A DNA stretch of 64,000 bases from Glomus cerebriforme (taxonomy: Eukaryota > Glomeromycota > Glomeromycetes > Glomerales > Glomeraceae), in the NCBI GenBank assembly GCA_003550305.1, contig QKYT01000161.1, forward strand, positions 89,958-153,957, read 5' to 3'. This document shows, piece after piece, positions 1-64,000 of the stretch. The position numbers and the translations under genes are program-made. Numbering within the stretch: the stretch's first letter is position 1; each line of letters begins with the position of its first letter. The notes below the pieces were generated by a model. It searched no databases. It saw only the letters and a program-made list of their open reading frames with translations, and had not been told where the DNA came from.

Positions 1-1
1 A

Positions 2-1466
2 TTCATTTGTCATTTCAAGTCATTTGCCGAACACTGGAACAAAGCGATAAAATCTGAAGATCCTCAAGAATTTAAAAAAATTACTAAGAAGTATGGACAA
101 TTTATTCCAACTAAAATTATCTTGGGAGGAAGAGTTTATTTCAAAGATTTTAAAATTTTGTCGGAAAATTCTGCACATAAGTCTGAAGAAATTTCTGCTA
201 ATGCGGGAGCTGGAATTTCAAATCTCAAAATAGGATATAGTTCTGGTGATTCTAAAAAAAGTTCAAAATTCTATAGTTTTAATCACATGAGGTTACTTGG
301 AGGAAAACATCCTGATGATGAAAATTTTAATGAAAAGGCCTGGATCGAATCTTTAGAAGATTATCAAAATTGGGATCGTATAGAACTGCAAAATCCAATC
401 AGTATCTTTAAGTTGTTACCTGATGATCTACGTAAAAAAACCTTGGAATCTATTGGAAAAAGGATATTATATACGAGTATTGAGGATTTCAAATATAATT
501 TAAATGAAAATGGTAAACCGGAAATTGTTGATTTAACAAGTATACCAACAAATATTTCAGAAATTCTTCAAAATAAAGAAGCTGATTGTGACATATTTGC
601 AACAGTTATCGATACAGAAGATTCAAAAAATGATTTTTTTAATTGTCAAATTCTTTGTCCGTCAAGTGGAAAGCCAAAACCAGGTCTTATAATTCATTGT
701 ATTCAAAACAAATTTAGAAAACGTGAATATAAGTTAAAAATTAGGATAATGATTATTGGTTATGATACAGAATTTGATTTCCTTCGTCCAGATTTTAATG
801 TTCAACTGAAAGTTCTAAAAAATAAATTCAATGCATCAAGTAATCAAATGCTTATTATGGAATCGTTAAATTTTGAACATAGAAAAGGGCCTCCCTGTAT
901 TGGAATTCCTGTGTTAAATACAACAGATTCTTCAAATAATTCTCTCGTTATTGGACATCATTATTTCAATGTGCAAGAAGAAAATAAACTTGGAACATGC
1001 ACATTTTCTTATTGCTTAAAACAAAATCATTATGTCAACTTACCCGACTTTGCTATTTATACACTTATCATTTCAAATTATCCTATTTCTGTTGGCGAAT
1101 ATGGAATAATACCTTTTAAACGTGATAATATTATTGATAATATATTGAATAAATCCACTAAACCTTACAAACCAAAATACATTAGTTTATATTCCGAAGG
1201 AAAAAGTCATTGTGGACCAATTTTTCCAAAACAAAAAAGCGAGCAAATTAAAATTAAATACCTTAAGTGTCTTAATTGTAAAAAAAGTTGTTCTATTTGT
1301 AAAAAGAAAGTATCAACAAAAAATATAGAATGTAAATTCTTTGATCCGTATATTAGGTATTTCTTTTATTATTGGTCAATAATTATTTTTTTATTTTAAT
1401 GTTAATACTAAACGAATAATTTTTATTTTTAGTGAACGTTCAGTGATTAATCTAGAACAAAACTAA
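2..1466 (+). CDS. MACPF-like protein, 3' part (5' end outside window)
   Basis: The frame is open from base 2, so the gene starts outside the window. Positions 90-132 encode the motif YGQFIPTKIILGGRVYF, which matches the MACPF signature shape (YG..x..GG). It is followed by a Gly/Ser-rich stretch, the block LLGGKHP, a WIESLEDYQNWD block with NPISIFKLLPDDLR, and the family C-terminal domain (DCDIFATVID). A Cys cluster (CLNCKKSCSIC) lies near the end. The unspliced frame runs to a stop at 1399. A donor at 1357 (AG|GTATTT) and an acceptor ending at 1432 join in phase and add a short tail ending at 1466, as in the paralogue at 40122-43404. The activity is unknown. A membrane-inserting role is inferred from the MACPF resemblance only. 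Confidence 0.75.
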
Positions 1467-3135
1467 TCAGGCAGCTATTTATGGGGTTCCATTTGTATTT
1501 ATAATTATAAAATAATCAGATAATATTATTATTTATGACTTTCAATTGTATTTATAGCATTAGTATTTATTTAGTTATCGTTTGTATAAATATAATTTAT
1601 TTTTTATAAATATTTAATTTTCAAAATTCAAATATTTACCAAAACGCTCAATGTTATCTACAGTACATGAATTTAAATTATTTGCAAGCATAATATGGTT
1701 TAAAATTTATACGCAACGCGTCCCCCTATAATATTACACATGTAAAAGCAGAAAATGGCATTTTAGATCCTTTATTAGTCCTTAAGTAAAACTGTAGAGC
1801 AGGCAAAAATACGCATAGTATTTGATCTTCAAAAGTTCTCTAATAAGTACATAAAGTTTGCGCCTTGTTTATTCAAAAATCGGAAAATTTTAACTCATTT
1901 CACGTGATATAATTGATCGGCATTCAGCCAAAATTTCTAATAGTCTATTTTTTTGACGATATCGCGTTTAAAAGTACGGCGACATGATATGTGAGAATTC
2001 GAGAATCAATATGATTAACAATTTAACAAAGTACTTTTATGAAATATATACGCCTCTAATTCTATTAGATCAATGACCGGTTTGCATTATTAGGCCAACT
2101 TTATAATGACATGTCATTTGGCCGGTATTATACGTCTCACGCACCTCATGTGATCCGAAGCAAAAGAATTATGAAAGTCAGTTTCATTACTAAAACTAAA
2201 CACATTCCTATTTTGGTTTTAAAATTCATGTCCAAATATTCAACTAACGTTATAAGCATCTACCGTTCCACATCAAATATCCCAAATATCCCTGCTCAAA
2301 ATATCCGCAGTAAATTATCCCTTTTTTTGAAATTTTTTTTTTGAGAATTTACGTATCATTTAAAACGTGACCGTTTATTTTAGTAGCAAAATTGTTTTTT
2401 TACTTTTTGCTGCGGTTTACTGTTTTATGATTAAGGAAACCTTATCAACAATTCAATTTTCCTTTTAAATCATATATATAAATAAACAATTACGTTAAAA
2501 TGATTGGATTTTAACTTTTCGTCATTACAACTTAAAAGTGATTGATAAATTGATTGAAAAAAATCAATAATCATTAAAGTTTGATGTTTCACCTCTTCAG
2601 CCAATTTATTATTTATAATACATTTTTTCTCAAAAAAAATATTTCTCTTTTTTTTTTAAAAAAAATAAAAATAAAAATAAAATAAACAAACAATTAAATA
2701 AATAAAAGAAACTAAAGAAAAAGGAATTATAAATTATTTGAAACAAATAGGTGATTATTTGATTTTTTTTCCCCATTATTATTTTATCCTTTTTATCAGT
2801 TTTATCAGTTTAAGCATCAAACGATCAGTTTTTTATCAGTTCTTTTCGGAAACAAAAATACTTTTGATAATTAAAGCAATCATTTTTTTTTCAACTTTAT
2901 CAGTATCAATATCAATATTGTTTCTTTATCTGTTCAACTAATATATATATATTTTTTTAAAAAAAATTTAAAACTCATTTTTGAACGTTTATCGATTTTA
3001 TTTATTTATCAAAAATATTAACATTAATTTTTTTCGCGTTTTTCATAATAATTTTACTTTTACACTTCTTTTATAAAAAAAATATTGTAGTATTAAAGCG
3101 AATAAAAACCTTCTCGCTTTGTTAACATATTAATC
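1467..3135. other. AT-rich intergenic region
   Basis: I see no supportable gene here. The stretch holds long T and A runs, especially at 2620-2700 and 3040-3090. The only structured element is the GATA-site cluster at 2793-2932, listed separately. The short ORFs are low-complexity translations. Confidence 0.6.
2793..2932 (-). promoter_or_regulatory. Cluster of five CWGATAA sites upstream of a GATA factor gene
   Basis: On the minus strand CTGATAA occurs at 2793-2799, 2802-2808, 2833-2839 and 2897-2903, and CAGATAA at 2926-2932. This is the core site of fungal GATA factors. The cluster lies 204-343 bases before the start codon of a gene that itself encodes a GATA factor, so direct autoregulation is a reasonable inference. 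Binding is not shown. Confidence 0.5.
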
Positions 3136-4501
3136 ATGTCAGCAACTGATCCAAAGTTTCCAGAACTCTCTTCTCCTAATTCCCTTTCTTCAAATTCACC
3201 CGCTCAGGAAAATGGTCAATTCAATGAGACGGATTCCAACTATTCCGGCACTTCCAGCACTTCTGACGATGAGAACCAGAAGATCGTACCTACTTCCTTA
3301 TCTCTCCATAAAATTTGTAATATCATTCAAAAACCTTCTCCTGCTATCAAATCACAAAAATTGAAAAAAAAATCTGTTTCACAAGATGAATCCAATGCGA
3401 TGCCAGATAACGTTGTTTCAAATAATTCCAAGTTTAACGAACGAACTTCTACCTACGAAGAAAATTTTACGTGTGATAAAGATTTCAATGAACGTAAAAA
3501 TGATGAAAGCATCTCTCCTACTGATAATGTTCATTACGAAGAAAATTATGAACCGCGTTTAAGCAATCAAACAAATTCTCAATATGCTACGAAACCAGTT
3601 TATGGACAAATTTTTTATCAAACGAAAATGTTGCCAGTTTCCTCAGGTGTTTCGATTCAATGTACAAATCCCTTGTGTTCACAGTGTCAATTTATTACTA
3701 CTCCTCATCATATCAATTTGCCATCAACTTCTTCAACTTCTGTTGCATCGGGAACTTTACCTGTCCCTATCCAATATTATTTTTCTTTAGCAAATAATGA
3801 TCTCTATTCATCTTTCGTTACTCCTTCATCCGTTTACATTTCACCTTCTTCGACTCCAAATTATTTGCCGCAGAAACAACAATTAAAGAGTGAAATTCCA
3901 ATTTCACCAGACAATCTCACATTATATCAGCCGACAACTCCAAGTGACACTGAATTGAACCAAGCAGAGTATAGTGATTATACTAATCAACAATCTAAGA
4001 AGAAACGTCGTAGAAAGACTAAAATTACGACAAATGAACCTATTGATAGTTATGAAAATGAACATACAACTAACTCAGGAGAAATTCATCGTTGTTCAAA
4101 TTGTGGTGCAAGGGATAGTCCTGCTTGGAGAAGAGATCTTCGAGGAGAAGCTTTGCTTTGTAACGCTTGCGGATTATAGTAAGTATAGAGTTTTTTTTTA
4201 TAATTATATACAGTAGTAACTGTATAATTATTTATGGAATACTTTTTTTCTTAATTAAAATTTCTTTTTTTATTAAAAAAAAAAAATAAAATAATAAAAT
4301 AGTCTCAAGGTTAAAGGACGTCATCGTCCTACTAAAATTGGTGCAGATGGTGAAATTCGATTGGCAAAACCTAGAAGGACTAGTAAACAAAAATGTCAAA
4401 ATTGTGATGCATTGGAAATTTGTTGGAGAGGACATAAAGGAGAAAAATTATGTGATAGTTGTGGTCTTTTCCTTAAACAACATGGTTACAATCGTCCTTA
4501 A
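3136..4501 (+). CDS. GATA-type transcription factor with two zinc fingers
   Basis: Exons 3136-4178 and 4303-4501 give 413 residues; the intron is GTAAGT...AATAG and the frame is kept. Residues 1-315 are rich in Ser, Thr, Asn and Pro, as in an unstructured regulatory region, with one Cys motif (CTNPLCSQC). A basic patch KKKRRRKTK precedes finger 1, which is CSNC-x18-CNAC with the WRRD core and ends in a basic KVKGRHRP tail. The intron splits finger 1 just after CNACGL. About 30 residues on, finger 2 is CQNC-x15-CDSC, two to three residues shorter than usual, ending HGYNRP. It should act in the nucleus as a sequence-specific regulator. Two-finger fungal GATA proteins include the iron regulators, but the linker Cys pattern of those is not seen, so I do not name the pathway. 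Confidence 0.88.
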
Positions 4502-6310
4502 CTATTAGTCCTCATTTGAATGTGCATTTGTAATTGAAGATGTATCTGTTATAGTAGCAATATTAATAATCAGTTGTTCCTTAAATCGAAAGATCTTTAT
4601 TAGTAAATGTAGAAAAGTAAACTGAATATTTTATGTTTTTATTATATTGCAAATTGAAATTTCTAAAAAAAAAAAACTTAATAACAACAGCGAATAACGA
4701 TAGCGTTTAATTTATAAATCAATGTACTGTATATAATTACAATGTAATTAATGTTCATTGCTTTTAAGAAATTCATATAATTTATTAGTGAAATCACGAA
4801 GGGTTTCCTGCCTCATTTTAACCGATTATCATTTTGTTTTATTAAAATATTAACTAATCTAACCATCAAGTTTTTCTTTCCTTCTTTTTTATTATACAAT
4901 TATCCAAGTTATTGAATATACTGTATATATATATAGCTATAATGCCGGCAGAAATGATTTGCATAATTTTACCAAGAATTATATGATAAATATTTGAAAA
5001 TTTCACGTTTTTTTCTTATTTATCAATCATAGTTGAATGGACTAGTGATTGCATTATACAATCATTTTTATACATTTATACATTGAAATATTAAAGATTG
5101 TGTGGGTTCATCTCTGATATATTATGTAACATTGACATTTATAAATGCTTGAAATATTAAGATCAATACTATTCCATGTAGGGCATCTGCTGAGAACACG
5201 GATGCCTGACCTAAGGAAAAATTATTTCCAAATGCAAGAGATACATACTTATGGTAAGTTAAGGCGAAACAATTTTTTTCTTTGATGTAAATAACGTTAC
5301 AAGCGTCGAAATCATCAATATTATTTTTGAGCTTTAAGGAGACTCGTATGGGATTTTCCTCAGTCTCGAGATGGCAGTTATTATGTCATGGATCTAAATA
5401 ATTGAATTAAATTTTTGCGGTTGTTGACGAAAAAATGGATCGATAATTGAGCTTATTTAGTAAGAAATTTTTTTTTAAAAATAAGGTACAAACCAAAAAA
5501 AAATCATGGAACTTGGGTGTAAATTATGAATTAAATTTCTTCTTCGTTAATAAATTATCATGCTTTCTACTTTTTCATTATCAGAAATTATCCTCTTTAT
5601 CTTTTAATAAAATAAAAAATAAAAAAAGAAAGTGTCTTTGGATTATTATAAACACAAAAATGGATTTTTTTTTTTTGAATTCGACAATTATCCGGATTTG
5701 GCGTTAATAATCTGAGTGATATTTGTGCCGGAAAAAAATAAATAAAAGGATGGCTTCTAGCAAAATTACAGATTAAATAGGTTAAAATTTTCACACGATC
5801 ACACGATAAGAATTACTTTTTAGAAATAGTTTAAGTAAATTTAGTAATGATTCAATAGATCAAAAAAATTCGCATCTTTCAATTATTCTAAATACACAAA
5901 TAATTTTATATATTCGGCAAGAACATAAGTAGCAAAACTTAATTTGAAATTAGGATAATTTCAATGTTAAAGAATAACTTATCAATTAATCTCTTTTATT
6001 AAATGTATTTTATTAAAAATCAAGAGTTATTTTCATGATCAATTTCTAAAATAACCAAATTTTTAATGTAATCGGAGATGTTTTTCAGAATAAGAGACAA
6101 TAGTTTTATGAAAAATATGAAATTGTGAATATCATAAATTGAATTTGGTGGTGAGAATATGGTATTTTGGATAGATTTAAACAATAATTTGTAAGCTAAT
6201 GATAGTAAGCAAATAAAGTGTAGTTGATAGTTATTGTGATTGCATTATTACAGTATAATCATTTGTCGCTGATTATATTCTAAGTAGATTCTAGTTGTTT
6301 AATTCTTTGT
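4502..6310. other. AT-rich intergenic region
   Basis: No gene can be supported. The ORFs at 5447-5794 are low-complexity and start at non-ATG codons. The first part probably holds the 3' UTR of the GATA gene. Confidence 0.55.
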
Positions 6311-6860
6311 TTATCTTAATTTTTAAGTTAGTGTAATGGCGCAATTCGATAAAATTCATGACAAAAAAATTTTTTTAAATAGGTAATAGTTATTCCACGG
6401 GAATCCGTGGAATAACTATTACTTATTTCCTTTTTAAACTTAATTTATAAAAATTATTATCATAAATACAACTATACACAAAATAATAAAGTCTTTTGGA
6501 TTGTTTATATTCAACTTCATAATCTTTTTTTCGCACCTATCCAATTTTACACTCGCGTTCCAAGATACATTATCCAAATTCCAAATATCATTAAAAGAAT
6601 ATTTTCCACGCGTTTTAATTTAAATACATTTATATATTGAACTTTCTCAATAAGGTTTTGTGAGATTGAACTTGTTTAATAGCTATTTAACAAATAATTT
6701 TTAAGATATCAATACACATTGAGTTTTTTAATAATGAATAAATATTTAAATTGAAATTTATAAACTCTGTAGTAATCCCACCAAAATATCTGAATAGAAA
6801 TGATCAATTCATTTAAAAGAGTTTAGCTACTGTATATTATCATGAGTAATAAAAGATTGA
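6310..6860 (+). repeat. Dispersed repeat, copy 1 (copy 2 at 10075-10510)
   Basis: This stretch and 10075-10510 share a colinear series of blocks in direct orientation: GCGCAATTC near the left end, TTCCAAATATCAT, TTTAAATACA with TATATTGAACTT, TTTAACAAATAATTTTTA, TAATGAATAAATAT, CCAAAATATCTGAAT and ACTGTATATTATCAT. They are diverged copies of one element. Copy 1 has a perfect hairpin near its left end that copy 2 lacks. Confidence 0.6.
6383..6422. repeat. Perfect 18-bp palindromic hairpin
   Basis: GTAATAGTTATTCCACGG (6383-6400) and its exact reverse complement (6405-6422) are separated by GAAT. A diverged copy of the same arms lies at 35679-35731, inside an intron. It looks like a tiny foldback mobile element. 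Confidence 0.7.
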
Positions 6861-6963
6861 ATTTATTTTTCAAATAACGAGAAAAAAAGTTTTCTCCTAC
6901 TTTATACATATCAATATCTACCATATTGTATGTACCGAAAAGAATAAATAATAAATATATCTT

Positions 6964-8169
6964 CTAGAAATATATATTGTATAGTGTATACCCACATAGA
7001 AATAATAATGCTAAACTTAAATTATGTTTTTTATCATAAAAAGGTGGTTTTCCAGACGATAATTCGGCCATGATTACACCAAAACTATAAATATCAGAAG
7101 ATAAAGTATATGGTTCTTTATTTAAAACTTCTGGGGCAATATATGACAATACTCCGCATATTTCATCATCTGATTTTTGTTTATTTGATGATCCAGATAA
7201 TCCAAAATCTGAAATATAAGTACCTTTTCTATTTTGTAATATATTTCCACTATGAAATCTTTATGATAATATCCTAATTTATGTAAAGATTTAAGTCCTA
7301 TTATTGACTGAAGTAAGTATTTGATTTTATCATCCCATAAAATGTTGTTAAAATAACTTGAAAGAATGATCATAGCGAATATCTGTCTTCTATCACCCCC
7401 GCGTCACAACTTCATTTTCCATTTTTCCTAAGTATTCTAGGGACGGAATTTTTTCGATAGGTGAAATCCTATTTATCACCTGTTATTTGTCACGTGATAA
7501 TTTCTTAATGCCATAATTCCGGCCAAAAATTTTACGAAAATCACGTGATTCTGCTCCGCTTTAGACGTACCCCTCGTTCAACAAATTGAATAATTGTCAT
7601 AAATTCTTTAGTTTCTGGATCTTTAGTCATTCCATAAAATTTTAAAGAATCATTTTGTATAAAATTATACAAACTCCAATGTGTTTTAAGCTATTATTCA
7701 CAATTCAAAATTCAATAAAAATTAATTCTAATTGCTATTAGAAATACTTAAATTAAATAAATGCATGTAAAAATTACCTCATTTAAATATTCAGTCGACA
7801 TATTCTGTGATCCATTTAATCCATCATCTTATTTAGTATATTTTGCTTTACCGTCAATCCATGTTGCAGAATATACACTTTAGCAAGTCTACCTACACAA
7901 TTTGTTTTATATCTTCAAATCTATCAAATGGAACCCATTCAAGAAATAATGGAAAATTTCCACGATCATAATATGTCTTTCTTGCATTATAAATTGTTTC
8001 CTTGATAAGTTTATCAATATCATGATTTTCAATAGTCCATCCTTTTATTATGCAACAAGGAACACATTCTTTACACCATAATTTATCAACAATTTTCATG
8101 ATTGATGTTTACTGATTTATTAAAAATATTTAATTTATTAAATTCTTGGATTTGATTATTTATACTCAT
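6964..8169 (-). pseudogene. Dead relic of the kinase-GTPase-MACPF gene family (kinase part)
   Basis: The start (8169) encodes a leader like that of the genes at 38781 and 45206. An 11-nt loss then breaks the frame just after NHENC, before DKLWCKECVPC (8080-8040). WVPFDRFED follows, then a stop; the Gly loop is damaged and the VALK stretch is missing. Exon 2 resumes near 7710, is interrupted at about 7386-7575 by unrelated DNA, and continues as HKD (frameshifted before the DFG region, SDFGLSGSS-like in another frame) and SYIAPEVLNKEPYT...SSGKPPFYD. The frame ends at 6964 and no GTPase or MACPF part follows. Several independent lesions make it clearly non-functional. Confidence 0.85.
7386..7575. 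mobile_element. Insertion inside the kinase relic
   Basis: Homology to the exon 2 sequence of the gene at 45745 stops near 7575 and resumes near 7386. The roughly 190 bases between are richer in GC, include two TCACGTGA-type palindromes and end in GTCTAAAGCGGAG on the minus strand, a motif seen again at 61950. Exact borders are uncertain. Confidence 0.45.
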
Positions 8170-8639
8170 TTTTTATATTGTATCACAGCAAATGGAAAAT
8201 ACATTACTGTAATTTTACTTTAAAATTTTGGAAATTTTCAGAAAATCGAAATTTTGTGGTACCGCGCTTGTACAGGATTAATTTACCGTTTCAAAATACA
8301 AAAATACAAAGTTGGATTTTCTCATTGCAAAATTCACTTTCACTTATTTTACATTCTGGTAGAGAATTTTATAGCGTTTTACAATTGAAAATCTAATTAA
8401 TTAAAATATTTTGTTCAACAATTTCATATTATTCAAGAACTTATTTTTTTTTTTACGAAAACAGGTACAATTATGTTACACTAAAATTTTGTTAAATTTA
8501 TAAGAAAGTCAATTATCGTAATCTTATCTAATGTCTCACACATTTAAGTTGTTTTTTAAAAAAAAAGAGAATTCGAATTTTTAACTATAAAGTATCAGAA
8601 TTCTTTAAGAACAAACCATATAAATTGATTATAGACAGT

Positions 8640-9660
8640 AAACTAATATATTTTGTTTTGATTACATAATCTTGGGCTATAATAGGATCCAGAAAGGGTC
8701 GGGGGTTTTTTATAACTATTTAGAATATGTTGATGATTTCTACAAGTCCATATATGATTAAGTTCATCTTTACACATAGGACGTTCAGTCATCATATAGA
8801 TCTGGACGTCATTTTTTAACGTGTTCAATTATTGGAATTTCTTCGATAAGAAATTTGCTTTACGATTACTTCTGTATAATGAAGTTTCCATAGTGTTTTC
8901 TTTGTCATTAAGCGAGTAAAATGTGGTAGTCTAATCTATGTTCGATTGAATATTTCTTGTTAATTTCTATAAAGTCCGTTTGCGATAAAGTGGTAATAAA
9001 TTTACTTAAATTCATTCCTATATTAATATTATTCCATTTTGGAAAATATTTAATATTCGCTAAATTATTAATATTGATATTAAATAGGAAGAACATTTAC
9101 ATTATTGTTATTCTTCACCATCTTATCAACTTTATTGTTGAATTCGTTTATCGAATGTGCTTGAACTTTAATCAATTTAACATTTAGTTTGTTCGTTCAT
9201 ATAATATCTTGTATGATGTCCAGTAAATATTGTTCGATTATTCTTTGAAAATTTTTTTTGGGGTAAATTGATGTTGTTGTTGAAGATAGTTAGAATGGAC
9301 AATTGTTGATTTACTATCTGTATAAATTATAATATTTGAATTTTTTTGGTGATATAATTAGCACTATCAATAACGCTGCGAGTTCTGCTCCATAAGAAGA
9401 TGGCCAACGTTCCTGATTTTATAAAAAAGTTATTATGTTATAACTTGCAATACCATTATAATGTATAGGTAAACTCAATGATTAATTATCTTTTTACAAT
9501 GAATAATCCAACCTAAAAAATTTTTATATCATTTACATTAATTTACAACATTAACAGGAATCTAATTTTAATATAGGAATCGGCATAAACAGGTTGTACT
9601 TCAACTTCTTTCAACAAATTATAACGCGTAAGTCCTGTGAAAGTATTAAACATGATTGGT
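8640..9660 (-). mobile_element. Degenerate non-LTR-type retroelement remnant (RNase H part)
   Basis: On the minus strand 9280-9420 encodes WPSSYGAELAALL and, one frame over, IIIYTDSKSTIVHSN. These match the ELxA and YTDS catalytic motifs of an RNase H domain. Downstream, 8828-8643 encodes CKDELNHIWTC, like the C..H..C knuckle found in such elements. Upstream, 9650-9560 is also open (MFNTFTGLTRYNLLKEVEV). Frameshifts and stops show it is dead. Confidence 0.55.
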
Positions 9661-10074
9661 TGATAAGTATGCATGAAATTATTTTACAATCAGTATAATT
9701 TTGTTACCACAGTGTTAACTACAGGCGAGTGCCTAAGATGGTATATTATTTGCTTGCAGCAATATACAAAGAGTCAAAGACTATACAGTATATTCATTTT
9801 AATAAATCAATTTTAGAAAAAATTGTCACGAGTGAAATATTTTCAGAATATGGTTCTTTGAAGTTTGAACATCATCATCTATATAGTAAACTAATAAGTA
9901 GCATGTACTAAAGCTACTTTTGAGGTGTGAGATAGTAGTGCTTTTGATTTTAGATGCAGAATGGTGATTTTGATTTAGACATTAGTTTTTTTTTTTTTAT
10001 TTTTTTCGTTTATCACAATTACAATTTTGTTTTTCTTAATTTTAGTTTATATTTTTATAATAATAATTTAACTT
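9661..10074. other. Intergenic region
   Basis: An open stretch at 9729-9911 (MPKMVYYLLAAIYKESK at its N-terminus) begins with a non-ATG codon and matches no family I know. I do not call it a gene. Confidence 0.4.
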
Positions 10075-10510
10075 GTGGCGCAATTCAACAAAATTTATGA
10101 CGAAAAAAAAAAAATCATTTTTTGAATAGGTTTATATTTGTCCTTATTCCTATTCATAAAACCATCTACTTCTAAAGCTACAGTACTTCCAAATATCATA
10201 AAAAGAATATTCTCCAACGGTTCAATTTAAATACAATTATATATTGAACTTCCCAATAAAATTTTTGTGAAATTGAAATAAATTTTGATTTAATAGTTAA
10301 CTTGATTTAATTTCAAATATTGTAGATGCTTTTAACAAATAATTTTTAGGGTAGATATAATGCATATTGAGTTCTCTAATAATGAATAAATATCTAAATG
10401 TAAAAAAAGTTTATAAATCTAACTGAATACCAAAATATCTGAATCAATATATACTGATTTAGATAAATTTTGTTTTACAACTGTATATTATCATAATAGT
10501 AATAAAAAAA
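10075..10510 (+). repeat. Dispersed repeat, copy 2
   Basis: This is the direct-orientation partner of 6310-6860, with the same ordered blocks. It lacks the hairpin that follows the GCGCAATTC block in copy 1. Confidence 0.6.
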
Positions 10511-10669
10511 TCATAAAAGAACTTTGCAGAAACCCATGATTTGTTACCATGCAGTTAAGAAATCGCTATCAAATCACAATAATCTATTATCCAACATGTG
10601 GCGACATGGTATCAAACTATCTCGTGAAATTGTTGATAACATATTTTTACGAAGTTGTAAAATGCTATT

Positions 10670-10713
10670 AAATAGGTGGTAAATAGGTGGTGAATAGGTG
10701 GTGAATAGGTGGT
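10670..10713 (+). repeat. 11-bp tandem repeat, four units
   Basis: Four units of RAATAGGTGGT lie head to tail with only an A/G change at the first base. An ambiguous base (N) follows at 10758. Confidence 0.8.
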
Positions 10714-11341
10714 AAATAACATCGAGAATTAGTAGTGAAAATTAATCTAAAATATTTNTTAGATGTATTAAATATTATTTAGCGATAAATCTGCCAATTT
10801 ATTTTATTTATATTTTTTATATAAATTTTATTCTGTATGATAATTTTTAACATCAGAAAAAGCCTTATGTATCATGTGATACACGTGACATTATAAAATA
10901 ATTGTAGTTTGATCTAAACTTTTTTTAACTTAGCGAAAATTAATATAAAAATAAACTATTTTTAACTTTTAAACTTTTTTTTCCAACAAAAATCTTTCCT
11001 CTTGCCCTTTACCTTTCATTTCCCCCCATTTCTTTCCTACATTTTTCTCTTCATTTCTTCTTCCCTTCATTGTTTTATATCTTTTTTTTAAAAAAAAAAT
11101 TTTTTTCTGTTAAAAAAAACTGTTTTATAATTTGCTTAAAAAAAAAAATATTTTTTTTACAGTTTTTTAACCACCATATTTTTAATTTTTTTTTTATAAA
11201 AAGATAAATTTCATTTTTCTTCCCTCATCCTTTCCTTCTTCTCTCATATTTTATTTAAAAAAAAAGTTGAAGAAAACCCACAAAAAAAATCAAATTCTAT
11301 AAAGATAATGAAATGTTATAACATTTCAATTTTTCTTTTTC
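10714..11341. other. Low-complexity pyrimidine-rich region
   Basis: No gene is visible. Long CT-rich and A/T homopolymer runs dominate from 10970 to 11340, just before the mini-exon array. Confidence 0.5.
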
Positions 11342-11346
11342 TTTAG

Positions 11347-11600
11347 GTGGCTCCTTCAGTCTCCTATGTGACATTTCGTAAGTTTTAGAAAAAAAATTTT
11401 TTTCTTTAATTTATTTTAACAAATGGTCACTAACAGTTCATTTTTTTTCAGGTAGTTCTTCAGATCTCTTTGGATGCATGGGATTTCATTTTTGGTAAGT
11501 TTTTTTCTCTGTTTTAGTTTATTTATTCTAATGAAACGTACATTAACTTCAATTTTATCTTTTTTTTAGATGGGCTGAATAGGACCCCAAACAATATATA
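11347..11600 (+). other. Array of splice-bounded mini-segments
   Basis: Segments 11347-11377 and 11452-11494, and one starting at 11570, are each preceded by a T-rich tract and AG. The first two are followed by GTAAGT. The first two also resemble each other (GTGGCTCCTTCAGTCTCCT and GTAGTTCTTCAGATCTCTT), so they look like duplicated mini-exons. Joined, they give no long open frame. A spliced non-coding transcript or a decayed multi-exon gene are both possible. Confidence 0.35.
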
Positions 11601-11889
11601 TATAGGTCAGATGAAAATTTCAAAATTTACTAAGATCAATAAGCAAATTATTTTCAATCCTGCTAAGCAAATCTTTATTATGACTTTAAAATTTTTTATA
11701 CTGCTAAGCAATTTATTTTGTGACTATTATTAATTATAAAAAAAAATTTTTTTAATTTTAACTTTCCATTACTTTATTAATTTTTAATTATTACATCATA
11801 TTAATAATACTATTTTTAATAGTACCACGATTAAAATAATTAAAAATATTTTGTATTACTCCTGTTAAAGTTAACGAACTATCACCAAT

Positions 11890-12380
11890 TATTAACCCAT
11901 TTGATTTAATATGATATATAATATTTTGAGGACAATGATGAGTAAATAATGTATAACCTTCCACAGTTTAACTTGCAAAAATATTGAGATGAATTGGTAA
12001 ATATACTTGCAATGAAATATAGGATAAATCTTCAATTTGAGTAATGGCATTTTGGCTATAACAATGATTACCATAACCTTCATAATACATTGCAATTACT
12101 TTGGCAATACAAATTTTTGTTCCATATAGCACAATTACATAATCACCTTGCTGCAATGGAAAATCTTGAGTAATATTTGCTAATACTACAGCACATATTT
12201 AATCTTTCCCAATACCATCAATAACCTTTTCAATTACTGTAACTAAATAATCTGCAGTATGAGAAGTTTCTGATAAATCAGAAAGTTGATAAAGGTATTC
12301 TTTACGTGATAGAGTCATTATAATGAAGTTCCAAATTGAACGATGTATACCAGAGGTCCAGCCATTGAATGCTAAATTGT
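11890..12380 (-). mobile_element. hAT-type transposase fragment (DUF659-like), degenerate
   Basis: The minus strand from about 12380 reads LAFNGWTSG, then IWNFIIMTLSRKEYL, then SETSHTADYLVTVIEKVI and ICAVVLANI after an in-frame stop near 12200. These are the landmarks of the DUF659 part of hAT transposases (FDGWT, SHTAE, AVVxDN). The following QQGDYVIVLYG stretch does not fit that family, so the fragment may be chimeric. It lies next to the assembly gap. Confidence 0.6.
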
Positions 12381-12447
12381 ATTAATAATATTATAGATAG
12401 TAAGTAAGATTAAATAAAAAACACTTATGATAGCCTATGTAATTCAA

Positions 12448-13290
12448 NNNNNNNNNNNNNNNNNNNNNNNNNNNNNNNNNNNNNNNNNNNNNNNNNNNNN
12501 NNNNNNNNNNNNNNNNNNNNNNNNNNNNNNNNNNNNNNNNNNNNNNNNNNNNNNNNNNNNNNNNNNNNNNNNNNNNNNNNNNNNNNNNNNNNNNNNNNNN
12601 NNNNNNNNNNNNNNNNNNNNNNNNNNNNNNNNNNNNNNNNNNNNNNNNNNNNNNNNNNNNNNNNNNNNNNNNNNNNNNNNNNNNNNNNNNNNNNNNNNNN
12701 NNNNNNNNNNNNNNNNNNNNNNNNNNNNNNNNNNNNNNNNNNNNNNNNNNNNNNNNNNNNNNNNNNNNNNNNNNNNNNNNNNNNNNNNNNNNNNNNNNNN
12801 NNNNNNNNNNNNNNNNNNNNNNNNNNNNNNNNNNNNNNNNNNNNNNNNNNNNNNNNNNNNNNNNNNNNNNNNNNNNNNNNNNNNNNNNNNNNNNNNNNNN
12901 NNNNNNNNNNNNNNNNNNNNNNNNNNNNNNNNNNNNNNNNNNNNNNNNNNNNNNNNNNNNNNNNNNNNNNNNNNNNNNNNNNNNNNNNNNNNNNNNNNNN
13001 NNNNNNNNNNNNNNNNNNNNNNNNNNNNNNNNNNNNNNNNNNNNNNNNNNNNNNNNNNNNNNNNNNNNNNNNNNNNNNNNNNNNNNNNNNNNNNNNNNNN
13101 NNNNNNNNNNNNNNNNNNNNNNNNNNNNNNNNNNNNNNNNNNNNNNNNNNNNNNNNNNNNNNNNNNNNNNNNNNNNNNNNNNNNNNNNNNNNNNNNNNNN
13201 NNNNNNNNNNNNNNNNNNNNNNNNNNNNNNNNNNNNNNNNNNNNNNNNNNNNNNNNNNNNNNNNNNNNNNNNNNNNNNNNNNNNNNNNNN
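12448..13290. other. Assembly gap (843 N)
   Basis: This is a run of N. Open frames crossing it are artefacts. It is bordered on the left by a transposase fragment and on the right by a short-motif repeat, which probably explains the failed assembly. Confidence 0.99.
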
Positions 13291-13294
13291 TAAC

Positions 13295-13490
13295 TTGGCA
13301 TAACTATATTCAAATCTTATGATCAACTATGCCAAAACTATGGATAAACCTATTATAGAAGTTTCGGCAAGTTTTGGCAGTTTCGCAATTTTGACAGGTT
13401 TCACAGTTTCAGCATTTTGGCATTTTGGCATTATATAAGAGGTTTCACCTTTCGGCATTAGGCCAAACAGGTTTCGGCAAGCAACCTTAC
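13295..13490. repeat. Degenerate short repeat rich in TTTCGGCA/TTTTGGCA
   Basis: The motif TT(T/C)(C/T)GGCA or close variants recurs about ten times in both spacings and flanks the gap. It may be the edge of a longer array hidden in the N run. Confidence 0.5.
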
Positions 13491-13739
13491 ATATCATATA
13501 AAAATTTACTATTGAATATTTTGTAAACATTTATATTAAAGTTTTTGCTCATCTATTCCATTTATCATTTCAATGATTTTTCTTTTTTTTTATTTTTTTT
13601 TTCTTCTGATTTATTAACCTGTTTTATTGATGAGTATATTTGAAATTGGAGGCATTTTCCTGATAAAAATCCTAAATATTAAACTTGATAACTTTTATTT
13701 AAACAAATTAAAACTTTAAATGAATATTTTATAAATAAT

Positions 13740-13861
13740 GTGACACCTTGCTTTCTTGAAAAAATATTAGGGAAAAGATTTTTTATCATTAAGAAGTAAC
13801 ACAAAGATGTATTTTAATATGAAAAGTTTTTTTTTTTTTTTAGAAAAAAGAAAGGTGTCAC
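13740..13861. mobile_element. MITE with 10-bp terminal inverted repeats
   Basis: The ends are GTGACACCTT (13740-13749) and AAGGTGTCAC (13852-13861), a perfect inverted repeat whose homology continues inward imperfectly. The interior is non-coding. I see no certain target-site duplication. Confidence 0.6.
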
Positions 13862-14376
13862 TTGAAAGAGAGTTATCTAGAATATTATTGCAGAATTTGA
13901 AATGAAAATGATAAGAAGAATTCAAAGTTATGGAAGATAAAAATAAATATTTTAATTAGAAAATTATTATAAATTATTTTTATTATTTTTTTTAGTAATT
14001 TTATTTTATTTTTTAATAAATTAATAAATAAAATAATTTTTTAAGTTTTAAAATAATTTAATATGAAAAAATATATAATAGTAAATTTTACTTAAACTGT
14101 GTTGATAGCACACCCTAATGGTTTATGTAATATTAACCAATTGGATTATTATATCAGGCACAAATAATAGACATGTACAGTACAGCCATTTTTCTAATTC
14201 CTAGTATAATATATTTGCACAATAGTATAGAAATAATATATCTTTTATGAGTATATACTGTAAACTGATAAGAATAAATAAATTTAAAGTTAACTATAAA
14301 TTAAATAAAAATTTAGTACCTCTTAATATCAACTCAATTGGAGTCTAAGTAATAAAAAAATAAAATAAATTAGTAA

Positions 14377-17300
14377 TTATTGGATTAATTGTATTGATAA
14401 TCTAGGCGCCTCTTCATTAGTTTCTTCAAACATACCTTCATTACTTTCTTCAAGAATTATGGTTTTTTCTTTATGAGATTCAAAATCAAATATACCTTCA
14501 TCACTTTCTTTAAGAATTATGGTTTTTTCTTTATGAGATTCAAAATCAAACATATCTCCATCATTTTCTTCAAGAAATTTTCTACTTGTATATTTAGGGT
14601 GTGATTTTTCTTTACGAGATTGAAAAATAAAATTAACTTCACTTTCCATAAGATGTGCTTTACTTGTATTACTTGTATATTTTGTATGTTTAGGATTTGG
14701 AACTTTTTTTATGAAATTCCAATCATCGCTTTGAAAAAATAATTCTATACAATGAAATACAATTTATTAGTATTTTTAACAATTAAATCTATAGATTATT
14801 AAAATTAAAAGCTTAAAATAAATTGTTCAAGTACCATTAGGGTGTATTGAAGATGATAATTTCTTTTTATTAATTTCATTTGCTTCTTTAATTTGCTTAT
14901 TGATTAATGATTTTTTTTCAGACTTATAAAATAAATCGTCAAATAAAAATTTTAATTCATTTGCTGTAGGTCGGTTTAAGGGGGCTTCATCCAAGCATCG
15001 TTTAATTATATTTGCAATTAGTTGAGGAATTTTAATAATATTTACATTTGTTAAGCTTATTGTATGAATTGTATCATCCATATAATAAGGATTCAATTGA
15101 TCCAATCCTGTGCAGACTTTATATGCAACCATTCCAAATTCATAAATGTCATCTTTTTGAGTATATTTTCTGTTCAAAATTCTAGGAGCAGTATATTGTG
15201 CAAAGTTATTATTTTGAGGTTTTATATTTACAAATCTACATAAACTAAATTCGGTAATAAGTGCAGAATTTGTATTTAACCATATATCATCACAATGAAT
15301 ATTGCAATGAATCAAATTATTATTGTGAATATCATTAAGACCTGTAATAATATTTTGCAAAATTTCCAACTTTTTTATCCAATCTAGTGAATTATTATTT
15401 TTTAAATAATGATTTAAATCACCATTATTAGCATAATCCATTACTAATTTAAAATCATTTGTTTTTGGATCTCTAGTAATACCATAACACTGAATTATAT
15501 TACTTGAATAATTTACCATAAGATTTGATTCAATCTAAAAAAAAAAATTATAAATTAATATATATTAATATTATGTCAATTATATATAAAAAAAGGTCTT
15601 ACTTCTCTAAAGATTTCAGCTGCATTATTTGGTAAATATGTTTAGTATTTTAATGTAACATTTTTATTTTTTTGTCTTTTCCATTGATTATTTTTAGATT
15701 CCAGATTAACTATAGGTCCATCTTTCCAACTTGCTTTATAGATATCTTTACGTCCTCTTTTACCTATATAAGTAACATTTTCAAATCTATCAAATTCAAT
15801 CCATTCTAAAATTTCCTTATTACTTCTAGATTTTAGTTGATTTTTATGAATAAATTCATCTATATCATGATTTCCACTAGTCCAATTTTTAAAATTTTGT
15901 TTAAAATATTTAGAATTACATGCTTGACACCAAGTATAATTTGTATTAGGTTGATTACAATTTGGACACAATCCATAATCCATATAATTTATTGAATATT
16001 TAATAATATTATGAATATTATCAAATTTATCAATTTCATCTTGTAATTTCTCATCCAAATTTTCTTTAGTTAAAATATATCCAATTAGATTTAAAGAGAA
16101 TTTCTTTTCTGAATAGCTATCAATTTTTAAATTTTTATAATTTATAGATAAAATGCAAATATGTAAATCTATTTCAATATATGTTAAAGAATCATTCTCT
16201 TCATCATCAGAATAATCATCAAAAATTATTTTTGAACTTGAAATAATTGTATTGGATTCATCTTCATAAGTTGGTTGTACTATTTGAACATTAATAGACT
16301 CATTTTTCCATTTAATTAATTTAATATGATTAGGCTCACAATTTGTTGAGGGATAATATGCATTAATAAGAATAGAACTTCCTAAAGATAAAGAAGGAGT
16401 TTTGATATTATATATTGATTTGTTTGGTTGTAACATTATAGATTTTTTAATACAATCAACTTGAAATTCTTGATCATTTGGACTAGAGATTGATGATTTT
16501 GAAAATTTTAAAGAGTTTCCAATAACCACCCACAAAACATAACATTCTTTTATATTAGTACTTGTTTTCTCTAATTTTTTTATTGTTGCAACAAATCCAT
16601 TAAGATCATATAAACCAAAATTAACATAAAATTCTTCCAATTTTAAATTATTTTTTGAAATAATTGATCCAAATACTTCATAATCTTCACTTTCCAATGA
16701 TAATTCTAGATTTATATGCTTATAAGCCTCATTATCATTATCTAGATCTCCCAAATCAGCAATTCCTGTCCTTATAATTCTATAATTATTTTTTAATATA
16801 TTTTCTATTTTCCTTTGTTGTTCTGCATCAAGAATTTTGTAAAAAGGAATGATATTATCAAACTCAACAATCTCTAAATTATTGGTATTTTGAATCCAAT
16901 CAGATAAATTATCTTTTTCGATAACCTTTCCTTTTTGTGTTAAAAGATATGAAATATTAAGATTGTCTAATGATTCAAATATTGGCGATTTTAAATTAAT
17001 ATTATTAAACATACTAGATGATGAAGACTTTGGTAAAATGCTTCTAAGAGACTTTCCTAAAATAATTCTTTGCGGAAATAAATGACCATGTTCATTAAAT
17101 ACATCTTGTAAAGCTTTTGAAGGATTCATACAATTAAGTGCTTTTTCTATAACTTGTTCAAATTCTTTTGTAGGTTTTATATGATCCCTATTTAAGCAAA
17201 TTTCATATTGCTCACAATTGAATAGAATATGAAGATTATCACCATAATTTTTAATATTACTTTTGATAAATGGAAAAGAACTTAAATTTTTAATTGAGAA

Positions 17301-20300
17301 AATATTATTGAATATTAAGTTTTCCTCTAATTTCGTTGTTGGATTTATCATTTCCAAATAAATTTTATCACTCAGATTTACTTTAGGAACTTCAATAAAA
17401 TTAATGCCAATTTTCTTACTATTTTCTATTTTATATGATTTATTAATTACAAGACCTTGAAGTAGGCGAAATTCTTCGATCCATTTTACTAGACTAACAT
17501 ATAACGCATCTCCAAGCCACTCTTCCAAGCTTAATTTCTTTTCAAAATTAGCAATTCCGGGATACCTTTCATTTTGAGCCTCAGAATCGTCTGCGGATAT
17601 TATACTTTTTACTTTTTTTAAATGGGAAATAGGACTAGAATTTTTATATGAAATAATATCAATCAATTTATTTTGATATAAATTATTTAACCAATCTGCT
17701 AATTTTTTTGGAGTGTTTAGCTTTATGCCATCTGTTGTTTCTATACTTGACAAAAAAAGTGCGTCAAAACAATCATTATTGAATTGGATTCCGCTATTAT
17801 TTTTAACTGAATAATATGCCCAGGTTAAATAAAATTTTAAAACATCAATCTGATTTGGAGAAGCTAAGTTGAGATTTTTGATAAATAACTGTCCTCCAGC
17901 TAAAAATTCATTTGTAAAAATATGACCATAAAATTCGTGTAATTTTTCATCATCTTCCAAATACGTTGAAAAGGATTCTGACAAAGCACCTTTATATGTG
18001 ATGTCAGCCACTGGAAAATTAATACAAATATCAAAAGGTTGTAAATCGCTAAAAATATAATCGTTAAAAGTGAGTAAATTTGTAAGATTATCGGGATCGT
18101 TTATATTAATATAAACCAGAGGTTCTCCTTTATACAAGCTTATATTCAAATCGCCATTATCAACAAAAATAGCTTGTTTACTTGATTGTATGCTATGCCC
18201 ATCCAAGAATAAACCATGATGTAATTTCCATTGTTGGATTATTTGTTGTTCGGTTAACGAATCTTTTTCTATTCTCGCGTAGTCGATATAAAATTTATAA
18301 TTAACTTTTAGGATTAATTAAATGGAGGAAATAAATAAATAAATAAATCTTACCAACTTCCTTTTCTTTAGATTTCAAGGGCGAATTTTCTGATAACTCA
18401 TTTAATCTTCTCATAGCTAAATCATAACCGTTATCTGCAGACTGTTTATACCATTCCATAGCTTTTTCAGCATCCTTCGCTGTTCCAATACCATCTTCAT
18501 AACAAACAGCAACATTATATTGAGCGATACTATATTTCATATTAGCAGCTTTTAAATATAAATCAAAGGCCATTTTTCTATCAACGGAAGTTCCAATACC
18601 ATTTAAATAACAGTAACCCAACATACTCATACCAAAAGTAGATTCGCCCTGAGCACTCAAACTATAATAATAAAAACCTATATCATAATCTCTATTAACG
18701 CAAGTTCCTTGTTGATAATAATTTCCGACATAATATTGTGCTCCTGCATGACCATTATTCGCTGCTTCAATATACCAATTAAAAGCAATTTTTTCATCCT
18801 TCATAATCCCAATACCTTTTTCGTAACAAATTCCTAACGCAAATTTACCTACTACACTTTGACCATGTTTAGCACATTTTTCATACCATTTAAATGCTAA
18901 TGATTTATTAATCATGGTCCCTAATCCATTTTCATAACAAATTCCTAAATAATACTGAGCAGTAGGATTATTCCGTGATGCCGCTTGATGAAAATAATCG
19001 AATGCCATATTAATGTTCGTTTTTGTACCAATTCCTGAAAAATACAAATATCCCATAAAAAATATATAATTTGTATTTGTCATATAATTCATATTTAACC
19101 ATTCATAAATTTCCACAGCAGTGACATCATGTAATGATAAGTAATTATCAAGGATCGGGCGATGTTGATCACGAGACTTTCCTTCGTTTGTCACTTTTAT
19201 AAGTAACGCTACCAATCCTGTTACGATAATACTAGTTATTTTTGAATCATCTTTTAGTGTCTGTATCTGATCTTCAAGTATTCGGGTTTGTGATGGCAAC
19301 ATGGCTTTTAAAGTAATAACAACTTCTTGAATTGTCGGTCTCTTTTCTGGATCACCATCCCAACAATCTGAAAACGTAATTTTAATTAATTTAATTTAAT
19401 TGATGATTCAATATAAAACGGTTTTACTTACTCGTGTAAAGTTTAGAATATTCTTCAGGTGTACCATCTTCAATGCTTTCTCTTATCCCTTGTAAAATTT
19501 TCAAATTCAAAGAAAAATCAGATTTAATATAAGAAAAAGGCCTTACCCCACTAGACAACTGCCAAAGTAATACACCAATACTATAAACATCACTTTTCTT
19601 ATTTAGATTGTTCAGCTTACAATCTGCTTGTAATCTTGAATATTCAAATGACATAAAATCTGAACAATCAAACCCTTCAGGGCCAATAAAAGGAATTATA
19701 CTATGTGATTTCGATACAATTGGTGCAAATCCAACAGTATATTCTTCAATTCGTTTACTTAATTTAAAACCTGTCAATTTAATTGAATCTTGACATACAA
19801 ATATATTGTTTGGATGTAAATCTCTGTGTATTATCCCTTCTTCATGTAAACATTCTACTGCACTTGATAATTGAAATGCTAATCTGTATTTATCTTGCCA
19901 ATCTAATGAAGAAAATTTCTTTTTTAAATAATCATCAAGATTTCCTCCGTCTGCATATTCTAATACCAAAAAATCTGTGATACAAGAAAATTTTTTTTTT
20001 AAAAAAAAATAATTATATATATCCATGTATACTAGAAATAAAAAAAAATATTTACTTGGTTCAATAGTCATTCCGTAAAATCGTATTATATGATCATGAA
20101 AATCAACTTCTCGAAGTAAAGCCGCTATCTATAATATAACAAATCATCAATATTTTCATTAAAAACTTTTCTTTCATTTAATATATACCTCTTTTTCAAC
20201 ATTGTATGAATAAAATCTTTTTAGTGCAAAATATTTTTCGCTTCGTTTCCAATTTGCCCTAAACACTTTGTGAAATTTTCCTTGACCTATCTCTTCTATA

Positions 20301-20410
20301 TTAGTAAAATCATGATATTTATAATATTTTATGTAGCTATGTTTTGTGAATTCATCAATCAAATCCTGAGATTGTGTAATTACGTGCCGATTATATTCTG
20401 TATTTGACAT
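14377..20410 (-). CDS. Giant fusion: TKL pseudokinase / Sel1 repeats / MACPF-like / Zn cluster / second pseudokinase
   Basis: Exons 20410-20189, 20128-20056, 19974-19432, 19367-18354, 18304-15603, 15534-14835 and 14744-14377 join in frame (1,874 codons, with an internal TAA at 15642-15644). Residues about 38-310 are a kinase domain: GQGKFHKV, FALK and HRDLHPNN are present but GFK replaces DFG. Residues about 379-607 are six Sel1 repeats. From about 640 comes the MACPF-like module, with signature-like motifs YGHIFTNEFLAGG (near 743) and HGHLFPQRIILG (near 1018). A CPNC-x9-CQAC cluster with WTSGN and FDRF leads a second kinase (HCN for HRD, EFS for DFG). The tail has 20-residue repeats. No in-frame ATG lies between the upstream stop and the MACPF exon, which supports one transcript. 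A two-gene model or an assembly error cannot be excluded. Confidence 0.7.
14431..14580 (-). repeat. 60-bp in-frame tandem repeat in the C-terminal tail
   Basis: Two complete units (14431-14490 and 14491-14550) and half of a third encode the 20-residue unit ESHKEKTIILKESDEGIFDF, which is acidic and basic by turns. The repeat stays in frame. Confidence 0.8.
15642..15644 (-). other. In-frame stop in the kinase beta-3 strand
   Basis: The frame VTLKY-stop-TYLPNNAAEIFRE continues open on both sides. It aligns without gap to LKRLNGSQNLSPEHLNE of the gene at 45206, and the stop falls on a Leu codon (TTA to TAA). It is a single-base nonsense change or a sequencing error. If real, it removes nearly all of the second kinase. 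Confidence 0.75.
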
Positions 20411-20637
20411 TTTTACAGCGAAGGGAAAGAATTAATCAAAGGATTCTATGCTTATAAATAGAAAATCACATGCAGTATCAATTGTGCAGGTGTGCGTGTA
20501 ACCTTTTCACAATTGTGACAATGATGATCCAAAATAAAAATAGGACTGTTTGTGGGACGATATCATGGTGCTGTTACACGTTTATACACATGAAACTCAG
20601 AAAAATTAAATGAAAAAAAAAATTTGTATTTTAAAAA
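20411..20637. promoter_or_regulatory. Shared divergent promoter region (227 bp)
   Basis: The only DNA between the start codons of the giant fusion gene (-) and the MACPF-like gene (+) must hold both promoters. I see no clear single motif. Confidence 0.5.
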
Positions 20638-22599
20638 ATGAGTTTATACCTTAAAAAATTCTTTGGCCAGAATGTTGACGTATCAGTTCAAATAGGTGAT
20701 AGTACATCATCATCTGTATTAGTTAGTTTAAATCTTAACGATAATTTATTAAGGATTCGTCAAGAACTTGAACAAAATAGTGAAATTAAAATGAATGATA
20801 CGATGTTGTTTGCGAAAAAATTTAGTATTACTAATAATAATAGTATTGAGAGTTATGTGCTATCTGAAATAGCAAGCGAAGATGAAAATAAGAAAATTTT
20901 AAATGATATTATAGATAATATTATTTTACATTTAGTGAACAACCCAAACCCTAATTGGAAGTTTTTAAATAATAAATGCAAACTAGAATATGGGCGTACT
21001 ATAACTCGCGATGGAATTAGGAAAGCTGAGAAAAAAGCATTTACAATGAAAAATTGTGAAATGACCGAAATTGGTGCCGAAGGATGTCGAAAAGAAACAA
21101 TTGAATTTAATTCAATTGAAGATAGGATTATGAAAACAGAATTATCTTTTGCTGAAAATATTGATATACAAGATTTTATAAAATTCGGAGTATCAATTAA
21201 AATATCAAGAAATAAAAATTCTGAAGCTGCAACTAATTCAATTTGTAGTTTTACAGAGTTTGGGAAAATTTCTTTAAAATTTAGCGAATATTTAAAGCCA
21301 ACGTTAGAATTTATTAAAGCGATAGAAAAGGCTATTAATTCTAAAGATCCCAGAACAGAATTAAAGGAAATTATTGAGAAATATGGTCAATTCGTTCCAA
21401 CTGAAGTTATTTTAGGTGGAAGAGCTTATTTTAAAGGTGTAAAAATTTCAAATATATCCTCCGAAGGAAATGCTATTAATGGCACTTTAAGTGCAGGTGC
21501 TCCGGCTTTAAATACTGGGTTAAGATATTCTTCTGAAAAATCAAGTGGAAATACTAATTATTCTAAACATGAATGTTTTAAATTAATTGGAGGTCAACAA
21601 CCTGATAGTCTCGAAGATTTCAACGAAAAATCTTGGGTTAAATCATTAGATGAATTTAGGAATTGGGACTGTATAGAATTTAAGAATCCTATTAGTATTT
21701 TTCAACTTTTATCTGAAGAATTGCGTAAAAAAATTATTTTATCTATTGGGAAAAGAATTCTTCATTTAAATTTTGATGAATTTGAATATCAGCTGGAAAA
21801 ACCTGATAGACCACGAATATATGAATTAGATATGCCATCAAATATTTTAGAAATTGTTCGAAATGAGGATTCTGATTGTAATATCTTTGCAACGGTAATT
21901 GATAAAAACGAAACAAAAAATGATTTTTTTAGTCATCAAGTCCTTTTTCCGCCAAATGGAAAACCAAGACTTCTAATACATTGTATTCAAAACAAATTTA
22001 AAAAACGTAAATGCCATTTGATTATTGGTTGGATGATTATTGGCTATTATACAAATTTTAATTTTATTCTTAGAAATTTTGATGTTCAATTGGAAACTTT
22101 TAGGAATGGCTTTAAATCAACAAAAAAACAATACAACAATAAGGATTTCTTAGATTTTAAATATAATTCAACACTTGATAAAGTTTCATGTTTAGGAATT
22201 CCTATATTAAAAGAATTGAAATCTTCAAATCATTCTCTCGTTATTGGTCATCATTTTTTTAATGATCAAAAGAATAACAGAATTGGATCATACGTATTTT
22301 CTTATTGTTTAAAAAGCAAATGCTATGTTGATTTACCTGATTTTACTTTATGTACACTCGTCATTTCAAATTATCATATTCCTCATGCTTATGGAATATT
22401 ACCTTTTAAAGATAACGATATTTTTAATTCTTTAAGACCAAAATATATTAGTTTACATTCTGAAGGAGAAGATGATTGTGGTCCAATTTTTCCAAAACAA
22501 AAACTTAATGAAATTAAAATTAAATATATTGGTAAAAACAAAAAATTAAAAGATCTGAAATATGCATTTTTTGCTACTGATGAATTCTTTTTAGAATAA
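20638..22599 (+). CDS. MACPF-like protein, stand-alone
   Basis: A single exon of 653 residues starting at an ATG. Residues 1-105 form a beta-grasp-like leader (LNLNDNLLRIRQELE, MLFAKK). Residues 115-150 are the family block LEYGRTITRDGIRKA. The MACPF-like signature KYGQFVPTEVILGGRAYF spans 248-265 and is followed by a Gly/Ser-rich stretch, LIGGQQPD, WVKSLDEFRNWD and NPISIFQLL. The C-terminal domain begins near DCNIFATVID. Unlike its paralogues it lacks the C-terminal Cys cluster and ends in a Lys-rich and acidic tail. I see no signal peptide or clear transmembrane helix, so it is probably intracellular. A pore-forming or membrane-binding role is inferred from the fold resemblance only. It diverges from the giant fusion gene. 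Confidence 0.82.
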   Translation: MSLYLKKFFGQNVDVSVQIGDSTSSSVLVSLNLNDNLLRIRQELEQNSEIKMNDTMLFAKKFSITNNNSIESYVLSEIASEDENKKILNDIIDNIILHLVNNPNPNWKFLNNKCKLEYGRTITRDGIRKAEKKAFTMKNCEMTEIGAEGCRKETIEFNSIEDRIMKTELSFAENIDIQDFIKFGVSIKISRNKNSEAATNSICSFTEFGKISLKFSEYLKPTLEFIKAIEKAINSKDPRTELKEIIEKYGQFVPTEVILGGRAYFKGVKISNISSEGNAINGTLSAGAPALNTGLRYSSEKSSGNTNYSKHECFKLIGGQQPDSLEDFNEKSWVKSLDEFRNWDCIEFKNPISIFQLLSEELRKKIILSIGKRILHLNFDEFEYQLEKPDRPRIYELDMPSNILEIVRNEDSDCNIFATVIDKNETKNDFFSHQVLFPPNGKPRLLIHCIQNKFKKRKCHLIIGWMIIGYYTNFNFILRNFDVQLETFRNGFKSTKKQYNNKDFLDFKYNSTLDKVSCLGIPILKELKSSNHSLVIGHHFFNDQKNNRIGSYVFSYCLKSKCYVDLPDFTLCTLVISNYHIPHAYGILPFKDNDIFNSLRPKYISLHSEGEDDCGPIFPKQKLNEIKIKYIGKNKKLKDLKYAFFATDEFFLE

Positions 22600-24445
22600 A
22601 TTATTTCAACTGAATTTTATTTATTGAATAACATATATCATTTTTGAACAATTAATTTGTATAATCTGTATTAATTATTTATTTCATATGTATTTATTTG
22701 ATTTATGTACAAATATTATTAGATATTAGTTAAATAAATGTTAGAATAATTATTTATTGGTTGTTACATTTAAGATTTTAAAAATGACAAAGTTCCTTAA
22801 TTTTAGGTAAAATCTTAATTAGATATTTTTTTTTGATTAGTGTTGTTAAGATCAAATCACACTATCGATGGGTTCAGTCTAGTTCTATTAGAGGTTTTCA
22901 AGTTATGAGTTGCGGCGGACCAGTTCGGTTCGACTTAGGTTGATGGATCGAGTCGATACTGACTCCTTACCAAGCCGGACCGTTAACAATAACGTGGTTT
23001 TATCTGATGAAGAATATCCAGCTTGTAGTTTGCTATTTTTTATTAAAATTTGTAGAATTATTTATTATTTATTACATTAATTATTGAAATTATTATTTAA
23101 AAATTTGTTACTTATCGAATTACTCGAATTATTCATTATCGCGGATTGTCAAAATAAAAATTCATGTGCATTATTCCTTGATTTTCAATTTATTGTGAGT
23201 TAACAATTCTCTATATATTTGTCAATATTATATAATTATTTAAACTTATATATAAATTAAAGCATGTCTGATATATTTTAATAACATACAGTGCGCGATT
23301 TTTCCATCGTAACCAAGAAAATTACATGATAATTTACATCGAAATAGGAAAGATCCCTTCGCGTTTCTTTTTTTGGGGCACAACTTTCCTACATGCTAAT
23401 CAAAAAATACGCATTCAACCCTTAGAATACTTGGTAAAGATGAAACGTGGAAGTGAAAGGTGACGAAAAATATCGGGCGATTTTCTTTCGAGGCGGTCCT
23501 ACCGCGCCATCCAATTTATATTCAGTATAAACAGTATCAACTGAAGAAAAATTCATGAATTTTTCTTAAACAATTGTAATCTCAGTTTATTAATTGCCTT
23601 TTAAACACTTAAATATTTAAAAATTAAGATGATTGACCAGTTTTTTTAAATAAAAAAAATCTGAAAGTGTAGAAGAATGTATTCATATCGTAATCTCACG
23701 TAATTTTTATTTTTAAAATTTAACAAATCAAATGTTTTAATCCTATGTAATATCAGAAGAGTTAGCGACGATAAAATAAATTCTAATATTTGTTTATTTT
23801 ATTAATTTTCTTAAAACAGTCACAATGTAACAAAATGATGATATTAATATAAAAGTAAAGCTTCAGTTTTTACCATTATATTCAATAAACAAGTATTTTG
23901 AGAATAAAGAACATTGAGGACAGTTATTGTTTATAGGCTTTGACAATTAGTTTATTCCCCGATTTTTCTCGTCACATAATATTAAACTATTTATCTATTA
24001 AAAAAAAAAAAAAAAAGCAAAAGGTGCGCGTTCTCACGCCAGCCATTTTCGTAAAGTTTCTAATATTATTAACAATTTATGGTTGTCGTTGCCTCATCAC
24101 TTTTAATTAACATAACATTACTCCAATAATCACTTTATATGAAAAAAAAAATTGGAGCTATACGTACTGTACTTTATATGATTTAAGCGCATTTGAATTT
24201 AACGATTCAATTTAAATCACGAAATGATCATCAAAAATAACTTACCGAAATTGACTAATTTTTTTTTTTGGACAATGCCACATTATTATTTTGGTTTAGT
24301 GTGACACTTTAGATATAAAAATGAGATTCAAATGTCAATCGTATCACATACTCCTTGTACAACATTCAGAACAACGGGGTATTAAAGGCGGCGATTTAAA
24401 GTTTTTTTTTTCTTTTTTAGAATTTACGATTCATATTTAAAAAAA
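22600..24445. other. Intergenic region with two GC-richer islands
   Basis: No gene is seen. GC-richer stretches at 22860-22990 (GTTCGGTTCG-type words) and 23330-23530 contrast with the AT-rich surroundings and look like mobile-element debris. Homopolymer A runs occur near 24000. Confidence 0.5.
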
Positions 24446-26729
24446 ATGTCTTCTAACTTTGATATGATAATTATTCAAATAAAAGATCAACCATTACGAA
24501 TATTAGTTCGTCTGAAACTTAATGATAATTTATCAATAATCCGTAAAGAACTCGAAATGAATAATTTTATTGACGATACTTTATTATTTTCAAAAAAATA
24601 TTCTCAAAGTAATAATAATAATGAAAGTTATGAATTAATTAATATAGTACATGAAAATGAAGAAAATATTTTATTGATTGATATTGTAGAAAAATTTGAC
24701 ACTTATTATATTTTATATTTGGTAAATAGTATAGAATCTAATTGGAGATTTTTGATCGATAAACTTAAATTAGAATATGGTCGTATTATAACACCTGATG
24801 GAATTAGGGTAGCTAATAAAAAAGCTTTTATAATTAAGGATTGTGAAATGACTGAAATTGGTTCTGAAGGATTTCAAAATGGTCTTGATTCAAATGAAGA
24901 TGGGATTATGGAAACAGAATTATTTTTTACTGAGGATATACATTTTTCAAATTTTGGATTATCAATTAGATCAAAAAATAATAATTCTATCGATCATCCA
25001 AGTTATTATTCTACAGAGACTAGTAAAATATCTTTAAATTTTAACAAATATTTAGAACTGACTCCAGAATTTATTTATATGGTTAAAGATGCTATCAAAT
25101 CTAAACATTCTAAAAAAGAATTTGAAAAAATTAATGAAGAATTTGGTCAAATCATTTCAGATGAGGTTATTTTAGGTGGAAGATCCGATTTTCCTTCTAT
25201 TACAGAAAATAAGAGTTGTAAATTAATTGAAGGTCAAAATCCTGATAATTTTGAAGACGTTGACGAAAAATTATGGGTTACATCTTTAAAAGGTTTTAAG
25301 AATTTGGATTGTATAAAATTTAAAAATCCGGTCAATATTTTTCAATTCTTACCAAGTGATTTATGTAAAGATTGCTTTATATCTATTTCAAATCCTTCAA
25401 AATTTATTCCCATCAATAATTCCTTGACTAATACTACATTTACCGATAATTATAATGATAATAGTGTCACCTTTATCAAAAATAATAATTTAGGGCCATC
25501 AGAATTGGTAAATTTTATCGTAGTTAATCGCTTTGTTAAATTTATTAATATGAATGAATTATCAGCAATAACTGATATTGATGGAGGTCATTTTGGTACT
25601 ATTTCGAAAGCTATTTGGAAAACAACAAATGATTTTGTAATTTGTAAAAGATTGAAAAATATTCAATCGATTTGTTATAAACAAAAAGAAGCTTTTTTGC
25701 ATGAATTATCTATGCATAAAAGATTGGATTATTGTTCAAGAATTATTCGTATTTTAGGCATAAGTTTTGGTAAGCTTTTTACATATATATATATTTTTTT
25801 AATTAAGTTAAACAATTTTTTTATATTTACTTAAATATATATATTTTTTTAAATAGATGAATATAAACAAGAATATTTGCTTATGATGGAATATGCTGAT
25901 GGTGGAGATTTACGTAAATATCTTCAAGAAAAGTTTACTACATTAACATGGGATGATAAATTCAAATTAGCATATCAAATTACTGAAGGAATAAAATATC
26001 TACATGGAGAAAACATCATTCACCGAGATTTACATTCAAAAAATATAGTAATACATCGAGGAGAAGCCAAAATTATTGATCTTGGGATTGCAAAAAGTAT
26101 AGAAACTGAAACAAATCTTCATCTAGGTATATTTGGAATGATTGCATATATTGATCCTAAAATTTTAGCGGACCCTTCATATAATTATAAACATGATAAA
26201 AGATCTGATGTTTATAGTTTAGGTGTACTAATGTGGGAATTATCAAGTGGATACCCTCCTTTTATTATTGAAAATAATAATACTTTAGGAATTCAGTTAA
26301 TAAATGGGCGTAGAGAAGAACCAATTCCTAATACACCTAAAGAATACTTGGAATTATATAAATTATGTTGGAGCGGTGAGCCTGATTTAAGACCAACTAT
26401 TAATGAAGTATTTATTAAATTAGGAAAAATGTTAGGTATTCAAGATGTTAGCAATTATAATGATGATGATATACAAGGTAATTAATTAATTAAATATATT
26501 TATGTAAAAATAATAACGAAAAAATCTTTTGAATTTTTTTTTTTTCTAGATTTCAAAAGCGAACAACATGATGATAATCAATCTTTTGTAAATAATGATA
26601 CAGGTAAATATTAAATATATTAATATCGACGTTTTACAAATCTTTTTATCTGATTATATTTTTTTTTTTATCGTAGGCGAAATGGGTCAAGATTCAAAAA
26701 TGAACGAATTAAGTCTTGATCCGACCTAA
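24446..26729 (+). CDS. Truncated MACPF-like module fused to a TKL protein kinase
   Basis: Exons 24446-25769, 25857-26477, 26550-26603 and 26677-26729 give 683 residues in frame. The N-terminus has the family leader (LKLNDNLSIIRKELE), the block LEYGRIITPDGIR and the signature FGQIISDEVILGGRSDF. The module stops right after NPVNIFQFLPSDL, so the family C-terminal domain is missing. A polar linker leads at LGPSE to the kinase: GGHFGTI, a Lys in VICKRL, HRDLHSKN (HRD at 497-499), DLG (516-518), and a YSLGVLMWELSSG block. All catalytic residues are present. The paralogue at 40122-43404 has the same kinase, the same exon sizes at the 3' end and the complete MACPF-like part. The short tail exons are acidic and polar. 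Confidence 0.82.
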
Positions 26730-28288
26730 GATCTAAAGATCTAAAAATATAATTAAAAATTTAGTATTAAATATTGGTTTATCAAAAAATAATGGTATTA
26801 TTTTATACAATTCATAATTTAAATTATCAATGTTGAATTAGGAAACTTTTATACGAATGATTGATTTCTTAGTTATAAAATTTGATTTAATTTAATAAAA
26901 TACCATTTCACTTATCATACATTGAAAAAACAAAATATATTGTATAAACGAGTTTCAAAGTTGAATTTCAACGTAACAATAGAAATTCTTCATTTCCTCA
27001 AAAAGTTAAACTTTTATCATCTGTTCGTCCTAAATATTTTGATAATTCCAAAAAAATAGTAACTCCAGGCGGTAATAAGGCTGATTAGATCATACTTTTA
27101 TTATAAATGATTTATCCCATTGTATAATTTGTAAGAAATTACTTTTATTGTAAATCTTACTGACAAGAATTCACATTTTGATAATCAAGTCATATAACTG
27201 CAGATTGAATTAGATTAAAAAATTTTTTTTTCGGAATATTATCTGCAGTTGTCCTATATATGAAGATTTGAAGCAGACAAGCATCGTAAAGCTTATAAAG
27301 GTTTCCAAATTGTCAAAATAAGTACAGATTACGGAAAACGCAGAGATTACAAATACGATGAAGCTGAAAATGACGAGACAAACGAGTCTATATCAATATT
27401 TGATAGAATTCCATACTAGTTACACATCAGTATTTTATATAGTCATAATTTTTGAACTGAATCAAACCATGAAATTGAAAACTTTATATAATGATAATAT
27501 TTATTTCACTATAAAAAAAAAATCGATCAGTATTTACAGTATTAGTTGCATGGGGGCGAAGTTTAGGGTTGGAGTATAATTCAAAGTGAACGCTCTATGA
27601 ATCATTTTTATCGGGCTGATTTTTTTTTTATATTTATTGATTTTTTTTATGACCACAATCACTTGTGATCACGGATTCATATTACATGATCTTATTAAAC
27701 GAATGAACGAAATAAATTAATTTATTCTTATATTAAATAGATAAATCATACAATAGTGGTGTACTTAATCTCTTAAATTTAATAAATCTCTGTATATTCT
27801 TGTGATTATGATTTATAATTAAAAAATATATTGATTACAATACTTTAACGTAAATAAAGAATAATATTTTACAATCTACTTTTCACGGCATTCCTACGAA
27901 TAAACTTAATTATTAACTATTTAATAAGTGTGATGAAATTATTGAATACCTATAACCTTCAAATTTAACATTCGATTTTGTAATGACGACATCTTTGATG
28001 AATAATTTGTGGTGAAGCTGTTGCGTATGTATTTGTAGAATTTTTTTTTCCGTTGAAAAATACTCTTGTTAATACAGTACTTACTATGCATCTTGCTAAA
28101 CTTCTAATCCAAAAATATTCAGCAAGATATGATTCTCAACTCTCATTAAAATAAACATCTTTCAGAATCTAAGCTATATATTGCTCATTTTATTTTGCTT
28201 CTTTTTTTCGACTTATGAATTGTAAAATAAAGTTACATCATTTATAGATCCTTTCAAGATTTGCTTTCATTTTCTTTGATATTGATAG
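26730..28288. other. Gene-poor region with two possible exon remnants
   Basis: Two short open, polar, coding-like stretches on the plus strand stand out: 26950-27088 (contains SSFPQKVKLLSSVRPKYFD, ends in a stop) and 27268-27410 (contains KAYKGFQIVKISTDYGKRRD). I recognise neither. They may be relic exons. The rest is AT-rich without features. Confidence 0.35.
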
Positions 28289-28529
28289 GTTTGACGTAGG
28301 GATTGGAATCGATTCTAAAAAAAATCGAAACTAATAGTAAATTTAATCGAATCGAATCGAATCTCAAAAATTTCTTACATATTAACCAATCTAACTCCAA
28401 AGTAATTTTTAAAGGCACCTAAATGCTGATCATTTTTCCAGAATTAGAAAATATTTCGGAGTCAGCATGGACGTTTATGAAAGAAAATTTAGAGATTCGA
28501 TTAAATCGATTCCAATCCCTAGTTTGACG
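28289..28529. mobile_element. hAT-type MITE with 8-bp target-site duplication
   Basis: The element (28297-28521, 225 bp) has 18-bp perfect terminal inverted repeats beginning TAGGGATTGGAATCGATT. It is flanked on both sides by GTTTGACG, an exact 8-bp duplication. TIRs starting YAGGG and 8-bp duplications are the marks of hAT elements. There is no coding capacity. Confidence 0.88.
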
Positions 28530-29171
28530 ACTGCTACACTTCCACGACTATGGTTCTAATATTTTAATTATAAAATTATAAAAAAAAATTGAAATTAATA
28601 TGATTTCATACAAAAATATTTTTAACACTTTTCCTTTAGAATTAGCTGATTGTTCTAAGAAAAATCTGCATCATTTGCAATTAATTACCTTAGATTCAGT
28701 TTCAATAACATAATGTAAAACATCAAAGTTTGTATCAATCCAAACATCAGATACTATAAAATAAATTTCATTCAGTTTAATCGTTATTGCAAAAGTTTGA
28801 TTTCCATTTTTGATATTTTACTTAAATTTCAAAACTTGAATTATATTTCGACGCAAATCTTCCGAATAACTTATTAATAATATATTTCATAAGGGGTAAA
28901 CTATTAATATTTTCTGTCTCTACTCCTTTATTATTTAATTGTTCAAAGGCCAACAAGACTTCAGAAAGACTACTAATTGACCATCTAACTAAATGATTTT
29001 ATGATTATAAGAAACCCATTCCATAACTTCCTGATGATTTTAATTGAGTATCCTGCTAAAATTATTTAATTCATTTATTTAAATCTTGTTGAACAATCAA
29101 TAAATATTTGGTCAATCTTTAAATTTTTTTATCCTTGTTGATTATGAAGTATAATAATAACAATGACCTTG
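28530..29171. other. AT-rich intergenic region
   Basis: I see no gene or structured element in this stretch. Confidence 0.5.
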
Positions 29172-29305
29172 GGTATGTTGTAGCCCAAATTCTACTATGT
29201 CTAACATTTAAAATTTACTAGTCTAGTTTGGGATATAGTTAAATTTTGGACATAGTCCCAAGTTTGATTTGGGATATCCCTTTGGCGTTTGGGCTGCAAC
29301 AGGTA
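29172..29305. mobile_element. Short MITE
   Basis: Ends TGTTGTAGCCCAAA (from 29176) and TTTGGGCTGCAACA (to 29301) are inverted repeats with one mismatch. GGTA occurs directly outside both ends as a likely 4-bp duplication. The interior is non-coding. Confidence 0.6.
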
Positions 29306-29767
29306 TATTTTTTTTTAATATATTAATATACAATTAAAAAGAAGTCATGTTTCTAATATATTATGTGGCAAATTAAATTCCGTATTTGTTTAATCAATTT
29401 CTCAATTAGGCCTTTTTGATCATGTATAATTTATCAATTAGTTGCGAATTTTGAATACTAGGGAGAAATCATGAGTCATTAACCAATTATAGAAGCTTTT
29501 CATGCGAACAAATAGCAATTAATTTATTATCACATTATTGATAAATTTGACTCATTTTTATTCTTAATATTTTTTATTATATAAATACCTCCAAAATTCC
29601 TTAATTATCATATTAAATATATTAAAATACCCTTAGAGCTCATTCACCTTTTTTTAAAAAAAATGCATTATCAGCAAGATGGGTTACTACCTAATTATTA
29701 TCATAAGTTTATTTTCTCTCTATCCCTTTTAACTACTCCCAATTATTCCTTAATAAATTTCTTATTA

Positions 29768-29972
29768 TCTTCCTTATACTGTATATGAGGTCTTCCTCTA
29801 TCAGGCAAGGAAACCTGTAATACCAGTCAGTTAGTCGAGTATCTTCTATCTGGCAGGTTTGGTATTTTTTTTTTTAAATTCCTTTAAACTTCCTCTTCTC
29901 TTCCTTATACTGTATATAGAGGTCTTCTTCGTATCAGGCAAGGAAAGACCGGTCAGATCTGGCTGGTTTGGT
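29768..29972 (+). repeat. Direct repeat of about 80-95 bp, two copies
   Basis: Copies at 29768-29862 and 29899-29972 share TCTTCCTTATACTGTATAT, then ATCAGGCAAGGAAA, a CAGTCAG or CGGTCAG word and ATCTGGCAGGTTTGGT-type ends. They are separated by about 35 T-rich bases. Confidence 0.7.
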
Positions 29973-30283
29973 TTAGACTAGAATTCCCTTTCCATTTTCT
30001 TATATACTTATTGACTACTTTATTTATGAGCTCATGTAATATAAACACCCATCCAGATTTGGAGAAAATGAAGATTTAATGATTTTAAAAGAGAAATTTG
30101 GATTCATTTTATGGATATAATAAAGCTTTATAACTCAGGCAGAAACAGATGATATTCTACGATTTCCGCGAAGAAGATTAAGAGAATGTGTAAAGATGGT
30201 GAATATAACGTGGAATTTTTTTTTCGTCAACAAAATTAACTGGTAGTGGTGTATAAGAAAGACCACAAATAAAAGAGAGCACT

Positions 30284-30349
30284 AGAGAGAAAGAGGGGTA
30301 TAGAAAGACACCAACCAGAGAGAAAGAGGGGTATGAAAAGACACCAAGA
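30284..30349 (+). repeat. 33-bp tandem repeat, two units
   Basis: AGAGAGAAAGAGGGGTAT followed by RAAAGACACCAA occurs at 30284-30316 and 30317-30349 with few differences, in a purine-rich stretch. Confidence 0.75.
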
Positions 30350-33210
30350 AGAAAAGAACGTAAAACAAGGATGAACATTTTTAATAACAAAACCAATAAC
30401 ATGATGAATGACAAAATTACTGAAGAATTAGGTGGATTGGACGAAGTTTATTTTACCATGAGCAGTTGCTCCTTTACAACCATCCAATACTGTAGAAAAT
30501 TAAATGGAATACTGTATGAATTAATATGGAAATGGTTGAATAAATAGGCATAGCAAAAGAATAAGCCAACATACAATATGATAAAATAAACATAAAGGAA
30601 ATTCAGAACAGAATATTTTACAACTTTTGAGTTTATATCATAGTCTAAAGTGAATCCAGGGAAATTTTAATTATGAACAAATGGAAGAAATAATAATAAA
30701 TCAAAATAAACAAATATAGAGAGTAAATTAATGATAAATAAATAATCAAAATCATACGGTGTAAGATCATACGAAAAACTGGGTATATGGGTAGAATAAA
30801 GGACAACAAAAAAATTGGTATAACAAGAAAAAAAATCAGAATTGATCAATTAGAAATAGATATATGATAAATAAATACAAATAGTTATTATTTTGGAGGA
30901 CCGAATATTATTATATTAATTTTTAGTTTATTATATATAATTTCAATAATTCAAATACAATATTTCTTTATTTTTTTTATTATATTTACGAATATTAAAT
31001 AATAAATATAAACCAATATTAAATTGTAAATACCAATGATTATATCAATAAGTATATTATATACTTCTAATATATCAAATGAATGTTATATCATACTTTG
31101 TGTTCTTCAAAATTTTGCAAATAAGTTTATTTTGAAATAAATAGAATTGAAAAATAATTGGCAATATTGAATTTTTTAAAGAAATACATCAGTTTGCGAT
31201 ATAATAATAATAATCTTAATCCACTAAATGAGATTTTTTGATTTTTTATACAAGTGACTAAAGGATGAATTAAATACTATATTTACATTTACAAGCTTGT
31301 TAATTATAAAATATTGTACATAAAATCCTATAAAAAATTTTTAGAAACAACTCCGATTAATGATCATTTTTCTAAAAAATTTTTTTATAGGGAAATAATA
31401 AAGTTAAATTTGGCGAAAACTAAATATAATATATTGTTCATTTATAATATTTTTTCTTCGTAAAAATCAATAAAAAATATAATTTGGATTTACCTTGCAA
31501 TATTTCACATGTTTCTTCATCATATTATTACTATTATATCAAAATTTATAATGTGAATGTGATTTTTATTTAATGTAGCCATCATTTCATCCTCACTTCT
31601 TCTTTTTACAACTGGCCATGGATAATATTATGGATATTATAGTGTAATGTTTTCATCTACAAAAATCTAAAAATTCATGTTGGATATTTATTGCAATTCA
31701 CAATCAAAAAAAAGACCATCCTATCATGTAGATGTTTAGCAAAAATTAAAAAGCTTGATCGACTCACTATTCGCTATATAAAAAAAAAAAAAAATTCTAA
31801 AAAATATAATTGCGCCATAAAATTGATTTTTAGTGTAGTGAAATTTTAATCAATAGATTTTAATATTAATCATAAATTGAATAAAAATCAATAATTTATC
31901 AAAATAGCTTTAATATTAAACAAATAGCCTTCAGAAAGTTTTAATTTTATAAATTATATTTGCTTTCCCTGTAATAGCATTATAAATCTAATTGTTAGTA
32001 ATACAATAGTCAATATTATGCTATTAATATCCTGTTATGTTAACAACTTTAACATAATATATTGCTGACATAAAATCCTGAGATTTTAGCAAAGTGGATT
32101 ATTTGATGAAGGATCTGGTGACTAGGTAAATCAAGACAATTAATTTCCTTTTTTTTTTTTTTATTGATAAATTCAGGTATTGAAGTTTGGCAAAATTGGA
32201 TATCAAAATTTTTCTTGAGTTAAATAATAATTGCAGAAACCTTATTTGGATTGATATGATAAATTGAATTTGAATTTTTCTTTTTAACACTATCCAAACA
32301 TCTTAATCTTTTGGGATCAATTGGAGATTTACAGCAAGAATTTAAAAGAACATGGGTATTCGATAACTTTTACTATTTTACTTTGAATGAGTGATACACA
32401 AAATATAAGATTATGATCAAAATAGTCCTTTATTAAAAAACTTTTTATTGAAGAGAAATGTGACTATCTAATATTGAAAAATCTAAATAAAATTAATACA
32501 AACTAGCCATAACCCATTGTTTCACACTGGGATCAATGAGCTTAAACTAATCTAGTAAATTGTGTACATAAAATATATTCCAGAAATGAGCTGTGATATA
32601 AATAAAAAAAAATCTGATTTATATTCGGGAAAATTAGATCCTACATGGTATCAATAAGTGGCTTAAAGTTTATATTTAGAAATTTATAGCTAATATTGAT
32701 ATCAATGCCGAGTAATTGGCTATATTAAAATGATATAAATTAGGTATGTTTACAATTTATGTTATTAGATACTTTGAAAGACTTCATTATAACAATATTT
32801 TTGATCTGATGTCCTGATGATTCTTGTATAGTATAAGAACTTAAATATGTAATTCTTGATAAAGAAACATATAGCTGATCAGGTATCAACTCTTTTTGTA
32901 ATCAAATATTATTCAAAATAAAGAAAAAAATTGCCTATTTTAAATTTTTTCATGTGATTTATTAAAGTTTCATATCTGATTTATAAAAATTATCTCAATT
33001 ACAAAAAAAAAAAAAATTGCATAAAAAATTATTAAAAAAAATTAATAGGTCCATTCGCCATTTCATTTCGCCAAAACTTAAAATAGAAAAATTCATTTAA
33101 AAAAAAATATGGGCGCGGACGCACCACACGTTACACAATTCATATTTATTTATACAGCGGGTAATCTAAATCTTAACTATTCTTAACATCTATATAACTA
33201 AAAAAATTTG
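30350..33210. other. AT-rich gene-poor region
   Basis: No gene can be supported across this stretch. The ORFs here are short, low-complexity or begin at non-ATG codons. Homopolymer runs at about 31780, 32150 and 33000 are the only visible structure. Confidence 0.55.
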
Positions 33211-36200
33211 TCATATATTTTCATTAAAATTATCTTTAGTTAAAATATATCCCATTAAATCTAAAGGTAGTCCAACTCCCTCTTTATTATCAATCCTTAA
33301 ACTTTTATAATCAGAACATAAAACGCAAATATGTAAGTTTATATTAATAGCTGGTCCAAGCTTTGAAGTACTATTAAAATTAAGTTGAGATGCATTGGAT
33401 ATTTTAACGTTAATGGATTTGTCCTTCCATTCAACTAAATTAATAATATTATCAGGCTCACAATTTGTTAACGGATAATATGCATGAACCGAAATAATAT
33501 ATCCTTCAGATAATGAACAAGGAGTTTCAATAGGATAGTATAATTGATCAGGCTGTAATGTAATTGATTTTATAAAAGATTTAACCTGAACATTTCGATT
33601 ATTTGGACTAAAAACTGATAATTTAGAGGGAATTCCGATAACCATCCATATTACATAACATTTAGTCACATCAATACTTGCCGCTTCTAATTTTTCTAAT
33701 TTTTTAATTATCGCAAAAAATCCACTAAAATCGTACAATCCAAAATTAACATAAATTTCTTCTGATTTTAAATGATTTTTTGAAATAATTGATCCAAATA
33801 CTTCATAATCTTCAACTTCTAAAGATGATTCTAAAATAATATGTTTATAATGCTCAACGTTATTATTATTTAAATCTTTCAAATCAGTAATTCCTGTCAT
33901 TATAATTTTAAAATTATTTTCTAACATATTATCTATTTTTCTTTGTTGTTCCTCTTTGAGAATTTTGTAAAGAGGAATTATATTATCAAATTCAATAGTT
34001 TCCAGGTTATCATTCGTATCTTGAATCCAATTAGGTAAATCATTTTTTTTGATATTTTTTCCTTTTTGTGTTAAAAGATATGAAATATTTAAACTATCTA
34101 AATGTGGTTTTAATGAATCAAATATTGGTGATTCTAAATTAATTTTATCAAATGTATTATATGAAGAGGAATTTGATAAAATATTTTTAAAAGAACTTCC
34201 CAAGATAATTCTTTGTGGAAATAAATGACCATATTCATTAAATATATCTTGTAAAGCTTTTAATGGCTTCATACTTTCAAGTGCTTTTTCTATGGAATGT
34301 TCAAATTCTTTTGTAGGTTTTATAATATCTTCATTTAAGAGAATTTCATATCGTTCAAATTTGACTAGAATATGATTATAATCTCCATAATTTTTAATAT
34401 CATTTTTAATAAATGGAAAAGAGCATAAATTTTTAATTGAAAAAATGTTGTTGGAAATTAACATAGCTTCTAATTTTGTTGATGACCTGATCATTGCTAA
34501 GCTAGATTTATCACTAAAATTAATTTTAGGGGTTTCAATAAAATTAACGGCAATTTTCTTGCTAATTTCTATTTCATGATTTTGATTAATTATGAATCCC
34601 TTAAAAAGATGGAAATCTATGGCCCAGCTTAAAAGATTATTATATGCCGCATCTCCAATCCAATCTTCTAATCTTAACTTCTCTTTAAAATTGATAATTC
34701 CGGGTAGTCTTTTATTTAAAGTTTCAGGATCATATATTGATGATATACTACGTCGTAATTTAGAAGTAGAAATAAGATTATCATAAGAAATTATATCAAT
34801 TGTTTTATTTTGGTACAAATTATTTATCCATTTGATTGATTTTTCATGAATATTTAGATTTTCATCATCAAAATTTTTCATTTGATACAAATTGTCCATC
34901 CAATTGATTAACTCTTCATAAGTATTTAGCTTTTTCCCGTCCAATGTTTTCATTTCTGGTAAAAGATTCAAACAGAATAAATCATCAAATTGAATTTCTA
35001 TAGAATATTTAACTGAATTATATGCACAGAACAGATGAAATTTTAAAATTTCAATTTGCGTTTGAGTAACTGAACTAAATTTTTTAATAAATAATTTACT
35101 GCCAACTAAAACTTTTCTTGCAAAAAAATGTCCATACAATTCATGTAAGTCTTCATCATTCTCCATGTATTGTGAAAAAGATTCCAATGAATCACCTTTA
35201 TAGGTGATTTCAGCAATTGGAAAATTAACGCACACATCAGATGGTTGTAATGTATTATTAATATCATCTTTGTTAGAATAAAAGTTGAACAAATTTTCTG
35301 AAGAATCGAAATCATTTATATTGGTATATACTATAGGTTGTCCATCACATAAGTCAATATTTAATTCGCCATTCTCCGTAAAAATAGCTTGTTTACCTGG
35401 CTGTATGTTGCATCTATCCAAGAATAAACCATGGTTCAATTTCAACTGATGAATCACTTGATTATTGGTTGCATCGGTTATCCTTTCAATAATTTTCGTA
35501 AGTAATACAGTACTATTTAATTGATTTAACGAACCTAATAAATTAATAAAAATGATTAGTTTAGTTATTAATTATGAAATTTAATAAATATACCACGGTT
35601 TTCTAATTAACGCCTGTAAGTTTTTTTTTCACGGTGAAATGAGTTTAGCTTATAATTAGAAATTCCATGATATAAATCAGTTATTCCACGGATCATCCTC
35701 AATAAATGGATTCCCGTGAAATAACTATTACTTATTTATTAATTACTACCTTTTATACCAATTAGGGAAGTCGAAGTTATATCTGTTTAATATAAAATTT
35801 ATTAGTAAAATAAATTTATATAAATAAATATATTAAATTTACTAACTTTTTAGAATTTCCCGTGTAGTTTTATCAATACGATAAGCACAATAGGATTCAA
35901 AATTTATTTTAATAAGTGTCGGAACTTCTAAATTTAAATGAAGTTCTACTTCCTTAGCCAAATTATTTTCTGTATTTGATGTAATTTTACTTGCTGATTT
36001 TACTGATTCAGTTACTTTCATATCTTTCATATAACTAGTAATATTAGCATGTAACTTATCCCATACTTTTAATTTGTAATATTTCTGACATGTGGTCTTC
36101 AAGTGATTCAGTAGTATAGCTCTTGACTTTTCTCTTCGTTTTTTATTGATTCTAATTGCTTTTTGGTCACCGCCATTATGAATATTTATCGGGGGATTGT

Positions 36201-38781
36201 CTACATAAATGACACCTCTGCATGATTCGACTATTTTAGCAATTATTTCATTTTCCTTACATAATTCTTTTTTATCTCTTTCATATTCGTATTTATTTTC
36301 AAAGTTACCAAATTTAGTTCTCACAATAGTAGTATATTCAACAATACCGCTTTCAAGAATGGCTTTTCCGAATACTTTAAATGTTTCTAATTCTTCTGAT
36401 GTAAATCTTTTATCAACCACAAATAAAACTTGACTTATCCCCTCTGGAATCGAATAGATTACTTCTCCAATTTTACTATATAAAAGTTTCTTTTTAGTTA
36501 AATCAACTCTAACATCAATCACACAAAATCTCATTCCTTTCCATTCGAAATATTTTTTCCAGAAATCTCTTGTATTGCTGACTGAGTCTTCATTTTCTTC
36601 GAAATCATAAGTATTACTTAATACATTGACAAGTGTGGATTTACCACCACCAGTGAGACCAACTATTAATAAATTCCTGATTTTATTTCTTTCTAATGTA
36701 ATTCTCTCATTAAAATTTAGTGGCAGACTTACAAGGAGTTTAGCTTGTTTTATAATTTTATTCCACGTTCCTAATTTGTTTCGATGTACTTTTTCCAAAT
36801 GGCCTAGTAGCATGTTTCTTAACTGATCTCTTCTTTTTTCATTAATTCTAATTTTTTCTCGATTATCGTGGATATTTATTGGGGGAATGTCTACGTAAAT
36901 GATACATTTACATGATTCAACTATTTTAGAAGTTGCTTCATTTTCTTTGCACAAATCTTCTTTATCCTTTTTACATTTGTGTTTATCTTTAAAGTCACGG
37001 AATTTAGTTCTTACAATAGTAATAGTGTAATTTATATTACCACTTTCAGAAATGGCGTTTTTGAATAACTGAAACATTTCTATTTCTTCTGTGGTAAATT
37101 TTCTGTCAATCACAAATAAAACTTGGATTATCCCTTCTGGAATCATATTGATTATTTCTGCCATTTTATACAAAACTTCCTTTTTAGCTATTCTGGTATC
37201 AATCACACAATATTCTGTCCCCTTCCATTCAAAATGCTTTTTCTGAAAATTTCTAGTATTGCTAACTGACTCTTCACTTTCTTTGAAATCATATGTATCA
37301 CTTAATATATTGGCTAGTGTGGACTTACCAACACCAGTGCGACCAACTATTAATAAATTCTTAACGTAAGTATTACTTAACATAGTGACTGGTGTGGATT
37401 TAGATGACTTAATGGATGTAGCACTACCCTCAATTTTTTCAAGATCTATAGAATATGATAAATTTAATACTCTACTGGAATATATTTGACCATCATCATA
37501 TGAAATTGAAATATTTGGTATCTCTTTGTCAGCTTCTTTAAACATAGCTTTAATTTCTTTTCCCTTATATCCAAATTTTTCTTTTTCTTGATAATCTTCA
37601 TCTTTAATAGAATGATGCCAAAAATAGAGTATATCAAATAATTCACTTGCTGTTGGTCTTTTATTTGGATTAGCATCCATACATTTATGAGCCAATTCCC
37701 TATAAATTTCAGGAGTTCCTTTTCCAAATTCTGGTCTTAATCCCTTACATATTTCCATTGCTAAAAATTGATCATATTCTCTTTTAATAAAAGGTGGTTT
37801 TCCAGATGATAATTCAGTCATAATTACGCCAAAACCATAAATATCAGAGAATAATGTATATGGATTTCCACTCAAAACTTCTGAATCGACATATGGCAAT
37901 ATTCCATATACTATATTATCTGATTTTTGCTTATTTATTGGTTCAGATAACCCAAAATCTGAAATGTAAATTCCATCATAAGTTTGTAATATATTTCCAC
38001 TATGAATGTCTTTATGTAAGTATCCTGATGCATGTAAACCTTTAAGGTCCTTTAATATATCATATAAATATTTCATTTTATCATTCCATAAAATGGTGTT
38101 AAAATTATATGAAAGAACACTCCTTAAATTTCCCTGATCCGCAAATTGTATAATCATCGCGATTTTTTTAGTTTCTGGATCTTTAGTTATTCCATAAAAT
38201 CCTAAAGAATCACTTTGTAAACTATACAAACTCCAATGTGCTTTAAACTATTATTCAAATCGGACAATAAAATAAAATTATTCTAATTGAATTAAAAATA
38301 ATCAGTAATAAAAATACATGTAAATTATATATACCTCATCTAAATAATCAGTTATATTATGTGATCCAATAAGCATTTTCAAAGCAACTTTCATAGGTTT
38401 TGGTCCTTTCTTTTTCCAAATTCCTTGATCTTGCCTATAATAAAGTGCTTTACCATCAATCCATGTTGCAGAATATACGTTGGAAAATCCACCTTTACCA
38501 ATTTGTTTTATTTCCTTAAATCTATCAAACGGAATCCATTCAAGAAATAATGGATAGTATTTGCCCTCATCATAATATGTCTTTTTTGTATTATAAATCG
38601 TATCCTTGATAAATTCATCAACATCATGATTTTCACTGGTCCATCCTTCTATTATGTGACAAGGAACACATTCTTTGCACCATAATTTGTTGGGTGGATT
38701 ATAACAATTTTCATGATTGATGTTTACTAAATTATCAGAAATATTTAATTTATTAAATACAGATCCTACTTGAAGTTCCAT
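33211..38781 (-). CDS. TKL kinase / AIG1-like GTPase x2 / MACPF-like fusion protein (left copy)
   Basis: Exons 38781-38335, 38247-35847, 35782-35750 and 35534-33211 join in frame to 1,734 residues. The N-terminus has a Cys cluster (WCKECVPC), WTSEN and FDRF, then a kinase with GKGGFSNVY, VALK, HKD at 227-229 and DFG at 246-248, so it is probably active. Two P-loop domains follow: GRTGVGKS (451-458) and GLTGGGKS (679-686), each with an EWKG..CVIDxR strand and an RTKF motif, like AIG1/GIMAP GTPases. The last exon encodes the MACPF-like module with YGHFFARKVLVGS and YGHLFPQRIILGS motifs. No in-frame ATG precedes the conserved start of that exon, so it is best read as part of this gene. It mirrors the gene at 45206-50851. 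A split into two genes remains possible. Confidence 0.72.
35679..35731. mobile_element. Foldback element inside intron 3 of the left copy
   Basis: The arms AGTTATTCCACGG and CCGTGAAATAACT-ATTAC match the hairpin at 6383-6422. It lies in intron 3 (35749-35535), which is about 215 nt, against 64-87 nt for the other introns of this gene. Confidence 0.55.
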
Positions 38782-40121
38782 TTTATATTTTTATTCAACA
38801 AATTATCAAATTGATAAAGAGAATTTAGAGATTTTCATGTTTGCTATTTTTTTTTTAAAAAAAAAAATTGGGCGTTATTTATTCAATAAGGATAATGAGG
38901 ATAAAAAAAAGAAAGTAATTGACGATCAATTGCACAATTGTTTGTATCACGGTTTATTACTTTGTGCTAGGTGGTGGTGGAAGGATATTTCGACACTGCA
39001 CGTGCGCAAAATGTACATCCTTGCCTAATTCATTTTTCTTTGGATTTAATTTATTCACTGCGCCTGCGATTTATCTTTACTAAGTTGTCATGTAGATAAA
39101 ATTTATTTTATAATTTTGGTCAGCATTATAGAAAATTTTGGTAAGTGTCAAAATGATAATATTCGACGCATAAAATTACTCTACCATGTCCAAAATCAAA
39201 CATATACAGGAACAGTAGATAAGGTTGATTTGGGAGATTTGGCACATGGTTACCTTTGGGCTATAACATGAAATTACAGTTACGATTTTTAGAAGAAAAT
39301 AATTTGCAAATTGAAAGTAAAAGAATTTATTTTAAATAAATATTATGCTTGTAAAATATTAATTAAACATATTACGATTGTATTTATTATAAAAATTTAT
39401 GAAATGCAAGCTATATATTAAATATTGAATAATTCTGAATAATTTTATTTGAAAAAAAACAATAATATATTTTTAGCACTTTGTAAGAATTTGACTTTCA
39501 TAATACTTTTATTTTGGAACACTATATGATCAATTATACTTGAAGGTTTAAAATAATTGCACTTCCATTGTTATAATTCAGTATAATGGGTACGGTTACT
39601 AGTTCTTTACTATATACTTGTAATTGATCGGTTATGGTTAAGGTTTCAAAACGATTATCCAATCTTTCTTTTCATATGGTATTAAATGAAACTTTATTTA
39701 CACATAATAAAAGGCGTGCATTGTTTTGTATATATATAATTATGGAATATTTCACGAATTTACTGTAAGCGTATCTAGGAAATTGGAAACTTTAATAAGA
39801 TTACGAATTGATGATGATTTGCAATTTTTATAATTTAGATGTGATTGAAATTTTTAACTAAAGCTATAATAGATAACTATTTTGGTATAAATATTCAGAA
39901 TGTCGCTAAATTATAATTTTGCCAGTACACCATTTTTTTATTGTGTTAACCAAATGGAAACTTGTACTGTATATATAATTATTTTCATGTAAATAGGATG
40001 TTGTGACTATTATGACTAGCAAAATATATCAAATATTAAAAAAGAATTTAGTATTTTGATATTGTATCATTCCTTGCAAACCAAAATCTAAAAAAATTTC
40101 ACACCATATTTTTTGATCTTT
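38782..40121. other. Intergenic region between tandem minus-strand genes
   Basis: The first 30 bases match the upstream region of the mirror gene at 45206 (TTTGAT.ATTTGTTGAATAAAA). No gene is seen. A TTTGGGCTATAACATG word near 39258 may be a decayed end of the MITE family at 29172. Confidence 0.5.
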
Positions 40122-43100
40122 TTATCTTATACTTAATTTGTCCAAGTTTGAATCTTTATGTTCCATTATATCGTCTATGATAAAAAAATGTAATCAGATA
40201 CAAAGACTTATAGACATTAACATCAATATATCGAGTATTTACCTGTATTATTATTTACCGAAGATTGATTATCATTACTTTGTTCACTATTAGAATCTAT
40301 AAAAAGATCAATACATTTATTCATTATTATTGTTACATATACATATAAAATAAATAAATAAATGATTTACCTTGTACATCATCATTATTGCTATTATTGC
40401 TAACATCTTGAATACCTAATATTTTTCCTAATTCAACAAAAACTTTATTAATAGATGGTCTTGAATCAGGCTCACCATGCCAACATAATTTATATAATTT
40501 CAAGTATTCTTTAGGTGTATTAGGAATTGGTTTTTCTCTATGACCATTCACTAAACGAACTGTTAAAACGGAATCATTTGTTTCACTAATAAAAGGAGGG
40601 TGTCCACTGGATAACTCCCACATTAGCACACCCAAACTATAAATATCAGATCTTTTATCGTGTTTATAATTATATGAAGGGTCTGCTAAAACTTTAGGAT
40701 CAATATATGCAATCATTCCAAATACACCTAGATGAAGATTGGTTTCATCTTCTATACTTTTTGCAATCCCAAGATCAATAATTTTGGCTTCTCCTTGATG
40801 TATTACTATATTTTTAGAATGTAAATCTCGATGAAGGATATCTTCTCCATGCATATATTTTATTCCTTCAGCAATTTGATATGCTAATTTTAATTTATCA
40901 TCCCATGTTAATGTAGAAATTTTTTTTTGAAGATATCTGCGTAAATCTCCACCATCAGCATATTCCATTATAAGCAAATATTCTTGTGTATTTATATCTG
41001 TTTAAAAATATATTTCTTTTAGTTAACTTTTGAATTATAAAAGAAATTAATTTTAAAAAATTAATTTTATACATACCAAAACTTATACCTAATATACGTA
41101 TAATTCTTGCGCAATAATCTAACTTTTTATGCATCATTAATTCATGTAAAAATGCTTTATTTTTTTTATAACAAATTGATTGAGTATTTTTCAATATTTT
41201 ATAAACTACATAATTACTTGTTCTTTCCCAAAAAGCTTTCGAAATTGTACCAAAATGACCACTACCAATATTCTTTTTTTCTGATAATTCATTCATATCA
41301 ATAAATTTAACCAATTGATGTTCTATAACAAACTTTATCGATTCTGATGGCCCTAAATTTTTATTTTGTTTATTCTTTGCGTGATAACTATATTCAGAAA
41401 AATATATAAAAAGAAATGTTTATTGATTTATCAAATAACAAATTTTTTTTTTTAAAAAAAACAATAAAAAATAGTTAAATACCCTAAGTAAGAGTCAAAT
41501 AATATGCAAAAATGATTATCTTCTTTTGATAATTTTTTAGCATTGTTCTTACAAATAAGACAGGTGTTATTACACTTACAATTAACATATTCTATATTGA
41601 TTTGCTTACTGGTTTGATTCAAAAAAATTGGAGTATAGTTAAAATCTTTTGATAAATATAGACTGGCATATTTTGGATTTAAATTTAAACTACCAGATTG
41701 TGAATTAAAATTTATAAATGGTTTCTTCTGTTTGTTAAATTCAAAGGGAAGTGATGTATAAGCATTAGAGGTAGGCTTATTTAAAATAATAATAAATGTA
41801 CAAAAAGTAAATTTAGGTAAATTAAAATAACAATTTTTCTTTACGCAATAAGAATATATATCAATCTTAAATTTATCATGTTTATCTTTACAAAAATTAT
41901 GTCCAATTACAAGGGAATTATTTGAAGAATCATAATTGCTTAATACAGGAATTCCAAAGAAAGGGTTATTATTTTCCATCATTGAGTCAAGATTATATTC
42001 CAACGGAATGCTATAAAACATATATGGATTTTGTGAATCATATACATCCTTTTTTAAATGAACACTAATATCTGAAAAAATATGATTAAAATTCGTATCA
42101 TAACCAATAACCATTATTCCAACTTTCAATTTACATATACGTTCTTGAAATTGTTTTTGAATACCATGAATTATAATACTTGGTCTTATATTTGAAGAAT
42201 TGAGAATTTGACAGTTAAAAAAAATCTCTTTTGAATTTTCATCAGTATCAATAACTGCTGCAAAAATGTCACAATCTGCATTTTTATTTAAAATAATGTC
42301 TAAGATATTCTGTGGTACATTTCTTAATACAAAAGTTCCATACATTCCAGGTTTATATAAATAATAATCATGATTTTCAGTACTTGTATAAAGGATCCTT
42401 TTTCCAATAGATTCAAAAATTTCTTTATATAAATCATCAGGTAAAAGTTTAAAAATACTAATAGGATTTTTAAATTCTATACAATCCCAATTTTGATAAT
42501 CTCTTAAAGATTCAATCCAAGAATTTTCATCGAAATCTTTATCAATAGAATATATGTAATTGAAACTATGAACTTCTGATTTTCTTTTTGACTCAGTAGA
42601 AGAACTTTCTTTAAAATTATCTACAGAACTTTTGGTTAATATTTTAACATCTTTAAAATAAATTCTTCCTCCGAAAATAACTTCAGTTGGAATGAATTGA
42701 CCATATTTCTCAGTAATTTTCTTAAAGTTTTTAGAATCTTTGGATTTTATGGCATCGATTATTTCATTTTTAAAGGTTTTAGTAAATTTCAAATTTTCTT
42801 TACTAAATTTCAATGATGCTCTACCAAATTCTACATATTGATAAATAGAATTAATTTTATCACTAAAATTTTCATCTTTCAATAGTATTCTAAAATCTAT
42901 AAAATTCTGTACGTCATTAATATCAGTACTAAAAAATAAATTTCTTTTTTTTATCCAATCCTCTTTTGATTCAAATTCAAGTTGACCTTTTTTGTATTTC
43001 TCATTACCAGTTAAATTAAATTCACAATCTTGCATTATAAATGCTCTTTTATTGGCTTTTTTAATTCCATCAAAACTCATAGTACATCCATAATCTAATT

Positions 43101-43404
43101 TACAATTGTTATTAAAAAACTTCCAAGATAGTCTTGAATTTTTTATTAAATATAAAAATTTATTTTCTGAATTATCAGATATTTCTATAATTTCACTTAA
43201 AAATATATCATCTTCATCTTCACGTTCTATTTCTTTAAACATATTTTTATCTTTTATTGAGAATAATATCATATCATTGATGGTATTATTCTTTTCAAGT
43301 TCTTTACGAATATCTGATAAATTACTATCCAGATTTAATTTTTTCATTTTTGATGACGATTCGCCTGCAATTTTAATGAATACTTTGACTTTATTGGAAG
43401 ACAT
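40122..43404 (-). CDS. Full-length MACPF-like protein fused to a TKL protein kinase
   Basis: Exons 43404-41483, 41387-41077, 40997-40371, 40296-40243 and 40174-40122 join in frame to 988 residues. Residues 1-90 are the beta-grasp-like leader (NLSDIRKELE). LDYGCTMSFDGIKKA follows, and the signature KYGQFIPTEVIFGGRIYF is at 233-250. The W..SL and NPISIFKLLPDDL blocks, the C-terminal domain (DCDIFAAVID) and a Cys cluster (CKCNNTCLIC) complete the module by about residue 635. After LGPSE the kinase has GSGHFGTI, a Lys in VVYKIL, HRD at 800-802, DLG at 819-821 and IYSLGVLMWELSSG, so it appears catalytically complete. The last three introns match those of the gene at 24446 exactly in position and phase. 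It lies at the centre of the large palindrome formed by the 33211 and 45206 genes. Confidence 0.83.
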
Positions 43405-45205
43405 TTTAAAAATAATATTTAAATTTAAAAATTTTAACGCTTTATATAATTATATTTTTTACATGCACGTAATATAAAATTTGGTAGCACAACATATTAA
43501 ATCGGCCGCAAAAAAAATGGTAGCCGGATTAGGATTAGAATTTGTTACACTACACAAAGAATTTTCTAAGGAGAAATGTTTTGTTATCTAATATATGTGA
43601 TCCGCAGGTGACGCTAGGGTTGTTTTGTTATCGCCGAATAATCACATGATTTTCTTTCCGCAGTGATTGGGAAATACAATGCTCTTCTGTATATATATAT
43701 ATATTTTTTAATAAAAATGACATATTTAATTGGAAGCAAAGAATATTTTATAATCTTATACGAATTTAATATTAATTAATTAAGTTTGGTTCATTTTATA
43801 TTGATATACAATTTTTATTCATATTTTATAAGAGAATTATTACAGAAAATTATTAGTTATTTTTTATTATTTCATCTGAATTATTTTATGATCTTAATTT
43901 ATTTAACAAATCTCATTCATTATACTGTACTATATATTCAAAAGTTAAATTACCATTTCTTGAAAGAAATAGTAAAGAAAACTATTTTCATTTAATTTCA
44001 GATAATTGTCTAAAGAAAATGCTGTATGGTATTTCATATTAATTATGGCAAAATTCAGCGTAATCTGACCGGGCAACTTTTTAAAAATTAATCTTTTAAT
44101 TTATTTCGTATAAGTGATGTGAACATATTTCAGTGCTTACTTTACACATTTTTACTACATCATGTTTTCTTACTAAATTTACAGCGATAATAATTATTAA
44201 TCATAATGACATTTTAACAATATACCATAAATTAAACATATTTTATTTTAAAGCAATCCACATAAATTTTCATATATTTGCTTGAATACTATGATAATTA
44301 ACTTAACGATAAGTGCACTACGCTGAATCTCATCATCAAGCGAATAATAATCATATAAATATTTATTTGTCATAAAAATAAAAGTTGGATTATTTATTTT
44401 TCACGAAAAAAATCGACAAAATAGTATTACAGTAGAATACTTTTTTGGAAATACATACTTTTATTATTTAATACCATTGATTATTAAAGAATTAGACTTA
44501 TTCATATGCTGCAGTTAGTTAGGGAAAAGATGTAATGGTAACGACAACAAATTCTGAAGACAAGAAGTGAAAAAAATTCTCAATAATTAAATTTATTGAG
44601 AAGGAAGTGAAAGTAATAAAGGGTTTACTTGAACAAGTGCTAAATGTGTACAATATTTGTTGTGGGAGAATGAAATGAATTGATGTGAAGAATTAAATCA
44701 GATAAAATTATTTATTGCTAGAATTTACAATTTTACATACTCTAAACTAAATATTTTTGGTTCACTGTGGTCACTTTTTGTAAAACTTCAAAAAACGTTA
44801 CAAAACTTTGAGCGAGAAGTATACAACAATTTCGCCCCCCTTTATTTATAAATTTGCCGGATGGAAATTTTATTTATTTAATTATTTATTCTTTGTATTT
44901 TGGAAAGGTCATATTCACGATAAATTTAGATAAAAAATGTTCATGTGTCATTTGGGTCATTTAAAAATTACATCATGTGATCTTATAATTCTAGTCAAAA
45001 TCATTCATAAATTTAAAATAATAAATGATTAAATGACCTGATAGGATATCCAGGATATCCGGAATAATAATAATCCCGTGATATCCCGTGATAAGCAATG
45101 CAATTACTTTTTTTATCTCATTGAATAAAGTTACGCCCAAATTTCTTTAGGAAACGGATTTCTCTTTTACCACTTTGATTATTTGTTGAATAAAAAAATA
45201 TAAAA
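43405..45205. other. Divergent intergenic region
   Basis: This separates the start codons of the genes at 43404 (-) and 45206 (+), so it should hold both promoters. Words near 44055 and 44320 (ATTCAGCGTA and its inverse) may be MITE ends. GGATATCC repeats occur near 45050. No gene is seen. Confidence 0.45.
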
Positions 45206-48200
45206 ATGAGTATAAAAAATGAAGTCCAAATAGAAACCGAATTAAATGAATTAAATACCTTCGATAAATTAGTAAAATTCAATCATGGAAATTGTTATAA
45301 TCCACCTGATAAACTATGGTGTAAACAATGTGTTCCTTGCTACATAATAGAAGGATGGACTAGTGGAAATCATGAAATTGATAAATTCATCAAGAATACG
45401 ATTTACAATGCAAAAAAAATATATTACGATAGTATCAATGATGATGAAGATTACCCATTATTTCTCGAATGGGTTCCGTTTGATAGATTTAAAGATACGA
45501 AACGAATTGCTGAAGGCGGATTCTCCAAAGTATATTCTGCAACGTGGATTGATGGTAAAGCAAAATATATTAGACAAGATGATGGAAGGTGGGAAAAAAA
45601 AGAACCTGAACCTATTAAAGTTGCTTTGAAAAGGTTAAATGGTTCACAGAATTTGTCGCCTGAACATTTAAATGAGGTAATATTTACATTTTTTATTTTA
45701 ATCGATTTTCAATGATAATTAAATTCAATTTTAATTTAATATAGCTTAAATTACACTACAAATTAAATAACTCAAAAAGTAATTCTTTAAAATTTTACGG
45801 AATGACTAGAGATCCAACAACTAAAGAATTTATGATAATTATGCAATTTGCGGATCAGGGAAATTTAAGGAGTGTTCTTTTAAATAATTTTAACAACATT
45901 TTATGGAATGATAAAATTGGATTCTTATGTAATTTATTAACGGATCTTAAAGGTTTACATGAATTAGGATATTTTCATAAAGATTTTCATAGTGGAAATA
46001 TATTACTAATTCAGGATTCTTTCTTTAATAATAATGTGACCTATCTTTCAGATTTTGGACTATGTAGTCCATCAAATGAACAAAAATCAGATGATATAGT
46101 TTATGGTGTGTTGCCATATATTGCTCCAGAAGTTTTGAATAAAGAACCATATACTTCATCTTCTGATATTTATAGTCTTGGTGTAATTATGGCTGAATTA
46201 TCATCTGGAAAACCACCTTTCTATGATAGAAAACATAAATTAAGTTTAGCATTAGATATATGTAATGGATTAAGACCAGAATTTGGAAAAGGGACTCCTG
46301 AAATTTATAAGAAATTAGCTCATAGATGTATGAGTGCCAACCCAAACCAAAGACCAACAGCTAATGAATTATATTATATATTTAATTTTTGGTATTGTTC
46401 TATAGAGGATGAAGTTTATGAAGATCATCAAGCAGAAAAATTTGGATATAAGGGAAAAGAAATTAAAGCTATGTTTGAAGAAGCTGATAAAGAAATACCA
46501 AATATTTCACTTTCATATGAAAAAGTTCCTGGTGCTATATATACCAGTAGAGTATTTACATTTAAAATTTTATCCAAACCCATTAATTCATCAATTATTA
46601 CTTCAACATATCTTAATGATAAAGAAATCGAAATTGAAAGTAGTGCTAATTTCATTGATTTATCTATTTCCACACCACCAACACCAGGTACTATGTTAAG
46701 TAATACTTACGTTAAGAATTTATTGATAGTTGGTCACATTGGTGTTGGTAAGTCCACACTAGCCAATATGTTAAGTGATACCTATGATTTCAAAGAAAGT
46801 AAAGAGCCAGTTAGTAATACTAGAAATTTTCAGAAAAAGTATTTTGAATGGAAGGGGACAAAATATTGTGTGATTGATACCAGAATAGCTAGAAAGGAAG
46901 TTTTGTATAAAATGCCAGAAATAATCAATCTGATGCCAGAAGGGATAATCCGAGTTTTATTTGTAATTGACAGAAAATTTACCACAGAAGAAATAGAAAT
47001 ATTTGAGTTATTCAAAAAAGCCATTTCTAAAAGTGGTAATATAAATTATACTATTACTATTGTAAGAACTAAATTTCATAACTTTAAGGATAAACACAAA
47101 TGTAAAAAAGATAAAGAAGATTTGTGCAAAGAAAATGAAGCAATTTCTAAAATAGTTGAATCATGTAAAAGTATCATTTATGTAGACATTCCCCCAAAAA
47201 ATATCCGCGATGATCTAAAAAGAGATCAGTTAAGAAACATGTTACTAGGCCATTTGGAAAAAATACATCAAAACAAATTAGGGACGTGGAATAAAATTAT
47301 AAAACAAGCTAAACGCCTTGTAAGTCCGTCACTAAATTTTAATGAGAGAATTACACCGGAAAGAAATAAAATTGGGAATTTATTAATAATTGGCCGCACT
47401 GGTAGTGGTAAATCTACACTTGCCAATGTATTAAGTAATACTTATGATCTCGAAGAAAATGAAGACTTAGGTAGCAATACAAGAGATTTCTGGAAAAAAA
47501 ATTTCGAATGGAAAGGAATGAGATTTTGTGTGATTGATGTTAGAGTTGATTTAACTAAAAAGAAAATTTTATATAATAAAATAGGAGAAGTAATCTATTC
47601 GATTCCAGAGGGAATAAGTCAAGTTTTATTTGTGGTTGACAAAAGATTTACATCAGAAGAATTAGAAACATTTAAAGTATTTGGAAAAGCTATTCTTGAA
47701 AGTGGTATTGTTAAATATACTACTATTGTGAGAACCAAATTTGTTAATTTTGAAAATAAATATGAATGTGAAAAAGATAAAAAAGAATTATGTAAGGAAA
47801 ACGAAATAATTGCTAAAATAGTTGAATTATGCAGAGGTGTCATTTATGTAGATAATCTCCCGATAAATATTCATAATGGCGGTGACCAAAAAGCAATTAG
47901 AATCAATAGAAAACGAAGAGAAAAGTCGAGAGCTATACTACTGAACTACTTGAAGAGTGCATGTCGGGAATATTACAAATTAAAAGTATGGGATAGGTTA
48001 CATGCTAAAATCACTAGTTATATGAAAGAAACTGAATCAGTGAAATCAACAAGTAAAATTATATCAAATATAGAAAATAATGTGGCTAAGGAAGTGGAAC
48101 GTAATTTAAATTTAGAAGTTCCGACACTTTTTAAAATAAATTTTGATGCCTATTGTGCTTATCAAAATACGCTGGAAATCCTAAAAAGTTAGTAAATTTA

Positions 48201-50851
48201 ATATCAGATTAATTAATATTAAAATTATTAGTATTATTTTTTTTTTTTTTACTGATAAATTATTATATTAATCAGATATAACTTCAAGTGATATAGAGGA
48301 AAATAATGAAGGTAATAAATATTAAATTTTATTATTATTCAATTATTTGGAGAAAGTTGAGTTTCTTAGTATGCAGTAACTGCATAGTAACCAGTAGATT
48401 GCAATTAATTTACTATCAGATATGGTATCAACTATATAGTTAATATGCCATTGCTTTGTAGTTACTGCGTATTAAGGAAATTATGTTTCTGCAAAAGTTA
48501 TTGATATTTTATTAATTTTATTAATTCTATTATGTTCGTTAGATTCTCAATTAACTAATTCTAATTCTACATCAATAATGAAGATTATGAAAAGGATGAA
48601 GTCTGATCAACAAGTGATTCGACAGTTGAAATTGAATCATGGTTTATTAATGGATGGTTGTAACATACAGCCGAGTAAACAAGCTATTTTTATTGATGAT
48701 GGTGAATTAAATGTAAGCTTATATGATGGACAACCTATAGTATATTTTAATATAAATGATCCTGATTCTTTGGAAAATTTGATCAGTTTTGATTCTAACG
48801 AAGATAATTTCAATAATAATACATTACAACCATCTGATATATGCATTAATTTTCCAATTGCTGAAATCACTTATAAAGGAAATTTGCAGAAATCATTTTT
48901 AAAATGCAAGGAAAATGATACAAACTTACTTGAAATGTATGGACATTTTTTCGCAAGAAAAGTTTTAGTTGGTAGTAAATTATTTATTAAAGAAATTAGT
49001 TCATTTACTCAAACTCAAATTGAAATTTTAAAATTTTATTTGATGTGTGCATATAATTCTGTAAAATATTCTATAGAAATTCAATTTAATAGTTTATTCA
49101 CCCTAAATCTTTTACCAGAAATGAAAACATTGGATGGGGAAAAGCTAAATACTTATGAAGAGTTGATCAACTGGATGAATGATTTATATCAATTGAAAAC
49201 ATTTGATGCAAATTTAATCAACCGAATGAATAATTTAAATAATTTGTACCAAATGAAAACAATTGATATAATTTCTTACGATAATCTCGTTTCTACTTCT
49301 CAATTGCGAGACAGTATATCAACGATATATGATCCTGATATTTCAAATGAAAGACAACCCGGAATCATCAATTTTAAAGAGAAGTTAAGATTAGAAGATT
49401 GGATTGGAGATGCGGCATATAATAATCTCTTAAGTTGGGTCATAGATTTTCATCTTATTCAAGGATTCATAATTAATCAAAATCATGAACTAGAAATTAG
49501 CAAGAAAATTGCCGTTCATTTTATTGAAACTCCTAAAGTTAATTTTAGTGATAAATCTAGTTTAGTAATGATCAGGCCGTCAACGAAATTAGAAGCTATG
49601 TTAATTTCCAACAATATTTTTTCAATCAAAAATTTATTCTCTTTTCCATTCATTAAAAATGACGTTGAAAGTTATGGGGATTATAATCATATTCTAGTTA
49701 AACTTGAACGACATGAAATTATCTTAAATGAAGATATTATAAAACCTACAAAAGAGTTTGAACATTCCATAGAAAAAGCACTTGATAGTATAAAGCCACT
49801 TAAAGCTTTACAAGATGTATTTAATGAATATGGTCATTTATTTCCACAAAGAATCATTTTGGGAAGCTCTTTTAAAAATATTTTATCAAATTCTTCTTCA
49901 TATAATAAATTTGATAAAATTAATTTAGAATCACCAATATTTGATTCATTAAAACCGCATTTAGATAGTTTAAATATTTCATGTCTATTAACACAAAAAG
50001 GAAAAAATATTGAAAAAAATGATTTACCTAATTGGATTAAAGATGCGAATGATAATCTGGAGACTATTGAATTTGATAATATCATTCCTCTCTATAAAAT
50101 TCTCAAAGAGGAACAACAAAGGAAAATAGATAATATGTTAGAAAATGATTTTAAGATTATAATGACAGGAATTACTGATTTAAAAGATTTAAATAATAAT
50201 AACGTTGAACATTATAAACATATTAATTTAGAATTTTCATTGGAAGATGAAGATTATGAAGTATTTGGATCAATTATTTCAAAAAATAATTTAAAATCAG
50301 AAGAAATTTATGTTAATTTTGGATTGTACGATTTTAATGGATTTTTTGCGATAATTAAAAAATTAGAAGAATTAGAATCAGCAAGTATTGATATAACTAA
50401 ATGTTATGTATTATGGATGATTATCGGAATTCCCTCGAAATTATCAGTTTTTAGTCCAAATAATCGAAATGTTCAGGTTAAATCTTTTGCAAAAACAATT
50501 ACATTACAACCTAATCAATTATACTATCCTATCGAAACTCCTTGTTCATTATCTGAAGGATATATTATTTCGGTTCATGCATATTATCCGTTAACAAATT
50601 GTGAGCCTGATAATATTGTTAAGTTAGCTGGATGGAAAGACAAATTCATTAATGTTAAAATAGTTAATGCATCTCAACTTAATTTTAATAGTACTTCAGA
50701 GCTTAGACCAGCTATTAATATAAACTTACATATTTGTGTTTTATGTTCTGATTATAAAAGCTTAAGGATTGGTAATAAAGAAGGAGTTGAACTACCTTTA
50801 GATTTAATGGGATATATTTTAACTAAAGAGAATTTTGATGAAAATATTTAA
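45206..50851 (+). CDS. TKL kinase / AIG1-like GTPase x2 / MACPF-like fusion protein (right copy)
   Basis: Exons 45206-45676, 45745-48187, 48276-48311 and 48543-50851 join in frame to 1,752 residues. Residues 30-45 are a Cys cluster (C-x8-C-x2-C-x2-C). The kinase has EGGFSKVY near 103-110, Lys142 in VALK, HKD at 235-237 and DFG at 260-262. P-loops are at 487-494 (GHIGVGKS) and 707-714 (GRTGSGKS), each in a domain with EWKG, CVIDxR and VRTKF strands, like AIG1/GIMAP GTPases but lacking the usual DxxG Gly. The MACPF-like module from about 996 has YGHFFARKVLVGS (from 1116) and YGHLFPQRIILGS (from 1413), then the W..L/EFDNIIPLYKIL and DYEVFGSII blocks shared with the stand-alone family. No signal peptide is visible. 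It is the mirror copy of 33211-38781. Confidence 0.74.
48362..48480. mobile_element. MITE in intron 3 of the right copy
   Basis: The ends TTTCTTAGTATGCAGTAACT and the inverse of TTTCCTTAATACGCAGTAACT form imperfect inverted repeats of about 20 bp. It accounts for the length of this intron (231 nt). The mirror gene has a different element in the same intron. Confidence 0.65.
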
Positions 50852-53818
50852 TTGTAGTGATTTCGATAGTTTGTAGATTTTTCGATAATTTTTCAATATT
50901 AGATAGTTACATTTTTTATCAATGAAATGTTTTTTTTAATAAAGAACTGTTCTGATCGTAATCTCATATTTTGTGTATCATTCAATTCCTTAAAGGATCC
51001 GGATCTGATATCATTCAGGGTAAAATACATCTCCAATTTATCCCAAAACATAAAAAAGTTTCACTCATCTATTAATGATATATTTAAATAGATTATTATG
51101 ATTTTAAAAATACTAATTTTATACAACTATGCATCTTGGCCAAGCTTCCAATAATTCGTCATTTGAAGGAACTTCACCAGTAAAGCTAATAATATTCAGC
51201 GTCTTTATTTTCTTTAACATTTATAGGTTCAATTACATGATTCATTTTGCAGCATAAAATTAATTTAATGAATAATGAGAAAAATTATATTAAAGTACGG
51301 TACATAATAATTTAATAACTTTTGGTTTTACACAAAAAAATGTTCTCTTCAGCATTAACAGCTTATTCGAAGTTAAATTGCATGATATAACAGATAACTA
51401 ACGTCTTACTCTAGTTTCATAATATATATTGTAAAGTACATCATAGACTCAACTCAACAGTTGCAACAAATTTAAAAATAAAATTTCTGCAATTGTTTGA
51501 GTATTCCAATTTTTACCTAACTTCAAAATCTGAATTTATCATTAGATTTATCTCAATATCCTTCATCAAATAAAGCCAGTTGTTAATTTATTAATCTCTT
51601 ATATCGGCAAATACTATTATTTTACTAATTGATTTATCTTTTTATATATTGTAAGTATCTCCTAGTAAAGTCAGAATATTTTGGTGGGGAATATAATTTA
51701 GTTGACGGTTCATCTGAAGTCTGGAAAATGGTGGTGTTTATTATCTGCTGCTTCACACGTACCATTTATTATAAAGAAATATGTATAAAGAATATATATT
51801 ATTAAATGAATATTTTTTTTTTAAAAAAAAAACGATTTTTACAATTTTCTTAATCTATAAAATGAATTTTAAAAATTGTCAATTCTTTAATTTATTGAAA
51901 TAAATTAATATACACTCTAGATTATCCGTTTTTAGAAAAAAAAAGCCCATTTCAAAATGAATATTCCTATGATATACTGTAAATAAATAAAAACCAATAA
52001 ATTTCCTGCTTAATTTATGATAAAATAATAAACCAATATTTAAAATATTTAAAAATTGAAAAGACAAGTTTTCTTTTCTTGTTTTTGTTATTATTTTTGA
52101 AACAAAAAAAAACACAAGATTTTATTACAATATAGCATTTGTATTGTTGTTTTAAGTTTGTAAAGTATTTTAAATTTTTTAAATTTTTTAGAATATTAAG
52201 AGAATATAAATTTATATATCATTTTATTCAATCTTTCATCCTTTCTTTCAAAACTTTTAGGATGTAAAAATTGTCGATTCATACATGACAATAATTAGTC
52301 ACTTCATGCGTCAGCAAATTGAAAAAGAAAATTCGACGATATAAAGATTCTTGCCCAAAAATAAATGATAAATTTAAATTTTAAGTAAACGTTTTAATCA
52401 ATGGGAAATTTTTTAAAATAAACGAAAATGCTATTAGGAAAATTTAATAAAGTTTTTTTACAATACCCATGTTTATCAAACTTTTATTGTGGACGAAATG
52501 ATTGGATGGATATATGTGTGGTACCAAATAACTATTAAAGGAAATGCAATTTTTTTTGAAAAAATAAGGCGTGAGCTTTGTATATTTATTGTTGATCTCC
52601 AAAAATTTCATATCATGTGTAATTTTTGGAGCTCTACAAGTTTACTTAAACTTAAAAGGCATGTTTAGAATATAGATTTTGAATTGGATAAGAAATATAT
52701 TAATTTGGGACGTAAAACATTGTGGACAAATTTGGAAAAGCAATGTCAATCATGTACAAATCCATTTTAAACATCATTAGTAAGTTGTAGTCTTCCAATG
52801 AACAGCATGAAGCAAATAACGTGGCGCGTAAATATGAACTATGACTCATATCGATAAGTTAATTGAGTCATGTTTGCTAAATAGCAAAGTAGTATTAAAT
52901 AAATATCATGCAAGGTTTAAAAATTTTCGTGGTTTTACGCTTAATGATTTTTTTCATTATAAAAAATTTGGTCAACATAATATCCATGTTACAAACTTTT
53001 GAAAACATTGGTTAAAATATCATGCATAATTGGTTAATAAACTAATCATTATTTATACATATTGATGTCAGGTAAATGTAAAATTGTGACGAGAAAAAAA
53101 AAAAGAAAAAAATTTTTTATCCAATCATAATCATGAAAAATGATACAAAATTAACAATCATAAACTAAAATTTTCTTAAATAAATTTTTCCAGACAGCCT
53201 GCCAAATTTTGATATTTAATTCTTAATTATAGAGGGTTCTATTTAATAAATTAAACTTTTATTATTGATAGGATCATAGATAACTATATACAGTACATGT
53301 AATAAACTATTAAGGACAACAGTAATTATAAGGATCGATCGCTCGTGCATTCGTACTCGTACATCGAAGGATGGAGATTATAGACAAATAAATTGCTTAG
53401 ATATATAGTTTTTTGATCATGTGAAAAATATCTCAGAGTTTGTAGTTTATCATCATTTTTCATTTGTAGTATATGATTTTTATTTTACTGAAAAAAAAAG
53501 TATTCCTTTGTTAGATGTTGTATAAATATTTACTATTCACCATTTTTTTTCGAATCGAGACTATTAGTGTAATACTAGTATATTTTTTACACTTATAATT
53601 TATCAAAATAAGATAACCTTTAAAACATTTTATATAATGTGTATAAAAAGAATTTTTCTTTACAATTAAAAGTATTATTAATACAAAGCTTACTAACGTG
53701 AAATCCAAAGATAATATTACATAAAGTTTCAACGTCTCGACTTAAAAAAAAATATATAATTTTATTACATTCATTCAATATCCTAGAATTTTACAACTAA
53801 TCAAAAATAATTGTAATT
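50852..53818. other. AT-rich gene-poor region
   Basis: I see no supportable gene. The ORFs at 51879-52115 and 53511-53732 are low-complexity, with no recognisable domain. Confidence 0.55.
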
Positions 53819-53872
53819 TAATCCTAATCCTAATCCCAACCTTACCCTAATCTCACGCCCTATCCTAAAATT
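53819..53872. repeat. Degenerate CCTAAT/CCCTAA-like stretch
   Basis: TAATCCTAATCCTAATCCCAACCTTACCCTAATC-type words (about six units, irregular) resemble a decayed telomere-type repeat. It is short and imperfect. Confidence 0.35.
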
Positions 53873-54157
53873 ATACTAAATACACAATTAAAAACTCGAA
53901 TTACACAAAATAAATTATAACTAAACAAAATTGAATTTTGATATATATTTATAATTTAATGATTCCCCTTTATATATACTGTATATATATATCGATCCTA
54001 TAAAATATTGACTTATAAACTTCATTGATACATAAATAGAAATAAACTAATAAAAGTTTATCAACCTTCACTAGTAATAAAAAAAATCATTTGATTTTTA
54101 ATATAATTATAAACAAAATTAAAAGATAAATTATATATATAACATTTACAGTACCTG

Positions 54158-56132
54158 TTAATATGATATTAAACATTCAACATTTTCGCCTTTTGCTATT
54201 TTTGATGTTTTGTTCTTACAAAAAGTACAAGTTTTCTTACAAATGCAATCAACATATTTTACCTTAATTTGATTAATTGTTTGTTTCAAAAAGAAAGGTT
54301 TATAATTTTCTTTTGATAAACAACAACTAATATATTTTGGATCCAAGGAATGTTTTTTAAGATTTTTAAGATCAATGAACGGAGTGTTTTTCAATCCATT
54401 AAACCCAAAAGAAAGTGATGCATAATTATTAGAAGTAAGACCATTTAAAGCAATGAGTATAAAAGTAAATCTTGGTAAATTAACAATACATCTTTTTTCT
54501 AAACAATAAGAAAACACGTCTATTTTAGAGTTATAATTATCTTTATGAAAATTATGTCCAATGATGAGAGAATCATTTGAAGAATCCAAATTTTCTAATA
54601 CAGGTATTCCAAAGATAGGAGTATTATTTGTCATTAAGTCAAGGTCGTCTTTTAATGGTATACTATAAAAATCACATTGATTGTACGGATCATAAATATA
54701 TTTTATTGATGTAACTCTAACATCTGAAGTAAATTTGAAATTTATATCGTAACCAATAACCATAATTCTAATTTTTAATTTATATTCACATTTTTTAAAT
54801 TTTTTTTGAATACCATGAATTATAATTTTAGGTTTCTCATTTTGTTTTCTAAGAATTTGACAATTAAAGAAATCATTTTTTGATTCATCTGTATCAATAA
54901 CTGTTGCAAAAATATCACAATCAGCCTCTTTATTTTGAAGTATTTCTGAAACTTCGTCTGATATATCAACAATTTTGTACTTTCCAGGTTCATTTAAAAT
55001 ATATTCATAATTTTCAATACTTGTATGAAGAATTTTTTTTCCCAATAGATCTAAAGGATGCTTTACGTAAATCATCAGGTAAAAGTTGAAATATACTAAT
55101 AGGATTTTTAAATTCTATACTATCCCAATTTTGATAATCTTTTAAAGATTCAATCCAAGCTTTATCATCAAAATCTTTACCTTCAGGATGGGCTCCTCCA
55201 ATTAATCTCATACGATCAGAACTACAAAAACTTGATTCCTTTTTTGAATCACTAAAATTAATTCCTAATTTTACATGTGAATTTATATTTACAGAACCTT
55301 CTTTAGATTCATCAGCTTTATTTACTACTGAGATTGTATCATCTTTAAAACTAACTCTTCCTCCTAAAATAATTTCAGTAGGAATAAATCGACCATATTC
55401 CTGAATGATTTTAACGAAATTTCTAGAATTTTTAGAATCTATGGCATTAAGCAAGTCATTTTTAAATTCATCAGTTAATTCTAAATTTTCCTTATTAAAT
55501 TTCAATGAAGCTTTACCAATTTCTGTATATTGATATTTTGAATTAATTTCTTCATCAAAATTTTTAATTTGTGAAGTTTCAATTGAAAATCCTAATTCCG
55601 CAAAATCTTGTACATTAATATCATTACTATAAAATAAATTTGTTTTTGCCATCCATTCTAATTTTGATCTAAATTCAAGTCTATCTTTTTTATATTTTTC
55701 AGCATGATATAAATTAAATTTACAATATTTCATTTCAAAAGCTCTTTTACTCGCTTTTTTATTACCATCAACACTTAAAGTACGACCATAATCTAATTTA
55801 CATTCCTTATTTAAATAATCCCAATAACATAAATCTGAATTACTTTTAAATAAGTATAAAAATTTACCATCTGAATTTTCGAATAATAATTCTTTTAAAA
55901 TCATTTTTTCTTCATCTTCACGATCTGTTACTGAATATTCATTAACTAATTTTTTTGAAAATAATAATATATTAATATCATTAATATTACTCTTTTCAAG
56001 TTCTTTACGAATTTCATATAAATTTTTATTGATATCTAATTTTTTCGTTTTTGGATTTGATGGTTTTATTGAATCACCTATTTTTTCTACAATTTTAATA
56101 TATACAGTATTTATTTCATTGGAAGTCGACAT
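54158..56132 (-). pseudogene. MACPF-like protein with a one-base frameshift
   Basis: The start at 56132 gives the family leader (NLYEIRKELE), LDYGRTLSVDG, the signature EYGRFIPTEIILGGRVSF and the W..SL/NPISIFQLLPDDLR blocks. The frame breaks just after SIGKK. It resumes one base over at HTSIENYEYIL and runs through DCDIFATVID to the Cys cluster (CICKKTCTFC) and the stop at 54158. The break lies in a run of eight T on the plus strand (55033-55040), where the intact paralogue at 59377 has one base less at the equivalent place. Both halves are otherwise well conserved, so this is a recent loss, an assembly error in a homopolymer, or a slippage site. It is the left arm of the second palindrome. 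Confidence 0.75.
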
Positions 56133-59100
56133 TTTGAAAAAAAAATTTTTTTTGAATTTTTGAAATTTAAAATTTTGCAAAAAATTTTAGCCTTTTTATT
56201 TTTTTTTCGCGTATAATTTGCAAAAAAATTTGGAAATAAGAAAATGGATTACTTGATTAATCTGATTGATCTACATTTTAGGATTAGTATTATTGTTATT
56301 ATGTCTTAAGGCATTACAAAAATGGATCGATAGTTTAGCCCAATTGTCAACTTGCCAAAATTGAACTCAGCCTTATAACGATAAAAGAATTCTAATGCAA
56401 ATATCTTGAATGTCCGAATGCACGAATTTGGGGTTTTGGGGTTGAATTTAAATTTATTATGCATGTGAAAGAAAGTGTTTATCCAACTAGAAAACAATCA
56501 ATAAAAGTTAATTATGTTATACGAAATAAAATAAATATTTTTTTCCTAATAATCGAGGTCATATGGTCTCACAAATATAGAGAATTAAGAAATAACCCTA
56601 GTCATAGCCCGTCCAACACTAGGAGTTGAAATTCCTTTCCCTTAATACTATCAAGTTACCTGATATAGTTAGTTTGCATGCATGCATTATCGGAGTTCTA
56701 AAACTCCGTAAGTTGTCCTGTGAAAAGTAATTTGGGACGTGTTTTGATATCTTTCACGTTTATTTTTTTAAGTGTATCATTATTTCATGGAATTTATACG
56801 AAAATCATCTTTACACTTTGCCGATCATGTTACTGTACAGTACATATTTACAAGATTTTTACCCATTTTTCCATTATTTATCCATATTTTCTAGGATAAA
56901 ATTTTTATAGGATTATTATTTATAGAATTAATGGAGACATCTTTATTGTTAAAAAGCTTAAAAAGCTTATGTTTTAAACATCATAAAAATCTTCGAAAAT
57001 CTAAACAATCTTACTGCGGTATATTTACACGTGATTAAAACAGTCAGCTGAAAGTTTTCTGAAAAGTAACATTATCATTTTTCTATTTCATTGATACATC
57101 ATTTATTGGATGGTCAGTCAACTAAATAAAATATATGTGGTTACTTTGTTTTTTTTTTAATTTTAAATCAATTATTTACGCGAATTAATACTAATTTTAA
57201 AAATGGCAGCTCATTAGTTGCAAATAATTAAATAATTTATTAACCATTTTTATCTTTATACGTGTAAAATGGTTAAAGGTTTTGAATTATTTAGTCGATT
57301 AATCAAAGATAATAATTCAAATGGATTAATAATAATCATAATGGAATTGGAATGAAAGTTGATAAACAAAAAAGAATATTATTAAAACGATTCATTGGTA
57401 TAGAATTATGCTGGAGATCGGAATCACCTCTATATATTTTAATTAATAGAAAGGAAATAATATATTGTCAAATACTCTAATTTATGAATATTGGAATATT
57501 GAATGAAAAAATGGCTTTATTTATATCATTTTAAGAATATTAAGAGTATTATAAGTCTTGTCTATTACTTATTATTTGTGAAATAATTTATATATTTTGC
57601 ATGACGTGTTGTTATACATTATGACTCATGCTAGCAAAAAAAAAAAGAATTAAAATTATTCCTTGATTGCTAACAAATGAATAATGATAAAATTAAATTT
57701 CATTTATGAATGTTAGCAGCAAAATCATAGATGAAATTAATTAACGTCAGTTATGATATAATCTGATAATATACGACAGTTATTATTGGCTATTCAATTG
57801 TCAGTATAGTTTTAGTTTTTTAGAATGTTGTCATTTGATCAATTTTCAAATTATATTTGTAGTTATAACCCTGTATATTTGCATGACATATAAAATAAAT
57901 ATACTGTGAGTCTTGTGCAATGCGTAAAATATATATACCATGACTCATTGTTTTTTAAAAAAAAAACATAAAAAATAGAGAATTTGCATGACATAAAATA
58001 AATAATTATTATATGGAATTATATGGATATTGTACGTTCGCGACGTTAACCAATGTAAGAAAAATATGTGATTATGACCTTATATATACAGTAGATAGTT
58101 GCAACATGTGTCACATCGTTGTATTGTTCGACGCGTAAATATGAACTATGAGTAGTGCATATCGATGTCATGGTTCTTTACATAATCAATAGTAAAAATT
58201 TTAATATTGATGAATTATTCTCTTTTTCAGATACCATAGGTTTTTTTAATTTTTAATGATTATCAAACTCCTTCACACTCCTGCCAAATAACGTGTACTG
58301 TGATTCACCTGAAGTATTAAGGCGGGCAATTGTAAGAAGTTTTTATAAAAATAAGGATTTAAGAGTCGTGCATCAGATAGTAGTTTTGCACTTTTCATGA
58401 AACTTTTAGCTAGCTGGAACACGTTTGATCACGTGTAAATATACCGCAGTAAGTCTTTGTTTTAAAACGTGAAACTTAGACGTTTAGATTTTTAACTAAA
58501 ATATAAGAAGCTGTTTAACAATAAAAATGTTTCATTTGTAGATATGAAACATGATCGGCAAAAAAATGAAAATCAGATGGGAAATCAGATTACATTTATA
58601 GAAAAAAAAATCCCGGAATTGTATCAATTTTTTTTTTTTTTTTACAGAATAATGACGGAGTCCAGAACTCCAATTTAAAACAATGAAATACGAATGAATA
58701 CGACTAACTATATCAGTACGTAGCACGAAGTTCCACACTTGGTTTGTTATAATTGGAATGACAATATAAGGGAATTACAGCCCAGTATTCCACAATAGTG
58801 TTGGATTAACAGGATTAACATATAATAATTTTGGGGCAAAAATGACTTATATTAACTTGTACATAATGGTTTATTGTCCATTATGATTTACTAATATTCT
58901 TTGTTTTATTTTTGTTTTATTGTTTATAGTATAAACACAATTAATTTTTACTTTTAACAGTTAAACTTTAATTAATTAAAATGGATCCTTTAATAAAATA
59001 AAATTGTTACTTTACCTTAAATGTTTAACAAATGAATATATTTAAGTTGTGAATAATCACTTTCTTTTTATATAATTTATAAATGTAAACTAGTCTCAAA

Positions 59101-59376
59101 ACCTAAATAAATTTTGTCTCCATTATTGGACATTCGGGAGTTTAAACTCCGTTACAAATGTTTCAAATTAAACAATAATACTTACTAATCCTAAAATGTA
59201 TAAAATGTAGCTTGTAGATTAATTGCTTAATCATTATTTCCGAATTTTGTCATCAAAGCTATATGTAAAAAAAAACATAAAGCTGGAGAAAAAAATTTTA
59301 TAAATTTCAAAAAAAATTCAAAAATTTCAACAATTTATTTTTATTTTTCTTTTAAGAAAAAAAAAAGCTTTTGAAA
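56133..59376. other. Palindrome centre between divergent MACPF-like genes
   Basis: No gene is seen. Both sides are inverted copies of each other for roughly 0.9 kb: 56133-57070 and 58370-59240 share, in opposite orientation, TACATTTTAGGATTAGTA, GGAGTTCT/ACTCC words, GCCGATCATGTT, ATCTTTATTGTTAAA and TTACTGCGGTATATTTACAC. The central 57070-58370 is unpaired AT-rich loop DNA. Confidence 0.65.
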
Positions 59377-61371
59377 ATGTCTTCCAATAAAATCATTGTA
59401 TTTATTGAAATAGTAGAAATTATGGGTGATTCAATAAAAACATCGACACCAAAAATGAAAAAATTAAATCCTGATAAAAATTTATCCGAAATTCGTAAAG
59501 AACTTGAAAAGAAAAATATTAATGATATTAATATTTTATTATTTTCAAAAAAACCAAATATTACCAAAATTGCAGAAATAGATCGTGAAGATGAAGAAGA
59601 AATTTTTTTAAAAGAAATTTTATATGAAAATTCTGGAAGTAAATTTTTATTTTTATCAAAAAATGATTCAAATTTATGTTGGGATTATTTAAATAAAGAA
59701 TGTAAATTAGATTATGGTCGTACTTTAAGTGTTGATGGTATTAAAAAAGCGAGTAAAAGAGCTTTTGAAATGAAATATTGTAAATTTAATTTAACCGGTG
59801 CTGAAAAATATAAAAGAGATAAACTTGGATTTATATCAGAAGAGGATTGGATGAAGAAAACAAATTTATTTTTTGATATAAATATTAGTTCACAGAATTT
59901 TGCAGAATTGGGTTTATTAATTGAAAGTTCACAAAATGAAAATATTAAAAATGAAATTAATTCAATTTATGAATATACAGAAATTGGTAAAGCTTCATTG
60001 AAATTTAATCAAAGAAATTTAGAATTAACTGATGAATTTAAAAATGATGTGATTAATGCCATAAATTCTAAAGATCCTAAAAAATTCATTAAGATTACTG
60101 AAGAATATGGTCAATTTATTTCAACCGAAGTTATTTTAGGTGGAAGAGTTTATTTTAAAGATAGAAAAATCTCTTCAATAAATTGTGTGGATCATACTAA
60201 AGAAAATTCTGTTTCTACAAATATTGGCATTTCAAGAAATTCTTCAAAAACAAAAGCAGGTAGTAAATCTATTGATTCAAGAAAGAAATCAAATTTTTAT
60301 AGTTTTGATCATATGAGATTACTTGGAGGAACCCATCCTGATGGTAAAGATTTTGATGATAAAGCTTGGATTGAATCTTTAAAAAATTATCAAAATTGGG
60401 ATTGTATAGAACTTAAAAATCCTATTAGTATATTTCAACTTTTACCTGATGATTTACGTAAAGAATCCTTTAAATCTATTGGGAAGAAAATTCTTTATAC
60501 AAGTATTGAAGATTATAAATTTATTTTAAATGAAAGTGATAAACCAGAAGTTGTTGATTTACCATACAAAGTTTCAGAAATACTTCAAAATAAAGAGGCT
60601 GATTGTGATATTTTTGCAACAGTTATTGATACAGATGAATCAAAAAATGATTTCTTTAATTGTCAAATTCTTCATCCATCAAATGGAAAACCTAGTCTTA
60701 TAATTCATTGTATTCAACCCAAATTTAGAAAATGTGAATATAATTTAAAAATTAGAATAATGATCATTGGTTTTGATACAAATTTTAAACTTTCGGATAT
60801 TTGTGTTAAATCAATGAAATATATTTATGATTCAAAAATACCATGTGACTTTTATAGTATACCATTACAAGTAGATCTTGGCTTGACAAATAATATTCCT
60901 TTCTTTGGTATTCCTGTATTAGAAAATTTGAATTCTCTAAATAAGTCCCTTATCATTGGACATAATTTTCGAAATATTTCATCTGATAATGAACTTAAAA
61001 TTGACGTGTTTTCTTATAATTTAAAGGAAAGACGGTTTGTTGAATTACCAAAATTTACTTTTTGTACACTCATTATTTTAAATAATCTTACTTCTAATGA
61101 TCATGAATTACTTCCTTTTAAGTTTAGTATTTTCAAAAAATCTCCATTCATTGACCTTAAGAAAAAATTTACTTCATATTTAAGTTTAAAATTTATTAGT
61201 TTATATTTATCTGAAGAAAATTATAAACCTTTCTTTTTAAAACAAAATATTAAACAAATTAGAATAAAATATGTTGATTGCAAGTGTGATAAAACTTGTA
61301 CTGTTTGTAAGAACAAAAAATTAAGAGTATCAAGAAGTGAAAATAATATTAAATGTATAATATATAAGTAA
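59377..61371 (+). CDS. MACPF-like protein, stand-alone
   Basis: A single exon of 664 residues; I chose the ATG at 59377 because MSSNK matches the paralogue start at 43404. Residues 1-95 are the beta-grasp-like leader (NLSEIRKELE, ILLFSKK). LDYGRTLSVDGIKKA spans about 111-125 and the signature EYGQFISTEVILGGRVYF about 243-260. A Ser/Lys-rich stretch, LLGGTHPDG, WIESLKNYQNWD and NPISIFQLLPDDLR follow. The C-terminal domain starts at DCDIFATVID, and a Cys cluster (CKCDKTCTVC) closes the protein. No signal peptide or clear membrane helix is visible. It is the intact right arm of the second palindrome, whose left arm holds the frameshifted copy. The function is unknown; membrane insertion is inferred from the MACPF-like core. 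Confidence 0.85.
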   Translation: MSSNKIIVFIEIVEIMGDSIKTSTPKMKKLNPDKNLSEIRKELEKKNINDINILLFSKKPNITKIAEIDREDEEEIFLKEILYENSGSKFLFLSKNDSNLCWDYLNKECKLDYGRTLSVDGIKKASKRAFEMKYCKFNLTGAEKYKRDKLGFISEEDWMKKTNLFFDINISSQNFAELGLLIESSQNENIKNEINSIYEYTEIGKASLKFNQRNLELTDEFKNDVINAINSKDPKKFIKITEEYGQFISTEVILGGRVYFKDRKISSINCVDHTKENSVSTNIGISRNSSKTKAGSKSIDSRKKSNFYSFDHMRLLGGTHPDGKDFDDKAWIESLKNYQNWDCIELKNPISIFQLLPDDLRKESFKSIGKKILYTSIEDYKFILNESDKPEVVDLPYKVSEILQNKEADCDIFATVIDTDESKNDFFNCQILHPSNGKPSLIIHCIQPKFRKCEYNLKIRIMIIGFDTNFKLSDICVKSMKYIYDSKIPCDFYSIPLQVDLGLTNNIPFFGIPVLENLNSLNKSLIIGHNFRNISSDNELKIDVFSYNLKERRFVELPKFTFCTLIILNNLTSNDHELLPFKFSIFKKSPFIDLKKKFTSYLSLKFISLYLSEENYKPFFLKQNIKQIRIKYVDCKCDKTCTVCKNKKLRVSRSENNIKCIIYK

Positions 61372-61829
61372 CAGGAAATATTATATTTCAAAATTAGATA
61401 ATTATACTAAAATCATATAATTTTTTTTTATTAATAATGACAGCTTGATAATTTTTCATTAATTTATTTCTATATTCTTATTTATTTTTATTTATTTTAT
61501 TCATTTCTTTGTATTATTTATAGTGGTATCATTATGTATTTTCAAATAAATTAATTTATTTAAACTCACTTCCACTATTTTTCCCGCTTTGTATAATGAC
61601 ACCTAAATAACTTGTATTTCATATTATTTTATAAATATATTTCTTAACTTTTTTTATAAATGAATTACTTAATTTCTGAATTATTTTTCTGGAGATTAGG
61701 AAATGAGTCAAAATTAATAATTATACAATAATAAATTAAACATGATGAGTCGCATCATGCATATTTCTATAATTACAAAATGTGGACCAGTAATTTTGTA
61801 ATGAATGTTCATTATTATAAATCGAAAAA
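61372..61829. other. Intergenic region
   Basis: The first 70 bases match the 3' flank of the mirror gene at 54158 and belong to the palindrome arm. The rest is plain AT-rich DNA. Confidence 0.5.
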
Positions 61830-62598
61830 ATGTAGGATCGGCAATGATCGAATTAGAGGTTCAACCGGCTTCAGATTACGAAAATCGTGTTTAAAACGGA
61901 TGTAACCGGTTTGCAAAACCAGAATCACGAAAATTTCCAAATAACTGTCTAAAGCGGAGGTGATCTCACGTGGCCAGTAAAATGTGGGTGTGACGTCGAA
62001 TCATAGGACGTGACAAGCGGCTCCTGGAAGAGAGTGACGCGTAAGCGTCTCCGTCAGCTCGAGCCAATGAAAAGTCGAGTCTTTTGGACGGCCATCTTCC
62101 AGGAGCCGCCTGAAACAACCCTGCCCCACATCCGCTTTAGCCAATCCCCAAATAAGGAAATTAGGTGTAACGACGTAATTCGGGCCAAACCCATAGTGCT
62201 GGCTCGAAAATTACGAAAATTTGAGCAATTTGGTTTTATCATAATTATCATATTTTCTCAATATTTTCTTATAATTTTTCATAATTTCATAATAATTTCT
62301 CTCATAATTTCTCAATACTCAATAATTTTTTATAATTTCTAATAATTTCTCAATAATTTCTAAAAATGTATTTATAATTATGGCCAGTACTATGGATTTG
62401 GTTTGAATTACGGTAATTACACAGGAAACTTTTATAATTCGGATGCGCAAATCGGTTGCAACCGGTTCGGTTTAAAACGGGTTGGACCCGATTCGATTCG
62501 TTTAAACCCGGTTTTCAAAAACACAACCAGTTCTAACCTTTAATTCAAATCAATTTATTATGGTTTTTTTTCGATTTTCGATTGTCATAATCCTACAT
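61830..62598. mobile_element. GC-rich putative non-autonomous element
   Basis: The borders ATGTAGGAT (about 61830) and ATCCTACAT (62590-62598) are inverted, with partial homology further in. The interior is much richer in GC than the window and repeats AACCGGTT-like words. It contains a 15-bp perfect inverted repeat (listed separately). No transposase is encoded and the family is unknown to me. The short ORF inside is not convincing. Confidence 0.45.
62017..62109. repeat. 15-bp perfect inverted repeat, GC-rich
   Basis: GCGGCTCCTGGAAGA (62017-62031) and its exact reverse complement (62095-62109) enclose 63 bases that contain further small inverted words (GACGCGTAAGCGTC). Confidence 0.8.
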
Positions 62599-63203
62599 AA
62601 AAATAAAATAAAACTGGTATAATAAACTTTATAATTTATTATTTATTCATTAGCAGTATTTAGCAAAACGGTAATACAGTATTTTATAAATCGAGAATAA
62701 AAGTTTTTTTTCTTTAATTTACAATGGAACTAATCAAATCTAATAAAAAAAAATTTATAAAAAAAAAAAAAATCATTAATTATTATTTGCAAAATATTGT
62801 TTTGAAATTACTAAAAATTTAATATTTAATATCTAATTCATCTCTTGACTTTAAAAGATATGCGCGAAACACGAAATAATTTTTCGAAGACAAATTTATT
62901 TTATTTTTTATTCTTAACGAATACAGCAAAAGTATAGGAAAATATTATGGATACAGAAATTAATAAACTGAAATCTACATAAAAGCTACTCTATATCTAT
63001 GACTAGCGGACCTGACAGCTGCTATTCTTTGAAAAGAATTAGCCTTAGCTACTGTATTAAGGGAGAGGGAAAGAAGAAAAATCACGAAACGGTACATTGA
63101 AGTAATTAGAAAGTAAAAGAAATTGATCTAAATTATTTAAAGATAAAGAAGTAAAAAAATTATAGAATCTCTATGTAGAGTCCATGCACCTGCGTGAAGA
63201 AAA
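62599..63203. other. Intergenic region
   Basis: AT-rich with poly-A runs near 62750. Purine-rich from 63050 onward. No gene is seen. Confidence 0.45.
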
Positions 63204-63467
63204 TTGGACGAAGCTCATAGTAACCATGAATTAGGGTTCACCAAAAGGGCTTTAGGCGGTGAAGTAGAGGGAAAAATATTCGTAAGATTTGATGCGGCAG
63301 TAGTCCTTTGTTTGTATAATTTTTTAGAAGATTTGGAGATGCCTAGAGACCTTTCAAGTTCTTTGAAAGCTTTAGCTCGTGGTGACCAAATAATTGAATA
63401 TAAAGCCTTCGTTAATGAAGATAAGAAGGTAATAAGTGGATCTTTGAAGTCTCTTTTGTTGCCATAA
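63204..63467 (+). CDS. Unrecognised ORF, 87 codons, possibly a partial exon
   Basis: This frame is open from a stop just upstream at about 63194 and has no ATG start, so it is at best an exon or a fragment. The protein is mixed and soluble-looking, with a central hydrophobic stretch (AAVVLCLYNFLEDLE). Its codons are less AT-biased than those of the other genes here, which hints at a mobile-element or foreign origin. I do not recognise the family. Confidence 0.3.
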   Translation: MDEAHSNHELGFTKRALGGEVEGKIFVRFDAAVVLCLYNFLEDLEMPRDLSSSLKALARGDQIIEYKAFVNEDKKVISGSLKSLLLP

Positions 63468-64000
63468 ATGGCTTTGAATATATCTGTTAAACATGAAGGG
63501 ACGTAATTGTGTACTATAAGGTAAAATGGATGTTTGTCATTAATCAGCGAATCATTGATAGAGGTGAATAACGGTGAATTATTTAATAAATGTTAAAGGT
63601 TGTATTTTGGAGGAGATAAATGTTGTGAGGTAATATAATTGTTTAACGTAAATTTGAATTTATCTATCAGTCTATTCAGTGAATTAAGATATGAATCGCA
63701 GTTGCCGATGTGTTCGAAGACGAATGTTACACAAAATTTCCATCCAGTTATCGGCGGAAATTTCACGTGAATTGTTCACTGTCGCCAAAAAAACTGGCTA
63801 TTCCACACAAGAATATCAATTCTATTTAATGTTTTACTATATTTCATATAATTCACATTTATTATCCTAGAATCTATAACAAATTAACAAATATAATTAA
63901 ATACATGATTAAGAATTTGAAATCACTAAATATAAATTTGAATTTTTGATACATAATAATTAAGATTCCACTGTAACTGATAATGTTTGGCAGCATAAAT
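63468..64000. other. Intergenic region at window edge
   Basis: I see no gene or clear element in this stretch. Confidence 0.45.

Follow-up and report, generated by a model that had tools for sequence, protein, structure and literature searches.

A predicted kinase–AIG1–MACPF fusion protein of Glomus cerebriforme, its relatives and its MACPF_1-DUF7431 gene neighbours

The window analysed here is a stretch of 64,000 nucleotides from the genome of Glomus cerebriforme (Glomeromycota). On its forward strand, at 45206..50851, lies a four-exon gene (gene A) predicted to encode a fusion of a protein kinase, two AIG1 domains and a MACPF-like module. Exon 1 (45206..45676) carries the N-terminus and the kinase N-lobe with its glycine loop and the VALK lysine, exon 2 (45745..48187) encodes the kinase C-lobe (HKDFHSGN, DFG and APE) together with both AIG1 domains, exon 3 (48276..48311) spans 36 bases, and exon 4 (48543..50851) encodes the module. 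Joined across GT-AG introns, the exons remain in frame for 1,752 residues and a stop, as had been proposed from the sequence alone, and this model is borne out by paralogue B, an inverted copy on the reverse strand (33211..38781; exons 38781-38335, 38247-35847, 35782-35750 and 35534-33211) that has the same exons and phases in a single frame of 1,734 residues. The proteins A and B are 79% identical. Head-to-head with gene A stands a MACPF_1-DUF7431 gene (41455..43404, reverse strand), with a kinase (41419-40333) after it on that strand. Paralogue C (14827..18317, reverse strand) consists of a module whose single open frame continues through a zinc-ribbon-like stretch to the first part of a kinase (15642-18317), with a degenerate remainder of that kinase at 14827-15534 and a kinase-Sel1 exon upstream.

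The in-frame stop found just past the exon-2 donor in A and B alike could be taken as the end of a kinase-AIG1 gene at 48192, with a separate module gene starting from near 48578, and gene A does have an ATG close to where exon 4 begins; the module exon of paralogue B, however, starts without an in-frame ATG and must therefore be internal. The comparison of the introns also lends something to the two-gene reading: intron 2 (48188..48275), identical in place and phase in paralogue B, is 90.6% alike outside gaps between the two copies, which is unusually high and unexplained, yet exon 3 (53% alike) is as diverged as intron 3 (48312..48542 in the gene model, with a counterpart in B; 50%). Against this, the R. 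clarus protein P0085 closely matches exon 3 (ITSSDIEENNE in gene A, ITSIDLEENIE in P0085) and the beginning of exon 4, five predicted proteins from other genomes (P0084, P0085, P0086, P0094 and P0095) align without a break from an AIG1 domain, across the junction, up to the module's end, and kinase-module fusions without introns are present in the same genome. Two adjacent genes are thus very improbable, and this reading is rejected on the missing ATG in B, the continuous proteins and the exon 3 match; with a MACPF core also predicted, it is regarded as established, short of cDNA, that gene A is one gene encoding one chain. Paralogue B and the five continuous proteins likewise indicate that its architecture is not due to chance.

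The kinase in the exon 2 product scores 100.2 bits against Pfam, and the catalytic motifs VALK, HKD, SDFG and APE are all kept in A, so that the kinase is intact in its motifs as was first noted; in paralogue B, DSE replaces APE. The TKL label given to it by the sequence-only reading is unsupported, since the nearest kinases among solved structures, to which this comparison was confined, are MST2, ASK1 and PAK, which we take to be STE-type kinases, and MAP3K9, presumably a TKL kinase, comes last of the best 60 listed. PADLOC rows on exon 2 (mads_6 and PD-T4-6) reflect kinase similarity only and were not accepted as a defence assignment.

The same exon product matches AIG1 in two stretches (Pfam 60.4 bits for the protein, against a cut-off of 27). 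AIG1 domain 1 (46717..47289, forward strand) retains the P-loop GHIGVGKS and domain 2 (47377..47838, forward strand) the P-loop GRTGSGKS, both conforming to the G1 pattern GxxxxGKS. The DxxG motif of G3 is absent from both domains in A and B, where DTRI and DVRV are found. Two tandem P-loop domains of AIG1 type, as claimed at the outset, are therefore present, but the G3 glycine is gone from both, and the ‘NTPase switch’ attributed to them is not supported as stated: the loss of G3 weakens a GTP-switch reading of gene A. NB-ARC reaches 17.6 bits on exon 2, below its cut-off of 23.5, and neither NACHT, Hint nor 4HB/HeLo appears among the best 25 of 57 Pfam rows for this exon; nor is 4HB/HeLo found in exons 1 and 4. 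A search with the stretch from AIG1 domain 2 to the junction found 25 relatives, and a script located at least one DxxG domain in 22 of these; in P0086 and P0095 a DDIG lies one column off when judged by eye, and P0099 has DTVK at G3. DxxG is confined to the middle domain in 11 of the 15 relatives with three AIG1 domains, the remaining four having it in the first (P0085, and by eye, as DDIG, P0086), in the second and third (P0107) or in none (P0099). In a tree of 68 AIG1 domains, domain 2 of A and B clusters with the final AIG1 domain of P0084, P0085, P0086, P0094 and P0095, the one directly preceding the module (support 99/98), which argues that the position of domain 2 is old; domain 1 of A and B forms its own long branch.

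The exon 4 product scores 27.3 bits against Pfam MACPF_1, just under the cut-off of 27.5 (paralogue B, 28.0). Structure prediction nevertheless upheld the MACPF-like module, returning a clear MACPF fold with its core at module residues 288-534, the C-terminal half (49406..50146, forward strand; EYGHLFPQRIILG), whose closest match by predicted fold is the fungal pore former pleurotolysin B; the pTM was only 0.43, so that the packing of the domains is not readable from the model. The N-terminal half (48623..49348, forward strand; module residues 27-268) is a possible second MACPF/CDC-like unit. Profile comparison of the two halves gave a probability of 36% over 35 columns, with a score of 33.3 where 30 column shuffles reached no more than 22.6, and 3% in a 3-row version, so an internal repeat is no more than suggested. 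A beta-rich tail (50150..50848, forward strand) follows; its identification as DUF7431 was dropped for lack of a match (0.5%). The MACPF half does match MACPF_1-DUF7431 proteins (96.6%). A beta-moment scan for membrane hairpins flagged mostly ordinary strands and was dropped, the two membrane-inserting helix clusters of MACPF/CDC proteins could not be placed in the module with confidence, and no hydrophobic leader is visible by eye at the start of the gene A chain.

The module is present in about 25 genes of the genome, a figure condensed by hand from 38 match rows with ten split rows merged, and with weak rows on C627 and C215 and a match on the DUF7431 gene at C260:111240 excluded. Among 14 frames scanned with Pfam, a kinase shares one uninterrupted frame with the module at L013, L017 and L030, and Sel1 repeats occur at L012, L013 and L028. 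Within loci L009-L038, fetched with 1.5 kb of flank, AIG1 precedes the module only in A and B. Some copies are broken, with several in-module stops at the loci behind L034-L035 and L038; in the matches L020, L027, L029 and L036 the stops number one or two per match and may also be introns. Constraint along A and B is uneven: dN/dS between them (NG86) is 0.47 overall, 0.54 for the N-terminus and kinase, 0.64 for AIG1 domain 1, 0.27 for domain 2, 1.12 for the stretch from domain 2 to the module, 0.43 for the module N-terminal half and 0.16 for the MACPF half.

Among named sequences, the module is best matched in Rhizophagus diaphanus, Glomus cerebriforme and R. irregularis. AIG1 and module occur together in 17 of the 25 relatives, and in 14 of those 17 a kinase is present too, P0094 having exactly the order kinase-AIG1-AIG1-module. 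The domain order of both window copies is conserved in predicted Rhizophagus proteins, and those of R. irregularis and R. clarus (P0084, P0085, P0094 and others) resemble A in uniting kinase, two or three AIG1 domains and module in one chain. Unlike A, most have three AIG1 domains and keep the DxxG of G3 in one of them, and in many the module is preceded by a second kinase. No described function was found for these fusion proteins, whose names are generic. A separate search with the module, under length limits that excluded proteins as long as the gene A product, found 83 proteins, at least 34 of which also have a kinase by BLAST with that of gene A, in the orders kinase-module (31), module-kinase (2) and kinase-module-kinase (1). 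Partners linked to the module include kinase, Sel1, AIG1 and a GBP-type GTPase (P0053), and in P0082 and P0083 an Argonaute is joined to its last part. DUF7431 and module are combined in one protein in P0008, P0013, P0025 and P0043, which is a usual sign that the separate proteins work together.

The MACPF_1-DUF7431 genes are a separate family, with open frames mostly near 670 residues, of which 39 were counted in the genome (condensed from 43 match rows, four fragment rows excluded). A DUF7431 gene lies within 10 kb on either side of 23 of the 25 module genes (random placement, about 0.7% each), and in 14 of the 23 the closest one is divergent; these distances were taken regardless of intervening genes, and the loci, as paralogues, are not independent. 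Upstream, within 12 kb, such a gene is found at 21 of the 25 module genes and is head-to-head in 17 of the 21 (binomial p 0.0036 against equal chance), although paralogy means that the head-to-head arrangement itself may have been copied, and on C920 a single upstream partner is common to two tandem module genes, so that the 17 cases represent 16 partner genes. Within 12 kb downstream, 12 of the 25 have a DUF7431 gene, convergent in 8 of the 12; gene A is one of those with a downstream convergent neighbour, nearer to its module than the head-to-head one, and at paralogue B the upstream gene is on the same strand. The pairing is not clean, given the downstream neighbours, the shared partner on C920 and the orientation at B.

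It is proposed that the gene A product is an intracellular sensor-executor, in which the MACPF module is gated by the kinase and the AIG1 pair and probably acts with a DUF7431 partner, a reading in which our confidence falls somewhat short of even. The kinase and the AIG1 pair would serve as a gate or scaffold that keeps the module in check, with the AIG1 domains acting as a nucleotide-bound dimerisation scaffold and not as a cycling GTPase. Phosphorylation or oligomerisation would release the MACPF part, which could then act on the fungus's own membranes, probably co-assembling with the head-to-head MACPF_1-DUF7431 protein as second component, and the outcome would be membrane damage, cell death or the sealing of a compartment, as in allorecognition or defence. 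Domain order, motifs and gene neighbourhood are read from sequence and the MACPF fold from a prediction; the remaining steps, including any immune or cell-death role, are what we infer.

Parallels exist in known systems. Pleurotolysin B acts from outside, together with pleurotolysin A; the module of gene A follows a kinase and AIG1 domains, lacks a visible leader and may include a second MACPF/CDC-like half. NWD2/HET-S pairs and MLKL couple a sensor or kinase part to a membrane-active part, as is proposed for gene A, which has AIG1 in place of NACHT/NB-ARC and MACPF in place of HeLo/4HB. NWD2 adjoins het-S (PMC9815663), and gene A with its head-to-head DUF7431 gene may or may not be a comparable sensor-next-to-partner pair of the NLR-executor type, the sensor and membrane roles here being putative. 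With AIG1/GIMAP proteins gene A shares the AIG1 domain and its P-loop; it differs from them and from AIG1-Hint proteins in the added kinase and MACPF parts, the lost G3 and the absence of Hint from the Pfam rows mentioned above.

The strongest rival to the sensor-executor gives the module a non-lytic role, as a binding or scaffold domain within a large and fast-changing signalling family for perception in symbiosis or the environment, and would have it pierce no membrane; this we consider a real possibility, if a doubtful one. MACPF proteins include many non-lytic members, and the variety of partners joined to the module suits an interaction domain; on the other side, the nearest fold is that of a pore former, and a second MACPF-type gene adjoining module genes suits a two-component membrane assembly. 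Expansion of the kinase and Sel1 families in R. irregularis, which fits the non-lytic reading, is described in PMC8647823 and PMC6123716, one of which also describes these families as accessory gene sets. That gene A is instead a decaying member of a repetitive family without selected function, as the stops in other copies, the loss of G3 and the dN/dS of 1.12 might suggest, is improbable in view of the intact frames of A and B over 1,734-1,752 residues and the overall and MACPF-half ratios of 0.47 and 0.16.

Several reports provide context. Glomeromycotina show a strong expansion of AIG1-Hint proteins and are the only group from which MLKL-family homologues carrying Sel1 repeats are described (PMC8778642), and combinations of AIG1 with CARD and HINT have been found in lancelets and in a small number of fungi (PMC12373286). 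A fungal Aig1 gene was one of five upregulated in all three hosts when different R. irregularis isolates were co-inoculated (PMC7490403), which does not imply identity with gene A. MACPF and AIG1 are absent from the main texts of papers on fungal NLRs and cell death (PMC9815663, PMC12881547 and PMC10197012). In the open-access literature, judged mainly by titles and abstract openings, no description of kinase-AIG1-MACPF proteins or DUF7431 pairs was recognised. The sequence-only reading had called the system ‘undescribed’, which holds in that the names are generic and no description was recognised, but not in so far as 14 of the 25 relatives already contain kinase, AIG1 and module; the fusion architecture is real, conserved and unnamed, and the gene neighbour is newly seen.

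The networks formed by arbuscular mycorrhizal fungi are multinucleate; they encounter other isolates and may fuse with them, and how these fungi discriminate self from non-self is, to our knowledge, an open question. A conserved, multi-copy, paired family that combines kinase, AIG1 and MACPF parts provides named candidates for such recognition. In its fullest form, which we consider rather unlikely, the proposal would be a two-gene immune or allorecognition system of these fungi, in which a tandem MACPF protein gated by kinase, AIG1 or Sel1 parts co-assembles with a DUF7431 partner on the fungus's own membranes, the switch in most relatives being one signalling-competent AIG1 domain between degenerate ones; it would then stand beside NLR-HeLo and gasdermin cell death as their MACPF equivalent. 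If the sensor-executor reading is true, MACPF proteins would join the executors active inside their own producing cell. The interest of the family lies mainly in making non-self recognition and cell death in arbuscular mycorrhizal fungi testable.

The second intron of the four-exon kinase-AIG1-module gene (copy A, window 48188-48275) and that of its inverted paralogue (copy B, 35846-35783) are 90.6% alike outside gaps, a likeness that matches the level of the coding exons and that is not seen for intron 1 (66%) or intron 3 (50%). In the third paralogue, copy C, the reverse strand at 14827-20128 of the window carries a kinase-Sel1 gene followed by the module (the exon-4 product in copy A, with a predicted MACPF fold). 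From the module a single frame continues into zinc-ribbon-like sequence and then into a kinase that is degenerate. On a manual reading of the phases, the last exon of the kinase-Sel1 gene and the module could be joined in phase, using a candidate donor at 18353 and an acceptor that ends at 18269. Judged by eye, the HRD and DFG motifs of the degenerate kinase have become HCN and EFS.

The module was also found with other partners. Among the related predicted proteins, it is fused to a GBP-type large GTPase (P0053), and its last part to Argonaute proteins (P0082, P0083); elsewhere in the genome to which the window belongs, Sel1 repeats precede a module copy (L025/L040, G000:C260:79853-90000) in an open frame of 3,379 residues, a length that is unreliable because the sequence is partly masked. 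The order AIG1-kinase-AIG1 is found in the R. irregularis proteins P0100-P0104. Within this set, the scan covered P0100 and P0102, and both gave weak matches to leucine-rich repeats, below the Pfam cut-offs, between the kinase and the last AIG1 domain, an order that recalls the NLR layout. In 11 of 15 three-AIG1 proteins (set P0084-P0099, P0107), the DxxG (G3) motif is restricted to the middle domain, as if one working domain were placed between two degenerate ones.

Elsewhere in the window, a run of N occupies about 12440-13310, and a forward-strand frame at 3106-4179 ends, by eye, in GATA-type zinc-finger-like sequence. On the same strand, at 24386-26485, a frame resembling the MACPF_1-DUF7431 family (likeness by eye) is continuous with a kinase N-lobe, after which the C-lobe lies in the next frame. 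The window contains at least four MACPF_1-DUF7431 genes (20638-22596, 41455-43404, 54161-56183 and 59377-61368), and the 64 kb therefore forms a cluster in which kinases occur together with two families of MACPF type.
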